Of a DNA stretch of 64,000 nt, positions 1 to 64,000 are shown piece by piece. Each line of letters opens with the position of its first letter. Positions within the stretch are counted from its first letter, which is position 1. The stretch is from the IMG/VR virus record IMGVR_UViG_3300033571_010557, positions 1 to 64,000 of that record, one strand, 5' to 3'. The stretch comes from a virus. The notes beneath the pieces were generated by a model, which was not told where the DNA came from, made no database searches, and was given only the letters and a program-made list of their open reading frames with translations. The position numbers were made by a program, and so were the translations under genes.

Positions 1-2
1 AC

Positions 3-125
3 TGGACCACAGACTCCTTTCCGGTCTTCATGAGTTGGTTCGGTTTCAAGCTGGTTGGTTACTCCGAGTTTGAAACCGAACTCGGAAGAAGCGACATATC
101 CACATACGCCTTCAGGAGAGAGTAA
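3..125 (+). CDS. C-terminal end of an upstream gene (partial)
   Basis: An open frame enters from the left edge and stops with TAA at 123-125. The 40 visible residues are rich in aromatic and charged residues (SWFGFKLVGY, then FETELGRSD) and end in FRRE. Too little is visible to name it. The genes that follow (methyltransferase, glycosyltransferase) make a surface-modification enzyme possible, but this is a guess from context only. Confidence 0.5.
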   Translation, partial: WTTDSFPVFMSWFGFKLVGYSEFETELGRSDISTYAFRRE

Positions 126-134
126 TGAGTCACC

Positions 135-305
135 ATGTCAAACAGACGGTCATTCTTTAAGAAGTTATTTGGTGCCGCACTTGCACCATTTCTACCAGTA
201 CCTAAAAGTAATATAGTTATACCGATTAAGGTTGTTCCAATTTATGCGGCAACAAGAAGGCTGAGAGCGAACTGGTCGATTGAGCTTAAACAACCGCTGA
301 CCTAG
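135..305 (+). CDS. Small twin-arginine protein carrying a capsid-like segment
   Basis: This 56-residue protein starts MSNRRSFFKKLFGAALAPFL, a good twin-arginine (Tat) type signal: an RRxFF motif followed by a short hydrophobic stretch. Its C-terminal 20 residues (VPIYAATRRLRANWSIELKQ) align without gaps to residues around 254-275 of the major capsid protein encoded at 23488. Both have P-[IV]-[YF]-A, R, R-x-x-W-S-x-E and a final Q at the same spacing. In T4 gp23, as I recall it, the same region reads RQLKAAYSIELAQDL. The stop codon TAG is followed directly by the next gene's ATG. A second protein of this design lies at 57943-58155. Function is unknown; export and a decoy or regulatory role are only hypotheses. 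Confidence 0.75.
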   Translation: MSNRRSFFKKLFGAALAPFLPVPKSNIVIPIKVVPIYAATRRLRANWSIELKQPLT

Positions 306-872
306 ATGGATCATTTCTATCACACCATTGGAGAGGACTGGTTCGATTATCAGTCATTGTACTCAAGAATGGTGGAAAGATTTGATAGTGGTAGATTCGT
401 TGAGGTAGGTTCTTGGAAAGGTAGAAGCGCATCCTTCATGGGGGTTGAAATACTAAACTCCGGAAAGCCGATAAGACTCTTCTGCGTTGATACATGGAAA
501 GGAAGTCTTGAACACCAGGACATGGATTGTATAATAAATGGTACTCTATACGAACAATTCATTCACAACACCTCTCCTGTAGGATCTGTACTGACTCCCC
601 TAAGAATGGAGTCCATCGAAGCTTCGAAGACTTTCCCTGATGGATCCCTCGAATTTGTATTTCTAGATGCTGCCCACGACTATACCAACGTCATTAATGA
701 TATAACGTGTTGGTATCCGAAAGTGAAGCATGGTGGAGTCATTGCAGGCCACGACTATTACCCTGGGGGTGAGCACTGGCAGGGCGTTCACAAGGCAGTT
801 GAAGAGTGGTCAAAGACCAACAATATTAGAGTCAACGTGGAAGGCTCAAGCTGGATTGTAGAAAGAGTATGA
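306..872 (+). CDS. Class I SAM-dependent methyltransferase
   Basis: A 188-residue Rossmann-type methyltransferase (Methyltransf_24-like). Motif I is FVEVGSWKGRSA at about residues 31-42 and should bind S-adenosylmethionine. An acidic strand FVFLDAAHDY lies near 117-126 and GGVIAGHDYY near 141-150. The size is normal for the family, which often modifies sugars, peptides or natural products. The ATG follows the previous TAG directly and the 3' end overlaps the next gene by 4 bases (ATGA), so it is translationally coupled to a glycosyltransferase-like gene. Substrate is not predictable; a glycan or virion glycoconjugate is plausible from context. Confidence 0.75.
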   Translation: MDHFYHTIGEDWFDYQSLYSRMVERFDSGRFVEVGSWKGRSASFMGVEILNSGKPIRLFCVDTWKGSLEHQDMDCIINGTLYEQFIHNTSPVGSVLTPLRMESIEASKTFPDGSLEFVFLDAAHDYTNVINDITCWYPKVKHGGVIAGHDYYPGGEHWQGVHKAVEEWSKTNNIRVNVEGSSWIVERV

Positions 873-1780
873 AAATAACATTTGGATCTTACTCTCAAAC
901 TGAGACGTTTCATAAGGAAGTCGTTGGTAGCGGGTATGAGAACGTTGCCTACGTCCTTGATGGAGTATGGAGAAATTTGGATATGGAGGAGGATAACGAG
1001 TACGACGTAATGTTTGCTTGTTTAGCATTGCCAAATGTGAATAAGAGAAGGAAGCCAGCCAAGTGGAAGAAGCTCATTGGAATACAAGAGGCAGGTTTCG
1101 GAGTAATAAACACTGATTGGTGGATCGACTACGTATCGACCATTGATTTCGACGGCTTCCTAGTGCATACGGACGAGTTGGTTAACTTCTACAAAGTATT
1201 CGGGAAACCAGTCTGGAAGTTCAATCCGGCATACTGCTTTGAAACTGCCATGGGGCACACCTCTGGAGTCAAAAAGGAGGACAACAGAGTATGCGTTAAT
1301 TTAGTCAGGCATGCTTCCCCCGAATGCAATATAGTAGGAACACTTAGGGTGATGCAGGAGATGCCTGATCACCAGTTTCATTCGTATACTGGATCGACTG
1401 ATTTATTGAACTCGATAAAGTCTAAGTTTGGTATTCAGAATTGGACAATCCATCAACAGGTGTCTTGGTTCGATTACCTCAAAGAAGCCTCAAAGTGTCA
1501 CGTCCATTTATCCATGGATAATAGGATGACATGGGGTCGCTTCCAACTTGATGCCATTTCATGCGGGTCTGTTTGTGTTGGATGCCACAGTGAGGTTCAG
1601 AAAATGATATTCAGTGACACTATGGTTAGCCCTTGTTCTGTGAATGAGGCAGTATCATTAATAAGAAGGTTCTCAAAAGGTGGTTTCCAAAAACCTAGTC
1701 ATGACCAACTTAGACAATTTAGTCATGATCAACTTAGGAATACTTTAGTCAGTGTGTCTGAAGAAGTCTTGAAGGAGTAG
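869..1780 (+). CDS. GT-B glycosyltransferase-like protein
   Basis: A 303-residue protein starting with ATG in a 4-base overlap with the methyltransferase gene. The C-terminal half has the pattern of a GT-B (group 1) donor-sugar site: a long helix with WFDYLKEASKCHVHLSM, then TWGRFQLDAISCGSVCVG, where a usual E is replaced by Q. It probably transfers a sugar from a nucleotide donor. Near the end a 24-bp unit is duplicated in frame (1696-1743), giving SHDQLRQF-SHDQLRN. The acceptor is unknown. Confidence is moderate because the classical catalytic residues are not all obvious. Confidence 0.6.
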   Translation: MKITFGSYSQTETFHKEVVGSGYENVAYVLDGVWRNLDMEEDNEYDVMFACLALPNVNKRRKPAKWKKLIGIQEAGFGVINTDWWIDYVSTIDFDGFLVHTDELVNFYKVFGKPVWKFNPAYCFETAMGHTSGVKKEDNRVCVNLVRHASPECNIVGTLRVMQEMPDHQFHSYTGSTDLLNSIKSKFGIQNWTIHQQVSWFDYLKEASKCHVHLSMDNRMTWGRFQLDAISCGSVCVGCHSEVQKMIFSDTMVSPCSVNEAVSLIRRFSKGGFQKPSHDQLRQFSHDQLRNTLVSVSEEVLKE

Positions 1781-1794
1781 CTTTCTACCACTTC

Positions 1795-3048
1795 ATGAGC
1801 ATTTTCATACCAGGTACTCTCACATTCGTTCTCGACGCTAGCTTTGGTAGTTCAGGCAAGGGTAAGTTGTCCGCTTTCCTAACCAAGAATAACAAGGAAA
1901 AGTTTAAATTCTCATTCTTGGTGACCTCCAATAGTGCCAACGCTAGCCATACTGTCATTGACGGTGACAAGAAAATAGTCTTCAAAGCACTTCCATCTGG
2001 AAGCTTCTACCACGAGAACATTGAGAAGGTTTTCATAAGTCCAGGGGCCAGTTTTAAAATAAACGATCTGCTTAATGAAATAGAAGCGACTGGGATACCG
2101 AGAAATAAGGTGATGATTCACCCCTTGGCAACCGTTATAACAGATGATGATGCCTCCTTCGAGAGAGGTGAGGTAGACCTCGACGGCGCACCGGTGACCT
2201 CACATTCTGGCACTATAAGCACCGGATCTACCTGCTCTGGGTCCGGTGCCGCTCTCGCCAAGAAGGTTCTCAGGAGAGGATCCCTCGCCCATCAATACCA
2301 AGAGATAGCTGATATGATAGGCGTCACGGAGAATGCTATTATGGATCTTCTAGACGCTGGCCACAGTGGACTCTTCGAGATAGGTCAGGGATTCCCCCTC
2401 AGCTTGAATCATCATAGATTTGCTCCCCACACCACGTCCAGAAACGTCACGGTTTCCTCGGCCTTGAACGATGCCATGCTACCACCGGCTTACGCTGGTC
2501 CGGTCATTCTCAATTTCAGGACTTACCCGATAAGGATCAACTCCAAGAAATTCATTGGTACCGATGGTTCTCATCTAACATGGGATGAAGTAAAAGAAGG
2601 TGTTCCGCATAAGGTGGTGTCCTCCTATAGCGGAAATTGGTATCCGGATCAAGAGGAGATTACTTGGGAGGAAGTGGAAAGATCCTCTGGCGGCATCATA
2701 GAAGATTCCATAAAGAATACTACACTAACAAAGCTTCCCAGGAGAATAGCCACCTTCTCAGTTGAGAATCTACTGGAGGCCATCAGATACAACTCGTCCA
2801 GTGCGGGAGTTTTTCTTTCCATAAATTTCATTAACCACGTCTCAAACGCGGTAACTGGAGTTCGTGATGCCGAATCACTGTTCGATGATAAGGTTAATAA
2901 GTGGGTGGAGTCGAACATTCCACCGAAATTCGAATCATCGGTGGCTTTTTACGGAACTGGTCAAGGTACGGATGACTTCGTATTCGATGATTCAGCTGTT
3001 CCATCCTTCCGTGCGTTAATTCAGAGTGAACAAAGCCCCCTTCCGTAA
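1795..3048 (+). CDS. Adenylosuccinate synthetase homologue with PurZ-type active site
   Basis: A 417-residue member of the PurA family. The GTP-binding loop reads FGSSGKGK at residues 17-24, where cellular PurA has WGDEGKGK, so the catalytic aspartate (Asp13 in E. coli) is serine here (Ser19). The NAGHT motif is NASHT (49-53), keeping the catalytic histidine. The TTGRGIGP region is ISTGSTCSGSGAA, followed by KKVLRRG. LFEIGQG matches the PurA MFEGAQG region. Loss of this aspartate is, as I recall, the hallmark of phage PurZ, which joins aspartate to 2-amino-dGMP-type substrates on the route to diaminopurine DNA. The length is nearer PurA (about 430) than typical PurZ (about 340-370). PurZ-like chemistry is an inference; a purine salvage enzyme or another base-modifying ligase is possible. 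Confidence 0.75.
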   Translation: MSIFIPGTLTFVLDASFGSSGKGKLSAFLTKNNKEKFKFSFLVTSNSANASHTVIDGDKKIVFKALPSGSFYHENIEKVFISPGASFKINDLLNEIEATGIPRNKVMIHPLATVITDDDASFERGEVDLDGAPVTSHSGTISTGSTCSGSGAALAKKVLRRGSLAHQYQEIADMIGVTENAIMDLLDAGHSGLFEIGQGFPLSLNHHRFAPHTTSRNVTVSSALNDAMLPPAYAGPVILNFRTYPIRINSKKFIGTDGSHLTWDEVKEGVPHKVVSSYSGNWYPDQEEITWEEVERSSGGIIEDSIKNTTLTKLPRRIATFSVENLLEAIRYNSSSAGVFLSINFINHVSNAVTGVRDAESLFDDKVNKWVESNIPPKFESSVAFYGTGQGTDDFVFDDSAVPSFRALIQSEQSPLP

Positions 3049-3122
3049 TCTGTAAGGGAAACTCCGCTGCGATAGTTATTTTTCGCAGCACACGCTGAAA
3101 CGAACTCTAACACCACACTACC

Positions 3123-3623
3123 ATGGCCTCAACCGCCCGCACTAACCTCCAAGTCAAGAGCACCGAGTGGAAGACTTCAAGTCTTCTTAAGATCAACGCA
3201 AAATCAGGCGCTCTTTCCCTCCACTTCTACAACACCCCCGAGAAGGACACTGACGGCTCCATCAAGCCCGGAAGTTCATTCAACGTGCGTTGTTACGAAA
3301 CCTCCACTCCTGCTGGCGCTGTAGGCTCTGGCACTGCGGTCATCAACTCCTTCGAGGTGAAACCCGGTGGTCAGGTCGCCAAGAATGTCGTTATTACCAA
3401 CGGCAAGCTTCTTCGCATCGAAGTACAAGGCGTGGGCGCTGACTTCAAGGGTGCCTCAGGTACTCTCGACGTGATGCACAACGGCACCTACTACATGGGT
3501 CAGGTTGACATCGAAATCCACGGCGGCAAGGCCGGTGCTGGATTCTTCGGTGCTTCCGTCACCCAGACTGGTATCGACACCAGCGCTCCCGTCGCTTGGC
3601 CTGAGACCGCTACTGGGGTCTAA
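3123..3623 (+). CDS. Putative abundant virion protein
   Basis: A 166-residue protein rich in Gly, Ser, Thr and Val with alternating hydrophobic residues, consistent with a beta-rich decoration or structural protein. I do not recognise the family. Codon use is unlike its neighbours: Arg is CGT/CGC and third positions are C-rich, as in the capsid gene, which suggests very high expression. An AT-rich late-type motif (tagttattttt, 3074-3084) lies about 40 bases upstream, the leader is A/C-rich (aacaccacactacc), and a strong terminator follows. It looks like a monocistronic, highly expressed late gene. Confidence 0.7.
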   Translation: MASTARTNLQVKSTEWKTSSLLKINAKSGALSLHFYNTPEKDTDGSIKPGSSFNVRCYETSTPAGAVGSGTAVINSFEVKPGGQVAKNVVITNGKLLRIEVQGVGADFKGASGTLDVMHNGTYYMGQVDIEIHGGKAGAGFFGASVTQTGIDTSAPVAWPETATGV

Positions 3624-3644
3624 TCCAGAAGTGTCAGAAGTTAG

Positions 3645-3678
3645 GAAGCCTCCCCCGAAAGGTGGAGGCTTCTTTTTA
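3645..3678 (+). terminator. Rho-independent terminator
   Basis: A 9-bp perfect stem (GAAGCCTCC at 3645-3653 with GGAGGCTTC at 3664-3672) is followed by a T-rich tract ending at 3677. It closes the putative structural gene at 3123-3623. Confidence 0.9.
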
Positions 3679-3694
3679 TACATTCTGATAACTT

Positions 3695-3994
3695 ATGGGA
3701 AAGTCGGAAGAATGGGCCGCTAGGTTTGGCTTGAATACTATTAACTACCAATCTAATAGAAGGAAAAGAGCAGCAAGATTGTGCTCTAGTCTCGGAGGTC
3801 ATGCCGAGTTATCAACTAGCATATTACCTGGGGCAAAGGTTACCTATTTTAGCACCTTCGAAGAGGCCGTTGACGACATGACCTCAGTAGCCGTTTCCAA
3901 ATCCATAAGATTTATGATAGAGGGGGTCATGAAATCTGACAATAAATGGGCAGTTTTCTATTTAACACTTGACAGAGTCAAAAGCCTGTGTTAG
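3695..3994 (+). CDS. Hypothetical 99-residue protein
   Basis: It starts at ATG 3695 just after the terminator. The protein is basic in its first third (NRRKRAARL) and ends in a beta-strand-like segment KWAVFYLTLD. No family is recognised. The last codons overlap the promoter of the tRNA gene (3969-3997). Confidence 0.5.
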   Translation: MGKSEEWAARFGLNTINYQSNRRKRAARLCSSLGGHAELSTSILPGAKVTYFSTFEEAVDDMTSVAVSKSIRFMIEGVMKSDNKWAVFYLTLDRVKSLC

Positions 3995-3997
3995 AAT
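3969..3997 (+). promoter_or_regulatory. Phage promoter for tRNA-Arg
   Basis: TTGACA at 3969-3974, a 17-bp spacer and TAGAAT at 3992-3997 preceded by TGT. It is inside the end of the preceding gene and about 47 bases before the tRNA. Confidence 0.85.
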
Positions 3998-4043
3998 GTG
4001 AGATAGAGAGGGTTAAAACAAACGCTTAACAGCGCCCTCCAAT

Positions 4044-4118
4044 GTCCCCATAGTTCAATGGACAGAACGGGAGTTTCCTAAACTTCAAATGTAGGTTCGA
4101 TTCCTACTGGGGATACCA
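4044..4118 (+). tRNA. tRNA-Arg (anticodon CCT)
   Basis: The cloverleaf folds by eye: acceptor GTCCCCA with TGGGGAT, anticodon stem GGAGT with ACTTC, loop TTCCTAA with anticodon CCT, T arm GTAGG-TTCGATT-CCTAC, discriminator A and an encoded CCA. It reads AGG, the arginine codon that dominates most genes of this phage but is scarce in the capsid-class genes, so it probably supplements the host tRNA pool. Confidence 0.93.
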
Positions 4119-4128
4119 AAAATCGGGA

Positions 4129-4157
4129 TTGACAGGATGCCTAGTGAGTGTTAAAGT
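4129..4157 (+). promoter_or_regulatory. Phage promoter, predicted leaderless
   Basis: TTGACA at 4129-4134, 17-bp spacer, TAAAGT at 4152-4157 with an upstream TGT. Only five bases separate the -10 from ATG 4163, so transcription should start at or next to the start codon. Confidence 0.85.
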
Positions 4158-4162
4158 TGGAT

Positions 4163-4519
4163 ATGAGAGTTACTCACTATTACTATGAAATTCACGTTGG
4201 TAGCATTTTACCAGTTAATGGCAACCACAAACACATTGCCGCTGAATTCCATAAGGTGTTTCCATTTTGTCGAGCAGTATTGAGTCAGACCTCCAAGCCA
4301 TATCAACGGACTGGTTGGAAATCCTGGCACAGGATACTTGTAGTATCAAGGAAGGAAGTTTCTATCAAACAGCTTATCCACCATCTAGAACAAAACGAAT
4401 TCTATGATGGCATCAAATCAACGAGTAAGCCAATTACAAAAGGCAAGGCTAAATCGTGGATGGAACACGCCGAATGGGTCGAGCGCGTATTGAAACCAGA
4501 AATGGCTCTTTATTCATGA
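4163..4519 (+). CDS. Hypothetical 118-residue protein
   Basis: The start at ATG 4163 is chosen because the promoter at 4129-4157 places the transcription start there; the in-frame GTG at 4148 lies upstream of the expected transcript. The protein is basic, with HYYYEIHVGSILP near the N-terminus and a basic, Trp-containing stretch (TGWKSWHRILVVSRKE) in the middle. No family is recognised. Its end overlaps the convergent minus-strand gene by ten bases. Confidence 0.6.
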   Translation: MRVTHYYYEIHVGSILPVNGNHKHIAAEFHKVFPFCRAVLSQTSKPYQRTGWKSWHRILVVSRKEVSIKQLIHHLEQNEFYDGIKSTSKPITKGKAKSWMEHAEWVERVLKPEMALYS

Positions 4520-4740
4520 CTGCGTCTTTCTGGTGTCCATAATATAGCCTGTTTTACCACTCCCTCGTTCTTGCCGTCTAAGAATAAGGCTATGAAACTA
4601 CCAGACATAGTGTCTGTGTCTATCATCGACATGGACGTTATCGCGTAGGAGGCTACCGATGGATACATTGACTCAAGCCTCTTATTAACCTCATCTATGT
4701 GCAGACCAGAAAGGGTTCTCAGAAAGTCCTTATAAACCAT
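4510..4740 (-). CDS. Hypothetical 76-residue protein
   Basis: A minus-strand gene fills the gap between two plus-strand genes. Its ATG is preceded on the minus strand by acttatagc, the AT-rich late-type motif seen before many virion genes. The sequence is a mix of helix (FLRTLSGLHIDEVNKRLESM) and strand (SGSFIALFLDGKN). No family is recognised. Confidence 0.5.
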   Translation of the reverse strand: MVYKDFLRTLSGLHIDEVNKRLESMYPSVASYAITSMSMIDTDTMSGSFIALFLDGKNEGVVKQAILWTPERRSHE

Positions 4741-4752
4741 GCTATAAGTACG
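4741..4752 (-). promoter_or_regulatory. Late-type AT-rich motif before start
   Basis: Read on the minus strand, tacttatagc directly precedes the ATG of the 4510-4740 gene. Confidence 0.45.
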
Positions 4753-4763
4753 TTCTACGTTGC

Positions 4764-5777
4764 ATGAGTAAGCTTTTCATAACTGGAGACGTTCACTTAA
4801 ACGAGTGGGACGAATTTTCAACTATACTGCCAAACGGTATAAATTCAAGACTTCAAGTAGGTATAGACTCCATTGTTCAGATAGCGGAAGCGGCCAAGGA
4901 TGAAGTGCTGATCATAGCGGGTGATCTGTTTCATACTAGAGAGGAATTGTCGGTGCAAGTCCTATTCAGAGCCGGGGAGGTTATAAGATACGCTTCCTTG
5001 ATGTGCAAAGAAGTGATAATCCTGGTTGGTAATCACGATCAACATCTGAAAGACGGTAGGGTTCATTCTTTGGGCACCTTCGAGTCAGCTAACGTAAGAG
5101 TCATAGATAAGCCAGGAGTATACAATGTTTCAGACTTCGGCGAGGTATTATTCATGCCGTATATGAATGACTACGAGGAATTCTCCAAAGAGTATTACAA
5201 TCTCACTGAGAGATTTTCCGGAAAAGGTCTATCCATTCTCCACGCTGATATAGTAGGGTTCGAAATGAACTCAGGGTTCCTATCCACTAAAGGTATAAGC
5301 CCTCAGTTCACCTTGAATGCTGGTAGGGACACAAACTCCATCAGTCTGTGTATCTCTGGCCATTATCACAAGCCGCAGAAGTTCGGGGATTTGAACGTTT
5401 ATTATGTCGGAAGCCCTTATCAGATGGATAGGTCTGAAGCTGGTCATGAGAAGAGGTACTTGGTAGTATCAGAGGATTTGACGGTGGAGTCAATTTTGAT
5501 GAAGGGTCTACCAGTTTTTAGGAAGGTTAGTCTAAAGGAAGCCTCAGAACTGGGGAAAACGAAGGACTTCGTTGATGTCAAGTGCAAAGAGGATGAGGTT
5601 AAGGACGTCTGGTCATCTCTTCCTGGGAACTTCAATATAGTGCTTGAGAAGTCGGACAAGAATGAAACAGACTTCACATCAATAGAAATAAGTGAGGCTT
5701 GTCAGAGGTGGCTCCGCGAGAAGGGGGAGCCTGGCCTTATAGAGACAGCCATGGAGAGGTTAATGAGAAATTCATAA
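4764..5777 (+). CDS. SbcD / T4 gp47-like recombination nuclease
   Basis: A 337-residue calcineurin-type metallophosphoesterase. The metal-binding motifs occur in order: FITGDVHLN (about 5-13), IIAGDLFHTRE (about 50-60), LVGNHDQH (about 92-99), LHADIVG (about 158) and ISGHYHKPQ (about 198). In T4 the gp46/gp47 complex resects DNA ends for recombination-dependent replication. A gp46 (SbcC-type ATPase) partner would be expected directly downstream but is not in this window, so it must be elsewhere or replaced. It is followed by two small genes and a UvsW-like helicase. Confidence 0.88.
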   Translation: MSKLFITGDVHLNEWDEFSTILPNGINSRLQVGIDSIVQIAEAAKDEVLIIAGDLFHTREELSVQVLFRAGEVIRYASLMCKEVIILVGNHDQHLKDGRVHSLGTFESANVRVIDKPGVYNVSDFGEVLFMPYMNDYEEFSKEYYNLTERFSGKGLSILHADIVGFEMNSGFLSTKGISPQFTLNAGRDTNSISLCISGHYHKPQKFGDLNVYYVGSPYQMDRSEAGHEKRYLVVSEDLTVESILMKGLPVFRKVSLKEASELGKTKDFVDVKCKEDEVKDVWSSLPGNFNIVLEKSDKNETDFTSIEISEACQRWLREKGEPGLIETAMERLMRNS

Positions 5778-5797
5778 GATAGATTTCTAATACATGC

Positions 5798-6103
5798 ATG
5801 AATAGACAATCAGTCATTGACAAGCTAAAGGATCTGGCGGATAGGACAGAGATCTCAGACCCACAACCTGTAAGTCAGGATGAGCAGGGTGTCGCGGGAG
5901 ACAGCGATAGTCTCCTGAATCGGATCGAGGAAGTTCGTAGGAAGGTTGAAAATCTTTCTTCATCTCTTGGGGTCGAACTGAAACCTGACTCTCTAGCAGT
6001 TCCAGTTCCGGTCGAGCTTTTAATTGAGATAGTGAAAAGGATTCATACCCTGGAGTCATTATCTCCCCCCGTTGTAGAGTTCGTCGATCCCACACAGGAA
6101 TAA
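5798..6103 (+). CDS. Hypothetical 101-residue coiled-coil protein
   Basis: A small acidic protein starting at ATG 5798. It has heptad-like segments (LLNRIEEVRRKVENLSSSLG and VELLIEIVKRIHTLESL) separated by a Pro/Val-rich linker, suggesting a dimeric coiled coil. It sits between a recombination nuclease and a helicase. No family is recognised. Confidence 0.55.
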   Translation: MNRQSVIDKLKDLADRTEISDPQPVSQDEQGVAGDSDSLLNRIEEVRRKVENLSSSLGVELKPDSLAVPVPVELLIEIVKRIHTLESLSPPVVEFVDPTQE

Positions 6104-6108
6104 ATCAT

Positions 6109-6462
6109 ATGCCAAAGCTTAAGTTAACCCCTAATCAGCTATTGGATGAGGTAATGGAGCAGGACCTTCCTGCCCATGTTCAAACCGGCATCTACAATTT
6201 GGTGAAGTCGTTCGACAGCATCACCACTCAAAACAAATTCCTTTTAATGCTCAACATGAGTTTGATGGCTGAGTTTGATGTTGAGTCCTCAGAGAATATA
6301 CTTGAGGGGAACGCGAAAGTTGGTATCTCAAGGAACACTCTGAGCAGGATAACAACGAAGATCGAATCAAAGAAGGAGAAACCAATCATCTGTTACAACG
6401 AGGAGGGGGATGATGGGTTCCTTCGGATCAAGTGGGGGAAAGCAGATGAGGAAGGTTCCTAA
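6109..6462 (+). CDS. Hypothetical 117-residue protein
   Basis: It starts at ATG 6109 after an AT-rich gaataaatcat. Mostly helical N-terminus (LTPNQLLDEVMEQDLPAHVQ) and a charged C-terminus. The segment ISRNTLSRITTKIES could be a helix-turn-helix recognition region, but this is weak. The next membrane-protein gene starts inside its last codons. Confidence 0.55.
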   Translation: MPKLKLTPNQLLDEVMEQDLPAHVQTGIYNLVKSFDSITTQNKFLLMLNMSLMAEFDVESSENILEGNAKVGISRNTLSRITTKIESKKEKPIICYNEEGDDGFLRIKWGKADEEGS

Positions 6463-6634
6463 TTTCATCCTATCTTTTCTAGGGTTAATTGCGGGGCTGT
6501 GTCAGTATTTGGTATGCCGGATTCCGAAGATGGCTACCATATTCGTGGCAGGTCTTAGGTACGCATTCGATCGTACTGGATCGATAGACTGCCCCGAAAG
6601 ACAGGATATAGAACTAGAAACTAGAGTTGAGTGA
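6446..6634 (+). CDS. Small membrane protein
   Basis: A 62-residue protein starting at ATG 6446 inside the end of the previous gene. It has a basic start (MRKVPN) and one or two hydrophobic segments (FILSFLGLIAGLCQYLVC and MATIFVAGL), then an acidic tail. The topology would fit a holin or an inner-membrane accessory protein, but nothing else supports lysis. The stop overlaps the helicase start codon (GTGA). Confidence 0.5.
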   Translation: MRKVPNFILSFLGLIAGLCQYLVCRIPKMATIFVAGLRYAFDRTGSIDCPERQDIELETRVE

Positions 6635-8268
6635 TAAAAGTAAAGGCCAAGAAAATAGGAATTGCGATTAGTGGTTTCCCATCATTCGCAACTACCGTTC
6701 TTGACCTTGAATTCGCCAAGCCAGACCCAAAGGCTTATATCCTTAAAGCTAGGATGAGGAATCTAGCCCACTGGGATGGGATGAAGAGATTCTATGAGGT
6801 TGTTGGTAGCACTATTGCAATGAGGAGGGGGTTTCTCAATAGACTGATAGACTTCCTTCGCAATAACGAAATGGACCATGAGGTAGAAGATTGCCTAGGC
6901 GATTATGCCCCACCGGATTTTTACAACTTTATCGAGACCGATGGTTTCAAGTTCGATAAAGTTCAGGTGGATGCTGGTAGAGCGATGATAAGCTCTAGGA
7001 TAACAGCTATAGAATTAGCCGTCTCCTCTGGGAAAACGGAAATATTCATGAACGCCGCTTGTTGTTATCTGGCATCTAACAAGGGGTCCAAAGTGCTCGT
7101 TATAGTGCCATCCAGGAACTTGATGAGGCAAACTTATGATAGGGTTAAGTCAAGGATACCCTCAATAATCGGAATGGTCGGGATGTTTGGGGATGGGGAG
7201 AGACCGAGTGACGGCAACAGAATAATAATTTCTACAATAGCCTCTGCCATCAAATACTCAAGTGACCCGATCATAAAAGGAGTTCACGGCATTATTATAG
7301 ATGAAGCTCATAGGTCTAAAACCAACTCGGTCAGGACACTCGTTGATAACATAGACTGGAAATTCCTATGGGCTTGCTCCGGCAAGCTAACCTATTTGGA
7401 TGATGATATCTCTTCAATGGAGATCGAATCAATTCTTGGAAGACCAGTGTTCAGGGGCGCTGTGAAGTCCAGGCATAGTCCAGTTGAGGTAGTAATTCAC
7501 AAACATGGTAAGAGATCAATTCAAAAAGGAATCAAACTACATGCCTCAGTAAGAGACGGGGTTGAGTGTATGTTCGTCGATTCGGATGGTGAGTCAAAGA
7601 TCGGCATTTATAGATCCGCGAGGCCGAATGGGGAAGTTGACGAGGACCTGTGTAACGAGGACGGTAAACCCATTAAAAGCCTATTCGGAATATGGTACGC
7701 TGATAAGTCGTCTATAGTTGATCCGCCTCCCGATCCAGAAAAGGTAATATACTTTACTTATTCGGACATTGGGATAGTGGAGAACAAGGAGAGGAACGAC
7801 TGGGGTGTCCAAATGATGTCTAAGTTCGAACAGGCAAAAGAACCTTATCTCGTCACGGTAGCCAGGTTGAGACATGCCAAGAAACTATTTAAGAAGGCCA
7901 CGAAAATAGGTCTCAAGGTTGGCATGGTGTCTGGAGAGTCGTCTGGTAAGGAACAATCGGAGACTGTGAAGAAGTTAGCCACCGGGGAGGTAATGGGGAT
8001 CGTGGCAGTATACTCGACAATGTCTGAGGGGGTAGATGTTCCTAATCTAGTGCACCTCCTGAAGATGGACGGTATAGCCAGTGAACAGGTTCTGACTCAG
8101 CAACTGGGAAGGGTTCGCAGGAAACATGAGTCTAAAGACAAGGGATACCTACACATTCCTTCTGACGACCACTACAAGCATCTTGCTGATAAGACTACCT
8201 ATATGGGAAACTATTATTCAAGAGTAGGAGAGGTAGTTATGTTTGATGGGGTTCGAAGAGTTCTGTAG
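6631..8268 (+). CDS. UvsW-like superfamily 2 DNA helicase
   Basis: A 545-residue helicase starting with GTG that overlaps the previous TGA. Motif I is AVSSGKTE (about 130-137), motif II is IIDEAHR (about 222-228), motif Ia is VIVPSRNLMRQ, and the C-terminal lobe has YSTMSEGVDVP and the arginine-finger motif QQLGRVRRKH. This layout matches T4 UvsW, an RNA/DNA and fork-remodelling helicase that dismantles R-loops and promotes branch migration. The size is close to UvsW (about 500). Its 3' end overlaps the first glycosyltransferase gene by 23 bases. Confidence 0.85.
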   Translation: MIKVKAKKIGIAISGFPSFATTVLDLEFAKPDPKAYILKARMRNLAHWDGMKRFYEVVGSTIAMRRGFLNRLIDFLRNNEMDHEVEDCLGDYAPPDFYNFIETDGFKFDKVQVDAGRAMISSRITAIELAVSSGKTEIFMNAACCYLASNKGSKVLVIVPSRNLMRQTYDRVKSRIPSIIGMVGMFGDGERPSDGNRIIISTIASAIKYSSDPIIKGVHGIIIDEAHRSKTNSVRTLVDNIDWKFLWACSGKLTYLDDDISSMEIESILGRPVFRGAVKSRHSPVEVVIHKHGKRSIQKGIKLHASVRDGVECMFVDSDGESKIGIYRSARPNGEVDEDLCNEDGKPIKSLFGIWYADKSSIVDPPPDPEKVIYFTYSDIGIVENKERNDWGVQMMSKFEQAKEPYLVTVARLRHAKKLFKKATKIGLKVGMVSGESSGKEQSETVKKLATGEVMGIVAVYSTMSEGVDVPNLVHLLKMDGIASEQVLTQQLGRVRRKHESKDKGYLHIPSDDHYKHLADKTTYMGNYYSRVGEVVMFDGVRRVL

Positions 8269-9007
8269 GAATCTAGTAATAGCTTTCGTCACTTTCAATA
8301 GGAAGGAAGTTACCGAAATATGTCTTGATCAAATTAACAAGACCAAATTTGGTTCAACCCTCGTCGTCTATGATGACTGCTCCGATGATTTCGATGTTGG
8401 GTTCCTAAAAAGAGTATCAAAGGACGCCATAGTTAAACGTATGGATAGGCCAACCGGGGTGGGGGGCGTAAGATCTGAGATACATAACGAGTTTAAAAAG
8501 GAGTTCCGGTTCATTTACCACACTGATAATGATGCATACCATGATCCAAACTGGATGTATAGGTTACATGAGTTGTATACAAGATACAAACTTCCGACAG
8601 GACTTTTCACTCTAGGTAAGCGTCACCATATAATTAAAGAGATGGGGGGTGAGTCTGTAAACAGAATGTGCCAGGGTGTATCATTCTTTTATGACTTTGG
8701 GTCCTTGGAAGGTATTAAGTACAATAAAAAAGTTGATCCAAGGACTTCCCCTGGATGGGATAATATGACCAGTAGAGTTTTGAAGAGGTTCATAGTTTCT
8801 GGAGTCTCATATTTGGAGCATTTTGGGGCGAACGGACTTACTACCAGGGAGTATTCTGATAACAGAGCTTATAACCCAACAATGTGGCTACAAAACATGA
8901 GAGACTCAGTGATCGAAAGCTTACATGATCAAGGCAAGAGGAGAGAGTTGTTAATGGCGCATCGTGAAATGCCTAGAATCACTAATGTACCTATTTTCAC
9001 CGACTAA
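8246..9007 (+). CDS. Family 2-like (GT-A) glycosyltransferase, copy 1
   Basis: A 253-residue protein from ATG 8246. NLVIAFVTFNRKEVTEICLD and the following VVYDDCSDDF are the nucleotide-sugar binding start of a GT-A fold, and IYHTDNDAYHDPNW is the metal-binding DxD region. The late WDN and HFGANG segments fit the acceptor side. It is a tandem paralogue of the next gene, sharing the MxFxEFCRNLVI start, the DxD region and the ending. It probably glycosylates a phage or host surface component or modified DNA. Confidence 0.75.
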   Translation: MGFEEFCRNLVIAFVTFNRKEVTEICLDQINKTKFGSTLVVYDDCSDDFDVGFLKRVSKDAIVKRMDRPTGVGGVRSEIHNEFKKEFRFIYHTDNDAYHDPNWMYRLHELYTRYKLPTGLFTLGKRHHIIKEMGGESVNRMCQGVSFFYDFGSLEGIKYNKKVDPRTSPGWDNMTSRVLKRFIVSGVSYLEHFGANGLTTREYSDNRAYNPTMWLQNMRDSVIESLHDQGKRRELLMAHREMPRITNVPIFTD

Positions 9008-9020
9008 TTACTATCAACTG

Positions 9021-9800
9021 ATGGAGTTCGACGAATTTTGTAGAAACTTAGTAATAATTTTCGTAACTTTCAATAGGAAGGGTATAACAGAAATATGTTT
9101 AGATCAGATTAATAAGACCAGGTTTGGGTCAACCCTAGCAGTATACGATGACTGTTCTACTGATTTCGATGATAAATTCTTGAGGAGTATATCTACGGAC
9201 GCCATAATCAGGCGTATGAAATGTTCTACTGGACTGGGCAAGATAAGATTCAAAGCGCATAATGACTTTAAGAATGACTTCCAATTCATTTATCATACTG
9301 ATAACGACGCGTATCACGATCCACATTGGTTACATAGATTATTTACACTACACTTAAAATATGGCATACCAGTTTCACTCTTTAACGATCCATACCATCT
9401 GAACTGTGACAACATAATAGTTAATCATGATGGAGTTTCTATAAGAAGAAGGTGTCCAGGAATATCTTTCTTTTACCCCCTTAATTGTCTCGATAGGGTT
9501 CTTTTCTCTAAAAGGTATAGCGTAGGGCGGAGCGGTTTCAAGGAGAGACCTGGATGGGATATTATTAACAGTAAAGCTCTAGGTCGTTTTGCGATATCAG
9601 AAGAATCGTTCGTTGAGCATTATGGGGCCGATGGAGTCAACACTTATTCAAACTACAAATGTACAGCCGTGAACCCAACTCCGTGGCTGCAACAAGGTAG
9701 AGAAGCAGTTTTAGACAGCATTACAAATGAAAGTAGAAGGAAGGAGTTGATTATAAGCCACCAGTGGCCTCAGACTACAATACCGTGTTTCACAAACTGA
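9021..9800 (+). CDS. Family 2-like (GT-A) glycosyltransferase, copy 2
   Basis: A 259-residue tandem paralogue of the gene at 8246. ATG 9021 is chosen because MEFDEFCRNLVI aligns with the paralogue's start; upstream in-frame codons lie inside the previous gene. IYHTDNDAYHDPHW is nearly identical in both copies and should bind the metal and nucleotide sugar. The centre has diverged, so donor or acceptor may differ. The stop is one base before the radical SAM gene. Confidence 0.75.
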   Translation: MEFDEFCRNLVIIFVTFNRKGITEICLDQINKTRFGSTLAVYDDCSTDFDDKFLRSISTDAIIRRMKCSTGLGKIRFKAHNDFKNDFQFIYHTDNDAYHDPHWLHRLFTLHLKYGIPVSLFNDPYHLNCDNIIVNHDGVSIRRRCPGISFFYPLNCLDRVLFSKRYSVGRSGFKERPGWDIINSKALGRFAISEESFVEHYGADGVNTYSNYKCTAVNPTPWLQQGREAVLDSITNESRRKELIISHQWPQTTIPCFTN

Positions 9801-9801
9801 T

Positions 9802-10896
9802 ATGACTCAGTATTCTAGTAATAAGATATTCCACCATAGAGATAGAATTGACGAATTAAAGTCTGGAGAGCTGACTAATCCGTTGCAGGTGTACTTGGTC
9901 ATTTCGGATTTGTGCAATCAAGACTGTAACTTTTGCGCATACAGAATGTCCGGGTATACTACAAATCAGTTATTCGGGGTAAGAGTTAATAACACTGTTA
10001 ACAACAACCCTAATAGGAGAATTCCCTATGAAAAGTGTTTAGAGATTTTGGATGACTGCCAACAAATGGGCGTGAAAGCCATTCAGATAACCGGTGGGGG
10101 AGAACCATCAGTACACCCATTTCATGACAAAATATACCAGGCCGTTCTGGACCGAGGGATGGATCTCGCTTTGATCAGTAACGGAGTTATACTAAGGGAT
10201 GAGGCGATACCCCCATTACTTAACGCCACATGGGTTAGGTTTTCGATCGACTCTAGTAATCCGGAGTCATATGCCAAGGTAAGAAAGTCCACAGTAGAAC
10301 ATTATGGAAGAGTGTGGGGGAATGTGAGAAAACTGGTGTCTTACAAAAAGGATCGTGGGTCTAAAGTAACGATAGGTCTCGGATTCGTAGTGACCAGTGA
10401 CAATTGGATGGAAGTTGAAGAATTCGTTATTTTAGCTAAGGAGTCTGGGGTTGACAACGTCAGAATTAGCGCTGTTTTTCAACCCTCAAACATTGGGTAC
10501 TTCAGTAAATTCTTCAATGAAGCCTACGAACTCTGTAGGTTGGCTAAAGACAAACACGAGGATGGAAAATTCATTGTTTTTAATAACTTTGGGTATAGAT
10601 GTGACGATCTAATAAGAGAAAATCCGGATTATTCCTTTTGTGGATATCAACACCTAACCACTTACATAGGTGGAGATATGAACGTGTATAGGTGTTGCGT
10701 GACCGCTTACAGCAATCACGGCCTCCTAGGTTCTATATCGGACAGGAGGTTCTCTGAATTCTGGAACTCTGAGGAGAGAATCAGCAAACTTACTAATTTC
10801 GATGCCAGATCTTGCGAAAGATGTATGTTTAACGAAAAGAATAAGACCATATTATACGCCATAGACAAACATCCAGAGCATGTCAATTATATATGA
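9802..10896 (+). CDS. Radical SAM enzyme with SPASM-like C-terminus
   Basis: A 364-residue protein. CNQDCNFC (CxxxCxxC) near residues 37-44 should bind the [4Fe-4S] cluster and SAM; ITGGGEPSVHP is the GGE motif. The C-terminal part has further cysteines (SFCGYQ, YRCCVTAYS, SCERCMF) spaced like a SPASM or twitch domain, which holds extra iron-sulphur clusters and often acts on peptides or sugars. It lies between two glycosyltransferase pairs, so it may modify the same glycan or peptide. The promoter of the next gene overlaps its stop codon. Confidence 0.8.
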   Translation: MTQYSSNKIFHHRDRIDELKSGELTNPLQVYLVISDLCNQDCNFCAYRMSGYTTNQLFGVRVNNTVNNNPNRRIPYEKCLEILDDCQQMGVKAIQITGGGEPSVHPFHDKIYQAVLDRGMDLALISNGVILRDEAIPPLLNATWVRFSIDSSNPESYAKVRKSTVEHYGRVWGNVRKLVSYKKDRGSKVTIGLGFVVTSDNWMEVEEFVILAKESGVDNVRISAVFQPSNIGYFSKFFNEAYELCRLAKDKHEDGKFIVFNNFGYRCDDLIRENPDYSFCGYQHLTTYIGGDMNVYRCCVTAYSNHGLLGSISDRRFSEFWNSEERISKLTNFDARSCERCMFNEKNKTILYAIDKHPEHVNYI

Positions 10897-10897
10897 C

Positions 10898-10926
10898 TTG
10901 ACAAAAGCAGTATTAAGTGTTACAAT
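10898..10926 (+). promoter_or_regulatory. Phage promoter, predicted leaderless
   Basis: TTGACA at 10898-10903, 17-bp spacer, TACAAT at 10921-10926. Five bases separate it from ATG 10932. Confidence 0.83.
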
Positions 10927-10931
10927 TGGTG

Positions 10932-11366
10932 ATGAATCGGTTATTGCCAATCACCCCTGATTTATTCGTTCTTGGTGGAAATTCAACATTCACTATTAAA
11001 TCTGTTAAAACTGGTAACAGGTTCACATTCAGAGCAAAGGCGGATAAGGAGAACCCAAGCCGTGTTTATGTGTCCGTTCTTACTGGTCCTGATAATGAGT
11101 CAAATTACAGCTATCTGGGCACCATTTTCCGGCACAACGAGGAGCACGCAGTATACCGACATGGTAAGAAGAGTAGGGTTTCTCCGGAATCGAGGAGCGC
11201 TATTGCGTTCGATTGGTTCTGGAGAAATTCAAAGAATTTACCGGATGGGGTTCAATTCCTTAAATCAGGAAAATGTTGTAGGTGCGGGAGGACTCTTACC
11301 ACACCGGAGTCGATTGAAGCTGGATATGGTCCAGAATGCTCTAGGATACTATCATCGGTATTCTAG
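10932..11366 (+). CDS. DUF6011-like zinc-ribbon protein
   Basis: A 144-residue protein from ATG 10932, five bases after a phage -10 element. The C-terminus KCCRCGRTLTTPESIEAGYG followed by PECSRI is the DUF6011-type treble-clef pattern (CxxCGRxL...GxGPxC), expected to bind zinc. The N-terminal part is beta-rich (FTIKSVKTGNRFTFRAK). Proteins with this module are common in phages and probably bind nucleic acid or protein; the role here is unknown. The end converges with a minus-strand glycosyltransferase-like gene, overlapping by 26 bases. Confidence 0.7.
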   Translation: MNRLLPITPDLFVLGGNSTFTIKSVKTGNRFTFRAKADKENPSRVYVSVLTGPDNESNYSYLGTIFRHNEEHAVYRHGKKSRVSPESRSAIAFDWFWRNSKNLPDGVQFLKSGKCCRCGRTLTTPESIEAGYGPECSRILSSVF

Positions 11367-12021
11367 TCTCGATCTTCCCTACTGACCACCTCTTCACGAA
11401 TTCATTAGCATCTTCATAATCAGTATATTCTGACTTAGCATGCCATTTCCTTATTCTTCCGAAAGACTGTCCACCTCTTATTAAGTGGGTTTTCCTGCCA
11501 GCGGCATGAGCGACATGCGAAAATCCAGAGCACATTCCTACGAAGCATTCGCACTTAGTAATTAATTCCACGGCGCTCATCAACCCGGTGGAATTACAAT
11601 CCACTACTGAGATGAAATTACTCTCAAGTTTCTTGATTACTCCAGCTTTCTCGTTCTTATTTAGTTTCCACTTCCCGGATAGGTGTGTACAACACAGTCC
11701 TTTAATGGTGTCATTGAAGGGTCTCGCATTATTAACAGGACACGTCAACGTTGTATGGAGTCGTGGGGTGTAAACTCCCCTAACTAGCATGTGGTCGATT
11801 ATTTCTATAAACGGTTCATACTCATACAGATACTTCGCCACTTCCAACCTCTGATGACATGCTATAATGTCATTACTGCTCCAGTTGTTTATCTTTGGAC
11901 TTAATGAGAACTTAATTCTTCTCCCAACTGATTTGGCTATATGTATGGCGTTATTCATAGCCAGGAGGGTATCACCGAGTCTTACCCCCTTGCAAACATA
12001 TAAGTCTTCATCATAGGTCAT
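11341..12021 (-). CDS. GT9/heptosyltransferase-like protein, copy 1
   Basis: A 226-residue protein on the minus strand from ATG 12021. The N-terminal GVRLGDTLLAMNNAIHIAK is typical of GT-B heptosyltransferase-like enzymes (GxxGDxL), and CFVGMCSGFSHVAHAAG matches their donor-site signature (GxDSGxxHxAxA), with Cys in place of the usual Asp. It is shorter than typical heptosyltransferases (about 320-350). It is a tandem paralogue of the next upstream gene, overlapping it by 11 bases. Confidence 0.65.
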   Translation of the reverse strand: MTYDEDLYVCKGVRLGDTLLAMNNAIHIAKSVGRRIKFSLSPKINNWSSNDIIACHQRLEVAKYLYEYEPFIEIIDHMLVRGVYTPRLHTTLTCPVNNARPFNDTIKGLCCTHLSGKWKLNKNEKAGVIKKLESNFISVVDCNSTGLMSAVELITKCECFVGMCSGFSHVAHAAGRKTHLIRGGQSFGRIRKWHAKSEYTDYEDANEFVKRWSVGKIETRIPMIVS

Positions 12022-12700
12022 ACAACGCACTCTTGACAATTAGTCTCCCAGGCCACCTCTTTACGAAGTCACTGGCGTCGTCATAAACCGTACACTCTGA
12101 CTTGTGATGATTCTTAAGTATTCTATCTAACTTGCATCCGGATCGAATAATGTTTACCTCTTTTCTGGCCGCATGGGCCACGTGTGAGAACCCAGAGTCA
12201 ACTCCGACAAAAAATGCGCATTTAGTGGTTTCTATGATCGCCTCCATAAGGGGTAGTGAATTGCAATCTATGACTCTTGGGAATTCTTCACTTATCCTTT
12301 TAAGTATTTCCTTTTGATCTCTTTTATGCGTCTTCCAGGACCTACCAGTCAAGTGTATGCAGCAGGTTCCATTTGATTCTGGAAACTCCCTGGCATTGCT
12401 AGACAGGCTGACCAAAGGATACTTCGGTCGTTCTATATGGTCTCCAACACCCCTATGATCCACTATATCAATGAATGGCTCATAATTTAGAAGATACTTG
12501 GCCACTTCGAGTCTCTGATGACACGCTTCCACCGAGTTACTACAACCACTATTCGGCCACCCGTTTATTTTAGCGCTGAGAGAAAAATACAGTTTCTTGC
12601 CAAGCTTTTTTGACATGTATATGGCATTACTTAGTGATATGATTGTATCACCTAGTCTGGTGTGCCTGCTGACATATAAATCATCACCCGAGAAGTTCAT
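12011..12700 (-). CDS. GT9/heptosyltransferase-like protein, copy 2
   Basis: A 229-residue paralogue starting at ATG 12700, inside the end of the DnaB-like gene. RLGDTIISLSNAIYMSK and FFVGVDSGFSHVAHAA are the conserved GT9-like motifs, here with the normal DSG. ACHQRLEVAKYL and EPFIDIVDH are shared with copy 1. The pair mirrors the GT2 pair on the other side of the radical SAM gene. Confidence 0.68.
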   Translation of the reverse strand: MNFSGDDLYVSRHTRLGDTIISLSNAIYMSKKLGKKLYFSLSAKINGWPNSGCSNSVEACHQRLEVAKYLLNYEPFIDIVDHRGVGDHIERPKYPLVSLSSNAREFPESNGTCCIHLTGRSWKTHKRDQKEILKRISEEFPRVIDCNSLPLMEAIIETTKCAFFVGVDSGFSHVAHAARKEVNIIRSGCKLDRILKNHHKSECTVYDDASDFVKRWPGRLIVKSALYDL

Positions 12701-14207
12701 CTTCAATAGATACCTTACCAGTCTGTATCGACTTCCTTTTCTCCCGTATGGCGTTCAATTTCTTCATGCCAGCTGCCACTGCTTCCTCATCATCCTTCTC
12801 GTCATCGTCCCTTCTTTTCCGTGGCTGCTTCTTCTTATATGGTGCTTCGTCGTCATCATCGAAGTCATCGTCAGTGAGATCCCTGGCCTCAACTGACCAG
12901 ATTGCCATTCTGCTAGGTTCGAATCTGCATATAACCTGCCTACTACCTCCATCATTTCTGCAGGCCACTGGGACGATCCTCATTATGTTGTTCACTCTCT
13001 CCTGGTCTGTCTGACAGAGTGCCACAACTAGATCACAAATGGCTACTCGTTCGAAGGCACCAGCCATGTGAGCCATTGATATTCTTTTCCTTCCCGTTGC
13101 CTCTCTGGTGGCACGACATGCGGTCCATATTGGAAGGTTGTAGTCAACGGCAATAGCCCTTAAATCCGTGCATATTCTAACCTTCTCAAGGTAATCCTTC
13201 TCAGACTTGACATCAGATCCCATCAGATCCAGATAGTCGATCATTATTGAGTCGAACTCGATCCCGGACTCGTTCTTCATCTGGTCAAGATAGGTCCTGA
13301 TCGTCTGAGGGGTACATACATAGGGAGCGAAATACGCAATGTATAACTCAGCGTCATCATCGAATATTACATCAGCCCTATCTTGAAATGTCTTTATATA
13401 ACCATCAGTATCTATAAACATTTGCTCCTTTGGGAGCATTGTGGTCCTTATGGCGAAGCGAAGAGCCTGAAGCTCTTCGGATAACTCCAAAGTCAGATAC
13501 AGCACTTTCTTATGTGTTCCAACGCCTCTCTTCAGGCCGTGGAAGGCAAAATTAAGTAAAGTTCCTGACTTGAATCCCTTCGGAGGTGCCAGCAAACACC
13601 CAAGTTCCCCACCCCTCAGACCACCCCCTATTTCATGATCGAAATGGGATAAACCAGTAGGTCTTCTCGGTTTATGATCTACGGATACTTCTTTCCTGAT
13701 AACTTGGGTAACATTTTTGATCGCGGGTGTACCGGTTTTCACATCGAAGGTACCTTGTTTTATCGCCTCTGAGAACCAGTCAACCACTTCTTCCGGGACA
13801 TCACCATTCTTGATCACATCGACCGTTTTGTGGACCATTTGAATGATGGCCCTCCATTGCATGAACTTACCTATTTTCTCTTTGACGTATTCAAAGTCAC
13901 TGATATCCAGTTCGTACAGATCGTCCACTTTCCTCTCTAGGGTCGATCTCTCGGCTGTGTGCTTCGGGTCGTTGATGTCCGGATAGGATTTCCTGATTAG
14001 CTCAAAAAGGGTCTCTCTGGACGGTGATTTAGCGAATCGTTTGAAATATCCCTGTATGATCGAGGCTAAGTGGGAGCATGTAGGATCTTGCAAAAAGGAC
14101 GGTTTAAACTTATCCTGACCAAGAACAGAGGTGAGCCTTGAATCCCTCCACATAGACGCCAGACACGTTTCTTGGAACTCTGGATGGAATGGGCTTTGCT
14201 GAGACAT
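12684..14207 (-). CDS. DnaB-like replicative helicase
   Basis: A 507-residue RecA-fold helicase on the minus strand from ATG 14207. The N-terminal domain is helical. The P-loop is LLAPPKGFKSGTLLNF near residue 200, with GFKS instead of the usual GKT/S spacing. Walker B is FDSIMIDYLDLMG, and WTACRATREATGRKRISMAH resembles the DnaB H4/arginine-finger region. This corresponds to T4 gp41, which unwinds DNA 5' to 3' at the fork. A low-complexity acidic then basic tail (DDDFDDDDEAPYKKKQPRKR) ends the protein and may bind primase or single-stranded DNA binding protein. Confidence 0.83.
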   Translation of the reverse strand: MSQQSPFHPEFQETCLASMWRDSRLTSVLGQDKFKPSFLQDPTCSHLASIIQGYFKRFAKSPSRETLFELIRKSYPDINDPKHTAERSTLERKVDDLYELDISDFEYVKEKIGKFMQWRAIIQMVHKTVDVIKNGDVPEEVVDWFSEAIKQGTFDVKTGTPAIKNVTQVIRKEVSVDHKPRRPTGLSHFDHEIGGGLRGGELGCLLAPPKGFKSGTLLNFAFHGLKRGVGTHKKVLYLTLELSEELQALRFAIRTTMLPKEQMFIDTDGYIKTFQDRADVIFDDDAELYIAYFAPYVCTPQTIRTYLDQMKNESGIEFDSIMIDYLDLMGSDVKSEKDYLEKVRICTDLRAIAVDYNLPIWTACRATREATGRKRISMAHMAGAFERVAICDLVVALCQTDQERVNNIMRIVPVACRNDGGSRQVICRFEPSRMAIWSVEARDLTDDDFDDDDEAPYKKKQPRKRRDDDEKDDEEAVAAGMKKLNAIREKRKSIQTGKVSIEDELLG

Positions 14208-14230
14208 TTTCTTCCGAGAAAGCCTTCACT

Positions 14231-14240
14231 AGTTATTAAC
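14231..14240 (+). promoter_or_regulatory. Late-type AT-rich motif before endolysin
   Basis: agttattaac ends directly at the ATG of the endolysin gene; it is divergent from the DnaB-like gene. Confidence 0.5.
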
Positions 14241-14834
14241 ATGAACAGACCCGAAATAGAGTCGATGCAGAAGAAGCTGGCTGCGGCTGGCTTCTACAAG
14301 GGAGAAATAGACGGATTCTGGGGTGGTATGAGCATAAGTGCTTGTAAGAAGTACTTGACAAGCTTAATGCCAAACCCATACCCGTGGCCTAACAGTGATA
14401 GGGCCTCTCTGGAAGCCTTCTATGGTAAACCCGGAGACGAGTCTAATTTAGTACAATTCGATTTCCCATACCCAACTTTTTACGATGGCAAGAGGGTTAC
14501 CAAGGGCAGGTGTCATTTCAAGGTGAAAGACAGCCTGCTTCGCATCCTGAAGAATATTGGAGAACTCCATGGCGGGAAAAGAGACATCATGGAGGAAGCG
14601 GAGGATTACGGTGGCATCTATAACTTCAGAGACAAGAGAGGTTCATCCTCACTCTCCCTCCATTCGTGGGGCATAGCCATTGATCAAGACGCGGATGATA
14701 ACACCTTCAGGGATCATTGGCCCATGCAGGCTGATATGCCTCTTGAGATAATGGAATGTTTCGCCAGAGAAGGGTGGATATCAGCTGGTGCATTCTGGGG
14801 ATATGACGCCATGCACCATCAGGCGGCAAGATAA
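14241..14834 (+). CDS. Endolysin: peptidoglycan-binding plus M15 peptidase
   Basis: A 197-residue protein. ATG 14241 is preferred over an in-frame codon at 14172 because it directly follows the late-type motif and begins the domain. Residues 1-40 (IESMQKKLAAAGFYKGEIDG, then FWGGMS) form a PG_binding_1-like repeat. The C-terminal half is an M15-type D-Ala-D-Ala metallopeptidase: SLHSWGIAIDQDADDN supplies the SxHxxGxAxD zinc site and YDAMHHQ the HxH-type end. It should cut peptide cross-links of the host wall at lysis. The stop overlaps the next ATG. Confidence 0.85.
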   Translation: MNRPEIESMQKKLAAAGFYKGEIDGFWGGMSISACKKYLTSLMPNPYPWPNSDRASLEAFYGKPGDESNLVQFDFPYPTFYDGKRVTKGRCHFKVKDSLLRILKNIGELHGGKRDIMEEAEDYGGIYNFRDKRGSSSLSLHSWGIAIDQDADDNTFRDHWPMQADMPLEIMECFAREGWISAGAFWGYDAMHHQAAR

Positions 14835-15184
14835 TGGAGGAAGATAACGACGACATATTCGAGGAGGATGAGCCTAAAGAGAGGGTCTCAAACGCGATAC
14901 CCGAATATGCCAAATTCGATACTTCAATTGGAGACGAATTCGGATCGTGTTGCAAAAGCGTCGAATCAGCCGGAGTCGTCTTTGCCGTCTCTGACGTTGG
15001 TAAGAAAGTAACTGAGGGGATTTGCAAGATCCTTCGATCTGAGGGATTCACCGCTGACTGGCATTCAGTGAAAAACTCAGTATCCCTAAAGACTCTTGAG
15101 ACTGGTGATAGGCTGAGTCTCCTGAAGCGTAGATGGAGAAACCTCGTGAAGGAGTACTCTATCGGTAGTTTAAAGATTCGCTGA
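14834..15184 (+). CDS. Hypothetical 116-residue protein
   Basis: Starts at ATG 14834 overlapping the endolysin stop by one base. The N-terminus is very acidic (MEEDNDDIFEEDEPKER), the rest is mixed with a basic end. Located between endolysin and tail tube. No family is recognised. Confidence 0.55.
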   Translation: MEEDNDDIFEEDEPKERVSNAIPEYAKFDTSIGDEFGSCCKSVESAGVVFAVSDVGKKVTEGICKILRSEGFTADWHSVKNSVSLKTLETGDRLSLLKRRWRNLVKEYSIGSLKIR

Positions 15185-15190
15185 ATATCA

Positions 15191-15203
15191 TGTATTTATT
15201 TAC
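15191..15203 (+). promoter_or_regulatory. Late promoter-like motif of tail tube gene
   Basis: tgtatttatttac contains TATTTATT and ends at the ATG. It resembles the T4 late element TATAAATA in composition and would give an almost leaderless mRNA. Confidence 0.5.
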
Positions 15204-15767
15204 ATGGCTAACATCTCAAAATTCGCAGGTTCAGCATTGGCTCATCAGGGAGGCGGTTATCAGCCTCAGCGTAAAGACAACTTTGCCGTTCTAATAACTG
15301 GCATTCAAAACGTTGATGTGGTGACGCTGTCGGTAAGCACCTTCAACATCCCAGAGCTTGCGATCCAGCAGGGGAAAGTCAAGCATTTCAATGAGACCAC
15401 TTTCTATGCCGGTTCAAGGACACCGACCACGGGCGGTCAGTTGACTGTCGTTGATTACATTGATAAGGATCTGCTCTCCATCTTAGCACAATGGCATCGT
15501 CAGGTTTATAATCCAAACACTGGTGCTATAGGCTGGGCTGCTGACTACAAGAAACGTGGTGAGATCATTCTCCTTCCTCCCGGAACTCAGGGAGCGACCC
15601 CCGGCGCTGTCAATGCTGATGGTCAGAGGAAGTGGACCATGGACGGGGTCTGGCCAATGTCTCTCAAGTATGACGACCTCTCCATGGAGGACGACGGTAC
15701 AACCCCGGCTAAAATCACCCTCACTCTCTCCATCGACAGGTGCATTCCTGTAGTGGTAGGCGGCTAA
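15204..15767 (+). CDS. Tail tube protein (T4 gp19-like)
   Basis: A 187-residue protein of the T4-type tail tube family. After a short N-terminus it has RKDNFAVLITGIQNVDVVTL, the inner-tube beta-hairpin start, then FNETTFYAG, GQLTVVDYID and, near the C-terminus, MDGVWPMSLKYDDLSMEDD followed by ITLTLSIDRC. These are the conserved features and order of gp19 and the related VgrG/Hcp-like fold. Length fits (T4 gp19 is 163). It forms the inner tube of the contractile tail. A sheath gene would be expected upstream but is not in the window. Confidence 0.85.
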   Translation: MANISKFAGSALAHQGGGYQPQRKDNFAVLITGIQNVDVVTLSVSTFNIPELAIQQGKVKHFNETTFYAGSRTPTTGGQLTVVDYIDKDLLSILAQWHRQVYNPNTGAIGWAADYKKRGEIILLPPGTQGATPGAVNADGQRKWTMDGVWPMSLKYDDLSMEDDGTTPAKITLTLSIDRCIPVVVGG

Positions 15768-15768
15768 C

Positions 15769-16248
15769 GTGAATCCACTAGATACAAAGCTAAGAAGGAA
15801 CAGACTATCCGGTTTTTCAGCGAGATCCGGTAAGAACGCTTTAGCCAACTCTAGGTGGGGTAGTAAGAATCCAAATGGTATACCAGTACCTAAATTGGGA
15901 ATAGTGTGGAACTCCCTTATTAATGGCTTGTCCCTCATTGAGGGTATTCACGAAGAACTCACTGAGGATATTTTCGGGAAATCCCTGGCTTCCTCTTCAC
16001 CGACAGCCCAAAAACTGATTGATTTATACGAGAAGTCAGTCAATGGAAGATATGAGGATTGGTCCTCTACTATTTCAAAAAGGGACCTCAAGAGGATTGC
16101 TGAGGAGATTGGCAATAACGCAGTTTCCAAGTGGCTAAAATCGACCGATCTTAGGGAGACCAATTCTGAGATGAGAAGTTGGTTCCTGTTTGAAGGTGGT
16201 AGATCTCTTGAAGTGATTCTAGAAAGAATCCTAAGAGATCATGGATAA
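15769..16248 (+). CDS. NPLD-type virion-region protein, copy 1
   Basis: A 159-residue protein starting with GTG 15769. Its N-terminus (MNPLDTKLRRNRLSGFSARS) and a helix (WNSLINGLSLIEGIHEEL) are matched by MSNPLDHKPFKNDLAG and FRSMLDGVRLIESLKDEV in the gene at 20736. The two appear to be paralogues sharing a basic start and a central helix, while the C-terminus here is extended. The function is unknown; position suggests head or neck assembly. Confidence 0.6.
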   Translation: MNPLDTKLRRNRLSGFSARSGKNALANSRWGSKNPNGIPVPKLGIVWNSLINGLSLIEGIHEELTEDIFGKSLASSSPTAQKLIDLYEKSVNGRYEDWSSTISKRDLKRIAEEIGNNAVSKWLKSTDLRETNSEMRSWFLFEGGRSLEVILERILRDHG

Positions 16249-16816
16249 GAAAATCTACAACAGTACCAACACGCCAGTCTATGGAGGTTATCACCCGAAT
16301 GACATTGGGTACGGCTGGTTCGGCAACTTCAGGATAGATTCTAAGAAGGCCATCGAGTTTTTCAACGCGGTCGCTATGAAGATGGCCAAATTAGTTCATT
16401 CAGTGAACCGTGGGGAGTTGATTTTCAGAGTTTCTGATGGTGGTTTCTCCATGCAAGCAATAAGGGTCAAAGTCGGACTCACGATGGTTCTGAAGGCGTG
16501 GAAAAATGATAACGAATTGGCTCATGCCACGATAAGCAGGCAGGATGTCCCACTGATCGTTAATGGAACGGTTGAGGAGGACACATATAACTGGCTGGAG
16601 TCGTCTTGGGAGTCTTTGACTAGTTTAGTGTCTCAGTCTTTGAATGATATAACGTTCCCAGACTTTTCTGAACTAATAAGTTCTGAACTATCAGCCTCAA
16701 ATAACCCGCCTCCTTTCTTTAACGAGTATAACGGGACAGGTGAATCACCACCTTACGAGGAGTCATCACAATCATCTGAATATGGAGATTTACCAGACTT
16801 CAGCACTGACGCGTGA
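16241..16816 (+). CDS. Hypothetical virion-region protein
   Basis: A 191-residue protein overlapping the previous gene by 8 bases. The first 110 residues look globular (YGWFGNFRIDSKKAIEFFNA and LIFRVSDGGFSMQAIRVKVG); the last 60 are a disordered Ser/Pro/Glu-rich tail. No family is recognised. Located between tail tube and capsid genes. Confidence 0.55.
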   Translation: MDKKIYNSTNTPVYGGYHPNDIGYGWFGNFRIDSKKAIEFFNAVAMKMAKLVHSVNRGELIFRVSDGGFSMQAIRVKVGLTMVLKAWKNDNELAHATISRQDVPLIVNGTVEEDTYNWLESSWESLTSLVSQSLNDITFPDFSELISSELSASNNPPPFFNEYNGTGESPPYEESSQSSEYGDLPDFSTDA

Positions 16817-16818
16817 AG

Positions 16819-16834
16819 TTATTATTTATAAGGT
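16819..16834 (+). promoter_or_regulatory. Late promoter-like motif
   Basis: ttattatttataaggt contains TATTTATA and ends at ATG 16835. Confidence 0.5.
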
Positions 16835-17200
16835 ATGATCACTTCTAAGACATTCGTAAGGTCAGTTCCAGCATCATCCGACACCATCTTCGAGTTCAAC
16901 GGTAACGTTGATGGAGGTCTCTTAGTGGTCATGGAGAACCTTAGTTCTGATAACACCATGGTTTACAAGTTCATGGAGTCGTACGACGGTATCACCTGGG
17001 TTGATAAATCATTCCCTCTCACTGGTGGTGGTACTGCAACCCAGTTTACGATACTCCCTGATTCTCACCATGAAATAAAAGTGACATACACCAGGCAGAA
17101 GTTGAAGCTGATGGCTTCTGGTAATCTCATGGCGAACTTCAGTGTGACACACAGGTCCCAGTCCACCCTAGACGGACCCCTCGTTATAAGTGCCTCCTAA
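16835..17200 (+). CDS. Putative small virion beta-sandwich protein
   Basis: A 121-residue protein with alternating hydrophobic residues and no charged helices (VDGGLLVVMENLSSDNTMVY, then DGITWVDKSFPL), like phage head-decoration or neck proteins. Family not recognised. It has its own late-type motif directly upstream and is in the head-tail block. Confidence 0.55.
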   Translation: MITSKTFVRSVPASSDTIFEFNGNVDGGLLVVMENLSSDNTMVYKFMESYDGITWVDKSFPLTGGGTATQFTILPDSHHEIKVTYTRQKLKLMASGNLMANFSVTHRSQSTLDGPLVISAS

Positions 17201-17202
17201 AT

Positions 17203-17862
17203 ATGAGCATATCCGAATCTTTACTCAATCCTCAGGCGGTACAGGAACATCCCGTAAGATCCTTCCTTGAGTCTAGGGAAAGCGTCCTAAAGTTCTCCTC
17301 TCACTTCAAAAGGACTAACAACCCTCTGATACAGAAGTACATCGGTAAGATATCCTCTGTCCTCGAAGGTCATATAAAGAATCCAACTGATGCTGGCAAT
17401 AAACTGCTTTCGGAAGTTGCTGCTGACTGCAGAATTATACTAGAAGCCTCCCAGAAAGGTGAGAGGCACAAAGTGTCTAACGTTCTCCCGGAGGCTTACG
17501 GAAGGGCTAATGAATATTCCTCCATGATAAGAGAGTTCGGACTCTCTGGGCTGGGTTCAACAGGAACGCTGACGGAAGATTCGAAATACTCCGATGAGCA
17601 CTCTTCGTTCTGCAAGAAATTCTGCAAGGAATTTGGTGTGGAGGCTGATCACTTTGACGAGGTAGCTGAGGGTCTCTTCATATACTTCGATGCCAACAAC
17701 ACAGACAAGCTTCTCAGGAATCTCCAGTTTGACCTCTCCAGTTTCAGCTTTGATAACGGCTATATCATGTTGAAAGCTGGTTCGGTGGACGACTTCTCAT
17801 TCGGTTCTTTCGGAGAGGAATTGAGCAAGTGGAGCTTCGTATACCTTCCAGAAAGTGAATAG
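17203..17862 (+). CDS. Hypothetical virion-region protein
   Basis: A 219-residue mostly helical protein (ILEASQKGERHKVSNVLPEA). The segment SFCKKFCKEFGVEADHFDEV has two cysteines on one helix. C-terminal third is beta-like (GYIMLKAGSVDDFSFGSFG). Not recognised. It precedes and overlaps the SWIM-motif protein, so the two may be co-translated. Confidence 0.5.
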   Translation: MSISESLLNPQAVQEHPVRSFLESRESVLKFSSHFKRTNNPLIQKYIGKISSVLEGHIKNPTDAGNKLLSEVAADCRIILEASQKGERHKVSNVLPEAYGRANEYSSMIREFGLSGLGSTGTLTEDSKYSDEHSSFCKKFCKEFGVEADHFDEVAEGLFIYFDANNTDKLLRNLQFDLSSFSFDNGYIMLKAGSVDDFSFGSFGEELSKWSFVYLPESE

Positions 17863-19534
17863 TATCTTCCTAAAGCACAGAAGGAGAAAGTATGAGGCAC
17901 TCTTACAAGAGGAGGGTGCCAAGGAGTCTGGATCAGTGATAGGATACTGGCTTCTACCAACTCAAGGTGGTTATGTGAAGCTGAAGATACTTGAATCTTA
18001 TGGAGTTCAAACCAATTCTGGCGGTTTCTTCGGTAAGAAATTGGGGTCGGGGAAGGTGGTTCAGGTAAAGACTCTCACGGGTGGGAGGTATCTGCCAGTG
18101 TGGCCTGTAATGAATTCCATCGACGTGCTGAAGAAGTTCTTCGGGTGGGTCTCCAAAATAAGCCAAGAAATCGACTCTAAACTATGGTCATCGGATAGCG
18201 AAGAGAGGGAGGAATCAGCCGCCCAGATCCAAGCTGAGATGATAAAGCGTGGATTCTGTTTCGTGATAAGAGACTCAGAAACTGTGCATTGGTGCGGGAC
18301 CAATCAGGAATTACTTAAGTTATTTCTGATGGAGATCTCCGGAATGCGCACTTTTAATCCCCCGAGTCTGTCGATATTATACAGCAAATATGACCCACAG
18401 GACCAGGGTGAATCGGAGGTTGTCAAACTATCTCTCTTAAGTCCTAGCGGAAATAAAGTAAAGTCCATGACGGTGGACTCGGCCTTCAGGTCCCTTTTCA
18501 AGAACAAGAAGACTTTCGCTCAGTACATCAACTCCGTAAAATCCCCAATCATTGGAAACTTCTACAGGGGAGAGGTAAGGTGGGACTCGGCTAAGGATTG
18601 GAAGGGGATAGACCCTGACAGGATTAGATCGGCTATAGACCTAAGTGATATAGCTGACGAATACAGAAGGTCATCTAATAAGAAGCTCTTACTGGAGACT
18701 ATAAAAATATTCCTTGCTTATGCGAAGCAGAATAACGTAAAGCAGGAGTGGGATCCAGAAGAGGTTAAGCGAGTAGTAGAAGAACTTCCAGAGTTAGGCT
18801 CAGTCTTGGTTCCGGTTCCAGATAAGGGCGGTTTGAAGAAGCAGAGACCTATATACTCGCCCACTGCAAGAATTCCTAAACCACCAACCGTCTCCGAGTC
18901 AACTTTTAAAGAATTACTTGACGACACTCTGATGAACGGTGGGTATAAAGTAGGAGGTCTCAGAAGAATTGGTAGATTGTGGGTCTATGACAGGAGCATC
19001 CCTGGCAGGGTTGATAACAGCAGGTTCGTAGTCACCAGAAGACCCTCCCTGCAGTTAGATAGAGATGGTTATCCAATCTACAGGTTTCAGTTCAGGTCGA
19101 GACCGGATAGGAATACGACCAACATGTCACACGCTGGTTATATAAAGTTCATCGACGGTCGTTCGACAGGTTTCATATCAAGGATCAAGGGATACTTCAA
19201 GGACGAAATAGACCTACAAGTCCATGTCCATTGTGCCTGCCCAGATTTTAAATACCGTTGGCATTGGGTATTAGCCAAAAATGGATGTTCGCACAAACCA
19301 ACCGGTGTTGGGTTCGACGCTATAGACTCTCCTCCTAGGATAACCAACCCTAATGGGCTTATAAGCATGTGCAAGCATTTAGTAGTAGCCAAGGACTACT
19401 TGTTAATGAGCGCCAGTGAACACTACAAGGTGGTCAGAGATCTACAAAAATCGAGTTCACTGAAGCGTGGTTCACTGAACGATCCTGACACCAGGGGGGT
19501 GAAACCGGATTCGGAGGTATCAGATAATGATTGA
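17855..19534 (+). CDS. Large virion-region protein with SWIM-like zinc motif
   Basis: A 559-residue protein from GTG 17855. Its C-terminal region has VHVHCACPDFKYRW and, about 50 residues later, MCKHLVVAKDY: a CxC...CxH pattern typical of SWIM zinc fingers, with extra Cys/His (KNGCSHKP) between. The N-terminal part is unrecognised. It sits where T4 has its portal gene (between gp19 and gp21) and has a similar length, but the sequence does not look like a portal, so I do not call it that. It could be a virion-borne DNA-binding or head protein. Confidence 0.6.
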   Translation: MNSIFLKHRRRKYEALLQEEGAKESGSVIGYWLLPTQGGYVKLKILESYGVQTNSGGFFGKKLGSGKVVQVKTLTGGRYLPVWPVMNSIDVLKKFFGWVSKISQEIDSKLWSSDSEEREESAAQIQAEMIKRGFCFVIRDSETVHWCGTNQELLKLFLMEISGMRTFNPPSLSILYSKYDPQDQGESEVVKLSLLSPSGNKVKSMTVDSAFRSLFKNKKTFAQYINSVKSPIIGNFYRGEVRWDSAKDWKGIDPDRIRSAIDLSDIADEYRRSSNKKLLLETIKIFLAYAKQNNVKQEWDPEEVKRVVEELPELGSVLVPVPDKGGLKKQRPIYSPTARIPKPPTVSESTFKELLDDTLMNGGYKVGGLRRIGRLWVYDRSIPGRVDNSRFVVTRRPSLQLDRDGYPIYRFQFRSRPDRNTTNMSHAGYIKFIDGRSTGFISRIKGYFKDEIDLQVHVHCACPDFKYRWHWVLAKNGCSHKPTGVGFDAIDSPPRITNPNGLISMCKHLVVAKDYLLMSASEHYKVVRDLQKSSSLKRGSLNDPDTRGVKPDSEVSDND

Positions 19535-20012
19535 TGGGATACACCTGAAGAAGGAGTTCATCACTTCGGACGAGGAAGCATACCTGATAAGTGAAGTATC
19601 CAGGAACAAGGGTATTACCAGTGGAGGCGGTCTTTACCAGTCAAGATATGGTTCCAGCGTGTACTCGAAAAAGCTCGTCTCAGATACCATACCAGAGCAT
19701 CTGAAGATATTATGTGACAGGTTGTGGCTGACTCATCAGTTGCCACATTCTCCTAAACATGTCACAGTTAACACATATACTGCGGGAAGTGTTATAAAAC
19801 CACATATTGATAAAATATCCTGCGGTAAGGTTATAACCATTCTTTCCCTTGCCTCTGATGCCACCATGATGTTGACCAAGGATGACTTAAGGGAGGAACT
19901 ATTATTACCTAGGAGGTCCCTATTACAGCTTACTGGAGACGCTAGGTATAATTGGTTTCATGAAATACTTCCAGTGAACCAACTCAGGTACTCAATTGTA
20001 TTCAGGGATTAG
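19527..20012 (+). CDS. AlkB-like 2-oxoglutarate/Fe(II) dioxygenase
   Basis: A 161-residue protein overlapping the previous gene by 8 bases. HVTVNTYTAGSVIKPHIDK holds the iron-binding HxD, WFHEILPV holds the distal histidine, and LRYSIVFRD matches the RxSxxFR 2-oxoglutarate motif of AlkB. AlkB enzymes repair alkylated bases or remove or add oxidised base marks. Its place inside the head-gene block is odd; it may act on modified phage DNA or be delivered with it. Confidence 0.78.
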   Translation: MIDGIHLKKEFITSDEEAYLISEVSRNKGITSGGGLYQSRYGSSVYSKKLVSDTIPEHLKILCDRLWLTHQLPHSPKHVTVNTYTAGSVIKPHIDKISCGKVITILSLASDATMMLTKDDLREELLLPRRSLLQLTGDARYNWFHEILPVNQLRYSIVFRD

Positions 20013-20015
20013 CTT

Positions 20016-20726
20016 ATGAAAGATTACGAATTAGAGATGGCCAGTAAAGTCTGGCCGAAAAGTAACTTCAAGTCCGAGAAGGAATGGCTTGATTACGTGA
20101 ATAAGTGGTGGCCAAAACTTCCTGGTCTTACCAAGACACTTGACAGATTCAAGAAGCCAAAGATGACCGAATCAAAGATTGGCAGTTACAGCTATTCTTG
20201 TCTAATGGCTGAACTGGACCCGGAGGATAAATTCTTCGTTATAAGGAATTTGACGTCACAATTGAACCCATCCGATCTGGTATGGGGAGACGGCAAGGGG
20301 GCAGAGTTGGAGCCTCATATCACGGTTTTGTACGGTATCCATGAGACTTCCCCTAGGCCGTTCATGGAGTTGCTCAAGGAGATTAGTCCATTTTCGGTAG
20401 AAGTGACCGGTCTTACGATATTCGAGGGGGAGCAATACGACGTTCTGAAGCTCGATATAAGAAGCCCGGAATTGGTTAGCCTGAACAATCTCATAAGAAG
20501 GAAGTTCGAGCACACGAGTAGTTTTCCGGATTACCACCCTCATTGTACTATAGGGTACTTAAAGAAAGGGGTGGCTTCGAGATACGTTGGAGATACTAGA
20601 ATGATCTCTTCCCTCAAAGTCAGTGGCTTCACATTCTCCTCAAGCTCCCAGATAAGGGGTAAAGTCTCTATTCCCTGTAAAGATCCCAATGAGTTGGTGT
20701 TCAAATTGCTTGGTGAAACTCGGTAA
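20016..20726 (+). CDS. 2H phosphoesterase / 2'-5' RNA ligase-like protein
   Basis: A 236-residue protein with the two signature HxT motifs of the 2H superfamily: LEPHITVLYGI (about residue 100) and YHPHCTIGYLKKG (about 170). These enzymes act on cyclic phosphates or 2'-5' linked nucleotides; phage members can destroy host 2'-5' or cyclic nucleotide signals or process tRNA. The N-terminal 60 residues are a basic, Trp-rich extension. It follows the AlkB-like gene by three bases. Confidence 0.78.
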   Translation: MKDYELEMASKVWPKSNFKSEKEWLDYVNKWWPKLPGLTKTLDRFKKPKMTESKIGSYSYSCLMAELDPEDKFFVIRNLTSQLNPSDLVWGDGKGAELEPHITVLYGIHETSPRPFMELLKEISPFSVEVTGLTIFEGEQYDVLKLDIRSPELVSLNNLIRRKFEHTSSFPDYHPHCTIGYLKKGVASRYVGDTRMISSLKVSGFTFSSSSQIRGKVSIPCKDPNELVFKLLGETR

Positions 20727-20735
20727 TTATTTACT
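20724..20735 (+). promoter_or_regulatory. Late promoter-like motif
   Basis: taattatttact overlaps the stop of the preceding gene and ends at ATG 20736. Confidence 0.5.
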
Positions 20736-21053
20736 ATGAGCAACCCGCTTGACCATAAACCATTCAAGAACGACTTAGCCGGAAAAAGTGTTAAGAAGAA
20801 ACAACGTTTCAAGCCCAACCCTATGTCTGGTTTTGGTAAGGGGACTGATGTTCTGGTTCCGAAGAACAAGTTGGCATACCCTCCAGGTCGTCACCGTTTA
20901 GTCTTCAGATCAATGCTTGATGGAGTCAGGCTGATAGAGTCCTTGAAGGATGAGGTTGAAGGCATGAGCACGATGCCACCCGTGAAGCTCTCAAAAGGTG
21001 AACAGACACCATCGGTCCGTCCCGCGATAGGCTTCCCTAAGAAGAAACAATAA
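20736..21053 (+). CDS. NPLD-type virion-region protein, copy 2
   Basis: A 105-residue basic protein similar at its N-terminus and in one helix to the protein at 15769 (NPLDxK start; SMLDGVRLIESLKDEVEG helix). The middle is Lys/Pro-rich (KKKQRFKPNPMSGFGKGTDV). Unknown function, presumably head assembly. It ends one base into the next gene. Confidence 0.6.
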   Translation: MSNPLDHKPFKNDLAGKSVKKKQRFKPNPMSGFGKGTDVLVPKNKLAYPPGRHRLVFRSMLDGVRLIESLKDEVEGMSTMPPVKLSKGEQTPSVRPAIGFPKKKQ

Positions 21054-21364
21054 TGGGATTCATAGACACTCATTTCCTCCTAAGGGATGAAGAGTACTAT
21101 AAGTTTAGGACCCCGAAGCCTAAGCCTATTCCAGGAGCATACCTTCTACAGAAGACTCCCTTTGTTGATTTCATAAAAGTAACTAGGCCAGATGGATCAT
21201 CTAGATCCTTTTACACCAGAGGTCAGGGACTTTCCAAGAAGCTGGAGAACATAGGTATACCACCAGATAGGCAAGATCGTGTCCTATCCCATGTGATGAA
21301 TTTCCAATCAGCCTATATAAGGGTTGACAATGCTGAAAATTGGGGTAGTCCGAGTTCAAACTGA
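21053..21364 (+). CDS. Hypothetical virion-region protein
   Basis: A 103-residue basic protein with a Pro/Lys-rich stretch (RTPKPKPIPGAYLLQKTP) and a beta-like FIKVTRPDGSSRSFYTRG. Directly upstream of the protease-scaffold gene. No family is recognised. Confidence 0.5.
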   Translation: MGFIDTHFLLRDEEYYKFRTPKPKPIPGAYLLQKTPFVDFIKVTRPDGSSRSFYTRGQGLSKKLENIGIPPDRQDRVLSHVMNFQSAYIRVDNAENWGSPSSN

Positions 21365-21416
21365 ATTTCCCCTCTTTTCTCAGTCTGTTATACGAGACCT
21401 TCCGAACCAACAACCC

Positions 21417-21428
21417 TTAGTTATTTAA
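21417..21428 (+). promoter_or_regulatory. Late promoter-like motif of protease-scaffold gene
   Basis: ttagttatttaa lies eight bases before ATG 21436 (leader cagcacc). Confidence 0.5.
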
Positions 21429-21435
21429 CAGCACC

Positions 21436-23454
21436 ATGCCGAAGCAATTACTAACAGAGAGAGAAAACCCCTTTCCTTTTAAGCCGATAGGGTCTCCAGT
21501 CATCACTGAAAGTATAGGTGACAATGGCTCTCCTACTCAAATAATAAGAGCTACTGGTGTTTTCCAAAACTACCTCAGAGAAAACTCTAACGGTAGAATC
21601 TACCCGAAGTCGATCTGGGACAGGATTCTCAAAGAGGATTCAGACTTCATGAGGAAAATTAAGGAAAGGGGAGTGTTAGGAGTCATAGAACATCCGGATG
21701 ATGGTCAGACTCACCTCAAGTATATTTCTCACGTGATAACCGAGGTTAGGTATGCAACACCTCAGGAAATCGCGTCAAGCAACGGTCAGATAGTTGAAGG
21801 TGACATTGTAGGAACCTACGAAACCCTCCCTTACGGTGACGGCGTCTATCTGGCCGGTCTCCACAAGTCAAAAGTAAGTTTTGGTATCTCATCAAGGGGC
21901 CAGGGCAATGTCGTCGAGAGGAACGGTAAGAAAATCGTTGAGGACGATTTTGACCTTGAGACGTGGGATGTGGTTTATAACCCTTCCGTGAAACATGCGA
22001 GACCACGTGCCGTGGAAGAATCTTCAAAGAAGGAAGGGGGCCTTACCGAGGCCACTCTAAAGGAGGGTGACGCTCAACCGGGCTATGATCTTCCGGTTGA
22101 AACCCATGAAGATCTTATAGACGCGCTCTCCATGATGGGCTTCGAGTCGGAAGATGGGATCAGGTTCCGCAAGGACGGGAACGACCAAAAAGTAACGTGC
22201 TCTATTGAAAGCAACTGGGTTTCCTACGACCGCGAGTTCCCGGAGGACTACACAGTTAACTGCGCTGGAGCAGTTCACACTTTTAATTCTCCTGCCGAAG
22301 TTTGGCAGTTTATCTCTTCAAAGGAGACAGTCCTTGAGAGATTCAATCCAGGTCTCCTCTTCAAATCCCGTGCTCTAGCCCGTCATCGAAAAGATGACAA
22401 GAAGGAGCGCAAAGATAAGGAGGAGGTCTCAGAATCCACCCACACACCTACCATGACCAAATACGAAGAACTCCGCTCCATCAAAGGCGGAATCATCCGT
22501 CTCCTCCAGACGGAAACCAAGAAGCTCAAGGCGTCCGATAAGGCTGCTATCCTTGAGGAAATCACCAACAGTCGCATGAAAATCGACGGCATTATCGCCG
22601 AAGATAAGTCTCTCACGACCGAAGGCCAGAAGCTTCTGAAGAGGCTCCAGGAATTCGAAGACGTGGTTGATGCTCCTGAAGCTCCTGAAGCTCCTGAAGC
22701 TCCTGAAGCTCCTGAATCACCGGAAGTAGAAGCTCCTCTCCCCGAAGAGGCAAAAGAAGTCATCTCTAAAGCTGCCGAAATGCTCAAGGACCTCGGCGGC
22801 GATAGCGAAGAAGCCCAACAGGCCGCTGAAGAACTCGAAGCCCTCTGCGGCTGCGAAGGCGGCGAAGTTGGCGGCGAAGATGAAGAAACCGATTTCGTGG
22901 ATAGCATCCCGGTCGCGGAAAGTAAGGTCAAGGCCATTGGCTTTGTCAAGAGATACCGCACCCTGGAAGCTATCCACAAAGCAACCCTCGTCTCAGCAAA
23001 TCGTTTGCTGGAAAAGGTTCGCGAAGGGAAGACCAAAAGCATCAGCGAGTCTGCTGCCAACCGTAAGGAACTTCGTGAGTACAAGGAAGCGGCCACTGAG
23101 CTTGCTGAAATGTACAACCAGGACATGATCGCAGTAAGTCTGAAACTGCTTGAAGCCACGAAACCCGAGTTCTACGCCGGAAACGCCGAAAAGCTCAAGG
23201 GTATCAAAAACTACAAGAAGTTCACTGAGGCGGTCGAGGATGCACTCACCAAGACTCCTGCTCCTAAGAAGGTGGCCGAGTCCAAGGAACAGAAGAAGGA
23301 GCCTCTCAAGGAGTCCAAGGAACCCGTCAAGGAGTCCAAGGAACCCGTCAAGGAGTCCAAGGAACCCGTCAAGGAGTCCAAGGAAGAGCCTAAGAAGCTT
23401 ACCGAATCTGTTCACCCCGCTCTTGCAATGGTGCAACGCACTCGTCGCAAGTAA
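21436..23454 (+). CDS. Prohead protease fused to capsid scaffold
   Basis: A 672-residue polyprotein. Residues 1-200 look like a T4 gp21-type prohead protease: NYLRENSNGRIYPKSIWDRI, GVLGVIEHPDDGQTH (probable catalytic His) and VSFGISSRGQGN (probable Ser). From about residue 330 the protein is acidic and helical (KYEELRSIKGGIIRLLQTET onwards), as expected of a gp22-like scaffold core, and includes five APE repeats (22672-22716) and three KEPVKES repeats (23311-23373). In T4 these are separate genes. Codon use changes sharply near 22440, from AGG/ATA-rich to CGC/ATC-rich, and an internal ATG at 22453 has an A/C-rich leader. Separate scaffold translation is therefore likely. Confidence 0.78.
   Translation: MPKQLLTERENPFPFKPIGSPVITESIGDNGSPTQIIRATGVFQNYLRENSNGRIYPKSIWDRILKEDSDFMRKIKERGVLGVIEHPDDGQTHLKYISHVITEVRYATPQEIASSNGQIVEGDIVGTYETLPYGDGVYLAGLHKSKVSFGISSRGQGNVVERNGKKIVEDDFDLETWDVVYNPSVKHARPRAVEESSKKEGGLTEATLKEGDAQPGYDLPVETHEDLIDALSMMGFESEDGIRFRKDGNDQKVTCSIESNWVSYDREFPEDYTVNCAGAVHTFNSPAEVWQFISSKETVLERFNPGLLFKSRALARHRKDDKKERKDKEEVSESTHTPTMTKYEELRSIKGGIIRLLQTETKKLKASDKAAILEEITNSRMKIDGIIAEDKSLTTEGQKLLKRLQEFEDVVDAPEAPEAPEAPEAPESPEVEAPLPEEAKEVISKAAEMLKDLGGDSEEAQQAAEELEALCGCEGGEVGGEDEETDFVDSIPVAESKVKAIGFVKRYRTLEAIHKATLVSANRLLEKVREGKTKSISESAANRKELREYKEAATELAEMYNQDMIAVSLKLLEATKPEFYAGNAEKLKGIKNYKKFTEAVEDALTKTPAPKKVAESKEQKKEPLKESKEPVKESKEPVKESKEPVKESKEEPKKLTESVHPALAMVQRTRRK
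22453..23454 (+). CDS. Probable internally initiated scaffold protein
   Basis: In the same frame as the protease-scaffold gene, ATG 22453 (MTKYEELRSIKG) follows cacccacacacctacc, an A/C-rich leader like those of the capsid gene and other abundant proteins. Codon use becomes host-like from this point. A 333-residue acidic scaffold would be made in excess over the protease, as the T4 stoichiometry of gp22 to gp21 requires. This is an inference from leader and codon use only. Confidence 0.55.
   Translation: MTKYEELRSIKGGIIRLLQTETKKLKASDKAAILEEITNSRMKIDGIIAEDKSLTTEGQKLLKRLQEFEDVVDAPEAPEAPEAPEAPESPEVEAPLPEEAKEVISKAAEMLKDLGGDSEEAQQAAEELEALCGCEGGEVGGEDEETDFVDSIPVAESKVKAIGFVKRYRTLEAIHKATLVSANRLLEKVREGKTKSISESAANRKELREYKEAATELAEMYNQDMIAVSLKLLEATKPEFYAGNAEKLKGIKNYKKFTEAVEDALTKTPAPKKVAESKEQKKEPLKESKEPVKESKEPVKESKEPVKESKEEPKKLTESVHPALAMVQRTRRK
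22672..22716 (+). repeat. Five 9-bp repeats (gctcctgaa)
   Basis: Five exact tandem copies encode an APE-type repeat in the scaffold region, probably a flexible linker. Confidence 0.95.
23311..23373 (+). repeat. Three 21-bp tandem repeats in scaffold
   Basis: Three exact copies of a 21-bp unit starting gagtccaagg encode ESKEPVK three times, with a partial fourth copy. Confidence 0.95.
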
Positions 23455-23487
23455 CCCACCAAACCAACACCACATATATACGACTCC

Positions 23488-24930
23488 ATGAAAGGAATCA
23501 TCGCTCAAGACGTCACTCGCATGCTGAAGAGAGGCCTTAGCCTCTCCGAACGCACTATGGGGGGCGTCCTCTCTGAATCCAACGGTTCGTTAGTGAAGGC
23601 AGAAGGCTGGAAGGAAATGGTAGAGTCCATCTCCAATCCTGAACGCCGCGCTTTCGTTGCGAACATGCTGGAAAACTACCGTCAGGCTCGCCAGCAGCTT
23701 GATGAAACCACCACCTCGCTGACTGTCGGTAACTTCGACAAGTACGCCTTCCCGCTCATCTCCATCGTCTCGGAGAATATGATCGCGCAGGATCTTGTTT
23801 CGGTTCAGCCGATCGAAGGCCCGTCCGGTCACATCTTCTTCGTCAACCTCGTTACTGGTCAGACGAAGGGCAACGTGCCTAAGGGTACCCCAATCTGGGA
23901 CGCCCGTACTGGCCGTGCTGATCGCTCGGATACCTCTGATGACGCCATCAATGAGGAACACGTCGGCACTTCAGGTGAAGACGGCTCCCTCGCCGATGTC
24001 AACCTGTCCTACACCCCTGTCGTTCCCGGCACGGTTACGGTGCAGTCTGACGACGGTAGCGTTGTTTACCGTGACAATGGCAATGGCACCCTCCTCAGCG
24101 GTGCTACCACCGTTGGTACTGTGGACTACAACACTGGCGCGGTTACGTTGAATACCAGTGCTGCTGCAGACACCGTCTTCACGGCGAGCTACAACACCAA
24201 CACCGAACTCAACGGTGAGGCCCAGATGCTCGACATCGAAATCCAGCACGCCCCGGTGTTCGCCAAGGAACGCAAGATGCGCATCCGCTGGTCCACGGAA
24301 GCCGCTCAGATCATGGATGCCCTGCATTCCGTGAACGCTGAGAATCTCCTGACGACCTCGGTGACCAACAACATCAACTGGGAAATCGATCGCGAGATCA
24401 TCGAGGACCTCCGTCGTGGTGCCTCCGCTGGTACCGTGAACTGGAGCGCTACTCCTCCTACTGGTCAGACCATCGGTTATCAGGAGCACAAGCTCTCGTT
24501 CGTTGACGCTCTGGTGTACGCCTCCGGTTACATCAGCCGCGCCACGAACCGCGTTCGTGCAAACTGGGTTGTCGCCGGTCAGAACGGTGCCAACGTCATC
24601 GAAACCCTGCCTCAGTTCGAACCCTCCGATGCGGATCTTACCGAAATCGAAGGTGTTTGCTACCTCGGCAACCTTGGTCGCCTCAAGGTTTACGCTGATC
24701 CGCACTACGTCCAAAACGAGTGCCTTGTCGGCTACAAGGGTAAGGACTTCACCCGTGCGGGCTACGTTTACGCCCCATGGCTGCTCCTGTTCTCGACTCC
24801 GACCATCACCCTCGACGACTTCATCAATCGTAAGGGTATGGCATCGAGCTACGGCAAGAAGATGATCAACAGCCGCTTCTACTCCAAGATCAAGCTGTCG
24901 AATTTCTCTGACCAGTTTGGGGAAGCCTAA
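23488..24930 (+). CDS. Major capsid protein (T4 gp23-like)
   Basis: A 480-residue HK97-fold capsid protein. Residues 98-122 (MIAQDLVSVQPIEGPSGHIF) match the gp23 segment that T4 writes as CGVQPMNSPTGQVFALR, the Gol peptide region. Around 254-275, VFAKERKMRIRWSTEAAQIM matches RQLKAAYSIELAQDL. A beta-rich insertion (about 170-240, VTVQSDDGSVVYRDNGNG) resembles an insertion domain. The N-terminal 65 residues may be a propeptide cut by the prohead protease. Codon use is strongly host-like, the leader is A/C-rich, and a strong terminator follows. Parts of this protein are mimicked by the small proteins at 135 and 57943. Confidence 0.9.
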   Translation: MKGIIAQDVTRMLKRGLSLSERTMGGVLSESNGSLVKAEGWKEMVESISNPERRAFVANMLENYRQARQQLDETTTSLTVGNFDKYAFPLISIVSENMIAQDLVSVQPIEGPSGHIFFVNLVTGQTKGNVPKGTPIWDARTGRADRSDTSDDAINEEHVGTSGEDGSLADVNLSYTPVVPGTVTVQSDDGSVVYRDNGNGTLLSGATTVGTVDYNTGAVTLNTSAAADTVFTASYNTNTELNGEAQMLDIEIQHAPVFAKERKMRIRWSTEAAQIMDALHSVNAENLLTTSVTNNINWEIDREIIEDLRRGASAGTVNWSATPPTGQTIGYQEHKLSFVDALVYASGYISRATNRVRANWVVAGQNGANVIETLPQFEPSDADLTEIEGVCYLGNLGRLKVYADPHYVQNECLVGYKGKDFTRAGYVYAPWLLLFSTPTITLDDFINRKGMASSYGKKMINSRFYSKIKLSNFSDQFGEA

Positions 24931-24956
24931 TCGATCACGACCGATAAAATAACTTG

Positions 24957-24988
24957 GCGGCGTTCTCGAAAGGGAACGCCGCTTTTTT
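24957..24988 (+). terminator. Rho-independent terminator after capsid gene
   Basis: A perfect 9-bp stem (GCGGCGTTC at 24957-24965, GAACGCCGC at 24974-24982) with an eight-base loop is followed by six T. Confidence 0.95.
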
Positions 24989-25003
24989 ACATCTAAAAAG
25001 TAC

Positions 25004-25032
25004 TTGACAAGACTCATGTGGTATGTTAAAGT
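25004..25032 (+). promoter_or_regulatory. Phage promoter, predicted leaderless
   Basis: TTGACA at 25004-25009, 17-bp spacer, TAAAGT at 25027-25032. Five bases to ATG 25038. Confidence 0.85.
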
Positions 25033-25037
25033 ACGGC

Positions 25038-25517
25038 ATGGAAAACGTTATTACTAGGTATTTCTTCAAAATTTGGTGCAAGACCACCAAGCGGCCTTCG
25101 GGAGTTGGATTCAACGCTGGCGTTATGACCTTCGCCAGTCCAGAACAAGCCATCGAGTGGAGGGAGAAGCATCCAGAAGATTTTCTCCCTAAAACTGAGA
25201 CCTTCGCCAAGCATCTTGACTGTAGCAGGGTGTTCCTCGTGAGGTCCAAGGTCATTGATACTATCGTTGAATGTGACTCCCTCAACGCTGACTCCTTCAA
25301 GGAGGATGACTCTAATGATCTAGAGGAGGTTCACGCCCTGCGTGCTGCCCGAATTGCGTACGCTAAGGAGTTTCCGTACAGGGATGGCGAGCCTGATGTC
25401 GGGAGTATTCACGAGAACATTCGTGATTTGAAAAAGAAGTTTAATCGTCTGAACGATGAATATAACCAACTTCGACGCCACCATAACCAACACTGCCACT
25501 GCTCTGAAATCTACTAA
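25038..25517 (+). CDS. Hypothetical 159-residue protein
   Basis: ATG 25038 is five bases after a phage -10 element. The N-terminal half looks globular (FKIWCKTTKRPSGVGFNAGV); the C-terminal part is a probable coiled coil (IHENIRDLKKKFNRLNDEYN) ending in a His/Cys cluster (HHNQHCHCSEIY) that might bind metal. Not recognised. Confidence 0.6.
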   Translation: MENVITRYFFKIWCKTTKRPSGVGFNAGVMTFASPEQAIEWREKHPEDFLPKTETFAKHLDCSRVFLVRSKVIDTIVECDSLNADSFKEDDSNDLEEVHALRAARIAYAKEFPYRDGEPDVGSIHENIRDLKKKFNRLNDEYNQLRRHHNQHCHCSEIY

Positions 25518-25518
25518 C

Positions 25519-25773
25519 ATGAACGACGACCCAGCTGTCAGGGATGAGGAACTAGAGTCACTACTTACTAAGGCTTATCAGAAGCTTCACAAATGTGTGA
25601 CCGAGATTGGCAAGTTCAATGAAGCCTCACGAGTAGGGAGAAACTCCCCATGCCCCTGTGGTTCCGGAGATAAAGTCAAGAGGTGTTGCGCAAGTAATGA
25701 CAACCTGCCCTCTATCAATAAGAGCAGGGGAATCGCCAACTCAATACTGAGAGCTTTTGTTTCATCCCATTAG
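25519..25773 (+). CDS. SEC-C motif protein
   Basis: An 84-residue protein from ATG 25519, one base after the previous stop. Helical N-terminus, then RNSPCPCGSGDKVKRCC, an exact SEC-C zinc-binding motif as found at the SecA C-terminus, then a basic tail. Small SEC-C proteins are common in phages and probably bind a host protein or nucleic acid. Start choice is supported by its tight junction; upstream in-frame codons lie in the previous gene. Confidence 0.75.
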   Translation: MNDDPAVRDEELESLLTKAYQKLHKCVTEIGKFNEASRVGRNSPCPCGSGDKVKRCCASNDNLPSINKSRGIANSILRAFVSSH

Positions 25774-25779
25774 TTATCT
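25771..25779 (+). promoter_or_regulatory. Late promoter-like motif
   Basis: tagttatct overlaps the preceding stop codon and ends at ATG 25780. Confidence 0.42.
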
Positions 25780-25881
25780 ATGGAGACTATTATGAAATGC
25801 TTAGCTGTTTATCTTTTGCTATCCGTAGTCTCTCTTTTCTTTTGGAATTTAATAATTCCTCCAAAGGATAATGAGTCATGA
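25780..25881 (+). CDS. Small single-span membrane protein
   Basis: A 33-residue peptide: METIMKCLAVYLLLSVVSLF, then FWNLII and a charged end PPKDNES. It has one strong hydrophobic span. The stop overlaps the next ATG (ATGA), supporting a real coupled gene. Role unknown; holin, spanin or anti-host roles are all possible. Confidence 0.5.
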   Translation: METIMKCLAVYLLLSVVSLFFWNLIIPPKDNES

Positions 25882-26156
25882 ATGCAGTGATACTGGAGGA
25901 GGATGGCTTACTTAAATTCTGGTGCCCAGGATGTGACTCAGTACACCGCGTAAGAATCGATCATAGAATCGGTTGGAACAATAACCCGCACAAGCCGACG
26001 CTCCCCCAGTCCCTGTTACTTTGGCTTGATCTAGTTGGTGGACCTGTTCAATGTCATTCTATGATTTCGGAGGGTAATATAAGATTCCTACCAGACTCGA
26101 TCCATAATATGGCTGGCCAGACTGTTAGGCTACCACCGTTTCCGGAAGGACACTAG
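25878..26156 (+). CDS. DUF6527-like protein
   Basis: A 92-residue protein. LKFWCPGCDSVHRVRID is a zinc-binding start, GWNNNPHKPTLPQSL matches the GWxxNxxxPTxxPS core, and VQCHSMISEGNIRFLPDSIH followed by AGQTVRLPPFP matches the CHSxIxxGxIxFLxDxxHxLAGxTVxLP end of the DUF6527 family, widespread in phages. Biochemical role is unknown. Confidence 0.8.
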   Translation: MNAVILEEDGLLKFWCPGCDSVHRVRIDHRIGWNNNPHKPTLPQSLLLWLDLVGGPVQCHSMISEGNIRFLPDSIHNMAGQTVRLPPFPEGH

Positions 26157-26187
26157 TTCAACCTGCGGAGGTACGGATGAATGAATC

Positions 26188-26216
26188 TTGACAGATTTTT
26201 ACATCTGTGTTATAAT
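26188..26216 (+). promoter_or_regulatory. Phage promoter, predicted leaderless
   Basis: TTGACA at 26188-26193, 17-bp spacer, TATAAT at 26211-26216. Five bases to ATG 26222. Confidence 0.88.
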
Positions 26217-26221
26217 GGGAC

Positions 26222-26818
26222 ATGGAACCACCTACTTTCCCATGTCGTCCAATCAACTGCGGCAAATTGACTATCGCTCGTCCGAAAATAGGTGAGTTCT
26301 GGGTTGAACCGAAGATCACTGGCATGCGTGTCGTTCTTCACGTTCCCACAGGTCAGATGTGGACTCGCCACGGTACTACTGTTTCTAATCCCAAGTGGTT
26401 TACGGAAGCGTCAAAAAAGATAAAGGACGTCCTTCCTAATGAGGAATGGTTGGATTGTGAGGGTCTCTATCAGGCCCATAACGTAGGTAAGGGAACCCTC
26501 GTCGTTCTTGATTCTATCGTGAAGGACGAGAGCATCGAGAAACGCCGCGAAAGGTTCTCCATCCTCCCAGAAATGCCGATCACTAACGACATCAAGGGAA
26601 ACGAGGTATATCGTATCCCATCTTTCGATTGGAAGTCAGAAGCGAGGATGCTTTGGGACAGGCTTCTAAGTCTCGGTGATGACTGGGTCAAGAGAGGTAA
26701 CGGTAGTGTTCCTCTTTTCGAGGGAGTAGTAGCTAAGAAGAAGAATTCCAGTTACGCGTTCCAAAATATAGACCCAAAACGCGAAACACCGATCTGGCAA
26801 AAACACCGATTCGCATGA
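26222..26818 (+). CDS. Minimal nucleotidyltransferase (DNA/RNA ligase fold)
   Basis: A 198-residue protein with the order of ligase nucleotidyltransferase motifs: motif I WVEPKITGMRV (KxTG instead of KxDG), motif III EEWLDCEGLY, motif IV LFEGVVAKKK and motif V IWQKHRFA at the very end. The lysine of motif I would be adenylated. There is no OB domain, so it is smaller than known minimal ligases. It could be a tiny DNA ligase, an RNA ligase-like enzyme or a nucleotidylating regulator. It has its own leaderless promoter and fairly host-like codons. Confidence 0.72.
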   Translation: MEPPTFPCRPINCGKLTIARPKIGEFWVEPKITGMRVVLHVPTGQMWTRHGTTVSNPKWFTEASKKIKDVLPNEEWLDCEGLYQAHNVGKGTLVVLDSIVKDESIEKRRERFSILPEMPITNDIKGNEVYRIPSFDWKSEARMLWDRLLSLGDDWVKRGNGSVPLFEGVVAKKKNSSYAFQNIDPKRETPIWQKHRFA

Positions 26819-27129
26819 ATTCAACACCGATGGCATCATATATCACTCTAACAAAAGAAGGTCAAACTGAATTACTCGACCGAGTTGATGCACCGTCGCC
26901 ATACAAGGTCGCCAATTGTAAGACTCCAGAAGAGGGGGAAAGGCTTCGACGTGGGCAAACTCGCCGTAGTATACGCAACAGAAACCTTGCTCGTGTCATC
27001 GGGATGGAAGCTAGGGTAATTGGGGTGCGGGCTTCTGATGGTCTTCACCTAATTAAATTCGACGGAGTCAGCGAGCATTACGGCGTTCCGCTGTCGAGTG
27101 TTGCGACGAAAAGGGAAGCTTTTGTATAA
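26815..27129 (+). CDS. Hypothetical 104-residue basic protein
   Basis: Starts at ATG 26815 overlapping the previous TGA. The segment GERLRRGQTRRSIRNRNLAR is strongly basic, followed by a small beta-rich part (ARVIGVRASDGLHLIKFDGV) that could be an SH3-like or KOW-like barrel. May bind nucleic acid and act with the ligase-like protein. Not recognised. Confidence 0.55.
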   Translation: MNSTPMASYITLTKEGQTELLDRVDAPSPYKVANCKTPEEGERLRRGQTRRSIRNRNLARVIGMEARVIGVRASDGLHLIKFDGVSEHYGVPLSSVATKREAFV

Positions 27130-27148
27130 GGCAGGTGGATTCAGGCAC

Positions 27149-27177
27149 TTGACAAAATTAAGCTTTTGTGTTAAAAT
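27149..27177 (+). promoter_or_regulatory. Phage promoter, predicted leaderless
   Basis: TTGACA at 27149-27154, 17-bp spacer, TAAAAT at 27172-27177. Five bases to ATG 27183. Confidence 0.87.
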
Positions 27178-27182
27178 GGGTC

Positions 27183-27329
27183 ATGGCTTCCACTAACCCA
27201 TTCCCCTCCGACTTCGACTTCGAAACCTACGAGAACTGGCTCGATGAACTTGGTGATGACCTCATCGTTTCGGAATACGAAGCTAGGGATCATTACAACA
27301 TGATGGTGAAATTCGGACCAGAGCGGTGA
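27183..27329 (+). CDS. Small acidic protein under its own promoter
   Basis: A 48-residue peptide (MASTNPFPSDFDFETYENWL, then DELGDDLIVSEYEARDHYNM) with strong net negative charge. Its leaderless promoter and host-like codons indicate it is really expressed. Small acidic phage proteins often inhibit host enzymes or mimic DNA, but no homologue is recognised. It ends just before a convergent gene. Confidence 0.65.
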   Translation: MASTNPFPSDFDFETYENWLDELGDDLIVSEYEARDHYNMMVKFGPER

Positions 27330-27330
27330 T

Positions 27331-27717
27331 TTAGTCTCCGATTATCTCTCCAGTGTTCTGCTTAACCTTCTTCATGTCCAGTTTATCATCAAGCAGTCCT
27401 ATCATCTGAGGGTCTTTCTCATTGGTGATAGGAAAGGTTTTGCCGAAGTGTTTCCTGCAGAAATCTCTGATAGCTTCTCTGGCCTCGTCTTCTTCGTCAG
27501 GGTTTGATACCCTGGCCGTGAATATCTTTACCTTCCTTCCGGATTTTAGAAGGCCCTTAACGAAGTTTATAGACTTCTGAATTGGTTTACCAACATGGCC
27601 GGGTCCACGCCACTCGTCGTATGTGGCAAGAGTCCCGTCGAAATCAATTCCGAACCATTCTTCGTTGTCGGATTCGGAGAGAAGAAGGTCTATAACTTTG
27701 ATGGACTCAATGATCAT
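27331..27717 (-). CDS. HAD-like phosphatase
   Basis: A 128-residue minus-strand protein from ATG 27717. WFGIDFDGTLATYD is HAD motif I (DxDGT), VKIFTARVSN is motif II (T in place of the usual T/S), and PQMIGLLDDKLD supplies the C-terminal acidic motif. This small HAD type, with GHVGKPI after the first motif, is common in phages and is usually annotated as a 5'-nucleotidase-like hydrolase. It may dephosphorylate nucleotides or sugars. Confidence 0.78.
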   Translation of the reverse strand: MIIESIKVIDLLLSESDNEEWFGIDFDGTLATYDEWRGPGHVGKPIQKSINFVKGLLKSGRKVKIFTARVSNPDEEDEAREAIRDFCRKHFGKTFPITNEKDPQMIGLLDDKLDMKKVKQNTGEIIGD

Positions 27718-27730
27718 CAAAATATTTACT
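27718..27730 (-). promoter_or_regulatory. Late-type AT-rich motif before start
   Basis: On the minus strand gagtaaatatttt lies just before the HAD gene's ATG. Confidence 0.4.
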
Positions 27731-28448
27731 CATCCTCGATTATCCTAACGATCTTATCAATCTTCTCCTTAGGAAGCCTAAGAGTTCCTATGTGGAGCAG
27801 CATATCATCAGACCCGCTGACATGCGACAAAAGGTATCCCTTACCAGTGGTGGACACTTCCTTTTCAGACTTCTGTGAAGCGTATACTGGTGCCTTCTTC
27901 GGTTGTTCACTCGGGACTCCCGATCTTTTGATAGCCCTGTTAACCACACTCTTATACGAGGGGATTCCGTTGGCGCGAGGGGCAAACATGATGTGATGAG
28001 GATAGCCATTCCTACCTATCTTAAATTTGGTAGAGTATTCAATCACCTCCGACGAAACAAGATGCGGGACGAATCTGTTAGGGGAAGTCTTCACATCAGC
28101 TTCTTCGATAACCACCCCAACAATAAGGGATCTCAGGTCTACACCTGTAAGATCGATGCACCCCGTTTTAACGAGTTCCTTCATGTATTCCTTCGCTTTC
28201 TCCTCGTGGGGGAACGACTTGACAACCACCTTGTTATTCGGGTCTAGATAAACAGCCTTGGAACTATCCCCTGGAGGTTCTCCAATAGCGATAGCGTATA
28301 CTTGGTTATCAAGCTTGTCATGATATTCGAAGTTGTCATCGACTTCAACCCATGGTACCTTGGTTTGTTTTTGCACCTCCGCCAGTAGCGCTTGCTTCCA
28401 CCTTTTAACTTCCTGCACGGCATCTTCGAAACTCATCATAGTGTTCAT
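27726..28448 (-). CDS. Hypothetical 240-residue protein
   Basis: A minus-strand gene from ATG 28448, preceded on that strand by taactaaac. The N-terminus is helical (VQEVKRWKQALLAEVQKQTK), followed by a mixed domain (DKLDNQVYAIAIGEPPGDSS). The middle (VVKSFPHEEKAKEYMKELVK) looks like a small alpha/beta unit and the end is basic. Not recognised. Its stop is five bases upstream of the HAD-like gene's start region, so the two form one transcription unit. Confidence 0.55.
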   Translation of the reverse strand: MNTMMSFEDAVQEVKRWKQALLAEVQKQTKVPWVEVDDNFEYHDKLDNQVYAIAIGEPPGDSSKAVYLDPNNKVVVKSFPHEEKAKEYMKELVKTGCIDLTGVDLRSLIVGVVIEEADVKTSPNRFVPHLVSSEVIEYSTKFKIGRNGYPHHIMFAPRANGIPSYKSVVNRAIKRSGVPSEQPKKAPVYASQKSEKEVSTTGKGYLLSHVSGSDDMLLHIGTLRLPKEKIDKIVRIIEDE

Positions 28449-28500
28449 GTTTAGTTAGAAATCAGTTAGCTCAACTATTTTAACCAGAGATTCACTCTTG

Positions 28501-28995
28501 TCAAGTCTTTTGTTCCAAGAGCTTGCTTTTCAAGGTGAGAGCTAGGTTTCTAATTCTCTGACGCTGCTCTGGTGAGAGTTGAGTTGCTGCGTTTCTCTTC
28601 ACTTGAGTCTCTTCACCAGCTGCAACCTTCATCCCCTCTGGAGACGAAATGGTAGGACTTTTTGCTTTCGAAACTATAAACTCAACGGAAACCTGAAGCT
28701 CTTTCGAATAGTGTTTTAGAAGTTCCAGCCGTTCTTCCTCACCAAGGCTCACAATCTCCGAATCAGGCGGTATTATAGTATCTTCTATGAGTTCTACTAG
28801 CCTACTTAACTTCTTTGCCCTTGACATATGATACTTGACCAACCCGATCTGAGTTAAGTCAACCCTGGCCTGAACGTTATTCAGAAACCAGTGTATCTGT
28901 TGAACCAATGACACTGATGGCGTTGCACCCTCAGATATGGTATCTATCAGATCCCCTAAGAATTTCGTTCCGGATTTTTTCTCTTCTTCTTGCAT
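28501..28995 (-). CDS. Hypothetical 164-residue protein
   Basis: A helical, charged minus-strand protein (IHWFLNNVQARVDLTQIGLV, SRAKKLSRLVELIEDTIIPP, EERLELLKHYSKELQVSVEF) that ends in a basic helix. It resembles small phage structural or chaperone-like helical proteins but is not recognised. It is divergent from the gene at 29008, sharing an AT-rich intergenic motif. Confidence 0.55.
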   Translation of the reverse strand: MQEEEKKSGTKFLGDLIDTISEGATPSVSLVQQIHWFLNNVQARVDLTQIGLVKYHMSRAKKLSRLVELIEDTIIPPDSEIVSLGEEERLELLKHYSKELQVSVEFIVSKAKSPTISSPEGMKVAAGEETQVKRNAATQLSPEQRQRIRNLALTLKSKLLEQKT

Positions 28996-28997
28996 TC

Positions 28998-29007
28998 TTA
29001 TAATTTA
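28998..29007. promoter_or_regulatory. Divergent late promoter-like motif
   Basis: ttataattta lies between two divergent start codons only 12 bases apart (28995 minus, 29008 plus). Read either way it gives the AT-rich element seen before other genes. Confidence 0.45.
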
Positions 29008-29169
29008 TGGAAGAGAATGCAAAATACTTCGTAGTCGATTCCGAAACGGGTCGGAAGGTCAATCAGAAAGCCCTCCCGTTGGAAGAAGCCAAAGCCTTTA
29101 TAGAGAAGAAACTTACGGAGTCATCCGGAAGTCAAAAACTGATCCTTAAACAATACCTTGTCGAGTGAA
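29008..29169 (+). CDS. Hypothetical 53-residue protein
   Basis: ATG 29008 follows the divergent AT-rich motif. The protein (MEENAKYFVVDSETGRKVNQ, then a Lys/Glu-rich helix EEAKAFIEKKLTES) is a small mixed fold. Not recognised. The next gene overlaps its end. Confidence 0.55.
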
Positions 29170-29433
29170 CAGGAGATAGATGTACATTATCTGATCAGGG
29201 AACTAAAGGACTCCCTGAGGGGTATAGACAAACTGCCTAAGGGGACACGCGGGAAGTACTTCCGTTCATATCTTAACGAATTAATAAGGACGTGCGTCAA
29301 AATTCCGATGGACCTGAGCGATGACCGTCCTCCTATAAGATGGAATTCGGACATTATATCAGATTGCTTGTTAATCGCCTCAAGAGGGTTGGATCATGTT
29401 ATCATCAACCGCATTCTAAAGAAGCACGTATGA
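29158..29433 (+). CDS. Hypothetical 91-residue protein
   Basis: Starts with TTG 29158 inside the previous gene. Helical and charged (IDVHYLIRELKDSLRGIDKL). Not recognised. Its stop overlaps the next ATG (ATGA), so the small genes 29008-29957 read as one cluster. Confidence 0.5.
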   Translation: MSSEQEIDVHYLIRELKDSLRGIDKLPKGTRGKYFRSYLNELIRTCVKIPMDLSDDRPPIRWNSDIISDCLLIASRGLDHVIINRILKKHV

Positions 29434-29765
29434 CACCAATAGGCTATTACAACCCGTTCCAGCATCCAGTATCATTCACCGGTTCCAAGGGGAACATGAT
29501 CGAGGTATCTCCTAACACCCCGGTAACTGACAAAGACGGGTTTCTTATCGCATCCTCTCCGGTCCTCGACAAGCAGGTGTCAGACGGAGTGCTGAAGAGA
29601 ATTTACGACACTCACCCAAACTTCCGCGATCACGATAAGAAGGTAGAGAAGAAGAAAGGCGTGACTAGATTCACGAAGGCGCAAGTGGATCAAATGCCCA
29701 TACAGGAAGTCGCCAAAATAACAAAGAACTCTCCCCCTCAGAAGAAAAATAAAGCCCCACCGTAA
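29430..29765 (+). CDS. Hypothetical 111-residue virion-region protein
   Basis: ATG 29430 overlaps the previous stop. N-terminal part is beta-rich (YYNPFQHPVSFTGSKGNMIE, then SPNTPVTDKDGFLIASSP), the C-terminal third is Lys-rich and probably disordered. It is upstream of the tail genes and shares its style with the gene at 29954. Not recognised. Confidence 0.5.
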   Translation: MTPIGYYNPFQHPVSFTGSKGNMIEVSPNTPVTDKDGFLIASSPVLDKQVSDGVLKRIYDTHPNFRDHDKKVEKKKGVTRFTKAQVDQMPIQEVAKITKNSPPQKKNKAPP

Positions 29766-29789
29766 CTCCTGCTTGATAGCAGGATTGGG

Positions 29790-29957
29790 GTGGTTGAATT
29801 GGGTGGATGGAAGATTCCTGAGGATGCTGAGGTCGGGGAGGACGGAACCGTTAAGTATAAGAACAAAAGATTCGCTTCTACAACGGCTCTCAAAGCTTAT
29901 ATGGCTAGTTCCCGAGACAACAGCCCAAACCCTCTTTCAGTTCCAATTAAGTCATGA
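29790..29957 (+). CDS. Hypothetical 55-residue protein
   Basis: Starting at GTG 29790: VELGGWKIPEDAEVGEDGTV, then KYKNKRFASTTALKAYMASS. This frame has a protein-like composition and ends by overlapping the next ATG (ATGA), so I prefer it to the longer Leu/Arg-rich frame that overlaps it. Not recognised. Confidence 0.5.
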   Translation: MVELGGWKIPEDAEVGEDGTVKYKNKRFASTTALKAYMASSRDNSPNPLSVPIKS

Positions 29958-30223
29958 AAAAGAAGAAGAACCAAGTGACTCCTAAGGTGGAATCAGAAGT
30001 AGCTACCGTAGAAGTACCTGCACAGAAGGAGGAGTACGTTCACATAAAGAACAACTCCAATCAGGTTGTCGCTGTCAACATCAGAAAGAAGGACGGTAAG
30101 CTGATCGGAATACAGTTAGACGCCAATGCTTCTAGGCAATGGCCGAAGCTCTCCGACTACGGTCCTGACGCCTCTCGACTGATAGCTAGGAAAGTCATAA
30201 GGCTCGATCCGGTTAAGACCTAG
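29954..30223 (+). CDS. Hypothetical 89-residue virion-region protein
   Basis: Lys-rich start (MKKKKNQVTPKVESEVATVE), then a beta-type core (YVHIKNNSNQVVAVNIRKKD, GKLIGIQLDANASRQWPKLS). Likely a small structural or assembly protein of the baseplate region. Not recognised. Confidence 0.5.
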   Translation: MKKKKNQVTPKVESEVATVEVPAQKEEYVHIKNNSNQVVAVNIRKKDGKLIGIQLDANASRQWPKLSDYGPDASRLIARKVIRLDPVKT

Positions 30224-30231
30224 TTATAAAC
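30221..30231 (+). promoter_or_regulatory. Late promoter-like motif
   Basis: tagttataaac overlaps the preceding stop and ends at ATG 30232. Confidence 0.5.
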
Positions 30232-31365
30232 ATGGTAATACCGTTAATAAGACTAGACAATGTCTTCCCGGCAACTTGGGAATCAGTTTGGGGAGGCATC
30301 CATCCGGAACCATATGACCCCTATTTGGACTCAGAGTCTAGGGTTAGGTTCATTGACGGTCAGGACCCAGTAAACTATTTTACGGCGCAGAGATTCCAGG
30401 GAGACCTTTTTAAGAGAGACCTTCTACAAGCGGAGACATCAAGGAGAATAATTGATTATCTCTCGGCTCGACAGGGCTATTTTTTCAACATCCCGTCAGT
30501 GACGCTTCAACCTGACACCTATATCCCATTGGGGGCGATGATGGGTACTGATCAGATTGAGGGTTATTATCTGGTAGCCTACGTCTGCAACGTTGATTAT
30601 GGTCTAATATCCGACATCGAGTTGAGAATCGTAGATCAGGACACCGGAGCGGTCTTATCTCATTTCAACCCAACTGGTGAACAGAATCTAGTGTGGGCTG
30701 TTGGGACCTCCCGAATAAACAATGAGAGGGGTAAGTTAGTAGATAACTTCGAGATACGTCTATACAATAAGGGATGTGAAGACTTAGTCACCGTCCAAGC
30801 TGGCGTTGTCCTATCTCCAAAGATAAACTGGGATGGTCTTAATGCCTCCTCTTACAGTGAAGACACAGCTACTTCAATAAGTGAGGATACCCCAACTCCG
30901 ATACTTCCTGAACCGCCTACTCCCACTTCTGCCGCTCCTGATTTATTGGCTGATACCGTCTGGCTTGACTCCCTATGGAAACTCATGCAGCAAAGGACTT
31001 ACCCAGTAGGAGAGTTGTGCATAACTAGAAGGGGAGGAAACCCATCCTCCTGGCTCGGGTTCGGTGCTTGGGAGTTGTATGGTCAAGGTAGGGCTATCGT
31101 GGGCTACGACCCATCCGATTCCGACTTTAATCTCTTGGATAAGATTGGTGGTTCTAAGACCCACACGCTGTCCATAAACGAAATGCCTTCTCATAATCAT
31201 TCGATACTACTAGGGGCCGGATCAGTTACAGCAGCAGTATATAACGGGTCAAATGGGAACGTGACAATTGCTGATACGACTTCTATTCAGAATTCGGGAG
31301 GTGGTCAAGCCCACAATAACCTCCAGCCGTACATAACGGTTTACGTGTGGAAGAGAATAGCATAA
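30232..31365 (+). CDS. Tail protein with C-terminal collar domain, copy 1
   Basis: A 377-residue tail protein. The N-terminus contains VRFIDGQDPVNYFTAQRFQG followed by DLF, which resembles RFLNASDP...NRLQGDL of the protein at 32998 and may be a shared attachment segment. The middle is beta-rich. The C-terminal 130 residues form a phage collar / Mdp-type domain: YPVGELCITRRGGNPSSWLG, FGAWELYGQGRAIVG, EMPSHNHSILLG and AHNNLQPYITVYVWKRIA. Such domains sit at tail-fibre tips or on the baseplate wedge (T4 gp10/gp12-like). It has its own late-type motif. Confidence 0.8.
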   Translation: MVIPLIRLDNVFPATWESVWGGIHPEPYDPYLDSESRVRFIDGQDPVNYFTAQRFQGDLFKRDLLQAETSRRIIDYLSARQGYFFNIPSVTLQPDTYIPLGAMMGTDQIEGYYLVAYVCNVDYGLISDIELRIVDQDTGAVLSHFNPTGEQNLVWAVGTSRINNERGKLVDNFEIRLYNKGCEDLVTVQAGVVLSPKINWDGLNASSYSEDTATSISEDTPTPILPEPPTPTSAAPDLLADTVWLDSLWKLMQQRTYPVGELCITRRGGNPSSWLGFGAWELYGQGRAIVGYDPSDSDFNLLDKIGGSKTHTLSINEMPSHNHSILLGAGSVTAAVYNGSNGNVTIADTTSIQNSGGGQAHNNLQPYITVYVWKRIA

Positions 31366-31369
31366 TACC

Positions 31370-31885
31370 ATGGGTTGCGAAACATCATCAGGATCTTATC
31401 TTCTAAAGTCGGCTAACCTATCCGACGTTCAAAATAAATCTGAGGCAAGGGATAACCTTGAACTGCTCTCTAATCAGGAATACCTTGATGCCCTGTGGAG
31501 GTCTATGATGATGAGGCAGTACCAGACCGGATCCCTCTGGATCACGACTGATCAACGTAACCCATCCAATTTCTTTGGGTTCGGTTCCTGGGAGAGGTAT
31601 GCCACGGGTAAGGCCATGGTCGGTTCCGATTCCAATGATATAGACTTCGCGAACGTTGGTCAGACGGGTGGTTCGAAAAGTCATACACTTACGATTGATG
31701 AGATGCCGTCACACAACCACGGGATATCGTTGGGGGCTGGACGCGTGACTGCAGCCGTATACAACGGGTCAAACGGGGATATACGTCAGATAGACAATAC
31801 TTCGATTCAGATGAACGGTGGTGGACAGCCCCACAACAATCTGCAGCCTTATATCGTAGTTAATGTCTGGAGGAGAATCGCATGA
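31370..31885 (+). CDS. Collar-domain tail protein, copy 2
   Basis: A 171-residue protein that is almost only a collar domain, strongly similar to the C-terminus of the previous gene: WITTDQRNPSNFFGFGSWER, EMPSHNHGISLGAGRVTAAV and PHNNLQPYIVVNVWRRIA. A short, different N-terminus (about 40 residues) replaces the long shaft. It probably arose by partial duplication and may form a second tip or a chaperone-like trimerisation partner. Confidence 0.8.
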   Translation: MGCETSSGSYLLKSANLSDVQNKSEARDNLELLSNQEYLDALWRSMMMRQYQTGSLWITTDQRNPSNFFGFGSWERYATGKAMVGSDSNDIDFANVGQTGGSKSHTLTIDEMPSHNHGISLGAGRVTAAVYNGSNGDIRQIDNTSIQMNGGGQPHNNLQPYIVVNVWRRIA

Positions 31886-32988
31886 AGCATGAAACTGGGT
31901 GGGCCTTCGGCTGTAGTCTTGGCCCATCCATTTCTACGGCTTGCAACAAGCTAATACTCGTGGAGAGAGCCAACAATCTGCTCTCAAGCTCCGAGATTCA
32001 CTTCTTGGTCAAGGATGCCAAGGTAGGCGACACGTCCCTTAATGAGATAACCGACGCCTTTATTAAGCAAAAGGATGAGCCATTTCAGCTGTGGCTCAGC
32101 AACGGTTCTGGGAGTAAGACCAAAGTGTGGAATCACGTGGTTGCCAGACTTCACTTGTCGTACTCTCAGAATGACTCCTTCGACCCGAAGTTGGTGGTGA
32201 CCACCGTAGAACAGCTTGCCCACCTTAACAGATATACTAAGAACAGGGCGCATTCCAAACATGAGAAGAGGGTCAGTACTTTAGTGGAGTCCCTTATAAA
32301 AGAGAACGAGTTAACGGCAGATTCGATAGAGCAGACTAAGGAGGTACAGGAATTCGGTTTATTGAGACAGTGTTACATGACTGACTATCAGTTCATAATG
32401 TCTCATTTGATACCGAGGTCTTCTGGGGATTCCGGTTCCGGGTTCAGGCTTTTCACAAAGGATGGCAAGAAGGTATGTTTCCAGACTCTCTCGTACAAGG
32501 CCAAGGATTGCACTATGGAGCCGGAGTTCGTCCTCAAAATCGACGAGTTCATAGACTGCTATGAAGTTCTTAAGAAGGGCGGTATTGATATAAAATCCGG
32601 TGCTCTTAGTCCTATCGATAAGAGAGTGGTATACTCTGATTCAAAGGGAGAGGACGGTAATACCGGATCGACTGGACCCTCATGGTCCTACCCGACTTAT
32701 TTACAATACCCGGTCTATTCCAAGGATGCGCTCGAAGCTATAACGAAGTCGCATCAGAGAGGCATTTCGGGGAACGCTTACCCACTGTGGATAAGACTAA
32801 TCGGGTCGGATAAGATAGGCAAAGAAAGAATGACTCCAGAGTTTCCAATGAAGATAAAGTTTGGGGCTGGTACCAAGTATAGGAAGAGGGATGATCAGAA
32901 CGGTTATCTGGAGGAGATCGTGCATCACTACGATAGTGGAACATACGAAATGACCTTGAAATGTTCCAGAGGAAAGATCAACGTCTAG
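31882..32988 (+). CDS. Probable baseplate hub-like protein
   Basis: A 368-residue protein starting in a 4-base overlap. Early strands (VGDTSLNEITDAFIKQKDEP, FQLWLSNGSG) and the later QCYMTDYQFIMSHLIPRSSG with FRLFTKDGKKVCFQTLSYKA resemble the domain pattern of gpD/gp27-type hub proteins, in which a discontinuous beta domain is followed by a LysM-like helix-strand unit. Position among tail-tip genes agrees. It would connect tube and spike. Assignment rests on pattern and context, not on a clear motif. Confidence 0.45.
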   Translation: MKHETGWAFGCSLGPSISTACNKLILVERANNLLSSSEIHFLVKDAKVGDTSLNEITDAFIKQKDEPFQLWLSNGSGSKTKVWNHVVARLHLSYSQNDSFDPKLVVTTVEQLAHLNRYTKNRAHSKHEKRVSTLVESLIKENELTADSIEQTKEVQEFGLLRQCYMTDYQFIMSHLIPRSSGDSGSGFRLFTKDGKKVCFQTLSYKAKDCTMEPEFVLKIDEFIDCYEVLKKGGIDIKSGALSPIDKRVVYSDSKGEDGNTGSTGPSWSYPTYLQYPVYSKDALEAITKSHQRGISGNAYPLWIRLIGSDKIGKERMTPEFPMKIKFGAGTKYRKRDDQNGYLEEIVHHYDSGTYEMTLKCSRGKINV

Positions 32989-32997
32989 TTATAATAT
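32986..32997 (+). promoter_or_regulatory. Late promoter-like motif
   Basis: tagttataatat overlaps the preceding stop and ends at ATG 32998. Confidence 0.5.
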
Positions 32998-33780
32998 ATG
33001 TCAACCACTGTAAGATTACTAAACCTTGATCAAAGTCTCCCGGTTCAGGATGACTATTACGACACTCAAGCGGCTAAGTCAGGTGTTGTCAGATTCCTTA
33101 ACGCCTCGGATCCTCAAAAGTTACCAGCTTTTAATCGCCTTCAGGGTGATTTGGTTAACCGCTTCAAGATAGTGGAGGCTAAGATTAATGAGATAATCGT
33201 AGCAGCTGCCAACGGTGAATTCAGTAATGATACCTTTGACGGTGGATTGTACTCCAGGATAGATGGGTCCACACCATTCACGGCACCGGTTTCTGGAATT
33301 GACCCGATACAGCCGGAGCATTTGGCTACCAAGGATTATGTTGATGATCTAATCCAGACCCTTAACACCTCAATAACTGAATTTTCCGAAGTTCTTGAGA
33401 CCATCAATGAAACGAGCGCACATTACTCTGGTTGGATTACTCATACTTGGCAAGCAGCGACCAGACAAATCGTAAGCCTCCCAATATCCCCACAGGTCTC
33501 TGACATAAATAAAATAATAGGAATAAACATTCTCGAAAGAGTTAACGTTTCGATCCCAACAGTTGGGAATCCAAACCCCGCTCAGAGAGTTATAACCAGA
33601 CCTCTTGGCATAAATCAAAGATCACCGTTCGGCATTGATGATATATGGTTTGAAAACAACACCGTGAAGGTAGCTATACCGAACACTGCTTTCTATCAGT
33701 TTGGTTATGAACAATCCTATCAGAGTGTTCAATCAGTATCATTCAGACAGCTTAGGGCTGTCGTAACGCTAATCAAATGA
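32998..33780 (+). CDS. Baseplate or tail-fibre protein
   Basis: A 260-residue protein. The N-terminus (VRFLNASDPQKLPAFNRLQG, then DLVNRFKIVEAKINEI) resembles the N-terminus of the protein at 30232. A middle segment HLATKDYVDDLIQTLN is the ATKxYVD motif common at trimeric tail-fibre joints. The C-terminal part is beta-rich. It is probably a baseplate-attached fibre or connector. Confidence 0.65.
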   Translation: MSTTVRLLNLDQSLPVQDDYYDTQAAKSGVVRFLNASDPQKLPAFNRLQGDLVNRFKIVEAKINEIIVAAANGEFSNDTFDGGLYSRIDGSTPFTAPVSGIDPIQPEHLATKDYVDDLIQTLNTSITEFSEVLETINETSAHYSGWITHTWQAATRQIVSLPISPQVSDINKIIGINILERVNVSIPTVGNPNPAQRVITRPLGINQRSPFGIDDIWFENNTVKVAIPNTAFYQFGYEQSYQSVQSVSFRQLRAVVTLIK

Positions 33781-34022
33781 ACGTAAAGGTAGACTTCAGT
33801 AAGAGAAGGACGGATGCTAAGACATCAATACTAGACCAGCTTCTTCCAGGCCAGTCTTACATCCATGATCATACTGGTATGAAAACCCCCTTTGCAGTCT
33901 GGATAGCGACCAGACGTAGCAGGATGAATAAAAGATTTTCTTATTCCACCAAGGATGAGGATGGGAATAAACTCCCCGAAGGTTGGTACAGAGTATTCCT
34001 TCCAGAAGAACAGACACCATGA
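33777..34022 (+). CDS. Hypothetical 81-residue tail-region protein
   Basis: Overlaps the previous gene by 4 bases. Basic, with RRTDAKTSILDQLLPGQSYI and a C-terminal LPEGWYRVFLPEE. Not recognised; compact overlaps suggest it is translated with its neighbours. Confidence 0.5.
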   Translation: MNVKVDFSKRRTDAKTSILDQLLPGQSYIHDHTGMKTPFAVWIATRRSRMNKRFSYSTKDEDGNKLPEGWYRVFLPEEQTP

Positions 34023-34216
34023 CACACACAAGTTCAAAAACCGGGGTAGATTATTACCTACACAGGACCCAGACACAGAAGCCAGGCTCCTTTCTTTATT
34101 ACTTCTCGAAGAAGAAGAATGAAGCATGTTTTTGTCAGGAAATGCCAATGGGTTACCGAGTAGTGGAGTCTGATAATGGGTTCCCGATCCTTCGTAAGGT
34201 GAAGGCGGGACAGTAA
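34019..34216 (+). CDS. Hypothetical 65-residue tail-region protein
   Basis: Starts at ATG 34019 overlapping the previous stop. Sequence features: YYLHRTQTQKPGSFLYYFSK followed by KKNEACFCQEMPMGYRVVES. The last half resembles small phage proteins that read MPxGYxVxE, but I do not recognise a function. Confidence 0.5.
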   Translation: MTHTSSKTGVDYYLHRTQTQKPGSFLYYFSKKKNEACFCQEMPMGYRVVESDNGFPILRKVKAGQ

Positions 34217-34224
34217 TTATTCAC
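34212..34224 (+). promoter_or_regulatory. Late promoter-like motif
   Basis: agtaattattcac overlaps the preceding stop and ends at ATG 34225. Confidence 0.5.
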
Positions 34225-34863
34225 ATGAATCAGGCCATTGAAGACTTTGTTGGATACGCAGAGGGAAAAGGAAGACCGTTAGGAGACGTATTCATTAGGC
34301 CATTCGATAGAAGTGGTTCCTTTTTGAAGGACCCCCTCTCCGTCTTCGACAATAGAAGGTCGGCTGAGAAGATTTGTTTATCGAATCCGGAAGCTAGGAG
34401 AGTATTCGAAGACCACGGCGTAATAGTCTTAGGTGATAACCTAGTGGTCAATAGTGGTAGGCAAATTATCGCCAATCTACTCGGTGGAAGGAATTTCAAC
34501 TCATCCTCTCCTAACAAGGATTGGATCGTGTCCAAAATAAGCTTCGGGACGTATGATGAGGCACCCAGATTCACGGATACCACTTTGAGTCCTCAGTTCC
34601 TCAATGGCGTCTATGCTGGCGGTGAAAACGAAATTGCTTACGACGGCACCAACTACAAGAAAACCCTTAGTTCCGTTGACTGGCCTCAGCCTTTCATAGT
34701 TAGATTCGAAGGCATACTCGGGGTTGATGAGGGCGTTGGTTTCCTGATCAGGGAATTAGGTCTTTGGTCATATAACGAGACGCTGTTCGCTAGGAAGGCA
34801 ATACCGGCGATAGCCAAGGATGACCAGTTCGGGTTTAGCATCCTTTGGCGAGTCAGAGTGTAA
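34225..34863 (+). CDS. Putative tail or baseplate accessory protein
   Basis: A 212-residue protein. GVIVLGDNLVVNSGRQIIAN with LLGGRN, followed by WIVSKISFGTYDEAP, is a pattern I associate with phage tail-fibre-adjacent proteins. The end FLIRELGLWSYNETLFARKA resembles that of P2 gpH-like fibre N-domains (RELGL). It closes the tail block before a new promoter. Confidence 0.55.
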   Translation: MNQAIEDFVGYAEGKGRPLGDVFIRPFDRSGSFLKDPLSVFDNRRSAEKICLSNPEARRVFEDHGVIVLGDNLVVNSGRQIIANLLGGRNFNSSSPNKDWIVSKISFGTYDEAPRFTDTTLSPQFLNGVYAGGENEIAYDGTNYKKTLSSVDWPQPFIVRFEGILGVDEGVGFLIRELGLWSYNETLFARKAIPAIAKDDQFGFSILWRVRV

Positions 34864-34872
34864 AATTCGTAC

Positions 34873-34901
34873 TTGACAGATTTCTAGGTTTGTGTTAAAG
34901 C
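34873..34901 (+). promoter_or_regulatory. Phage promoter with minimal leader
   Basis: TTGACA at 34873-34878, 17-bp spacer, TAAAGC at 34896-34901. Eight bases to ATG 34910. Confidence 0.83.
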
Positions 34902-34909
34902 ATAAACCT

Positions 34910-36901
34910 ATGTTCGACCAAATCCGAAATCAAGTATCAAGTCGTTTCTCACTCCTGTCTAAGTCAATCCTATTCAAGGTTGACGTCGATAAGGACAAAA
35001 TCTGGGACATCTATCTGAATGCCATCCCGGAACAATACAGGCAATCCAATAACTGCAACTGTTGTAAGAGTTTCTTGCGACAATTCTCAGGCATTGTTGC
35101 AATCGGCCAAGACCTGGAGCGTCTAACCCTCTGGGACTTCGACGTCGAGAGTGAAGAGTACTCGGAAGCCATCAAGGCTCTCCGTAAGTACATCAATTCC
35201 CTTCCCATCTCCGGAATCTTCCTGAACCCCTTCGCGAAGTTGGGAACGAATAAGAGTCCGGACCCAAAGCGCAACGTCGTCTGGACCCACTATTACGTCG
35301 AACTCCCCTCGTCCTTCGTGAAGGGGGAACACCACATCGGGCCTCTCGTCGCCTCTAACACTGACAACAAAAATGTTCTCAAGCGCTCTCTCGAAGAAAT
35401 TACCGACGACGCTGTGGAGACAGTCATCGACCTCATCAACCAAGGCTCCATCTACCGTGGGAATGAGTTCCTTCCTCAAGTCGTCGAATTGAATCGCCTA
35501 AAGAAAAAGTACAAGGCTATCAAGAATATGGTCCATAAGGACCACTTCTGTTGGCTCACAGCGTCACAGGTGTCGGGAACCGTTTGCAGAATTCGTAATT
35601 CAGCTATCGGGACCTTGCTACAGGACTTGAGCGAGGGTAAGGATATTGACGCTGCTGTGACGGCCTTTGAGCGTGTGACGGCACCAGCAAACTACCAACG
35701 CCCTAAGTCGATCGTCACCCCTAAGATGGTCGATGCCGCGAAAGCTCGTCTCCAAGAATTGGGACTTACCAATGCTGCTCTTGGCCGTCGTCAGCTTACT
35801 GACACCGACCTGACTGCCAATGCTGCTCTTTTCACGCACCGCGCCACCACTAAGTCGGTTGATGTGTTCGATCAGTTGAAGAATGAGAGCGTGATCAATC
35901 CGCGTTCATTCTCCAAGGTGGAAGAAGTGTCCCTCGATGACTTCATCAATAAGGTTCTGCCGACTTCTAAGTCAATCCGACTTCTACTCGAAAACGGTCA
36001 CCTCGGTAATTTCGTTTCCCTCATTGGCTCGAAGGATGGTCCAGAGTCTAACTCCGGATTGTTCAAGTGGGATAACGACTTCTCGTGGTCGTACAGCGGC
36101 CAAGTAGCCGATTCAGTGAAGGAGAGGGTTAAAGCGGCTGGCGGGAAGGTTGATGGATTCCTTCGAATCTCTCTTTCTTGGCTCAATCATGACGACCTAG
36201 ACCTCCACGTTCATGAACCAGATGGTAACCATATCTATTTTGGGAATCGCGGCCTCATCAGCAATTGCGGTGGGTCGTTGGATGTCGATATGAACGTAAG
36301 TTCACCCGTTAGGAACGCAGTAGAGAATATCTGCTATCACCGACTCCCGAAAGATGGAACATACCGAGTAGTAGTTGACAACTATAATCGAAGAGAGACT
36401 ACGGATGGAGGGTTCGAAGTGGAGGTTGAGTGTGATGGAGAGACGAAAGTATTCTCCTGTCACAACAACAACGTACACCACTTCGAGGTCATGACATTCA
36501 AAATGAAGGGTGGCATGATCACTCTTCATGAGAGCAGCCTTAAGTCTGATGACAAGGGGTACGCTTCCAAAGAGAAATGGGGTGTGAAGACTGGCCAGTT
36601 CCACAAGGTTAAGGCGGTCACCCTGTCCCCCAACCATTGGAATGGGAAGGTGGGCAACAGACACCTCTTCTTTATCATCGACGGGTGTACCGCCGATGAG
36701 AAGCTCCGCCCTTTCTACAACGAGTTCCTCAACGAGAGTCTCTCAAAAGATAGGAAGGTGTTTGAAGTCCTAGGAAGTAAGGTCGAAGTAGAGAAAGTCG
36801 AAAACGAGCTTTCTGGACTCGGATTCTCTGACACTATCAGGAATCATGTTATTCTTGAGGTCGAAGGCTCGTTTAAACGAGTCATCAAAGTGAAGATTTA
36901 A
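34910..36901 (+). CDS. Large conserved phage protein with C-terminal beta-sandwich
   Basis: A 663-residue protein from ATG 34910. The N-terminus includes a CNCCKSFLRQFSG cluster. Around 420-530 lies a domain with LSWLNHDDLDLHVHEPDGNH, then SNCGGSLDVDMNV and YRVVVDNYNRRETTDGGFEV, resembling DUF2135-like beta-sandwiches that occur in large phages. Function unknown. Codon use is host-like, in contrast to the tail genes before it, and it has a strong promoter, so it should be abundant early in infection. Confidence 0.65.
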   Translation: MFDQIRNQVSSRFSLLSKSILFKVDVDKDKIWDIYLNAIPEQYRQSNNCNCCKSFLRQFSGIVAIGQDLERLTLWDFDVESEEYSEAIKALRKYINSLPISGIFLNPFAKLGTNKSPDPKRNVVWTHYYVELPSSFVKGEHHIGPLVASNTDNKNVLKRSLEEITDDAVETVIDLINQGSIYRGNEFLPQVVELNRLKKKYKAIKNMVHKDHFCWLTASQVSGTVCRIRNSAIGTLLQDLSEGKDIDAAVTAFERVTAPANYQRPKSIVTPKMVDAAKARLQELGLTNAALGRRQLTDTDLTANAALFTHRATTKSVDVFDQLKNESVINPRSFSKVEEVSLDDFINKVLPTSKSIRLLLENGHLGNFVSLIGSKDGPESNSGLFKWDNDFSWSYSGQVADSVKERVKAAGGKVDGFLRISLSWLNHDDLDLHVHEPDGNHIYFGNRGLISNCGGSLDVDMNVSSPVRNAVENICYHRLPKDGTYRVVVDNYNRRETTDGGFEVEVECDGETKVFSCHNNNVHHFEVMTFKMKGGMITLHESSLKSDDKGYASKEKWGVKTGQFHKVKAVTLSPNHWNGKVGNRHLFFIIDGCTADEKLRPFYNEFLNESLSKDRKVFEVLGSKVEVEKVENELSGLGFSDTIRNHVILEVEGSFKRVIKVKI

Positions 36902-36939
36902 CCCGCAAACAACACAACACAACAAACCAAACAACACAA

Positions 36940-37329
36940 ATGAATACGTTCCTCATCGCATCCAAGAAGAAGCTCCGCTTCATCACCAATAAAGGTCAAC
37001 TCTCGGTCGAAGACTTGTGGGACCTCAATCTTGAAGCCCTGGACACCATCGCCGTTCAACTCGACGAGAAGGTCCAACAGTCCGGGAAGAAGTCCTTCAT
37101 TGGAAAACTCGACAAAGCATCGGCTGACGATAAGCTTCGTTTCGAGGTCGTGAAGACCATTATCGAAACGAAGATGGAAGAAGCTGAGAAAGCCAAGACT
37201 AGGGCTTCTCGTCGTGCTGACCGCGAGTTCCTGCAGCGTCTCCTTGACCAGAAAAAGGTCCAGGAACTCGAAGGACTCGACATCGGGGAAATCCAGAAGC
37301 GTCTGGACGAACTCAAGGAAGAGGAGTAA
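36940..37329 (+). CDS. Conserved charged helical phage protein
   Basis: A 129-residue protein preceded by a 35-base leader made almost only of A and C. It begins FLIASKKKLRFITNKGQLSV with EDLWDLNLEALDTIA, a start I have seen in small conserved proteins of many large phages, and ends in coiled-coil helices. Function unknown; probably co-transcribed with the preceding gene. Host-like codons suggest high expression. Confidence 0.65.
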   Translation: MNTFLIASKKKLRFITNKGQLSVEDLWDLNLEALDTIAVQLDEKVQQSGKKSFIGKLDKASADDKLRFEVVKTIIETKMEEAEKAKTRASRRADREFLQRLLDQKKVQELEGLDIGEIQKRLDELKEEE

Positions 37330-37339
37330 CCACGATAAC

Positions 37340-37365
37340 AGGGGCGGACCGATGGGTCCGCCCCT
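37340..37365 (+). terminator. Strong hairpin (terminator lacking a U-tract)
   Basis: An 11-bp perfect stem (AGGGGCGGACC / GGTCCGCCCCT) with a GATG loop sits between the gene end and the next promoter. There is no T-run, so intrinsic termination is uncertain; it may block 3' exonucleases. Confidence 0.7.
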
Positions 37366-37371
37366 AAGTGG

Positions 37372-37400
37372 TTGACACGAACGTTCCCGTGTGCTAAGGT
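37372..37400 (+). promoter_or_regulatory. Phage promoter with short leader
   Basis: TTGACA at 37372-37377, 17-bp spacer, TAAGGT at 37395-37400. ATG 37418 is 17 bases further, giving a leader of about 11 bases. Confidence 0.78.
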
Positions 37401-37417
37401 GCAACCTAATTATCCCT

Positions 37418-38146
37418 ATGAAGTTATCCGAAAGATTGTTGCAAGAGAGTCCTGATAAGATCAGAATCGCCGACATGGTTCTAGAGTACGACCACATAAA
37501 GGCTACCACTTTCTGCTTCATAGATGATAGTCACATCGCGATCGCGGACCGCACCCACATCTTCATTTATAATGCCCTTAGGGCCTTTAAGAAGTCTGCT
37601 GAATTGGGCAAGCCGAATTTCGGAGTCTTCAAGGATTATGGCGTTCGATTCTTACCTTCCAGACCTTCAAAAGAGGCTCTCTTGGATGTCGCTGATAAAC
37701 TTGTCGGAGACATGGGAGGAAATCGCTTCAACACATACTCTGGGAGAGTCTGGGTTGGTCTTCGTTCAGAGGCTATAGGTAAGTTCTCGGCGATATCTTT
37801 CTGGACCACCTCTAAGGCCCCTGGAATGGTACGTAAGTTGGGTTCTATTCTCCATATCTTCAAGATCGGCGACGAACCCCTATACGTGGAATTCATAGAT
37901 TCAGAACAGCCGGAAGTGTTTAACTTAGGCTCTACTTCGGGGAAACTCATCAGCAAGGTCAATCCTAATTTGACCCAAGCCCAGATCGCGGACATACTTA
38001 AACGTGCTCATTTCGACAAAAAGTCTCTCACAAGGGAGGAGAGGGCGGTTGTGGACGAGTTCAGGCCAAGGGTAACCAAGAGCTTGTTCGACGAACCAAT
38101 GATATCGGTTAGGGCCAAGGCCAGCACTAGTGAGTCATTAGTTTAG
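37418..38146 (+). CDS. Hypothetical 242-residue protein
   Basis: A globular protein: FCFIDDSHIAIADRTHIFIY, then VWVGLRSEAIGKFSAISFWT and PLYVEFIDSEQPEVFNLGST, with a charged helical end. No family is recognised. It is transcribed from its own promoter between two hairpin or promoter boundaries. Confidence 0.6.
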   Translation: MKLSERLLQESPDKIRIADMVLEYDHIKATTFCFIDDSHIAIADRTHIFIYNALRAFKKSAELGKPNFGVFKDYGVRFLPSRPSKEALLDVADKLVGDMGGNRFNTYSGRVWVGLRSEAIGKFSAISFWTTSKAPGMVRKLGSILHIFKIGDEPLYVEFIDSEQPEVFNLGSTSGKLISKVNPNLTQAQIADILKRAHFDKKSLTREERAVVDEFRPRVTKSLFDEPMISVRAKASTSESLV

Positions 38147-38148
38147 TG

Positions 38149-38316
38149 ATGACCCGCAATTCACTATTTACTATTAGTTGCTTTAATAAAGAAACTGATG
38201 TAGATTATATTGCTGCTGGCAATTCAATATCGCGGATCAAAGGAGGCCATAAGGAGCTTGATAGGTCTGTTTCAGTTCGACCTCTTTTTATAGGGAGTAT
38301 GAGAGGGATGGTATGA
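38149..38316 (+). CDS. Hypothetical 55-residue protein
   Basis: ATG 38149 is two bases after the preceding stop. The product (MTRNSLFTISCFNKETDVDY onwards) is unremarkable, and the DNA is AT-rich with several late-type motif lookalikes (ctatttactatt). It may be a real small gene or a decaying one. Confidence 0.35.
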   Translation: MTRNSLFTISCFNKETDVDYIAAGNSISRIKGGHKELDRSVSVRPLFIGSMRGMV

Positions 38317-38363
38317 TAAACTACTCTCGTGAGTGAATTGATAATACCAGCCCGTCGAATTAC

Positions 38364-38392
38364 TTGACAAGAAGCGGATTTTGTGTTAAAAT
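38364..38392 (+). promoter_or_regulatory. Phage promoter, predicted leaderless
   Basis: TTGACA at 38364-38369, 17-bp spacer, TAAAAT at 38387-38392. Six bases to ATG 38399. Confidence 0.88.
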
Positions 38393-38398
38393 TAACAC

Positions 38399-39583
38399 AT
38401 GTCCCCTCAATCCATCAAAGTCGAAAGCAGGCCGTATCAAACGGAAATTCTGAAAGACCTCACTCACGCCATCGAGTCCGGCATCACCTCGGTGATTGTT
38501 GACTCGCCAACTGGCTCCGGTAAGACTTTCATGGGTCTGGAAGCTTGCCGCAGGATGGTCACTGAAATCCTCCCCAAGCTCCATGGGGTAAGCCCTGACG
38601 AAATTGGGGTGGCTTGGATTGCGATGCGTTCCAATCTGCTCACTGCCACCAACGAGGTCAATTCCAGGTACTTCATCGAGGAAATCACCGAACCCGGACA
38701 GTTCTGCCCGAATCTGCACACTGTTTCGATGTTCCAACGTGACTCTAAGTTCATGCGGAAGTACAAGATTCGCATTGCCGTCATGGACGAAGCCCATCAC
38801 GACACCACGGAGTCGATGGCAAGGGTTTACGGGGATATCGACCCCCAGTACTGCATCGGTCTTACCGCGACCCCATTCCGTATGGACCAGAATCGCCTCG
38901 GATTCCAAAAGGTCATCAAGAAGGCTGGATACCGCTATCTTATCGATGACGGCTATTTGGCTGGATTCAATCACTGGTCCATCACCAATGAGTGGAGTCC
39001 AGAGGCCGTTGCCAATACCTACCTTGAGAGTCCTGACGCTTGGGGTTCCAGCGTGATGTTCTTCCTCAACCGTGAAGAATGTGAGACTGCCAGCCGAGTT
39101 CTCACCGAAGGGGGCGTCTCCAATACCATCGTCCACGGCGAGTCTGATCGGGAGTCCCAAATCGAAGATTTGCAGAATGGTAAGGTCCAGGTCGTCATCT
39201 CAATGGCCATCTTGGCTGAGGGGTTCGACTTCCCCGCCCTGCAGTCGGTATTCGTTCGGGACTCACAGAGCAAGGGTCTTGTCATGCAGATGGCAGGCCG
39301 AGCGCTTCGCAAGTTCACCATGCCGGATGGGAAACAAAAGGTGGCAAACGTCATTCAGAGTTCCAAGTCGCACTACCCATTCACCCGCTTCGCTCGTGCT
39401 CGGAACCAGTATGTGAAATCGAACGGTCGTTGGTCTTCTATTAAACCGAATGACAACGTTGAGAAGCACGTCGAAATCTCCCTCAAGGGCCTCGTGGTGG
39501 CCAAGGTCGATAAGAGTTCTCTCGATCGACTTCGTAAGAACATGAAAACCAAGAGGGTCTGGAAGAATACGGACAATATCTAA
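38399..39583 (+). CDS. Superfamily 2 DEAH helicase (SSL2/RAD25-like)
   Basis: A 394-residue helicase. Motif I is VDSPTGSGKTFMGLEA (about 39-54), motif II VMDEAHHDT, motif III GLTATPFRMD, motif V ILAEGFDFPAL and motif VI MQMAGRALRKF. The compact size and order fit phage SSL2-type helicases. It is distinct from the UvsW-like enzyme at 6631. Host-like codons and a leaderless promoter suggest strong early expression, perhaps for host takeover or recombination. Confidence 0.85.
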   Translation: MSPQSIKVESRPYQTEILKDLTHAIESGITSVIVDSPTGSGKTFMGLEACRRMVTEILPKLHGVSPDEIGVAWIAMRSNLLTATNEVNSRYFIEEITEPGQFCPNLHTVSMFQRDSKFMRKYKIRIAVMDEAHHDTTESMARVYGDIDPQYCIGLTATPFRMDQNRLGFQKVIKKAGYRYLIDDGYLAGFNHWSITNEWSPEAVANTYLESPDAWGSSVMFFLNREECETASRVLTEGGVSNTIVHGESDRESQIEDLQNGKVQVVISMAILAEGFDFPALQSVFVRDSQSKGLVMQMAGRALRKFTMPDGKQKVANVIQSSKSHYPFTRFARARNQYVKSNGRWSSIKPNDNVEKHVEISLKGLVVAKVDKSSLDRLRKNMKTKRVWKNTDNI

Positions 39584-39588
39584 TTCCA

Positions 39589-39741
39589 ATGAAATCAATA
39601 CTAATCTCCTGCCTTTTTCTGGTTTCATGTCAGTGCAAAGACAAACCTACCATCCGAGACTACTTAGACCTTTGGTTTATGGTCCCTAATAACCCGTTTC
39701 CAATAATAGAGCCAAATGAGTATAAAAACACTGGAAAGTGA
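39589..39741 (+). CDS. Small predicted lipoprotein
   Basis: A 50-residue protein with a lipoprotein signal: MKSILISCLFLVSCQCKDKP, where LVSC fits a lipobox and the second Cys would follow. The remainder is Pro/Asn-rich. Phage outer-membrane lipoproteins of this size include Rz1-type spanins and superinfection-exclusion proteins; nothing here decides between them. It overlaps the next gene by 26 bases. Confidence 0.55.
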   Translation: MKSILISCLFLVSCQCKDKPTIRDYLDLWFMVPNNPFPIIEPNEYKNTGK

Positions 39742-40066
39742 GTTGACCGCAGCAGGTTGGTCATCGTTCAAAAACGCCTTGAAGAACGCTGATGCGTGCC
39801 TTTATAAAAGGTATCAAAATCATGAGGTCTGCCGGTCCAACAAATCCGGTGGAAAGCAGGTTGAGATATACCTTTATGATATGTCGAAGTTCCACCGGGA
39901 CAAGCGAATTTTATCTGCAGCGGTTCACGTGTCAGGGAATCTCGGCGATAGGTGGGTTGACTTCTCAGCCTACGGTAACCACGACCCTACTGTAGCTGAA
40001 TTGGAGAAGATCGCCGAGAGACTTCTAACGGTGTGGGATTTCGCAGTCAAACAAGAGAACCAGTAA
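39716..40066 (+). CDS. Hypothetical 116-residue protein
   Basis: A mixed alpha/beta protein (SIKTLESELTAAGWSSFKNA at the start; RILSAAVHVSGNLGDRWVDF in the middle). Not recognised. ATG 39716 lies within the lipoprotein gene, in another frame. Confidence 0.55.
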   Translation: MSIKTLESELTAAGWSSFKNALKNADACLYKRYQNHEVCRSNKSGGKQVEIYLYDMSKFHRDKRILSAAVHVSGNLGDRWVDFSAYGNHDPTVAELEKIAERLLTVWDFAVKQENQ

Positions 40067-40079
40067 CCTATCTATTCGT

Positions 40080-40448
40080 ATGTTCATGCAAGGTCAGAAA
40101 GTGGTCTGTATCAACGACTCGTGGTCAGCCCTCACGTTAAACTTCTACACCGCTCTACCGGTGAAGGATAGTATATACACTATCAGGGCAGTAATGCCTG
40201 GACGCGGAAATCAGCAGATGACTCCTCCTTATAAATTCACCGAGGAAATAGCTGTGTTACTTGAGGAATTGATTAACCCGGAGTATGGGCCAGAGGGTAA
40301 GAAGACAGAAGCCGGTTTCAACATCGAAAGGTTCGCACCTTTAGAGGAGCTTACAGAGGAGCAAATAATGAGATTCCACAAGGAGGAACCCGTTAAACCA
40401 GCTAAACCCGTTAAACAGCCAGCAAAGCCAGAGTTGGTTCCTGCTTAA
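40080..40448 (+). CDS. Hypothetical 122-residue protein
   Basis: A small domain with VVCINDSWSALTLNFYTALP and DSIYTIRAVMPGRGNQQ, reminiscent of phage proteins that begin MxxGQxVVCxNDxF, ending with a repetitive KPAKPVKQPAKPE tail. Function unknown. Confidence 0.55.
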   Translation: MFMQGQKVVCINDSWSALTLNFYTALPVKDSIYTIRAVMPGRGNQQMTPPYKFTEEIAVLLEELINPEYGPEGKKTEAGFNIERFAPLEELTEEQIMRFHKEEPVKPAKPVKQPAKPELVPA

Positions 40449-40478
40449 TATTTGAGGACGACTCTCTAAGTATAGAGT

Positions 40479-40856
40479 ATGCCATACAAACTCAAGAAAG
40501 TAAAGGGAGGCTGGCAAGTTACTTCCCCTAACCATCCAGGTGGTTTTAAAAAGACTCCTCACAAGTCAAAGGAAAAAGCTATCGATCAACTGGCAGCTCT
40601 TAAAATCCATACTGACGAGTCTATAAAGACGATCAAGGACCTTCTTGAAGCTCATGAGCATCTGAATAGGAGAACTCCGACCGAGGAGGAGTTAGCTGAG
40701 AAGTATGGAGTTGACATCTCGACTGTCAGAGAGGCTGTCAGAATCGGTACTAGGGTTGAGATTAAGGATCACACTACAGATCCAGAGATAGCCAGAGAAA
40801 TAGCCATGGATCATCTCGGGGAGAGACTAGATTACTACGATAAACTGACGGTCTAG
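40479..40856 (+). CDS. DUF5661-like protein with HTH-like segment
   Basis: A 125-residue protein. The N-terminus (MPYKLKKVKGGWQVTSPNHP, then KKTPHKSKEKAIDQLAAL) resembles short phage/viral N-terminal modules often found in large DNA viruses. TPTEEELAEKYGVDISTVRE is a sigma-factor-like helix-turn-helix. The end IAREIAMDHLGERLDYYDKL fits DUF5661 (MDHLxExxDYY). Possibly a virion-associated or regulatory protein. Confidence 0.6.
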   Translation: MPYKLKKVKGGWQVTSPNHPGGFKKTPHKSKEKAIDQLAALKIHTDESIKTIKDLLEAHEHLNRRTPTEEELAEKYGVDISTVREAVRIGTRVEIKDHTTDPEIAREIAMDHLGERLDYYDKLTV

Positions 40857-40858
40857 TC

Positions 40859-40872
40859 TAGTAATTATACGG
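40859..40872 (+). promoter_or_regulatory. Late promoter-like motif
   Basis: tagtaattatacgg overlaps the preceding stop and ends at GTG 40873, the same geometry as for ATG-started late genes. This supports GTG as the start. Confidence 0.5.
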
Positions 40873-41724
40873 GTGGAGAATTTAAATACAGCAGGCTCAA
40901 AGGACCTAGCGAAGCCTATACACCCGAAGGCTCTCATCCCTCAAGACTGGGACTTCGGGAGTGTTCTCAAATCAGCCCAAGACGGTACCCCAGGTAAGGA
41001 CTCTAGAACCTTCATACGATTCTATGACAGAGCGGTAAGGAATTGGCTTCAGCAGACCACTATAATGAACGGTCATAAGATACCGGTCATAAAATCGATG
41101 CCCAGAAAAGCTTTCGCAGAGTACGACCGGTTGTTGAAGGAGCAAGGGAACTTTCAGATGACTGGGGAGACCGCCATGAATGATATTAAGAGGCCCCCAC
41201 TTCCTCTTATTAGTATATCAAGATCTAAACTACAGATAAGATCGTGGGGTAGATCAGTCTTTCCAAACAGGAATTTGGCGTTCATCAATGGAGCGCATGA
41301 CAATAAATCTGGAGACCTTCGTCGAGCAACCGTATACAGTAGAAGGCCGACACCAGTTGACATACCATATTCTATAGAGATATGGACCACTTATGAGGCG
41401 CAGCACGCATGGGTGGCCCAGCAACTTCTCTCTAGCTTCTGGAATAATATCGCCCATTGGGAGACTTCCGATCCCTACTCAGGTGAGCAAACATTTCAGG
41501 TACCGATCCGCCTAAACTCCTTCACGGATAACAATGAGATACCAGAGAACGATTCAGACGCTAATCATAGATGGACTATTGATATAACCGTTGAGGGCTG
41601 GATGTTCCATGATTTGTTGCTGGCCCCGACAGTACAGATAGGTACCAATATCATAGACATAGATGAGAAGTCTGACTCAGACGATGAGAGTTTAACCACA
41701 GAATTGACTTCTCTAGCCCCATGA
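40873..41724 (+). CDS. Tail sheath stabiliser (T4 gp15-like)
   Basis: A 283-residue protein from GTG 40873. It follows the pattern of T4 gp15, as I recall it: a PLISISRSKLQIRSWGR segment like gp15's PRINLHLVDFSYN, then PYSIEIWTTYEAQHAWVAQQ like IYELSIFTRYEDDMFQIVEQ, then HRWTIDITVEGWMFHDLL like IEWSLTFEVNGWMYPP. Length is similar (272 in T4). gp15 caps the contractile tail and joins it to the neck. The last codons overlap the repeat-protein gene. Confidence 0.75.
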   Translation: MENLNTAGSKDLAKPIHPKALIPQDWDFGSVLKSAQDGTPGKDSRTFIRFYDRAVRNWLQQTTIMNGHKIPVIKSMPRKAFAEYDRLLKEQGNFQMTGETAMNDIKRPPLPLISISRSKLQIRSWGRSVFPNRNLAFINGAHDNKSGDLRRATVYSRRPTPVDIPYSIEIWTTYEAQHAWVAQQLLSSFWNNIAHWETSDPYSGEQTFQVPIRLNSFTDNNEIPENDSDANHRWTIDITVEGWMFHDLLLAPTVQIGTNIIDIDEKSDSDDESLTTELTSLAP

Positions 41725-42299
41725 GAATACTGACTCAGAGAATATTGACTTCATTGGCACCTGTGCCATTGAGTGAACAAAATTATACTGGAGAGGTTCC
41801 GGAGGCATTTGTAACTTTGTCCTTGTCACCTTCGATAAGTCTATCTCTATCTCCATCTACCTCTGCATCGGCCTCTGGCCCTAGCCCTTCGGCCTCTGGC
41901 CCTAGCCCTTCGGCCTCTGGCCCTAGCCCTTCGGCCTCTGGCCCATCCCCCTCTGCATCGGCCTCTGCATCTGCATCGGCTTCTGGCCACAGTCCTTCGG
42001 CTTCTGGCCCATCCCCCTCTACATCGGCTTCTGGCCCAAGTCCTTCGGCTTCTAGCCCTAGCCCGTCCCCATCTTATTCCATTTCTCCTTCCGGACCGTC
42101 TCCTTCCGGACCGTCTCCTTCCGGACCCTCTTATAGCCCATCTTATTCCATTTCTCCTTCCGGACCATCTCCCTCTCCTTCCGGACCGTCTCCTTCCGGA
42201 CCCAGTCTTTCTATTAGCCCAAGTCCTTCTATTAGCCCAAGCCCATCACCTAGTCCATCTGGACCCAGTCCTTCACCCAGTCCTTCACCAGACCCATGA
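41721..42299 (+). CDS. Ser/Pro/Gly repeat protein
   Basis: A 192-residue protein. After about 35 ordinary residues, residues 36-192 are a low-complexity array of SPS, SAS and SGPSPS units without charged residues until the final DP. At DNA level 21-bp and 15-bp units are repeated in tandem. It could be a disordered, possibly glycosylated surface projection, a length-variable fibre or a linker. It starts in a 4-base overlap with the sheath stabiliser gene and its own N-terminus repeats that protein's ending (LTSLAP), suggesting origin by duplication. Confidence 0.6.
   Translation: MRILTQRILTSLAPVPLSEQNYTGEVPEAFVTLSLSPSISLSLSPSTSASASGPSPSASGPSPSASGPSPSASGPSPSASASASASASGHSPSASGPSPSTSASGPSPSASSPSPSPSYSISPSGPSPSGPSPSGPSYSPSYSISPSGPSPSPSGPSPSGPSLSISPSPSISPSPSPSPSGPSPSPSPSPDP
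41870..41932 (+). repeat. Three 21-bp tandem repeats
   Basis: Three exact copies of a 21-bp unit starting ggcctctggc lie at 41870-41890, 41891-41911 and 41912-41932; degenerate copies continue to about 42290. Confidence 0.9.
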
Positions 42300-42790
42300 A
42301 TAACCGCGTAATATGGGTTATGGGTCTGTCAGGGACTGGCAAGACCACCACTATAACCGAGTACTCTAAGAGGAACGATGCGATCTACATTGACACCGAT
42401 GATCTACGTGTCACGATGAACAGTGACCTCGGGTGGGGTAAAGATGATCGGTTGGAAAATGTCAGAAGATACGCTGAGTTGGCGAAGGCAATTTCAGTTC
42501 AAAGGGAGGTAATCGTTGGATGTACTACTCCAATGAAATTACAAAGAGAACTGCTGAAAAAAATTCTGCATAACCTGATCTTGGTTGAATTGGTTTGTAA
42601 TCGGGATTTATTGGTTGATAGAAGTGTAGGGAATTATTACCGCAGATGCGGAGTCGATGACAGGGTCCCGTCATTAGCAGGGGTAAACTTTGAATACGAA
42701 CCAACCGAGCATGGGGAGGCGAATTTCGTGTTTGACACCGGTGTGACATCGACGGAAGACATTCTAGAAGAACTAAGGAGGACAAAATGA
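42296..42790 (+). CDS. Adenylylsulfate kinase-like (CysC-like) P-loop kinase
   Basis: A 164-residue kinase. VMGLSGTGKTTTITEYSKR is the P-loop (about 6-24). YIDTDDLRVTMNSDLGWGKD followed by RLENVRRYAELAKAIS matches the APS kinase D-x-[LV]-R...N.DLGFs..DR.EN.RR signature. The end FEYEPTEHGEANFVFDTGVT matches YExPxxPDLVLDTG. CysC makes PAPS for sulfation. A related role, such as nucleotide or polynucleotide 5' phosphorylation, cannot be excluded. It overlaps the repeat-protein gene and the next gene by 4 bases each. Confidence 0.72.
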   Translation: MNNRVIWVMGLSGTGKTTTITEYSKRNDAIYIDTDDLRVTMNSDLGWGKDDRLENVRRYAELAKAISVQREVIVGCTTPMKLQRELLKKILHNLILVELVCNRDLLVDRSVGNYYRRCGVDDRVPSLAGVNFEYEPTEHGEANFVFDTGVTSTEDILEELRRTK

Positions 42791-43215
42791 CTGACCTAAT
42801 AGAAGAAGCTAGGGATGAAGATCTATTCCCTCTCATACTTGAGGATGAAAACCTAACCACTAAAGAGGCGTCTGATGATTTGATTGAGAGGATCGTCAGT
42901 AGTCAGATTCCACATTGTATAACCGACAGGGGTGTGACAATCCCGAATTCAAGTCTCAAGCATTTGAGGGGGTTGTCGGAGGAGGTCAGGATAACTCGAA
43001 CTGACGATTTCCCTGTGAATGATTCAATTGGTATAGGGTATGAAATTGACGAAGATACTTGGAACACTCTGAAAGGTATCTCGGAGGGTAAGGTTTATGA
43101 TGGAAATGAGTTACATATCAAATGGCTTTCTGAGGCTGGACTAGTAGTCATTACCGACAGCGGTAGAATAGTCCTAACTGAGGACGCCAAAACTTGGATT
43201 TCTTCAACACAATGA
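42787..43215 (+). CDS. Hypothetical 142-residue protein
   Basis: An acidic protein (EEARDEDLFPLILEDENLTT at the start). The C-terminal half (LHIKWLSEAGLVVITDSGRI) resembles a winged-helix wing, but no family is clear. It lies between the CysC-like kinase and NrdB with overlaps on both sides. Confidence 0.5.
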   Translation: MTDLIEEARDEDLFPLILEDENLTTKEASDDLIERIVSSQIPHCITDRGVTIPNSSLKHLRGLSEEVRITRTDDFPVNDSIGIGYEIDEDTWNTLKGISEGKVYDGNELHIKWLSEAGLVVITDSGRIVLTEDAKTWISSTQ

Positions 43216-44198
43216 CCGCCACAAAATCCCTCCCAAAGGTACTTCAACCAAGAAAGAATATTAAACCTTATGATTACCCAGAGGTGGCGGAGTTTGCCAA
43301 ACCGATCAGGGACGCCTTCTGGACTGTTGACCATTTTAACTTCACCAAGGACATACAGGATTATGAGGTAGTCCTGACTGATCTGGAACGGTCCGCCATC
43401 AAGAGAACACTTCTTGCCATATCCCAGGTGGAAGTGAAGGTGAAGGAATTTTGGGGAGACCTTTACAAAAAGTTTCCCAAGTCTGAATTCAGCATAGTTG
43501 GATCGTGTTTCGCTGAGTGTGAGGGAAGGCACATGGAGACCTACAGCCATCTCCTCGAACTCCTCGGTCTTAATGACGAGTTCGACAATCTCCTCGAAGT
43601 ACCAGCTATAGCAGCTAGAGTGGATTACATTTCGGAAGCGATGGTTCACGCTTCATCACAGAATCACCAGCATTACGTCCTGACGCTGGCCCTTTTCTCC
43701 CTCTTCGTTGAGAACGTGAGCCTCTTCAGTCAGTTCGCTATTATTAAGGCTTTCTCCAAGGAAAGAAATACCCTGAGAGCCGTTGACAATGCTGTTCAGG
43801 CCACTCAGAAGGAAGAGCTTGTTCACGGCATGTTCGGGACATACCTCATAAATCTCGTCAGGAAGGAAGCCCCTGAGTGGTTCGATGGCGAGTTCTACCG
43901 TATCGTCCACGAAGCCTGCACTAAATCTTATAATGCCGAGCTTGCGATCATAGACTGGATATTTGAAGAGGGTGAGCTTGATTTCCTTCCCAAGTCAGTC
44001 CTCCATAGCTTCCTCAAGAATCGGTTCAATGAGTCAGTTGTCGGTATTGGCGGTAACCCGGTCTTCGAAGAGGTCGGCGACTTGTCTTCCCTCAAGTGGT
44101 TCGATGAGGAAATCAAGGCTGCTGTTCACGTGGACTTCTTCGCAAAGAAGAGTCCGAATTACGCGAAAATAGAGGTCAGTTCGGACGAACTCTTTTAA
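43212..44198 (+). CDS. nrdB: Ribonucleotide reductase small subunit, class I
   Basis: A 328-residue ferritin-like radical subunit. ATG 43212 overlaps the previous TGA and follows ttcttcaacaca, an A/C-rich leader. AECEGRHMETYSHL carries the metal ligands E and H and the radical tyrosine, aligned with EAIHSRSYTHI of E. coli. VENVSLFSQFA and TQKEELVHGMFG supply the remaining Glu and His ligands. With NrdA it makes deoxyribonucleotides for phage DNA. Length is slightly short of E. coli NrdB (376). Confidence 0.9.
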   Translation: MTATKSLPKVLQPRKNIKPYDYPEVAEFAKPIRDAFWTVDHFNFTKDIQDYEVVLTDLERSAIKRTLLAISQVEVKVKEFWGDLYKKFPKSEFSIVGSCFAECEGRHMETYSHLLELLGLNDEFDNLLEVPAIAARVDYISEAMVHASSQNHQHYVLTLALFSLFVENVSLFSQFAIIKAFSKERNTLRAVDNAVQATQKEELVHGMFGTYLINLVRKEAPEWFDGEFYRIVHEACTKSYNAELAIIDWIFEEGELDFLPKSVLHSFLKNRFNESVVGIGGNPVFEEVGDLSSLKWFDEEIKAAVHVDFFAKKSPNYAKIEVSSDELF

Positions 44199-44224
44199 TA
44201 GCTTTCTAAGCTAATCCAAAACAT

Positions 44225-45880
44225 ATGTCTGACACTGATTATCGTTGGTACAACGACGTTTCTAAACAATTCCTCAAGAGGGATTATCTACTTCCCGGAC
44301 AGACTCTAGACGAAAGGGTTAGAGCCATAGCTCAACACGCTGAGAGGCTCAGCGGTAGGAGGGGGTACGCTGAGAGAGTTATACATGCTGTTCAGAAGGG
44401 CTGGTGGTCTTTCTCTACGCCAGTATGGACCAACTACGGCCAAAGGCGTGGTCTCCCAATCTCATGCTTCGGTACTCATATAAGTGATTCCGTTGCTTCC
44501 ATTGCCGAAGCCTTTGCCGAGATCACCATGATGAGCAAATTCGGTGGTGGTACTTCCGCTTATTTCGGAGCCATAAGACCACAAGGCCAAGACATCAAGG
44601 ATAATGGTAAGGCTGGTGGTCCTAATTACTTCCTTCCCCTCTTCGAGCAACTCGTTAAAACGATTACCCAGGGATCTACCAGAAACGCCAGTATGGCCGT
44701 TTATCTGGATGTCGAGCACCCGGACATTAGGAAATTCCTTGAGATCAGAGATGACCTTCACCCGATTCAGAATCTTAACTATGGAATCTGTGTTGGTGAT
44801 GAATGGCTTGAATCGATGAAGGCTGGAGATCCAGACAAGAGAGATCTTCAAGCCAAGATCCTGACGAACAGGAATAATAAGGGCTATCCCTATATCTTCT
44901 TCCGTGATAACGTTCGCAGGAATACTGTTGACGTTTATCGCGATAAGGGGATGGAGATCAGGCACTCGAATCTCTGCAGTGAGATTCTTCTTCCCACTAA
45001 CGATGAGGAGTCATTCGTATGCTGCTTGTCATCCTTGAATCTCTCTCACTGGGATGAATGGAGAGACACCGATACCATAGCCGACATGGTTCTTTTCCTC
45101 GACACCGTCATCACTGACTTCATCGAGAGAGCACGTTCGATACCGTTCTTGTACCGTGCTGTTAGATTCGCCGAGCGTCATCGCGCTCTTGGAATGGGGG
45201 TCCTCGGGTGGCATTCCCTCCTGCAGTCCAAGATGATTCCATTCGAGAGCATGGAAGCCAAGATGCTCAACGCAACCATCTTCAGGCAGATCAAACAGCA
45301 GTCATGGGATGCTTCTAAAAAGCTCGCTCAGGAATTCGGCGAACCGGATGTTCTTAAGGGGTATGGCAGGAGGAACACCACCCTGACTGCCATTGCTCCA
45401 ACGGTTTCTAGCGCAACCATTCTGGGACAGGCTTCGAGGGCTATTGAACCATACCTTGACAACTACCACATCGTTGACACAGCTAAGTTGAAATATACCT
45501 TCCGCAATAGTCATCTTGAGAAGGTTCTCAAAGGTTATGGTGCGGATAAGGATTCCGTCTGGGATTCAATTCTCGACAACAGGGGTTCAGTACAACATCT
45601 AGACTTCCTGTCTGAACATGAGAAGGCGGTTTTCAAGACCTTCCCAGAGATCTCCCCAATGGAGATAATAACTCAAGCCGCTCAAAGGCAACCAAGCCTC
45701 GACCAGACCCAGTCTCTTAATCTATTCTTGCATCCAAAGATGGACACGAAGGACAAAAACGCAGTGATCATGAAGGCTTGGCAGGAAGGCATATCAACCT
45801 TATACTACCAATTCAACGTCAATGCTGCTCAGGAATTTTCCAGAGAGCACTCGATGAATTGTGCTTCCTGCTCCGCTTAG
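44225..45880 (+). CDS. nrdA: Ribonucleotide reductase large subunit, class I, short form
   Basis: A 551-residue catalytic subunit. LPISCFGTHISDS and FVCCLSSLNLS hold the redox cysteines, HSNLCSEILLP the thiyl-radical cysteine with its Asn and Glu neighbours, TAIAPTVSSATILGQASRAI the phosphate-binding loop, and NCASCSA the C-terminal shuttle pair. It is about 200 residues shorter than E. coli NrdA, and the N-terminal ATP-cone is missing, so it should lack dATP overall-activity inhibition. That fits a phage needing high dNTP output. Confidence 0.9.
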   Translation: MSDTDYRWYNDVSKQFLKRDYLLPGQTLDERVRAIAQHAERLSGRRGYAERVIHAVQKGWWSFSTPVWTNYGQRRGLPISCFGTHISDSVASIAEAFAEITMMSKFGGGTSAYFGAIRPQGQDIKDNGKAGGPNYFLPLFEQLVKTITQGSTRNASMAVYLDVEHPDIRKFLEIRDDLHPIQNLNYGICVGDEWLESMKAGDPDKRDLQAKILTNRNNKGYPYIFFRDNVRRNTVDVYRDKGMEIRHSNLCSEILLPTNDEESFVCCLSSLNLSHWDEWRDTDTIADMVLFLDTVITDFIERARSIPFLYRAVRFAERHRALGMGVLGWHSLLQSKMIPFESMEAKMLNATIFRQIKQQSWDASKKLAQEFGEPDVLKGYGRRNTTLTAIAPTVSSATILGQASRAIEPYLDNYHIVDTAKLKYTFRNSHLEKVLKGYGADKDSVWDSILDNRGSVQHLDFLSEHEKAVFKTFPEISPMEIITQAAQRQPSLDQTQSLNLFLHPKMDTKDKNAVIMKAWQEGISTLYYQFNVNAAQEFSREHSMNCASCSA

Positions 45881-45949
45881 AATTTCTGACCGGGGAAGGA
45901 ACGGTGACTAAATCCGGAATCAGGTTACTTTCTTTCCCTGGTTGGAATC

Positions 45950-46474
45950 ATGAACATTAAACTAATCGCAGCAACAGATAAGAACCGGGGAATAGGGCTG
46001 AACGGTACTATACCGTGGAGCCTTCCCTTGGACATGAAGCATTTCAAGGAGACGACTAAAGGACACGTCGTGGTGATGGGCCGTAAGACCTACGAGTCTA
46101 TCCCAGAGAAGTACAGACCACTTCCGGGAAGGACCAACGTGGTTCTTAGTAAAAGTCTTGTCGAAGGGGATCTACCTGGGTGCAGCATATTTAACGGCTT
46201 TCACGAGGTTATTAACTTCTACGCTAGAAAAGAAGTAGATACAATCTATGTGGCGGGGGGTGGACAGATTTACGAGGAAGCTATAGGGTATGCCAGCGAG
46301 GTCATATTGACAGAGATCGATGAATCGTTCCCTGCAGACACTTTCTTCCCATTCGGTCTGGTATCCTGGATCGGGAGGTCTATGGAGTTCTTTCCTAAGT
46401 CCGAAAGTAATCCATACTCGTTTAGAATAATGAGGTACACCAGACCACCCTCTCATCACCTATATAGGGGTTGA
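45950..46474 (+). CDS. folA: Dihydrofolate reductase
   Basis: A 174-residue protein: IAATDKNRGIGLNGTIPWSL at the folate site, then MKHFKETTKGHVVVMGRKTY (NADPH binding), PLPGRTNVVLSK, and IYVAGGGQIYEEAIGYASEV near 100-120. All classical motifs are present. It regenerates tetrahydrofolate for dTMP synthesis beside the ribonucleotide reductase genes; no thymidylate synthase is seen in the window. Confidence 0.93.
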   Translation: MNIKLIAATDKNRGIGLNGTIPWSLPLDMKHFKETTKGHVVVMGRKTYESIPEKYRPLPGRTNVVLSKSLVEGDLPGCSIFNGFHEVINFYARKEVDTIYVAGGGQIYEEAIGYASEVILTEIDESFPADTFFPFGLVSWIGRSMEFFPKSESNPYSFRIMRYTRPPSHHLYRG

Positions 46475-46506
46475 CAAATTGCCTTTTCTGGTTTTTATTT
46501 ATTTAT
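46471..46506 (+). promoter_or_regulatory. Variant promoter with AT-rich stretch
   Basis: TTGACA at 46471-46476, then about 17 bp and tttatttatttat running into ATG 46507. The -35 matches the phage family; the downstream part resembles the late-type motif. Confidence 0.5.
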
Positions 46507-46656
46507 ATGAAAGACAAAAGCAAAGAAAAGTTCTCACTCAACGAAAACCATGAAAAGCGCAACGCAGAGATCCTCAAAAAAGAGATCAACAGCAAAGTAT
46601 CGGTAGAGGAAGCTATGCAACAGTACGAAAAAATTAAAGCTGGCTCCAACCGATGA
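46507..46656 (+). CDS. Small charged protein
   Basis: A 49-residue, Lys/Glu-rich helix (MKDKSKEKFSLNENHEKRNA, EILKKEINSKVSVEEAMQQY). The start is chosen at ATG 46507 because the upstream frame lies in the promoter. The stop overlaps the next ATG. Not recognised; may be a coiled-coil partner of the following kinase-like protein. Confidence 0.55.
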   Translation: MKDKSKEKFSLNENHEKRNAEILKKEINSKVSVEEAMQQYEKIKAGSNR

Positions 46657-47420
46657 ATCAAGCCTCACGCTACAGACCCGACGTCCTACCCTTCAACCTC
46701 GATGACGGCATCCTAAAAGATGCCATCAGAGTGGCCTCCTCGGTACATGACGAGCTAAATATACCGGAATGGTCGGAAATCGAGGGTAGACCACTTAGGG
46801 TAGCTGCCCGGAATCGGTTAGCGAAGCTGGTAAAGCCAAAGGAGCAGGAAGCCTTGTTCAAGTGGGCTAATGAGTCCGGTCATTTGATATCAAACTCTGA
46901 CTTTAACCGCCTCTGGAAAGAACAGGGGAAGAAAGGTGAGACTGAGAATGAGGTGTTTTATGACAAGAACAAGGGGATGTGGTTCAAGAGGAACGACCTG
47001 TCCTATCACGACTCATACCTTGGATTCCTCCAAAGGGTGGCCCTGCACAACAGACTGTTTCCGGAAGCCTCCTTGGCATTGGAGGGATTCATGGTTGACT
47101 ATAACAGGTCCACGCCAGACCGGGTACCAATGTTGAAGCCAGTGATTTCCCAACGGCATATACCATCAAGTAAGGGTGCAGAACCCCATGAGGTTGAGAA
47201 GTTCATGTCTCTCCAGGGTTATGAGAAGATAAACCAAACTGACTACTACGACCCGGTTAGACACATAAGGGTGGAGGACCTTCATAATGAAAATGTTCTC
47301 ATTCACGATGGTACGATTTACATTATCGACCCAGTTATCTTTCTGGACGAGAAGGGAAAACAATACCGGCTGAAAGGTTCCGTAGAGGACGCAACTAAGG
47401 TTGTCTCAAAGTCTGAATGA
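46653..47420 (+). CDS. Polyvalent-type protein kinase-like protein
   Basis: A 255-residue protein. ENEVFYDKNKGMWFKRNDLS resembles the degenerate nucleotide-binding start, YLGFLQRVALHNRLFPEASL an LxRLxLHNxxF helix, and VEDLHNENVLIHDGTIYIID followed by P the catalytic-loop and metal-binding motif (DLHxxN...IDP). This is the pattern of polyvalent-protein kinase domains carried by phages and conjugative elements. It may phosphorylate a host target or be an inactive pseudokinase. The first 100 residues are an unrelated basic segment. Confidence 0.6.
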   Translation: MNQASRYRPDVLPFNLDDGILKDAIRVASSVHDELNIPEWSEIEGRPLRVAARNRLAKLVKPKEQEALFKWANESGHLISNSDFNRLWKEQGKKGETENEVFYDKNKGMWFKRNDLSYHDSYLGFLQRVALHNRLFPEASLALEGFMVDYNRSTPDRVPMLKPVISQRHIPSSKGAEPHEVEKFMSLQGYEKINQTDYYDPVRHIRVEDLHNENVLIHDGTIYIIDPVIFLDEKGKQYRLKGSVEDATKVVSKSE

Positions 47421-47423
47421 GAT

Positions 47424-47511
47424 GGATAGGTGGCAGAGCGGTTTATCGCGTCAGTCTTGAAAACTGAAACACCGTAAGGTGTCGAGGGTTCGAATCCCTC
47501 CCTATCCTCCA
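47424..47511 (+). tRNA. tRNA-Ser (anticodon TGA)
   Basis: A type II tRNA: acceptor GGATAGG/CCTATCC, anticodon stem TCAGT/ACTGA with loop CTTGAAA (anticodon TGA, reads UCA), a long variable arm ACACC-GTAA-GGTGT, T arm GAGGG-TTCGAAT-CCCTC and an encoded CCA. The discriminator base is T, whereas bacterial serine tRNAs normally have G, which is unusual. Confidence 0.92.
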
Positions 47512-47811
47512 TCAATGGCTGGACCAATTAGCACCTTCTGGTACTTTGAAGAAGATCACTGCTCCCGGTCCATAACTTCTTTTCGCCCATCCTTTTTGTA
47601 GTAAGGCCGGGGAGGCTTCTTTAGAGAACGCTCTCAAAACGGACGGTGGCGCGTATGTTTTAGAGCCACTAGCATAATACCACGTATCCAGAGTGAATGG
47701 ACCGTCTTCTTCCCAGAGAGACTCTGCAGCGGCTAACGCTCTTTCAACATCAAACCCAGATTGCTCCAAAAGTCGAGTTTTACTAAGTAATTTGTCGGTT
47801 AAGCTTCTCAT
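47512..47811 (-). CDS. Hypothetical 99-residue protein
   Basis: A minus-strand gene whose ATG is preceded on that strand by gctatttattgaaat, a late-type motif. The end contains SYGPGAVIFFKVPEG, and the middle FTLDTWYYASGSKTYAPPSV. Not recognised. Its stop abuts the tRNA. Confidence 0.5.
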   Translation of the reverse strand: MRSLTDKLLSKTRLLEQSGFDVERALAAAESLWEEDGPFTLDTWYYASGSKTYAPPSVLRAFSKEASPALLQKGWAKRSYGPGAVIFFKVPEGANWSSH

Positions 47812-47827
47812 ATTTCAATAAATAGCG
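47812..47827 (-). promoter_or_regulatory. Late promoter-like motif
   Basis: On the minus strand gctatttattgaaat runs into the ATG at 47811, directly after a hairpin. Confidence 0.45.
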
Positions 47828-47855
47828 GGGTGCGAGCACCACCTCGCACCCCGCT
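47824..47855 (-). terminator. Strong hairpin between minus-strand genes
   Basis: A perfect 13-bp stem (AGCGGGGTGCGAG at 47824-47836, CTCGCACCCCGCT at 47843-47855) with a six-base loop follows the stop of the 47872-48339 gene. There is no T-run; termination or RNA protection is inferred. Confidence 0.7.
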
Positions 47856-47871
47856 GACCATGACCACGCCG

Positions 47872-48339
47872 TTACGAAATTACTTCAACCGGTTCGTTGG
47901 AAACCCTTTGAAGGAAAGTGTCGATTTTCTTCTTGTTCTCTTCGTTCAGAAGGAGGACCTTTGCCCTCTTCCCTTCCAGGATGCGATCTTCGCACGCCAA
48001 TCTGAGGAGGTGGTCACCGATTGCATCCCCGTTGGCACGATCATCTCCAGCCCTGACTTCGCGCTCGGATTGATCGGAACTGTTGCGCCTCGGTAAAGAT
48101 GCCAGAAGACTGTTCTTCGAATTCCTGACGAACTGTCCGATGCATTCGATCATGAGATCCCTAAGTCGTTTACACGAGATAGCTCTCCCAATCCCGGTCA
48201 GGGTATCCCAATTATCTTGCAAGAAGACCGCGATGTTGGATGCTCTTGCCATTCTGTCATTTTCTGATGCGGCGTACCTCTCGTTGTTCACTTTGAGGGT
48301 CACTGATTTGTTCATTAGAACGGTATTGATACGATTCAT
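47872..48339 (-). CDS. Hypothetical 155-residue protein, probably abundant
   Basis: A minus-strand protein from ATG 48339 with an A/C-rich leader (aaccagcaatacacaaaca). Begins with a beta-like MNKSVTLKVNNERYAASEND, then long helices with RLRDLMIECIGQFVRNSKNS, and a basic C-terminal helix. Codon use is mixed to host-like. A candidate promoter on the minus strand is TTGACC with TAAAAC about 16 bp downstream, just before the leader. Not recognised. Confidence 0.55.
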   Translation of the reverse strand: MNRINTVLMNKSVTLKVNNERYAASENDRMARASNIAVFLQDNWDTLTGIGRAISCKRLRDLMIECIGQFVRNSKNSLLASLPRRNSSDQSEREVRAGDDRANGDAIGDHLLRLACEDRILEGKRAKVLLLNEENKKKIDTFLQRVSNEPVEVIS

Positions 48340-48407
48340 TGTTTGTGTATTGCTGGTTTTATGTTGAGACCACTGCGGGTCAACTGTTAAGAAATCCTAT
48401 AACTGAC

Positions 48408-48436
48408 TTGACAAAACATGAAGTGTGTGTTAAAAT
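48408..48436 (+). promoter_or_regulatory. Phage promoter, predicted leaderless
   Basis: TTGACA at 48408-48413, 17-bp spacer, TAAAAT at 48431-48436. Five bases to ATG 48442. Confidence 0.88.
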
Positions 48437-48441
48437 ATGTC

Positions 48442-48792
48442 ATGACAAAGCAACAAGAAATTGAAACGCTGAACGCATTCATTCGAACCCTGCCACAAGA
48501 TTCTTATCTGCGGCCATGGTTGGAGTACGCTTTTCCGGATATCACGCAAGATATCATGAACGACATCTTCCCAACCGCCATCCCGAGCGAGGCTCGAAAG
48601 CAAGCCATGCAGATTCTGATGCTTGCCAAAAACGAAGCAGCAGAGTTGAGGTCAAACGCTCAAAGGGAACTGGAGAAAGCTAATAAACAGGCCAATGAAA
48701 CAGTCGAGAGCGCTCGCTCCTATGGTCGCAGGATTACAGCAGCGGCAAAGGATGCTGTTGAGCGTCTTGGCTCATGGGAACCGAAGTATTAA
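48442..48792 (+). CDS. Hypothetical 116-residue helical protein
   Basis: ATG 48442 is five bases after the -10; the in-frame ATG at 48418 lies inside the promoter. Residues 1-50 are globular (IETLNAFIRTLPQDSYLRPW), the rest a long Ala/Glu/Lys coiled coil (NEAAELRSNAQRELEKANKQ). Not recognised. Confidence 0.6.
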   Translation: MTKQQEIETLNAFIRTLPQDSYLRPWLEYAFPDITQDIMNDIFPTAIPSEARKQAMQILMLAKNEAAELRSNAQRELEKANKQANETVESARSYGRRITAAAKDAVERLGSWEPKY

Positions 48793-48801
48793 CCATCTTT
48801 C

Positions 48802-49002
48802 ATGAAACTTGTTCTACCAAAATCAGACTCTGGCGACCCACGCATGGATCGCCTACTTGTAAAATACTGGAAAAACCGAGAGACGCATTTCCTTCATTAC
48901 AAGCAGACCCTGACTGCGTGTGGTAGACACCCGAATAAGGCGGTGGCAACGTCTCCACGTTGGTCAAATGTAACATGTGAGGAGTGCTTAGGCAAGTATT
49001 AA
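48802..49002 (+). CDS. Hypothetical 66-residue protein
   Basis: ATG 48802. The end TACGRHPNKAVATSPRWSNV followed by TCEECLGKY is a Cys/His-rich pattern resembling small actinophage-type proteins in which a C...C-x-x-C site binds zinc (TxCGxxxxxxxxxxxxxxVTCxxCL). Likely nucleic-acid or protein binding. Confidence 0.6.
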   Translation: MKLVLPKSDSGDPRMDRLLVKYWKNRETHFLHYKQTLTACGRHPNKAVATSPRWSNVTCEECLGKY

Positions 49003-49006
49003 AGTT

Positions 49007-49363
49007 ATGAAACCACCATTTGCTATCGTCGATCATAACACATGTCCGGTCAGAGTGGCGTGGATGAGGCTCACCCCTAGTGGTAGGAAGACTAACGACT
49101 GGCACAGCATCACTATTAAGAGGTACAAGCAAGACGTACTAGTCAAGACTGATAAAGGCATGGGTCGGAAGTATATTCCCACCAAGTATCATGGGGTCAG
49201 GAATTTATCGGATGCCGTCGAAGTAGTCATGCGAGAACACCCTCCGCGAAAATTAAAGTCAAAGGAGGGCATCTGGTCTTTTCCGATTTTTGAAGAATTC
49301 GTCCAAACCCAGGCAACTGGATTTCCAGATTTCTTTATCGCACACAACTCAGCCGCCCTTTGA
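49007..49363 (+). CDS. Hypothetical 118-residue protein
   Basis: ATG 49007, four bases after the previous stop. Beta-rich and basic in the middle (RLTPSGRKTNDWHSITIKRY). Not recognised. Confidence 0.5.
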   Translation: MKPPFAIVDHNTCPVRVAWMRLTPSGRKTNDWHSITIKRYKQDVLVKTDKGMGRKYIPTKYHGVRNLSDAVEVVMREHPPRKLKSKEGIWSFPIFEEFVQTQATGFPDFFIAHNSAAL

Positions 49364-49364
49364 T

Positions 49365-49574
49365 ATGTCAGATACCTTCAAGGCAGGTGACTCGTTCACC
49401 CTTCAAACCCGCTCCTACGACGTCACTCGAACTATTAACGAGATGGACGGAATGTACGTCCTGTTCACCACTTCCTACTCAAAGAATGGGAAGGAATGCA
49501 AACCACCCGTTGATGGAAGGCTCTCGTTGGAGTCCTTCTCTGATTGGGCCTACAAAGCGGATAAAAATGAATAG
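49365..49574 (+). CDS. Hypothetical 69-residue protein
   Basis: ATG 49365, chosen because it follows the previous stop by one base. A small beta-type domain (FKAGDSFTLQTRSYDVTRTI, YVLFTTSYSKNGKECKPP). Codons are fairly C-ending. Not recognised. Confidence 0.5.
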   Translation: MSDTFKAGDSFTLQTRSYDVTRTINEMDGMYVLFTTSYSKNGKECKPPVDGRLSLESFSDWAYKADKNE

Positions 49575-49944
49575 AGAAATTAAATTCCGTATTTGGTGCA
49601 AGGGTACTTCCACCAACTCTAACTTCAATAAACCTCGATGGATACCACCGACAGATTTTATTCTGCTTAAGTATTACCGTTGTTTCCAGGACGTGGTCGA
49701 GTCAGATGATTTCATTGTTCAACAATATACTGGGTTGAAGGATAAAAACGGAGTGGAAATTTATGAGGGCGATATTATTCGCTTGGGTCTCAACGACGAC
49801 ACGGTGTGGACCGGAGTAGTCGAGTGGGATAGATATATGGGCTTGAGAATGGATAACGGCGGGTGGACAAGCATGGTCCATGTCGAGTCAATAGGTGAGG
49901 TGCTAGGTAACACCCTCGAAAACCCCGAATTACTAAGGCAATGA
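49567..49944 (+). CDS. YopX-family protein
   Basis: A 125-residue protein from ATG 49567 in a frame that overlaps the end of the previous gene. MNREIKFRIWCKGTSTNSNF at the start and FIVQQYTGLKDKNGVEIYEG followed by DII are the classical YopX (phage) signature, with a beta-barrel of unknown function continuing (WTGVVEWDRYMGLRMDNGGW). YopX proteins are frequent in phages; their role is unsettled. Confidence 0.85.
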   Translation: MNREIKFRIWCKGTSTNSNFNKPRWIPPTDFILLKYYRCFQDVVESDDFIVQQYTGLKDKNGVEIYEGDIIRLGLNDDTVWTGVVEWDRYMGLRMDNGGWTSMVHVESIGEVLGNTLENPELLRQ

Positions 49945-50297
49945 GTACCCCTTTAACCGACAAGGAAGAATTCACTCTATACTCCGGACGTTCACCGGTC
50001 GAGGTAGTTTTATCCAGCTTCGCTCGTGATCTTGAGGAGAAGCTGACTCGAAAGTCCTTCCAATGTGTCGGGCTTGAGGCGGAAGTATCCGGCTTGAGGG
50101 CTGACATCGACTCTTTGAAGGAAGTCATTCAGGGGGTTCACGACTCTATTACGAGATTAACTCCTGCCAGCCTAAACATGGAGTACGAGGATTACGTCAC
50201 CAGATTCGGTTGTGGACAAGAACACGCCAAGTCAAAAGGACTTTTAGAAACGATCAGCAAGCTAAAATCATGCATCCAAAATACACCCCAGAAGTAA
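49941..50297 (+). CDS. Hypothetical 118-residue coiled-coil protein
   Basis: Starts with ATG 49941 in a 4-base overlap. A central coiled coil (VGLEAEVSGLRADIDSLKEV) suggests oligomerisation. Not recognised. Confidence 0.5.
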   Translation: MSTPLTDKEEFTLYSGRSPVEVVLSSFARDLEEKLTRKSFQCVGLEAEVSGLRADIDSLKEVIQGVHDSITRLTPASLNMEYEDYVTRFGCGQEHAKSKGLLETISKLKSCIQNTPQK

Positions 50298-50671
50298 TAG
50301 ACAAACTGCCAGAGAATAGCGTCTTCGTCTTCGGCTCGAATGAGTCAGGAATTCACGGCGCTGGAGCGGCTAAGACGGCCAAATTCAAATTCGGGGCCAA
50401 ATTCGGATTAGGGTTCGGACCGAGTGGACTGAGCTTCGCTATTCCCACCAAGGATTGGGATATAGAGACTCTTCCGATCAAGGTCATTGAAACGTACGTA
50501 AAGAGGTTCATCGCGTATGCCAAGAACAGGCCGGAAACCACTTTCTATGTAACCAAGATCGGGTGTGGTCTGGCTGGTCACTCGATTAGGAAGATCGCAC
50601 CGCTTTTTAAAGAAGTGGTAGAGGAATCAATCAAAAACATTATCCTTCCGGAGGAATTTCATCATGAGTAA
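50270..50671 (+). CDS. Macrodomain-like (A1S_2505-type) phage protein
   Basis: A 133-residue protein from ATG 50270. NSVFVFGSNESGIHGAGAAK is the phage-associated A1S_2505-like / macrodomain start (FVFGSNxxGxHGxGAA), AIPTKDWDIETLP and FYVTKIGCGLAGHSIRKIAP continue the fold. Macrodomains bind or remove ADP-ribose and related ligands; phage versions may counter NAD-based defence. Ligand specificity cannot be read from sequence. Confidence 0.72.
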   Translation: MHPKYTPEVIDKLPENSVFVFGSNESGIHGAGAAKTAKFKFGAKFGLGFGPSGLSFAIPTKDWDIETLPIKVIETYVKRFIAYAKNRPETTFYVTKIGCGLAGHSIRKIAPLFKEVVEESIKNIILPEEFHHE

Positions 50672-51509
50672 TATTAGGAACGACTGCATAACGGTTTCTG
50701 GTAAGAGGGGGGAGGTGGAGAATTATTTCCACCCAATCCATCACAGGAACTTCGACAACGGACTCCAGCTATTTGTCACTATCCCAAGGGAGAAGGTCGG
50801 TGAATCAGGCTGGTTCCTAATCACTCCACGTGCTGTGTACCTTGATGAAGCTACGGTGTTGTTGCGACAGCAGGGAGTGTGTGAAAGGGACGCGATCAAG
50901 AGGTATTTCGTGTACAGGTTCTTTCGTTATGAATTACCACCTCTCGACAACGAGACATACGAGGTGTGGGAGAAGGGGATATGCATCAGGAATAAGGTCT
51001 TGAATCTGCTTAGTGAATCAAGCAGACAGGAAGCGATCAAGTTCATCAAAGATCTGCAACCGGAGAGCAGGAAAGACGTCAACAAGGCTATCAGGGAAGA
51101 TCTTCTGGTCCTGGTCAACAAGGCTATCAGGGAAGATCTTCTGGTCCTGGCTGAAAACCTTGGAAAGCTCCCACCCATCATCAGTAACGTGTGTGAGTCT
51201 ATTATGCGTCTTACTTCGTTCGCTGAGGATTATCTGAGTAAGGAACAAGAGAAGGGACAGGAGAGGAAGTTCGTGGTTCCGACTCCGGTGCCTGAAAAGG
51301 TTCAACAGACCGGGACAAGCAACCTGTGTAACGAAGTAGCCCTCCCAAATAAAGAGGATCCTCACTACCACCTTTCCGTAGCCGTCCTGAACGGACGTAG
51401 GATTCAGTGGAGGACAAGCTCCGGTCAGTGGATCGACTGCGAGAACCCGTCCAAGTATATTAAGAACGGATGGAAATACCCACAGAACACCTACAGAATA
51501 GTACTATGA
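50664..51509 (+). CDS. Hypothetical 281-residue protein with exact internal repeat
   Basis: Starts in an 8-base overlap with the previous gene. The N-terminal half looks globular (GWFLITPRAVYLDEATVLLR), then a perfect 36-bp tandem duplication (51078-51149) encodes VNKAIREDLLVL twice, and the C-terminus (IQWRTSSGQWIDCENPSKYI) resembles a small beta module. Not recognised. Confidence 0.55.
   Translation: MSNIRNDCITVSGKRGEVENYFHPIHHRNFDNGLQLFVTIPREKVGESGWFLITPRAVYLDEATVLLRQQGVCERDAIKRYFVYRFFRYELPPLDNETYEVWEKGICIRNKVLNLLSESSRQEAIKFIKDLQPESRKDVNKAIREDLLVLVNKAIREDLLVLAENLGKLPPIISNVCESIMRLTSFAEDYLSKEQEKGQERKFVVPTPVPEKVQQTGTSNLCNEVALPNKEDPHYHLSVAVLNGRRIQWRTSSGQWIDCENPSKYIKNGWKYPQNTYRIVL
51078..51149 (+). 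repeat. Exact 36-bp tandem duplication
   Basis: Copies at 51078-51113 and 51114-51149 are identical and in frame (12 residues each). Perfect identity implies a recent duplication. Confidence 0.95.
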
Positions 51510-52273
51510 ATTGCGATCAAGATAGGCTTCTAGCCACCCTAATAGACATTAAGAAGGTAGTCTCGGAAGCACGAGGACAACATTCGGTCCAGGGTCATCA
51601 CTGCGAGCTTAGGCAGGCCGTGGATTCCATATACGACAGGGCTGACGCGGTTCTTAAGGACGTATTCTCCCAGCAGGGAGGGAGTGTATTCCAGAGAATC
51701 GAAAATGTGGTAAAGGAAATCAACGACGTATCCCTTAGGAACACTGCCCAGACAGTATTGTCCAACGCTGACTTCTTCTACTTCCCTGCCTCAACTCATG
51801 TCCACCACGCTTATGTCGGTGGTCTGGCCACCCACACGCTGGAGGTGATGGAGTATGCTTTGAAGTACCGGCATCAGTTCCCAGAGGCTAACTTCGACAT
51901 CATTCTTACGGCAGCTATCTGGCACGACTACGCCAAGATATGGGATTACGAGCTTAGGGTATTTCCTAATGCCGAACTTCCAAAGAGATACGTCAGGGTA
52001 GAGGAAGCAGGCGGATTTAGTAAGGTGTACGTGGCCAATTACAAGTATAAGGACACAATTCATCACATTTCCGGTTCAACCGCTGAGTTCACTGCAGCTG
52101 CCATCTCATCCGGAGTACAGAGAGGACTCATCATGGCCGTACAGCACGCCATTCTGGCACATCACGGTAGAAAGGAATGGGGTACCGTGAAGGATCCCCA
52201 AACCCTGGAAGCATGGATACTACACAGCGCTGATTATTCAAGCGCCCATTTCGGACCAAGAAAGAACAAATGA
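51506..52273 (+). CDS. HD-domain hydrolase (YhaM-like)
   Basis: A 255-residue protein from ATG 51506 (ATGA overlap). HVHHAYVGGLATHTLEVMEY, then ILTAAIWHDYAKIWDY and QHAILAHHGRKEWG with a late SADYSSA form the HD metal site (H...HD...H...D). The order is that of the YhaM/CBF1 3'-5' exonuclease HD domain, without its OB domain. It is followed through a tiny gene by the MazG fusion. It could act on RNA ends or nucleotides; a DatZ-like dATPase role is not excluded but the sequence style is closer to YhaM. Confidence 0.72.
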   Translation: MNCDQDRLLATLIDIKKVVSEARGQHSVQGHHCELRQAVDSIYDRADAVLKDVFSQQGGSVFQRIENVVKEINDVSLRNTAQTVLSNADFFYFPASTHVHHAYVGGLATHTLEVMEYALKYRHQFPEANFDIILTAAIWHDYAKIWDYELRVFPNAELPKRYVRVEEAGGFSKVYVANYKYKDTIHHISGSTAEFTAAAISSGVQRGLIMAVQHAILAHHGRKEWGTVKDPQTLEAWILHSADYSSAHFGPRKNK

Positions 52274-52422
52274 AACATTACCCCAAGACACCCGAAGAAA
52301 ACGATTCAAATGCCAGAGTAGGAGCAGTGTTTCTGTTCCTCGGCCTTTTCACCTTCCTCTCTCTGAAATCCTGCGGGGTTTACGACAAGAAGTATTCAAA
52401 CCCAATTCAAATATCCAAATGA
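52270..52422 (+). CDS. Small membrane protein
   Basis: A 50-residue protein: charged N-terminus, one hydrophobic span (VGAVFLFLGLFTFLSLKSCG), then VYDKKYSN. The Cys after SLKS could be a weak lipobox. It overlaps both neighbours by 4 bases (ATGA on each side), so it is very likely translated. Role unknown. Confidence 0.55.
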   Translation: MKHYPKTPEENDSNARVGAVFLFLGLFTFLSLKSCGVYDKKYSNPIQISK

Positions 52423-54257
52423 GCAAAATTATCAGCCTCACTGCCAAGGAAACAAAAGCGATCAGAGATCTTGCCAAGATGCAGGACCTTACCATCGATG
52501 AAATTATCAGACAAGCCATTAGGCATTATCAAAAGACAGTACTCACGATGAGAGAGGGAGGTCCCCTTGAGATCAGAAGTGTGGGCCAGTGGTCTGGCGA
52601 TACTACCATGACTCATCCGAGAGAAATTGCTGAGACTACCATCAAAACAGCGTACTCGTACCTTGCCGACGCACTCTCTTGGACCAGAATATCAGACACT
52701 ACAACCGGGTTATCTTCATACCAGGAGTCTCTCCGTAACCTTCCTCGTGCCGTCGATGCCGCCGTAAAGGAACTCAAGGGATCTAAACCCTCATGGGCGA
52801 AGGCGTCTGCAGAATTAGAAAAGAAGTTGGAGGAAGCGGGCATCGATCCTTATAAGCATGTAAACGAGGAAGAAGATGTCCTCCCTAAGAAGAAGGATGT
52901 GGAGGAAGAGGAAGACGAGGAGGACGTGGAGAAACGCCTTTGGGAAAACGCCCCAATCTGGTCCAAGGAGGACGCCAAGGAGGTCATTGAGCAGGTTAAA
53001 TCCTTAGCCCAGCCAGATCTAATCACCCTTATTCGTGAGGCAATCGTGGAGGCGAAATACGCGGAGGCAAGCTTTGCCGGTGTTGCCCTCAGGGTTAATC
53101 CAAACGACCCAGCGAATGACAAAGTACTTGAGAGGATAGCCAAAGTCCAATCGAAGCTAACCGAGTGTCTCCGTGTTGCCGATTCGGTGGAACACAACCT
53201 AAAGTCTCTTATTGGGGCCATGGTTGATGACCCGGAGTATGCATGGGGATGGCATTGCAATATCGCGATGTCGGCGTTTGATGCCGGTGCCAGATCGCAT
53301 GCCGCCTGTAATCGCGGTGCCGCTCTCTTCCTTAAGCTCCTCAGTGACGGGAAGGTAGATACGACCACTCACCCGGCCTACAAAGGAATAGAGGAAAAAG
53401 AAGACAGCAATGACTCAAACAAGGAGATAGTAAGACTATCAGCCGAAAATGAACGTTTAGTCTCTCAAGTCATCAGCCTAAGGGAACAACTCCTAGCTAA
53501 GGAACCCTTGGCAATGCACGAGGCTTATGAACTCTCCCCCGATCAACCAGAAGAGGTAAAGGCCCCAGAGCTTGACTTACTCGTGGACCTTCCCCCAGGA
53601 TTAAAGCATGCCGTCAAGGGCCTCAAGGAGAGGAGATCCCAACAACCTGATCATAAGGTTGAGTGCTGCGATCATAATTCTCTTAAAGAGTGGGAGAAGT
53701 GGGTGGCGGAAACGGCTACTTACCTGGACTGTGGTAATGGTGATATAACATACCCTTTACTTGGTCTAGTGGGAGAATTGGGCGAACTTGTCAACGCCAT
53801 TGTGAAATACTATAGGAAGAGCGATCTCATAACACTTAAAGTTAATCAACTTCCAGAGGATCTCCGAAGAAAGCTAAAAGACGAAAGTTACGACGCCCTG
53901 CACTTCCTGGCCTTCCTCCTGCAGGAGCAGGGGATTTCACTGGAGGAAATCATCTCCTACGGACGTGCAAAGCTCGAAAAGCGTATTGAAGAGGGAACCG
54001 TTCACAAGGAAAATCGTACATCCGGTTCTATTGTTGGAAGGGAAGTTACGATTCACTTCGACACTGGCGCTAGAGAAGTTATACACGGTGCAGTATCTGA
54101 TGAAAGCTTGAATTTTGTCAAGTTGAGGACATTGATACCACTCCACCCCCTTAACTTGACAAAAATCGAGTTGGGGGATCCCATGGAATTGCCCTTGAGT
54201 GATATGACCTATACCACAACTATACCGCGAGAGAAGTTCTACTCACTTCTCAAGTAA
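52419..54257 (+). CDS. Large fusion protein with C-terminal MazG-like domain
   Basis: A 612-residue protein. Residues 1-40 (AKETKAIRDLAKMQDLTIDE, IIRQAIRHYQKT) resemble a ribbon-helix-helix. The middle is acidic and helical with long Glu runs (DVEEEEDEEDVEKR). The C-terminal 180 residues contain LLGLVGELGELVNAIVKYYR and LKDESYDALHFLAFLL, the ExxE and ExxD metal sites of MazG-type NTP pyrophosphohydrolases. Such enzymes hydrolyse dNTPs or (p)ppGpp-related nucleotides; in Z-genome phages a MazG relative (MazZ) makes dGMP for PurZ. Linking it to the PurZ-like gene at 1795 is an inference. Confidence 0.68.
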   Translation: MSKIISLTAKETKAIRDLAKMQDLTIDEIIRQAIRHYQKTVLTMREGGPLEIRSVGQWSGDTTMTHPREIAETTIKTAYSYLADALSWTRISDTTTGLSSYQESLRNLPRAVDAAVKELKGSKPSWAKASAELEKKLEEAGIDPYKHVNEEEDVLPKKKDVEEEEDEEDVEKRLWENAPIWSKEDAKEVIEQVKSLAQPDLITLIREAIVEAKYAEASFAGVALRVNPNDPANDKVLERIAKVQSKLTECLRVADSVEHNLKSLIGAMVDDPEYAWGWHCNIAMSAFDAGARSHAACNRGAALFLKLLSDGKVDTTTHPAYKGIEEKEDSNDSNKEIVRLSAENERLVSQVISLREQLLAKEPLAMHEAYELSPDQPEEVKAPELDLLVDLPPGLKHAVKGLKERRSQQPDHKVECCDHNSLKEWEKWVAETATYLDCGNGDITYPLLGLVGELGELVNAIVKYYRKSDLITLKVNQLPEDLRRKLKDESYDALHFLAFLLQEQGISLEEIISYGRAKLEKRIEEGTVHKENRTSGSIVGREVTIHFDTGAREVIHGAVSDESLNFVKLRTLIPLHPLNLTKIELGDPMELPLSDMTYTTTIPREKFYSLLK

Positions 54258-54265
54258 CCTAACCA

Positions 54266-54304
54266 ATGACTCAAGAACAAAAACGAATCAAGCTGGTGGA
54301 TTGA
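54266..54304 (+). pseudogene. Truncated start of the MTQEQKRIKL family
   Basis: Twelve codons (MTQEQKRIKLVD) then TGA. The first ten residues are identical to the start of the intact gene at 56473, while the DNA differs at silent positions, so this is an old broken copy. A different gene follows directly. Confidence 0.5.
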
Positions 54305-54306
54305 CT

Positions 54307-54825
54307 ATGACATGGAGACAGCTACGCGACCGACTCAACGAGGCCACCGACGCAGTGCTCGATAGACCTGCGAATGCATCCTGTGACCCGCTCGACAGGG
54401 CACCGGAAGATGGGTTTCGCTACATGGGTGAAATCCACGAACTGAATCCGGTGGGTGATCCGCAACGCACGGTCAATCTCGTCGCGTGCTTCGATGGTGA
54501 CCCGAACGACCAAAGCGCAGGTATGAACAACAGTCTAGTCAATGACGCCATAAGGGCGATTGAAAGCCTTCGTAGGATTATAGATCACGGGATTCCAAGT
54601 CCGTCGCATGATGGTCCATGCGGACCTTGGGCAGCGTGTGACGGTAATTGCGAGTCTGCAGCTTATTGTGCTGATGATCTCCATCACGCAAACACAACTC
54701 TTGAAAGGTTGAAGAAAGAAGTTAAGAGCGGGTCAGTCAATCGTGTAGTGTTAGCCCGTGAATCACTCCATGAAGCAATGTCAAACGCCGGTTTAATATC
54801 AAAGAAGAGATTAACCAAACGGTAA
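54307..54825 (+). CDS. Hypothetical 172-residue protein, foreign-looking
   Basis: ATG 54307. The start MTWRQLRDRLNEATDAVLDR is a type I have seen in small phage and bacterial proteins of unknown role (MTWxxLxxxLN). The middle has a Cys-rich stretch (PCGPWAACDGNCESAAYCAD). The first 240 bases are richer in CGN arginine codons than the neighbours, suggesting acquisition from elsewhere. Confidence 0.55.
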   Translation: MTWRQLRDRLNEATDAVLDRPANASCDPLDRAPEDGFRYMGEIHELNPVGDPQRTVNLVACFDGDPNDQSAGMNNSLVNDAIRAIESLRRIIDHGIPSPSHDGPCGPWAACDGNCESAAYCADDLHHANTTLERLKKEVKSGSVNRVVLARESLHEAMSNAGLISKKRLTKR

Positions 54826-54830
54826 AGTCT

Positions 54831-55547
54831 ATGAAATTTTACATCCACAGACATATAAACAACTCAATCAATCGGGAAACTGTAGCCAGAGGTGCTTACC
54901 TCCTAGGTCATGAGTTTGCCATTGTTGACTCCCATGATGAAATACCGGAAGAAGACCTTTACACTTCTGGTTTTTACGGCAGCGTTGGATTCTCCAGAAA
55001 AGTGATCGATAAGCTTGGGTACGAGAGGAGATGGTTGGGGCATGTTCCGGAAGAACTTTATAAACTTGTCGATAGAAAAATAAAAGTTTCCACCTTGTCG
55101 GAAGCTATAAAGTCCACGGGGGTATTCATCAAGCCTATTCCGGAAGCTGGTAAAAGTTTCAACGGCTTCATTTATAAGGTCCAAATGGACTTGATAAAAA
55201 TCGCGAATGTGTCTTTGGAGGATATGGTAATTACGAGCGACCCAGTCAGTTTTGTTTCCGAATGGAGATGTTGCGTACTTAATAAGGAGTTTGTCGATAT
55301 CAGGCCATACTCTGGCAATTTCAGAATTCAACCAGATCATCGAATCATTGATAGAGTTATTGAAGCTTGGGTAGAATCACCCGTTGCATACTCGTGTGAT
55401 ATTGGAGTTCTAGATAGTGGGGAAACCACTATTGTTGAAATTAATGATGTAATGTCGTTAGGATCATATGGGGTTCCTCCAATGATACTGGCAAGCATGA
55501 TTGAGAAGAGATGGGAGGAAATACACAAGAAAAAGTCAATGAAATGA
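54831..55547 (+). CDS. ATP-grasp protein of the R2K type
   Basis: A 238-residue protein. FIKPIPEAGKSFNGFIYKV is the ATP-binding lysine loop, VSEWRCCVLNKEFVDIRPYS the R-x-x-V...D core and IVEINDVMSLGSYGVPPMIL the metal-binding ExND motif. This is the compact R2K (DUF4343) ATP-grasp architecture, known from phages and conflict-associated operons and proposed to ligate peptides or modify proteins. It starts five bases after the previous gene and overlaps a winged-helix gene by 4 bases, suggesting a two-gene unit. Confidence 0.78.
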   Translation: MKFYIHRHINNSINRETVARGAYLLGHEFAIVDSHDEIPEEDLYTSGFYGSVGFSRKVIDKLGYERRWLGHVPEELYKLVDRKIKVSTLSEAIKSTGVFIKPIPEAGKSFNGFIYKVQMDLIKIANVSLEDMVITSDPVSFVSEWRCCVLNKEFVDIRPYSGNFRIQPDHRIIDRVIEAWVESPVAYSCDIGVLDSGETTIVEINDVMSLGSYGVPPMILASMIEKRWEEIHKKKSMK

Positions 55548-55948
55548 ATGCCTCAAAAGCTGTTATCTCCCTAAGGACTCAGATCGATAGAATCCTAAAC
55601 TCTCCCGATGATCGTCAGTCGAAGATTATCGCTCAAAAGCTGGAAGAGATAAGCGAATTCTTGAAGAAGATCAGGGACAACCCTTCTATTCCCACCGGGA
55701 GTATTCTAGGGCTGTTTCTTCATCATGAGCCTGGAGTAAGGACCATGACCAGCGCTGCCATTCTTTCATACTTGGCAGAGAAGGGACAAGCAACAATCTC
55801 TGAGATGGCAGAGAAGTTCAATGTCACCACTTCATCAGTGAACAAGATAGCCAACAAATTAGTACAGTATGGATATCTGACTAGAGAAGAAGGCGGTAGC
55901 AGCGGAATAGGAGGTAAGAACCCTCTGATATATCGGTATAAAACTTGA
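55544..55948 (+). CDS. Winged-helix (MarR-like) DNA-binding protein
   Basis: A 134-residue protein from ATG 55544. The N-terminal half is a coiled helix (LRTQIDRILNSPDDRQSKII). The C-terminal half has TMTSAAILSYLAEKGQATIS, EMAEKFNVTTSSVNKIANKL and YGYLTREEGGSSG, a standard wHTH with recognition helix and wing. It probably regulates transcription, perhaps of its own ATP-grasp operon. Confidence 0.72.
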   Translation: MNASKAVISLRTQIDRILNSPDDRQSKIIAQKLEEISEFLKKIRDNPSIPTGSILGLFLHHEPGVRTMTSAAILSYLAEKGQATISEMAEKFNVTTSSVNKIANKLVQYGYLTREEGGSSGIGGKNPLIYRYKT

Positions 55949-55973
55949 CAAGCTTGGGTCTTTGTGTTATAAA
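55945..55973 (+). promoter_or_regulatory. Phage promoter, predicted leaderless
   Basis: TTGACA at 55945-55950 (overlapping the wHTH stop), 17-bp spacer, TATAAA at 55968-55973. Five bases to ATG 55979. Confidence 0.84.
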
Positions 55974-55978
55974 TGGTT

Positions 55979-56476
55979 ATGCAACCAGAACCAGGACAAA
56001 GGATTGAATTTGATGAATGGCCGGGTGATTTTTATTCATACGGAGAGGTATCCGGTATTTCAGGCACAGAATCAGCCAAGAGACTGGAGGTAAGAGTGGA
56101 CACCATGGAAATGGAGTCTCATATCAAGACAGTGTATTTCCAAGAGTGCGAAGTATGGAGCGAGTGCGGCTTCTTCAAGCTCGAAAGGGCATGGTCACCT
56201 TCTCCGCCCCCTACAACCAGCCCTGTGGCATGGGGGCAAATGCTTCGATATAAAACGGATGATCGAGATATTTCCAATTCTGAACTTTGCATCATGCAGG
56301 GTGGTAATGGGGACTGGTATGTGTCCGTCGCCAATGGACCTGATCACTACCCAACTAATGGAGTGAGAATCTGTACTAGTGGAGGAGCAGCGGTGGCCTG
56401 TCCGGGACTAGGTCTGGCAATATCGAAAGCTTACAACGCAATGTATGATGCGCAACTCATGAAAAATCTATCATGA
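55979..56476 (+). CDS. Hypothetical 165-residue protein
   Basis: ATG 55979 is placed by the promoter; ATG 55973 in the same frame overlaps the -10. Acidic start (MQPEPGQRIEFDEWPGDFYS), then beta-rich (ELCIMQGGNGDWYVSVANGP). The end GVRICTSGGAAVACPGLGLA resembles a small conserved phage module (VRICTSGG). Function unknown. Confidence 0.6.
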   Translation: MQPEPGQRIEFDEWPGDFYSYGEVSGISGTESAKRLEVRVDTMEMESHIKTVYFQECEVWSECGFFKLERAWSPSPPPTTSPVAWGQMLRYKTDDRDISNSELCIMQGGNGDWYVSVANGPDHYPTNGVRICTSGGAAVACPGLGLAISKAYNAMYDAQLMKNLS

Positions 56477-56814
56477 CACAGGAGCAAAAACGAATTAAGC
56501 TGGCGGAGGCTGCGGGGTGGAAACGCAAAGGGAAGAATAAAATCTGGATCAACCCAGGCGGTGGTTTTGATTGTTTAAGCGACCTTCCAGACTACTTCAA
56601 CGATCTAAACGCGGTGCATAAATTGGAGGGATTGCTTCTCGATTCCAAGCCAGTTGATGTTCGTTCCCTTTGGATGGATTATCTGGCCATAGTCCCCACT
56701 TGGCCGAAGTGCAAGAATGCCAAAGACCTGCAGTTTGAGATTAGTTACTTATCTATCCGTTTAACAGCTGCCCATCGCTGCGAGGCTCTGGGTAAAGCCC
56801 TCAACCTTTGGTAA
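56473..56814 (+). CDS. Conserved small phage protein (MTQEQKRIKLAEAAGW type)
   Basis: A 113-residue protein. MTQEQKRIKLAEAAGWKRKG is typical of a very common group of small phage proteins whose N-terminus reads I(A)xAEAxGW, often called ABA-sandwich proteins; the middle (LPDYFNDLNAVHKLEGLL) agrees. Function unknown. It overlaps the previous gene by 4 bases. A broken copy of its start is at 54266. Confidence 0.72.
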   Translation: MTQEQKRIKLAEAAGWKRKGKNKIWINPGGGFDCLSDLPDYFNDLNAVHKLEGLLLDSKPVDVRSLWMDYLAIVPTWPKCKNAKDLQFEISYLSIRLTAAHRCEALGKALNLW

Positions 56815-56817
56815 CCT

Positions 56818-57099
56818 ATGAAAGATACCGACGTACACCTTTTAAGAGAAGACGGATGGAGCCTGGAAGTACTAAATACCCTATGTTCACTAGGGTATGA
56901 CTTGGTTGAATACGATAGCTCATCCTGTGTGGCCCACTTCTCCTGCGAAGGTTCCGACCCACACGGTTTTGAGCTTCACCGACAAGATCATGTTTCAAAG
57001 ATTCGTTCTATGATCTACGAGGCCGGACGTTTCTCTCATGAGAAAGAAGTCGGTGACGCTATCAGAACGATTTCCCGTCTCGGAGGAATTATAAAGTGA
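56818..57099 (+). CDS. Hypothetical 93-residue protein
   Basis: ATG 56818, three bases after the previous stop. Mixed alpha/beta (GWSLEVLNTLCSLGYDLVEY). Not recognised. The end overlaps the next GTG start. Confidence 0.5.
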   Translation: MKDTDVHLLREDGWSLEVLNTLCSLGYDLVEYDSSSCVAHFSCEGSDPHGFELHRQDHVSKIRSMIYEAGRFSHEKEVGDAIRTISRLGGIIK

Positions 57100-57470
57100 T
57101 TTCCAATTTTGAAGACATCACCGAAGACCTCACCAAGGATGAGTTGAAGTTGATTGACCCACTGATCAGCGGATTGGAATCAAGAACCTCAAAGAACCCA
57201 GTAAAGGCCCCAACGATAGTAAGGGGTATGAACTCCTATGCTAAGGAACACGGTCTTACCAAGATCTCGGAAGTTAGGCTTCGGAAGTTAGTAAACCACA
57301 TAAGGTCCAACAGTATAGCCCCAATAATTGCAACCTCGAAGGGTTATTTTCTACCAACCGATAGAGAGGAGATAAGGTCGCAGATTGAAAGTCTAGAGCA
57401 ACGCGCTAGAAGCATACTTTCTTGTGCTAGTGGGTTAGAGAGGTTTTTGAGAGAGAAAATTGATTTCTAG
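57096..57470 (+). CDS. Conserved phage helix-turn-helix-like protein
   Basis: A 124-residue protein starting with GTG in a GTGA overlap. YAKEHGLTKISEVRLRKLVN followed by IRSNSIAPIIATSKGYFLPT resembles a phage family that reads ISExRLRKxxNxIRxxxxxPIIATSxGYF and probably binds DNA through a winged helix. The C-terminal helix (IRSQIESLEQRARSILSCAS) is likely a dimerisation coil. Confidence 0.68.
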   Translation: MISNFEDITEDLTKDELKLIDPLISGLESRTSKNPVKAPTIVRGMNSYAKEHGLTKISEVRLRKLVNHIRSNSIAPIIATSKGYFLPTDREEIRSQIESLEQRARSILSCASGLERFLREKIDF

Positions 57471-57475
57471 AGCGT

Positions 57476-57937
57476 ATGAATTACAAGGCTTCAGCGAATC
57501 GTATCAGTGAATCAGTGAAAAAAGAAATGAACCAGTTTATTGGAAGGAAGATAGACCAATCTAGCATCGATAGTGTCAGAACGGCCTTCATGAATTGGAG
57601 TTCGCAAGTTCGAGTTAGTTCGCAAGTTCGAGTTAATGAGTCTAGCATCACAGACGCTTGGAGCGTAATGACCATTGTTGACAAAATCAAGTGGTGGATA
57701 GTCAATGGTTTGTTCCCATCTATAGGTAAGGAAATTCGGCGTCAGTATCACACAGCCTCCATCCTTCGCCATCGCTTGGAAGAATTTCCTGAGGAATGCA
57801 AATGCCCTCTTCCAAACTGGGCCGAGCGGGAACCGAAGGCAGTTTTATTAATTGAGTCAACTATTGAAGTTCCACAGCCTTTAGAGTATATTAGCGTCAA
57901 CATGGTGATCAACATGGACGGAGTAAACCCAAACTAG
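57476..57937 (+). CDS. Hypothetical 153-residue protein with tandem repeat
   Basis: ATG 57476. An exact 18-bp duplication at 57599-57634 gives SSQVRVSSQVRV. The middle contains VDKIKWWIVNGLFPSIGKEI, perhaps a membrane-facing helix. Not recognised. Confidence 0.5.
   Translation: MNYKASANRISESVKKEMNQFIGRKIDQSSIDSVRTAFMNWSSQVRVSSQVRVNESSITDAWSVMTIVDKIKWWIVNGLFPSIGKEIRRQYHTASILRHRLEEFPEECKCPLPNWAEREPKAVLLIESTIEVPQPLEYISVNMVINMDGVNPN
57599..57634 (+). repeat. Exact 18-bp tandem duplication
   Basis: agttcgcaagttcgagtt occurs twice in a row, in frame. Confidence 0.95.
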
Positions 57938-57942
57938 TGACG

Positions 57943-58155
57943 ATGAAACGCAGGGATCTTTTTCGTATCATATCTGGAACTATTGCCGGGGCTATCGTGC
58001 CTATAAAGTCCAGAATTGATAAACCAGATTGGACGAACATCAGGATTTATCCATCAATCCTGGCCAGAGATTTGATAGGTGTTCAGCCACTGGACTTCCC
58101 TACTGGAAGCGTATTTTATACTAAACTTATATATGACGAAGACTCCATTAAGTGA
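57943..58155 (+). CDS. Small twin-arginine protein carrying the capsid Gol-type segment
   Basis: A 70-residue protein from ATG 57943. MKRRDLFRIISGTIAGAIVP is a Tat-like signal: twin Arg, a Phe and a hydrophobic stretch. Residues from about 37 onward (ILARDLIGVQPLDFPTGSVF) match this phage's capsid residues 98-118 (MIAQDLVSVQPIEGPSGHIF). They also match the T4 gp23 Gol region, which I recall as FDICGVQPMNSPTGQVFALR. A sister protein at 135 carries a different capsid segment. Lit protease senses the Gol segment in T4; whether this protein interferes with capsid sensing is speculation. The next gene starts inside its last codons. Confidence 0.78.
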   Translation: MKRRDLFRIISGTIAGAIVPIKSRIDKPDWTNIRIYPSILARDLIGVQPLDFPTGSVFYTKLIYDEDSIK

Positions 58156-58456
58156 TGCGGCCAGGATTCACAATGCCGATCTTTACGAGGGAATCATCGG
58201 ATTGAGCAACTTCGTGCCGTATGAATTCGCTTGTGAACTAGAGCTTAGGCTACAAGCCTTGGAGGAGTGGAAGAAAGAACAGATCGAGGTTGAGTCAACT
58301 TGGGATGAACAAGCTATTGGCAGATTGCTAGATATACCGTTGGGGCATCCGATCCGTTCTCGAATCCAGGAATCCATCGAACTTCTCAAACAGGAACTAA
58401 GTCAGGTGTTCGGTCTGCCTCACCCAGCGAAATCCGTCATGTATGCACGCCGATGA
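58133..58456 (+). CDS. Hypothetical 107-residue protein
   Basis: ATG 58133 overlaps the end of the twin-arginine gene. Helical and acidic (YEFACELELRLQALEEWKKE). Not recognised. Ends in a 4-base overlap with a tiny gene. Confidence 0.5.
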   Translation: MTKTPLSDAARIHNADLYEGIIGLSNFVPYEFACELELRLQALEEWKKEQIEVESTWDEQAIGRLLDIPLGHPIRSRIQESIELLKQELSQVFGLPHPAKSVMYARR

Positions 58457-58536
58457 ATGGTGATGGTTCCATGTCGGGACGCGAGATGAGGCTCTACCGC
58501 GAGAAGTTCCTCAGTAATATGGAGGACGAGGCTTAG
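58453..58536 (+). CDS. Possible 27-residue peptide
   Basis: MNGDGSMSGREMRLYREKFL, then SNMEDEA; starts in an ATGA overlap. Too short to judge; it may be a small regulatory peptide or chance. Confidence 0.3.
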   Translation: MNGDGSMSGREMRLYREKFLSNMEDEA

Positions 58537-58545
58537 CTCACAGAC

Positions 58546-58574
58546 TTGACAAAACTCAATGAGTGTGTTAAAAT
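58546..58574 (+). promoter_or_regulatory. Phage promoter, predicted leaderless
   Basis: TTGACA at 58546-58551, 17-bp spacer, TAAAAT at 58569-58574. Six bases to ATG 58581. Confidence 0.88.
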
Positions 58575-58580
58575 CGGATC

Positions 58581-58814
58581 ATGACAATCGAATCAATCAT
58601 TTCCCAAGCCAACTCAAGCCATGAAGAACTGAAAGAGCACCTCAAGGAAAGCCTTGCTCTATCTGTCTCACTTCTCGAAGCAGCACTCTCCCACGGAGCG
58701 ACAGTGGAATTTTTCACGTACGATAGGGCGAGTGTCACCCTCGGCAAGGGTGATGACGCGGTATCCTTCTGCGTGTCGAATCAAGGTAATTTTTGGGAAC
58801 TTGGATGGATTTAA
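58581..58814 (+). CDS. Hypothetical 77-residue protein
   Basis: Transcribed from its own leaderless promoter. N-terminal helices (SSHEELKEHLKESLALSVSL) then a beta part (VEFFTYDRASVTLGKGDDAV). Not recognised. Confidence 0.6.
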   Translation: MTIESIISQANSSHEELKEHLKESLALSVSLLEAALSHGATVEFFTYDRASVTLGKGDDAVSFCVSNQGNFWELGWI

Positions 58815-58831
58815 TCCTCATAAACACCTTC

Positions 58832-59098
58832 ATGAAAGTCATCACCTCCCTTTCCACGCACAACGTCAAGCTTTCCCGCTCATCACGTTTCTGTTCGTTT
58901 CTTGTGTCTGCACAGTTTCCCACGGCTAACGGTGGTATTACTGCTCAGCAGTCACGCAGTTTTAAGCTTCCTTGCTACAAGACTTCACATAAGCGCCACC
59001 CTCTTTACCAGACGTTCCTGAACGGTGCGATTAGCACGCTGGCGCAAGAAGCAGGATTGCCAAGTTATGCGCTCCCCGTTGTAATGAGCGTTCAATAA
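58832..59098 (+). CDS. Possible 88-residue protein
   Basis: ATG 58832 follows an A/C-rich leader (cctcataaacacctt). The protein is basic and Ser/Phe-rich (SRSSRFCSFLVSAQFPTANG); the first 25 residues could act as a signal. Composition is unusual and the call is uncertain. Confidence 0.4.
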   Translation: MKVITSLSTHNVKLSRSSRFCSFLVSAQFPTANGGITAQQSRSFKLPCYKTSHKRHPLYQTFLNGAISTLAQEAGLPSYALPVVMSVQ

Positions 59099-59125
59099 CA
59101 ACCCATTTGACGCTAACCCGTCGAT

Positions 59126-59160
59126 AACCAAACCAAACCAAACCAAACCAAACCAAACCA
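59126..59160 (+). repeat. Seven AACCA repeats in a leader
   Basis: Seven exact tandem copies of aacca form the 5' leader of the gene at 59174. The leader has no G or T for 35 bases and cannot fold. Confidence 0.95.
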
Positions 59161-59173
59161 CACGTATAGAAAT

Positions 59174-59539
59174 ATGCAGACCCAGACCCACGCTAAAAAT
59201 CGTTTCCTTCGTCGAATCCAGAATCGTCGCCTCGGCAAGGGCAATCCGGACTTCGGAAAGCCTATTACCGGTGTCATGACCGAAGCTGAGATTGCCCGCA
59301 AGCAACGCCGGAAGGCCGCTCGCCACTTCAACCTTCAACGCCGAATCAAGGACACCGAGTACTCGATTCAGAAGCTGACTGAGGAGCACAATCTGCTCGC
59401 AGGGGCCAGCGGCAATGACAAGCGCGAGAAGGATGAGATTCAGAAGATCAAGTCCAAGATGCGGGAACTCTCGTACAGCATCGACAAACGCAATGAAGAG
59501 CTTTCTCGCCTGAAAAAGTCCTTCTCCGTTATCCACTAA
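59174..59539 (+). CDS. Basic coiled-coil protein, probably abundant
   Basis: A 121-residue, Arg/Lys-rich protein (FLRRIQNRRLGKGNPDFGKP) with a long C-terminal coiled coil (KMRELSYSIDKRNEELSRLK). Codon use is host-like and the leader is the AACCA array, both pointing to high expression. It may bind nucleic acid. A strong hairpin follows. Not recognised. Confidence 0.6.
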   Translation: MQTQTHAKNRFLRRIQNRRLGKGNPDFGKPITGVMTEAEIARKQRRKAARHFNLQRRIKDTEYSIQKLTEEHNLLAGASGNDKREKDEIQKIKSKMRELSYSIDKRNEELSRLKKSFSVIH

Positions 59540-59564
59540 CACCCGGTTTGTGTGTGACATGACA

Positions 59565-59593
59565 CCCCCGGCCACCCTAAAGGTGGCCGGGGG
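59565..59593 (+). terminator. Strong hairpin (terminator lacking a U-tract)
   Basis: A perfect 12-bp stem CCCCCGGCCACC / GGTGGCCGGGGG with a five-base loop ends the 59174 unit; no T-run follows. Confidence 0.75.
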
Positions 59594-59612
59594 TTAATAC
59601 AGTCAACGAAGT

Positions 59613-59897
59613 ATGAGACAAGAATTATTATGGATGCCAAGAGGGGTACACGCAGGTACTTATGCTCTCAAATGCTCCGTGGCATACAATGGACCTGAGC
59701 CTGACAGGATTTGGACTCTCTACCTGCACACCGATCAGAACTCTCCGCCGTCATTACCGTTTAGAGCGTACCATCATCAAAACGCCTTCCTTGAGGATAA
59801 GGCCCACGATTGGAATATCAGGGATAGGGTTTTGAATTACTTCTCCAGAGCTAGTGAGGGTGGAAATTGGCTCTTACTCGAATTTAAGCCTAAATAA
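59613..59897 (+). CDS. Hypothetical 94-residue protein
   Basis: ATG 59613. Looks like a compact beta protein (GTYALKCSVAYNGPEPDRIW) with a helical end. Not recognised. Confidence 0.5.
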   Translation: MRQELLWMPRGVHAGTYALKCSVAYNGPEPDRIWTLYLHTDQNSPPSLPFRAYHHQNAFLEDKAHDWNIRDRVLNYFSRASEGGNWLLLEFKPK

Positions 59898-59900
59898 ATC

Positions 59901-60050
59901 ATGACTGATTCATCACCATACAGACAAGGCGTAGCCGCTCACCGTGCGGGATTTTGGTTTGACGCAAATCCTTTTCCAGCTACTTCCGCAGAGTTTCGGG
60001 AGTGGGAAAGGGGAATGAGCGCGGCTTGCGCAGATTTTTGGCTGGATTAA
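59901..60050 (+). CDS. Ribosome modulation factor-like protein
   Basis: A 49-residue protein (MTDSSPYRQGVAAHRAGFWF, DANPFPATSAEFREWERGMS). The pattern GxxAxxxGxxxxxNPFxxxS.....W..G is that of Rmf-like proteins that phages and bacteria encode. Rmf dimerises idle ribosomes in E. coli; a role in phage takeover of translation is possible but unproven. Codons are GC-richer than the neighbours. Confidence 0.62.
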   Translation: MTDSSPYRQGVAAHRAGFWFDANPFPATSAEFREWERGMSAACADFWLD

Positions 60051-60144
60051 CCCTTGACTTTTCTTTCTCGCCATCGGGGGAACTATAAAGCGCACACACA
60101 GAAGGGGCGGGAGCGCGGCCCCGATAACACCCAAGACTAAAAAT

Positions 60145-60441
60145 ATGGAAACACCTATCGAAAACAATGCGGCCCCTTCTGTTGATGTGCCGCGCCTTGT
60201 TCGTCCGAGTTGGGTGGACACTTGCACGTGCATCCGTGTGGCCGTGGAAGTCTCTCCATGCCGCCAAAACGAATCGCCTGACAGCTATCGGAACCGATGG
60301 AAGCAGACCGTGCAATCCGCCTACGAGCGTGGCGCGGACTGGAACTATGATGCCGACTGCCCGCTCTGCTACTGCGGCGACATCTCTGGGACGAACGACC
60401 CACATCAGGCGACGGCGAGCGATGGACGCCCGCAGACATGA
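60145..60441 (+). CDS. Hypothetical 98-residue protein
   Basis: ATG 60145 follows an A/C-rich leader (acacccaagactaaaaat). Cysteines in TCTCIRVAVEVSPCR and CPLCYCGDIS may bind zinc. GC-rich with CGN arginine codons, unlike most of the genome; likely recently acquired. Confidence 0.5.
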   Translation: METPIENNAAPSVDVPRLVRPSWVDTCTCIRVAVEVSPCRQNESPDSYRNRWKQTVQSAYERGADWNYDADCPLCYCGDISGTNDPHQATASDGRPQT

Positions 60442-60535
60442 CAGATGAGCTACGAGCCGTTGCCTGCATGTGATGGTTCTCTGACGTTGGTCTAAAGCCC
60501 CCGAAAATAAAGTTACGAAAAGTTACATTTAGCGT

Positions 60536-60563
60536 TTGACTCTCTGTAACCTTGGGTTACTAT
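60536..60563 (+). promoter_or_regulatory. Possible promoter
   Basis: TTGACT at 60536-60541, 16-bp spacer, TACTAT at 60558-60563. Eight bases to ATG 60572. It lacks the TGTGTTAAAAT feature of the phage family. Confidence 0.5.
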
Positions 60564-60571
60564 CTCTCACC

Positions 60572-60712
60572 ATGAGCAAAACATCAATCGCCCCCCACAT
60601 CGCAATCGAAAAGATCAAAATCAACGGTCTTACATTTAATGTCATGCAATCCTTCACTCCAGAGCAAGTCGCCGCTCGCGGTCGTGAAAACACCCCTCTT
60701 TTTAGCGAATAA
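60572..60712 (+). CDS. Hypothetical 46-residue protein
   Basis: MSKTSIAPHIAIEKIKINGL, then TFNVMQSFTPEQVAARGREN. A small protein from its own candidate promoter. Not recognised. Confidence 0.5.
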   Translation: MSKTSIAPHIAIEKIKINGLTFNVMQSFTPEQVAARGRENTPLFSE

Positions 60713-60753
60713 TCCTCCTAGGTAATTATCCCCATATAATCATTACGGGATAC

Positions 60754-60782
60754 TTGACAAATTCGCTTTCTTGTGTTAAAAT
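60754..60782 (+). promoter_or_regulatory. Phage promoter with leader
   Basis: TTGACA at 60754-60759, 17-bp spacer, TAAAAT at 60777-60782. ATG 60824 is 41 bases downstream, behind an A/C-rich leader. Confidence 0.88.
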
Positions 60783-60823
60783 GCTGGGTGGTCATTCGAC
60801 CCTCCTCATTAACCAACACCGCC

Positions 60824-61930
60824 ATGAATAGCATCCCCACCATCAAGTCCATCTCCGCCCCCATCTCCGCCATCTCCTACACCCCGTCTTATCGCGAGAG
60901 CGGTGTCCTCACTCCCGCCCGCATCGCGGTCGATGGAATGGAACTGGAGAGCACCAATCGCATGCGTGATTCGATGCTCGGCCTCATCGGCCAGTCCCAC
61001 AGCATCTTCCGCCTCTTCTCTCCGACAGAAGTGTTCAACAAGTTCCAGGCCATCAACGGCTCGAAGGTGGTCAACATCAACTTCGAAGAGGAATCTGGCC
61101 GCGCCATCAGCTTCACCAGTGGCTCCAAAGGCATCATCGACTTTGGTAACCTCCGCAACGATGTGATCGGCGATGCCGCCGTCTCCTACAAGGATGGCGT
61201 GCTCTACACCACTCTGGAGCCATTCCGCACCGAAGGCTTCATCATCAACAACGACCAGCACCTTCCCCGCCTCTCCCTGCAGATCCCCCTCGATGGTTAC
61301 GGCAGCATCCAAAGCTGGCTCGCCATGCTCCGTCAGATCTGCTCGAATGGCATGGTTGCCATGGGACGCGCCTTCCGCCACACCGTTTCCGTTGGTGATG
61401 GTGATAATCCCATCGCCACGGTTCGTCGCTTCAAGAACAGCTTCTACGATGAAGACGGCTACGCTGATCTTCGCAACCGCCTCGAAGCTGCTGGAAAGAC
61501 AGCCGCTTCCATCAGCGAGTTCGTCCGCCTCCTTCGCATCGCTCAATCCGACACCACCAATTTCTCGATTGGCCTCATCGGTAAGATCGAACAGGCTGTC
61601 TCCCAGACGCAGACCTACTACGGCCTCAGCGCCCTGAACGCAATGGACGAGAAGCGCTCCCGCCTCACTCCCTCCCTCCTCACGGTGTACGATCTGATCA
61701 ACATGTCCACTGAGCTTTCCACTCACGTGACTGATAACCCCTACGTCGCTACGAAGCTGCAGGGTCTGGTCGGTGATTTCCTCAGCAACCAGTTCGATCT
61801 GGAAGGTCTGGAGTCCACCATCGAGGTCACCGAGAAGTTCTCCCCTACCTTCTTCGTCAGCGAGGAAAGCGTTTACGGAGTCAACCGCAGCGGGTTCGGC
61901 AATCCTAAGGACCTCGCTCTGGAAGCTTAA
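60824..61930 (+). CDS. DUF932-family protein
   Basis: A 368-residue protein from ATG 60824 behind the leader ttaaccaacaccgcc. Features: LEPFRTEGFIINNDQHLPRL, then SLQIPLDGYGSIQSWLAMLR with QICSNGMVAM, the conserved cysteine-containing CSNGM region of DUF932 (plasmid/phage, YubP-like) proteins, and a helical end. The function is unknown. Codons are strongly host-like and a strong hairpin follows, so it is likely one of the most abundant early proteins. Confidence 0.72.
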   Translation: MNSIPTIKSISAPISAISYTPSYRESGVLTPARIAVDGMELESTNRMRDSMLGLIGQSHSIFRLFSPTEVFNKFQAINGSKVVNINFEEESGRAISFTSGSKGIIDFGNLRNDVIGDAAVSYKDGVLYTTLEPFRTEGFIINNDQHLPRLSLQIPLDGYGSIQSWLAMLRQICSNGMVAMGRAFRHTVSVGDGDNPIATVRRFKNSFYDEDGYADLRNRLEAAGKTAASISEFVRLLRIAQSDTTNFSIGLIGKIEQAVSQTQTYYGLSALNAMDEKRSRLTPSLLTVYDLINMSTELSTHVTDNPYVATKLQGLVGDFLSNQFDLEGLESTIEVTEKFSPTFFVSEESVYGVNRSGFGNPKDLALEA

Positions 61931-61946
61931 TTCAGGAGACATGAGA

Positions 61947-61978
61947 GAGGCCGGTCATTCGAAAGGGTGACCGGCCTC
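61947..61978 (+). terminator. Strong hairpin (terminator lacking a U-tract)
   Basis: GAGGCCGGTCA (61947-61957) pairs perfectly with TGACCGGCCTC (61968-61978); no T-run follows. Confidence 0.72.
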
Positions 61979-61982
61979 AACG

Positions 61983-61995
61983 TAGTTATCATTCC
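61983..61995 (+). promoter_or_regulatory. Late-type AT-rich motif
   Basis: tagttatcattcc ends at ATG 61996, just after the hairpin. Confidence 0.4.
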
Positions 61996-62121
61996 ATGAA
62001 ACGGAATGTATCTGAAACCGCCTCCAAGTTCCTCAATATAGTTAGTTCGCCCACTATAGAGATAAGGGAGCCAGCGGATAAACCAATCACGGACCCATCT
62101 AGGTTAGTCCAGGGTGGTTGA
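61996..62121 (+). CDS. Hypothetical 41-residue peptide
   Basis: MKRNVSETASKFLNIVSSPT, then IEIREPADKPITDPSRLVQG. Follows the late-type motif; its stop overlaps the next TTG start. Not recognised. Confidence 0.45.
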   Translation: MKRNVSETASKFLNIVSSPTIEIREPADKPITDPSRLVQGG

Positions 62122-62441
62122 GTCCAAGTGGTAAATTATTCGAGACAGGCTCCCATAGGGCTACAGCGATGAAGATGGTTCAATACGACGACCGAAATTT
62201 CTCGCATATGGAACATTTGGAGAGGAACGGGTGGGTTAGGATAGCCATCACAAGAATTGATAACGAACACGATATATTTATCACATCTAAGAGCTTGCCT
62301 ACACAGGCACAACGCAAATTCCTTAAGTCTTATATTGAGAACCATGATCGCAACTTCTTTGGATCATGGGATGTAGTTTATCTAGCGCCTGGAGGGCTGA
62401 AGGATGATATGCTGGGAACGCTCCCGGAGGAGGAGGGTTAG
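62118..62441 (+). CDS. Hypothetical 107-residue protein
   Basis: Starts with TTG 62118 in an overlap with the previous stop; ATG 62169 is an alternative. The core TGSHRATAMKMVQYDDRNFS with HMEHLERNGWVRIAITR resembles small phage proteins annotated only as conserved. Not recognised. Confidence 0.5.
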   Translation: MSPSGKLFETGSHRATAMKMVQYDDRNFSHMEHLERNGWVRIAITRIDNEHDIFITSKSLPTQAQRKFLKSYIENHDRNFFGSWDVVYLAPGGLKDDMLGTLPEEEG

Positions 62442-62499
62442 TAGGGGGTGAATAAATGATTTCTTTGGCCTATGAGCCAATAATTTGACCACAAAGTTA

Positions 62500-62754
62500 A
62501 TGATCGAACTCACACATCGCGAATACAGGCTGCTCACCCGAGCGGAATCGGAAGCCAAGGCTAACCTTGGTATGCACACGGGAGGGCCACACGAGGCTGA
62601 ATACCGGGTGTTCCTTCAAGACCTCAGACGAGTCATCTTGAAGATCAAGCATGGCGGCAATGAGCGTCCTGAGAAGGCCCGTCGCCGAGAGAAGAAAGTA
62701 ACCCAACTGTCAGGGTGGCAAGGGCCTATACCTGATACAGACTACGACGATTGA
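62500..62754 (+). CDS. Hypothetical 84-residue protein
   Basis: ATG 62500. Helical, basic (MIELTHREYRLLTRAESEAK; GNERPEKARRREKKVTQLSG). Not recognised. Confidence 0.45.
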   Translation: MIELTHREYRLLTRAESEAKANLGMHTGGPHEAEYRVFLQDLRRVILKIKHGGNERPEKARRREKKVTQLSGWQGPIPDTDYDD

Positions 62755-62805
62755 GAAGCATCGCTGATACGACAGGCAGACGACGCACGAGCGCTTCATG
62801 AATTG

Positions 62806-63126
62806 ATGAAGACATACCAGGTATACATCGCCAGATGTTCAGATGGATCTTTATATACCGGATTTAGCGATGACCCGGTGAGAAGATGTCGGGTTCATAA
62901 CTCGGGAAAGGGTGCCAAGTACACTAGATCAAGGCTTCCTGTTGAATTAGTATGGGTTAGTGAACCGTACTACGATGTTTCCACAGCCATGTCCTTTGAA
63001 CGGAGTATAAAGAAAATGAGCAGAAAGAAGAAGCTGAAGATTGTGACACGCGAAACACATGCATGTCAGCGTCTCGACGATCAAATCCACGCCGAGCAAT
63101 TGAGTCAGGCGAACCGTCAAAGATGA
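62806..63126 (+). CDS. GIY-YIG endonuclease with repeat-derived tail
   Basis: A 106-residue protein. YQVYIARCSDGSLYTGFSDD holds the GIY-YIG core (VYI...LYTG), RRCRVHNSGKGAKYTRSRLP the catalytic Arg region, and MSFERSIKKMSRKKKLKIV the conserved Glu helix: a YhbQ-like single-domain nuclease. The last 30 residues are encoded by an 80-bp repeat also present at 63875, so the original end appears to have been replaced. Such nucleases can repair, move or restrict DNA. Confidence 0.78.
   Translation: MKTYQVYIARCSDGSLYTGFSDDPVRRCRVHNSGKGAKYTRSRLPVELVWVSEPYYDVSTAMSFERSIKKMSRKKKLKIVTRETHACQRLDDQIHAEQLSQANRQR
63035..63114 (+). repeat. 80-bp direct repeat, copy 1
   Basis: Starts tgaagattgt and ends gtcaggcgaac; identical by eye to 63875-63954, spaced exactly 840 bp apart. 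It encodes the last part of the GIY-YIG protein. Confidence 0.93.
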
Positions 63127-63135
63127 GGCGACCGC

Positions 63136-63402
63136 ATGAGCGCGACTGACCAACATAGCACCCACAACGCAACCGCGAATGCGGTTGCCTCCAGCGGCAT
63201 GGTATGTGCCGCCCGTCGGAAAAAGCCAGCTCGCCACATGAGCGCAAGAAATGCGGATGGCTGGGCATGGGTCAAGTGCGGTAGAAAAGCAGTGACCGTG
63301 AGTGAGTTTGGCAAACCGCTTTGTCGTCAGTGTTCACATACCGATAAAACTCTGGCGACGGGAGGGGCGGCGATGCGCTCCGACGAAGCCGGGAAACTCT
63401 GA
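63136..63402 (+). CDS. Hypothetical 88-residue Cys-containing protein
   Basis: ATG 63136. Basic and GC-rich with CGN codons. VCAARRKKPARHMSARNADG and KPLCRQCSHTDK give spaced cysteines that may bind zinc. Style differs from the rest of the genome; lies within the 840-bp segment bounded by the direct repeats. Confidence 0.5.
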   Translation: MSATDQHSTHNATANAVASSGMVCAARRKKPARHMSARNADGWAWVKCGRKAVTVSEFGKPLCRQCSHTDKTLATGGAAMRSDEAGKL

Positions 63403-63415
63403 ACTCAAAAATAGC

Positions 63416-63727
63416 ATGGATAAAACAAAACAGACCCCTCCCGTTGCCAGCAGTGCCCTTGTTCGGCCTTTGCCGAAGTCGGGCGTGGCGGACTGCCCAT
63501 CTTGCGGTTGCAAACAGACAGTGAAGCGCCACAACGCCGACTGGACATGCTACAAATGCTGGTTCCACGAGACGGTCGATGAGGATAAAGAGATGGAACG
63601 CGAAATCACTGACATGCTCATGGAGTGCGTCGATTGGCTGGGGCGAAACCCGGCAATAAAACCCGATCCTCGCGTGTGGCAACACCTAGCGGTGTATTGG
63701 CCGAACGTCAAAAATCAGGCACCATGA
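63416..63727 (+). CDS. Zinc-ribbon protein
   Basis: A 103-residue protein from ATG 63416. DCPSCGCKQTVKRHNADWTC with YKCWF is a CxxC...CxxC ribbon. The acidic helix that follows (ETVDEDKEMEREITDMLMEC) may be a partner-binding segment. Lies between the direct repeats; overlaps the next gene by 4 bases. Confidence 0.62.
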   Translation: MDKTKQTPPVASSALVRPLPKSGVADCPSCGCKQTVKRHNADWTCYKCWFHETVDEDKEMEREITDMLMECVDWLGRNPAIKPDPRVWQHLAVYWPNVKNQAP

Positions 63728-63960
63728 GCACAGGACGACACCAACACGACAGGCAGCCTACGAATGGTTGCGTGCATTTTTCTTGTTCGCATGCGGCTTG
63801 GTGGGATGCTGGATGGTTGCGTTGTCACTACAAATGGATTGGTCCTCATATTTGGATCGAGCATGGCAAGTTTATGAAGATTGTGACACGCGAAACACAT
63901 GCATGTCAGCGTCTCGACGATCAAATCCACGCCGAGCAATTGAGTCAGGCGAACGATTAA
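63724..63960 (+). CDS. Hypothetical 78-residue protein with repeat-derived tail
   Basis: ATG 63724 (ATGA overlap). A His/Cys/Trp-rich start (CVHFSCSHAAWWDAGWLRCH), then MKIVTRETHACQRLDDQIHA from the 80-bp repeat. The repeat part alone could start at ATG 63874. It shares its C-terminus with the GIY-YIG protein. Confidence 0.5.
   Translation: MSTGRHQHDRQPTNGCVHFSCSHAAWWDAGWLRCHYKWIGPHIWIEHGKFMKIVTRETHACQRLDDQIHAEQLSQAND
63875..63954 (+). repeat. 80-bp direct repeat, copy 2
   Basis: Second copy of the repeat at 63035-63114. Confidence 0.93.
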
Positions 63961-63986
63961 GCGCAGTGAACCGCGAGCACAAAGCT

Positions 63987-64000
63987 ATGAAAACACCTCA
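63987..64000 (+). CDS. Possible start of a further gene (partial)
   Basis: ATG 63987 follows an A/C-rich gagcacaaagct and continues off the window edge (MKTP...). Nothing more can be said. Confidence 0.3.

Follow-up and report, generated by a model that had tools for sequence, protein, structure and literature searches.

A long PurZ-type synthetase gene in a virus record, assigned to a deep third branch of phage PurZ and predicted to use dGMP

A gene in the window, which is the whole 64,000-nucleotide stretch of virus DNA analysed here, is a real PurZ-type gene whose product is probably active on dGMP, an activity that is inferred without enzyme data. The window represents the first 64,000 bases of a 67,366-base virus record (G000) of the IMG/VR class linear, often a fragment. 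The reading that we favour, with fair confidence, is that the encoded protein is an active third-branch PurZ acting on dGMP, with a reaction product that would be carried on to dZTP and into phage DNA; the use of dGMP, the use of ATP and the presence of Z in the virion are inferences, without activity data. The observations for the branch comprise the intact ORF, the Ser, the PurZ residues, the clade, the fold and the genes that co-occur in relatives. In Z-DNA, 2-aminoadenine replaces every adenine and forms a third hydrogen bond with thymine, and such DNA is likely but unproven in the phage of the window, where it is inferred and not demonstrated.

The gene and its main elements are the following (positions in the window):
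1795-3048, + strand: long PurZ-like synthetase, 417 aa, ATG start, intact ORF
1846-1866, + strand: P-loop GSSGKGK, residues 18-24; the Ser19 codon (1849-1851) corresponds to the PurA Asp13 column
1939-1953, + strand: NASHT, residues 49-53, base pocket and catalytic His52; His in 27/27 long PurZ
2173-2211, + strand: insert, residues 127-139, missing from 6/6 canonical PurZ
2572-2616, + strand: insert, residues 260-274, after the PIRI segment, missing from 6/6 canonical PurZ
2719-2745, + strand: TTLTKLPRR, PurZ-type aspartate-binding loop (TGRRRR in PurA; S-2L T273-T276 and R280 per PMC8342488)
2824-2838, + strand: NFINH, PurZ-type ATP-site motif replacing T(K/M)LD of PurA and PurZ0

The start codon lies 14 bases past the stop of the upstream gene (869-1780) and is preceded by AGGAG 17 bases to its 5' side, while the strand opposite 1795-3048 is closed by many stops. 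The motifs that the preliminary description had listed, GSSGKGK, NASHT, STGS...GSG (STGSTCSGSG, residues 142-151) and LFEIGQG (193-199), are all present, and Ser19 stands on the Asp13 column, which was set by alignment with the PurA sequences of E. coli and P. horikoshii, themselves checked against PDB 1kjx and 2d7u. The protein matches Pfam Adenylsucc_synt at 2.5e-17 and PHROG phrog_1211 at 1.7e-39, and the NCBIfam models rank it as PurZ (4.5e-45) ahead of archaeal PurA (1.3e-41) and bacterial PurA (3.9e-17). Its score with the NCBIfam PurZ model NF038379 is 154 bits (145 for MaF61 and 133 for L007), below the curated cut-off of 300, and the window protein is therefore filed as a sister branch and not as a member of that model. 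As judged from sequence, the PurZ-like match of the ORF is not due to chance, given the Pfam, NCBIfam and PHROG matches and the Ser in 27 long homologues.

The long sequences compared numbered 27, comprising 25 from IMG/VR, that of the window and that of phage MaF61. Ser occupies the Asp13 column in 27/27 long and 6/6 canonical PurZ, and Asp occupies it in both PurA. Loss of this Asp had been described at the outset as a reported hallmark of PurZ, in agreement with the finding of Ser in 100% of 147 phage PurZ/PurZ0 and of Asp in 99% of PurA (PMC12884076). The residues of S-2L PurZ that contact dGMP and ATP have been catalogued (PMC8342488), and the window protein is identical to S-2L PurZ in the base pocket (G18, S19, N49, A50, T146 and Q198), at the triphosphate residues (G21, H52 and T53), at the dGMP contacts (R160, T214 and R247) and in the aspartate loop, also next to S23 (T309, T310, T312 and R316). 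It has Ser51, Ile248 and Leu311 in place of G51, V241 and V275 of S-2L, and Asn347 in place of Q308, as in five other canonical PurZ. S19, H52, T146, R160, Q198, T214, T309, T312 and R316 are invariant in all 27 long sequences; in S-2L numbering, G22, S23, T132, R146, Q190, T205, T273, T276 and R280 are identical in the window protein and invariant across the same set. The T309 position is Thr in PurZ and PurZ0 and Gly in both PurA.

The long clade is sister to canonical PurZ (phiVC8, PDB 6fm1; S-2L, 7odx; SH-Ab 15497; NF038379), with which it shares the fold and the SGxxYxDQxE and NFxN motifs, and the window protein has in common with them the Ser for Asp13, the dGMP pocket and the aspartate loop. 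However, the long clade has GSS where canonical PurZ has GST, carries three inserts and is only ∼30% identical. The T(K/M)LD motif of PurA reads the guanine of GTP. It is replaced by NFxN in the long branch, as in canonical PurZ, and ATP or dATP is therefore predicted, by inference, as the energy donor. PurZ0 (Wayne, Ghobes; PDB 7vf6) likewise has Ser for Asp13 and a T in the aspartate loop, but differs in its GSEAKG loop, in keeping the PurA-type GTP motif and in forming a separate clade. The PurZ0 hallmarks GSEAKG and TMLD are not met by the window protein, which has GSSGKG and NFIN and falls outside the PurZ0 clade. L078 and L082, the most diverged long PurZ at the base of the long clade, combine PurZ0-like GSESKG/GSEAKG loops with PurZ-like TKLPRR loops.

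Beyond the window, large-phage contigs of up to 341 kb yielded 25 further long PurZ-like proteins, and the Flavobacterium myophage MaF61 one more. The window protein used alone as an IMG/VR query gave no match, while query alignments of 2, 3 and 12 sequences yielded 1, 11 and 27 long-PurZ loci, the 27 being spread over contigs of 11-341 kb and including two duplicates, L014 and L072; a profile search of the genome contigs collection gave no long PurZ. With a long-PurZ HMM these loci scored 256-723 bits, compared with 130-192 for canonical sequences. The top-ranking relative in a set of 50,697 annotated phages is MaF61 ORF141 (PQ858689.1), which belongs to the same long branch, has the Ser and is 42-50% identical to the window protein, the figure varying with the alignment used; canonical PurZ follows at ∼30%. 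ORF141 is longer (447 aa) with a larger insert, and the MaF61 genome has PurB as ORF149 and guanylate kinase as ORF95, both of which the window fragment lacks. Ribonucleotide reductase (RNR) and dihydrofolate reductase (DHFR) are also common to both; no MaF61 match was found for window ORFs other than these and PurZ.

It had been suggested that the protein, being longer than typical PurZ, might form a separate branch, and both points hold: it has 417 aa compared with 341-387 aa in the canonical PurZ examined, the extra residues being chiefly 127-139, 260-274 and 297-304, and the long clade is supported at 100/99-100 in three trees. The long clade and canonical PurZ group apart from PurZ0 and PurA with joint support of 98/94, 97/94 and 93/83 in the three trees. 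A constraint holding canonical PurZ, including OH, as one clade was as good as the free tree (p-AU 0.57); one placing the long clade with PurZ0 and BpsS140 was 14.9 log units worse (p-AU 0.061) and is not formally excluded. On these phylogenies, the long branch is a deep third branch of phage PurZ beside the canonical one, with the reservation that grouping with PurZ0 is not formally excluded. In the tree with the most rows, the subclade of the window (90/92) includes MaF61, G001, G012, G013 and G016, and the PurZ of G014 is identical to that of G013; an earlier tree placed the window at the base of the main long group, and its exact neighbour is therefore unsure. The Bacillus phage vB_BpsS-140 (L052:7890-9011) has a PurZ-like protein with GSEGKGK that is neither PurZ nor PurZ0, in a genome without a Lyase_1 match.

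The relatives add genes that could continue the pathway. A lyase (Pfam Lyase_1) is present in 10/28 long-PurZ records and in 0/46 canonical PurZ/PurZ0 records (Fisher p of 1.8e-5 by record, 0.008 per base and 0.009 for records <70 kb, relatedness ignored). All 10 are best matched by PurB models, and G010 and G026 score above the curated purB cut-off. PRK09285 fits best those of MaF61, G001, G016, G017 and G019, and TIGR00928 those of G008, G010, G025, G026 and the partial one of G012, a split suggestive of repeated acquisition. Guanylate kinase, a kind of enzyme expected to accept dZMP, is encoded in 7/28 long-PurZ records and 0/10 canonical records. Among the other records of the subclade of the window, PurB occurs in 4/6 and guanylate kinase in 5/6. 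On an 11-kb contig (L068, 1-11072), long PurZ is accompanied by a partial PurB, a guanylate kinase and a terminase-like gene. In Z-phages, dSMP is reported to be converted to dZTP by host enzymes (PMC12884076, PMC12783734). From their gene content, some long-PurZ phages seem to encode the route from dGMP to dZDP themselves.

The idea that a phage PurB is unprecedented in a Z-phage was dropped, as the PurZ0 phage Ghobes of Gordonia, which is outside the 46 control records, has an annotated adenylosuccinate lyase nearest PurB (L172:12090-13223, - strand; 151.7 bits with the PurB model, below cut-off). The lyase is not mentioned in the main text of the NAR 2026 paper. Many lyase matches in annotated phages fall in short unannotated records resembling bacterial sequence; unannotated, bacterial-looking records, for example OR846843, OR847499 and OR848501 ('Listeria phage LM'), match both purB and yhaM-like queries.

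An NDT-fold protein of ∼200 aa, for example that at L011:8687-9310, is present in 14/28 records and never in the same record as guanylate kinase; in 13 of the 14 its gene lies no more than 4.5 kb from purZ. It has weak Pfam matches to nucleoside deoxyribosyltransferases, and its model resembles nucleoside deoxyribosyltransferases, MilB and DNPH1, types of structure to which DmtZ of PurZ0 phages is reported to come closest (PMC12884076). Partners of this fold occur in part of the PurZ0 group and part of the long-PurZ group, but the NDT-fold profile misses the DmtZ of Wayne and the likeness may therefore be convergence. The NDT-fold gene and a second conserved protein of ∼220-260 aa, for which no family was recognised, lie immediately 5' of purZ in L009-L014, L017, L018, L075, L078, L080, L081 and L092. 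Four records, including that of the window, have neither lyase nor guanylate kinase nor NDT-fold gene; the other 24/28 have one or more of them.

An AlphaFold2 model of the window protein from a 12-sequence alignment (mean pLDDT 81, pTM 0.84) retrieved by Foldseek phiVC8 PurZ 6fm1 first (6.8e-21) and S-2L PurZ 7odx second, with P. horikoshii PurA and PurZ0 7vf6 below them. Motifs, tree and fold are concordant with the PurZ-like assignment originally proposed. The protein also shares with PurA (E. coli, P. horikoshii) the overall fold, the catalytic His and the conserved phosphate contacts, and its TM-score is slightly higher to archaeal PurA, so that fold alone cannot separate PurZ from PurA, which the residues and the tree do. 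This similarity would fit an auxiliary PurA-like synthetase acting on IMP (or dIMP) that, with PurB, raises the supply of adenine nucleotides without any Z-DNA, as would the presence of PurB in relatives and the length of the branch. We hold such a role to be unlikely, since the PurA hallmarks Asp13, TGRRRR and the T(K/M)LD GTP motif are found neither in the window protein nor in its 26 long relatives, PurZ comes ahead of PurA by score order, tree and Foldseek E-value, and the pairing of guanylate kinase with PurB suits dZMP more than AMP.

In the pathway that we favour, the enzyme of the window would join dGMP and aspartate, with ATP or dATP, to give N6-succino-2-amino-dAMP (dSMP), with Ser19, which takes the position of the PurA catalytic Asp, suited to the 2-amino group of guanine. 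A lyase would then remove fumarate from dSMP to yield dZMP, which kinases would convert to dZTP for phage DNA. Close relatives encode the lyase (PurB) and a guanylate kinase in their own genomes; in the phage of the window these enzymes may be encoded on the missing part of the genome or supplied by the host. Evidence against this reading consists of the score below the curated PurZ cut-off, the long branch, the p-AU of 0.061, the lack of partners in the window record and the family-B polymerase of MaF61.

Profile searches of G000 gave no lyase, guanylate kinase, NDT-fold protein, DatZ or family-A polymerase, and a motif search of its ORFs for a hidden pathway gene added nothing. This absence proves little because the record is probably a fragment. 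The search for DatZ, MazZ and a DpoZ-type polymerase that the preliminary description had proposed found none convincingly present in the 67-kb record; relatives have PurB, guanylate kinase or a DmtZ-fold gene instead. Unlike canonical systems, the window has no datZ and mazZ adjoining purZ, and a MazG-like domain is ∼50 kb distant. The candidates for these roles, both weak, and three further loci of the window are as follows:
51470-52273, + strand: HD-domain phosphohydrolase, nearest YhaM; weak candidate only for a DatZ-like role
52419-54257, + strand: 612-aa protein with a MazG-like domain near the C-terminus (residues 410-528; phrog_229, 6.6e-13); weak MazZ-like candidate
42296-42790, + strand: small P-loop kinase matching Pfam APS_kinase and AAA_33, located shortly before the RNR genes
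43194-45880, + strand: two ORFs resembling MaF61 ribonucleotide reductase beta and alpha (29% and 36% identity; dNTP supply)
45950-46474, + strand: ORF resembling MaF61 dihydrofolate reductase (30% identity)

The HD protein was not accepted as DatZ, being nearest YhaM, and G000 has no DatZ match. MazG-like domains are general, and the MazG-like protein, for which tblastn against phages gave nothing and BLAST showed no similarity to MaF61 ORF62, is no more than a weak candidate for MazZ. A product made as by PurZ might serve only for partial replacement or to alter the dNTP pool (for example, by burning dATP), without a Z genome. The failure to find DatZ and DpoZ in the window record agrees with this, as does the reported consumption of dATP by S-2L PurZ (PMC8342488), but relatives carry PurB and guanylate kinase, which suggests that the product is used as dZTP, and the NDT-fold neighbours resemble by fold the dAMP-removing DmtZ; we regard so limited a role as decidedly unlikely.

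The pocket is not uniform across the branch: N49 is replaced by Gln in 11/27 and T53 by Trp in 10/27 of the long PurZ, many of them outside the subclade of the window. These changes, the long branch and inserts next to the nucleotide site leave room for action of the long branch on another purine nucleotide, giving a different modified base. For this we see very little likelihood, as the window protein keeps N49, A50, H52 and T53 and the co-occurrence of guanylate kinase suits a 2-aminopurine product. That the window protein is inactive or decaying is scarcely credible, in spite of the fragment having no identified pathway partners, since the ORF is intact and it is the active-site residues that stay invariant among widely diverged homologues.

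The branch itself had been overlooked, and its relatives add a phage-encoded continuation of the pathway (PurB and guanylate kinase), with the Ghobes lyase as a partial precedent for PurB. The Z-phages described are siphoviruses and podoviruses that rely on the host for the lyase and kinase steps, and the hosts named are Pseudomonadota, Cyanobacteriota and Actinomycetota (PMC12884076, PMC8599892, PMC12783734). We propose, only tentatively and at somewhat less than an even chance, that large contractile-tailed and jumbo phages, one of them (MaF61) of Bacteroidota, form a third Z-DNA lineage with their own PurZ, PurB and guanylate kinase, in which synthesis up to dZDP would be independent of the host and the line of MaF61 would copy Z-DNA with a family-B polymerase. 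If true, the range of Z-DNA would widen to include myoviruses and Bacteroidota, perhaps with a further polymerase family involved, and long-PurZ phages would offer new enzymes for making dZTP. That part of the divergent long branch makes a different modified purine is less likely than a third Z-DNA lineage but is not excluded.

MaF61 is a cultured Flavobacterium myovirus of 167.8 kb (PMC13269007) with Flavobacterium sp. B330 as its host, and the idea of Z-DNA is therefore directly testable by a single nucleoside analysis; PurZ is absent from the main text of the paper describing it (PMC13269007). Its polymerase belongs to family B, with no family-A match, in which it differs from most described Z-phages. 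Should Z be present in its DNA, copying would fall to a family-B enzyme, and no description of such copying was found. Family-A polymerase matches occur in six other long-PurZ records.

The window contains further features, listed here as minor observations, and its G+C content rises to 0.53 in positions 60001-64000, compared with 0.41-0.49 in the rest:
4044-4118, + strand: tRNA-Arg(CCT)
8243-9800, + strand: two adjacent similar ORFs, the first a family-2 glycosyltransferase
9802-10896: radical SAM/SPASM protein, after the ORF pair 8243-9800
11341-12706, - strand: two adjacent similar ORFs, the first matching glycosyltransferase family 9 (heptosyltransferase)
41721-42299, + strand: 192-aa protein, mostly Ser-Pro-Ser-Ala-Ser-Gly-Pro repeats
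47424-47511, + strand: tRNA-Ser(TGA)
54831-55547, + strand: R2K-clade ATP-grasp protein (Pfam R2K_2, 5.6e-35)

Follow-up and report, generated by a model that had tools for sequence, protein, structure and literature searches.

Does the fused gene that lies ahead of the major capsid gene of this phage yield one protein or two? The gene occupies positions 21436-23454 of the window (the whole stretch of 64,000 nucleotides that was analysed, part of an IMG/VR virus record that is 67,366 bases long). Its frame runs uninterrupted over 672 residues with zero internal stops, and a prohead protease, a disordered middle part and a scaffold share this single frame and its common stop. The gene for the major capsid protein gp23 follows at 23488-24930 (Pfam Gp23, 1.9e-46), and a terminator-like hairpin at 24956-24983 (12 pairs, 8 of them GC) closes the protease-scaffold-capsid unit, all features of which are on the plus strand. 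From the features described below, we consider it very probable that the locus is a nested in-frame gene pair, in which the full fusion would start at 21436 and the scaffold alone at ATG 22453. Just 5' of the head genes, the product of 20016-20726 resembles 2H phosphoesterases (2_5_RNA_ligase2, above cut-off); its match to the Acb1 anti-CBASS model (4.9e-05) was below the cut-off of that model.

The protease part (aa 1-200, 21436-22035) is a gp21-type (S77) prohead protease. Residues 39-196 of the fusion match Pfam Peptidase_S77, the T4 gp21 family, with 30.9 bits against a curated cut-off of 27, the PHROG match of this part is a head maturation protease, and His86, Ser152 and Asp178 are invariant in all 12 aligned proteases. 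When an AlphaFold model of the fusion was searched with Foldseek, T4 gp21 (5jbl, three chains) was the sole significant fold match (E 2e-07, TMt 0.68). The middle part (aa 201-339, 22036-22452) is little conserved and disordered in the model. The reading frame that begins at the internal ATG (Met340, 22453-23454) comprises 333 aa and has capsid-like codons; it gave zero matches in Pfam or PHROG, and tblastn of 22030-23454 against 50,697 phage records likewise returned zero matches. We named the remainder of the fusion scaffold because it sits between the protease and gp23, is charged (D+E 21%, K+R 18%) and helical, and because the fusion is rich in protease-type sites. Of the original prediction, which placed a gp21-like protease and a gp22-like scaffold in one frame, the protease was borne out by Pfam, PHROG and 5jbl, whereas the scaffold earns the label 'gp22-like' by where it lies and by its helical character, and not by a sequence match to any known scaffold.

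The codon usage of the two halves was compared. Most genes of this phage prefer AGA/AGG and ATA, and a few prefer CGC/CGT and ATC. (A tRNA-Arg(CCT) at 4044-4118, preceded by a TTGACA promoter-like site at 3969, reads AGG, a codon favoured in the low-expression genes of the phage.) A change from AGG/ATA-rich to CGC/ATC-rich codons had been predicted near 22440, and the counts agree with it: positions 21436-22452 contain 13 AGR and 7 CGN codons, with ATA in 8 of 21 Ile codons, whereas 22453-23451 contains 2 AGR and 11 CGN codons, with ATA in none and ATC in 13 of 15 Ile codons (Fisher p 0.011 for the Arg and for the Ile contrast). When the log odds were capped and the capsid gene alone served as the reference, the best single step was located at nt 22447, six bases 5' of ATG 22453 (permutation p 0.001), and the single-step likelihood set extended from -37 to +13 codons around the internal ATG. 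Two steps, at 21760 and 22462, fitted better than one, and uncapped log odds, with six 'high' genes chosen by eye as the reference and a weight of -4.66 for ATA, placed the best single step at 21814 instead, indicating that the protease half is a ramp and is not flat. The codon-adaptation profile along the frame, which had been proposed as a check, thus shows a real border with a ramp ahead of it. Relative to the capsid gene, the mean log odds were -0.31 for the protease, -0.12 for the middle part and +0.15 for the scaffold. Among 88 sequences ranked by capsid-likeness, the scaffold part was third and the protease part 38th, and just 2 of 87 genes exceeded the scaffold part. In the uncapped analysis, which covered the 25 genes of 250 codons or more, a strong internal switch was seen in the fused frame alone (statistic 33.7, p 0.002); the next gene by p, 34892-36901 (statistic 5.0, p 0.010), changes in the opposite direction. 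Codon usage suggests that the scaffold would be made in excess over the protease.

A switch of this kind might also mark a recombination joint, where a scaffold and a capsid gene acquired from a phage of different codon preferences were joined to a resident protease. In favour of such a joint, the switch runs on through the capsid gene and ends behind it. However, the same codon type recurs in scattered genes (3123, 36940 and 60824) amid ordinary neighbours, the fusion is present in all eight members of the clade described below, and the pairwise identities of protease and capsid across these members correlate (Spearman 0.81). On these grounds we disfavour a recombination origin of the codon switch and regard it as highly improbable.

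The sequence ahead of the internal ATG had been likened to the A/C-rich leader of the capsid gene, and the two are indeed alike. The 24 nt at 22429-22452, which are also coding sequence, are 83% A/C and free of a Shine-Dalgarno (SD) sequence, and the capsid leader (23464-23487) has an A/C content of 0.79. Few ATGs are preceded by so much A/C: of 2189 in the window, just 5 reach 0.83. Four of these are gene starts (3123, 36940 and, on the minus strand, 48339) or ATG 22453 itself, and the fifth is ATG 1557 on the minus strand; none of the 320 other in-frame internal ATGs reached this value. No SD signal above background was detected at the gene starts of the window (median -1.8 kcal/mol, background -2.7). 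The four genes that lead the codon-adaptation ranking of 87 (60824, a corrected gene start, 23488, 36940 and 3123) all have leaders of at least 0.79 A/C, suggesting that an A/C-rich leader accompanies high expression in this phage, which lacks SD sequences. Over all 87 genes the correlation between codon score and leader was modest (Spearman 0.21, p 0.056 for A/C; -0.30, p 0.004 for G count), so the association depends on the top genes. The gene at 60824-61930, with an A/C leader, a promoter of its own and zero PHROG matches, has the most capsid-like codons in the window, and its product is probably very abundant. Published excerpts describe enhancement of translation by ACA motifs in enteric bacteria (PMC3879156) and tuning of initiation through mRNA structure and upstream bases in SD-free Bacteroidetes (PMC6847099); for this phage, these findings are precedents, not proof.

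Relatives were then used to ask whether the junction is conserved. Single-protein IMG/VR searches with the fusion or the capsid protein found no relatives, and wide alignments were too diverse; scans with narrower alignments yielded seven relatives with 51-58% capsid identity, giving a clade of eight members including the window. Genome contigs scanned with the capsid alignment yielded zero relatives and hence no host assignment. All seven relatives carry the same fusion, and a Met stands at the same junction in 8/8 members, although the residues upstream of it are unalignable; in L120 and L124 (the contigs of L017 and L018, respectively) the aligners offset this Met by three residues. The middle part is almost missing from L018, the scaffold of which is near-identical to that of L017, and thus seems dispensable. 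Ranked within its own frame, the A/C content of the 24 nt before the junction Met was 0.006, 0.015, 0.005, 0.028, 0.187, 0.018, 0.011 and 0.005 in the eight members, that is, within the top 3% in seven. The exception, L119, has a leader of 0.62 A/C and two in-frame ATGs that are more open than the junction ATG. The ranks for mRNA openness at the junction Met were 0.069, 0.012, 0.005, 0.035, 0.062, 0.012, 0.011 and 0.059, so in every member the junction start belongs to the 7% of windows that are most open, and it surpasses all other in-frame ATGs in seven. The two signals, A/C content and openness, do depend on each other. The capsid starts are comparably open. The A at position -3 of the junction start is not conserved within the clade.

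The codon contrast recurs as well. In 8/8 members the codons of the scaffold part come closer to those of the capsid gene than the codons of the protease part do (bootstrap P <0.05 in five), and the codon step pooled over seven members, L124 being left out as a near copy of L120, peaks at codon -1. When the window is left out, the pooled profile has a flat top, with its best position at +26 (23.4) and codon -1 nearly level (23.1); taken singly, L116, L117, L119 and L120 show a weak or misplaced step.

The AlphaFold model was inspected around the internal start. Its pLDDT is below 50 over residues 182-340, the ten-residue mean rises from 32 to 76 on reaching 341-350, and the first scaffold helix spans 342-357. 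In the model, disorder gives way to ordered helices between residues 340 and 341, a border coincident with Met340, the predicted internal start. Since the mean pLDDT of the entire model is just 54.9, we took from it this border and not the detail.

The main rival explanation combines a Pro/Thr linker with autocleavage. According to it, the frame is translated as a full-length polyprotein only, which its protease cuts at the junction, and the Met there is due to chance or has a structural role. A candidate site for such a cut, VSE|ST, is encoded at 22426-22434, six residues N-terminal of the internal Met, and matches the (I/L/V)xE|S-type motif, which we take to be the cleavage site of the prohead protease. 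Matches to (I/L/V/M)xE|(S/A/G) are frequent in the fusion (16, compared with 4.0 expected from shuffles), and one of them lies 4-6 residues ahead of the internal Met in 5/8 clade members. The third codon positions of the linker have no clear A/C bias; an excess over the synonymous expectation is confined to L120 (p 0.003) and L124 (p 0.023), two near-identical members, indicating that the A/C-rich stretch mainly reflects the choice of amino acids and that a Pro/Thr-rich linker would give the same look. A polyprotein would, however, leave several observations unexplained, namely the codon switch, the leader type that the junction shares with the most codon-adapted genes, the junction Met in 8/8 members beside unalignable sequence, and the SD sequences at the junctions of distant fusions (see below). 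It also predicts equal amounts of protease and scaffold, contrary to T4. We therefore judge a polyprotein alone improbable, although autocleavage and an internal start can be compatible, as in herpesviruses. Two further observations concern repeated sites. A tandem KESKEPV repeat near the scaffold C-terminus (about 23280-23410) strings together several VKE|S protease-type sites, and in L014 two upstream frames (2-829 and 1140-2438) contain repeated DLPES segments that resemble prohead-protease sites and possibly encode a polyprotein of internal head proteins.

Alternatively, a promoter within the protease part might produce a separate scaffold-capsid mRNA, on which 22453 would be an ordinary gene start; the scaffold would then be boosted at the level of transcription. 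A sigma-70-like sequence is present at 21518-21545 (10/12 match). This match, though, lies 0.9 kb upstream and is at chance level (4 in the region, 2.7 expected), and between 21690 and the internal ATG there are no sites of the two promoter types recognised in the phage. We consider such a promoter more doubtful still than the polyprotein. For the head operon as a whole, the AT-rich box TAGTTATTTA at 21418-21427, 8 nt before ATG 21436, is a candidate late promoter, and L116 and L119 have a similar box 2-3 nt ahead of the protease ATG; with 4.8 bits, the 10-column motif of this late promoter is weak and was given little weight. AT-rich boxes (TAATTATTTA, TAGTTATAA) occur 1-8 nt ahead of many ATGs (15204, 16835, 20736, 21436, 30232, 32998, 34225 and 40873) and look like a late promoter that would yield leaderless or near-leaderless mRNAs. 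Promoters of the form TTGAC-N-TGTTAWAR were found ten times against 0.03 expected (4129, 25004, 26188, 27149, 34873, 38364, 48408, 55945, 58546 and 60754). In nine of the ten, the next ATG is 8-11 nt past the matched box, a spacing that would fit leaderless early mRNAs in an SD-free phage; the site at 60754 has a longer A/C leader.

Fused protease-scaffold genes also exist beyond the clade, in SP-15, LIS04, GXN1, phiXF1, Colly_1, QdP_Psa3, RHph_Y65, Ab1-TPeters and IME392, whereas the two genes are separate in P-HM2, Mel-JY01, Vibrio 2.275 and Sphingomonas PAU. As in the window, the gp21-type fusion precedes the capsid gene in RHph_Y65, IME392, Ab1-TPeters, phiXF1, QdP_Psa3, SP-15 and LIS04, and in these seven phages it is annotated as a single protein. 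The first five of them have a junction Met. Junction SD sequences were surveyed in 20 fusions outside the clade together with phiLo, Ab1-TPeters and IME392, with L001, L013-L018, L026, L031 and L033 omitted because each is a duplicate or a stand-in, though not an exact duplicate in the case of L026 and L033. Among phages that rely on SD sequences, some have one at the junction Met. The junction SD is -8.9 in the E. coli phage IME392, -6.6 in RHph_Y65 and -5.6 in Ab1-TPeters, in each case the best among in-frame candidates past residue 150. It is second of 12 candidates in phiXF1 and fourth of 16 in QdP_Psa3, where the junction is nevertheless the most open site. Of the near outgroups, L122 (43% capsid identity) has a Met in the alignment column of the window, with an SD of -6.4, and L025 has a junction SD of -10.8. 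No good SD was found at the junction of the SP-15-like fusions, including SP-15 and LIS04; these seem to do without an internal start, which indicates that a fusion is possible without one and favours the polyprotein. Single cases prove little, as 2-18% of in-frame internal ATGs have an SD of -5.8 or stronger, and phiLo has many in-frame ATGs of such strength. The junction Mets of L078, L028 and L123 were assigned without independent alignment, that of L123 failing to align, and in a three-way MAFFT alignment those of RHph_Y65, Ab1-TPeters and IME392 were not in one column. The junction SDs of distant fusions are thus supportive rather than decisive.

Taken together, the junction Met (8/8), the A/C-rich stretch (7/8), the open RNA (8/8), the codon contrast (8/8), the modelled border and the distant SDs support the gene-in-gene arrangement that had been proposed. 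For this arrangement we infer the following course of initiation, scaffold-to-protease ratio, co-assembly and cleavage. One transcript would carry the protease, middle and scaffold parts followed by the capsid gene. Initiation at 21436 would yield small amounts of the entire protease-scaffold fusion, as the ordinary low-expression codons of the protease part suggest, and initiation at ATG 22453, behind its A/C-rich, unstructured and SD-free leader, would produce the scaffold alone at a high level; the capsid protein would be made at a high level from its own A/C leader at 23488 on the same mRNA. The fusion would co-assemble through its scaffold part, placing the protease inside the prohead, and may free itself by cutting at (I/L/V)xE|S sites.

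If this scheme is correct, a codon-usage border within one open frame, at a predicted second gene start, is a sign that can be scanned for genome-wide. The annotated 'protease' fusions of several T4-like phages then probably conceal a second product, the scaffold, and the E. coli phage IME392 permits a direct test of the internal start. We propose, tentatively and with slightly less than even confidence, that fused gp21-gp22 genes in much of the T4 superfamily generally have an internal start at the junction, marked by whichever initiation signal the host reads (an SD or an A/C-rich unstructured leader), and that one plan of expression is common to T4-like phages, lambda and herpesviruses, by descent or repeated invention. 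In the literature searched, which lacked most subscription papers, we found no account of gp21-gp22 fusions with an internal start.

Several known systems resemble the predicted arrangement. T4 shares the S77 protease fold (5jbl), but its genes 21 and 22 are separate; in the T4-like P-HM2 the gene order protease-scaffold-gp23 is like that of the window, again with two separate genes. In lambda, the Nu3 scaffold is nested in the frame of C; the lambda protease has a fold different from gp21/S77, and its host uses SD sequences. As to dose, excerpts on T4 give scaffold and protease copies as about 580 to 55 (PMC9958956) or 576 to 100 (PMC5694885), about 6 to 10 scaffold molecules per protease. 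In lambda, as in the window, one gene holds protease and scaffold, according to PMC8508860, which lists Shaw and Murialdo 1980 among its references. The herpesvirus pair UL26/UL26.5, as outlined in sections of PMC4498786, has an N-terminal serine protease and a C-terminal scaffold in one frame with a common 3' end; the shorter scaffold product begins internally, and the release site is just upstream, pUL26C being 21 residues longer than pUL26.5 owing to the linker between the release site and the pUL26.5 start. The window differs in that its virus infects bacteria, its protease is of the gp21/S77 type, the leader that is rich in A/C lies on a bacterial mRNA, a codon switch is present, and the internal product is predicted from sequence. 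By analogy, the protease/scaffold plan proposed here equals that of lambda C/Nu3 and herpesvirus UL26/UL26.5. If it proves general, herpesviruses, lambda and T4-like phages would set the protease-to-scaffold dose alike, a point relevant to the shared ancestry of the way they assemble their heads.
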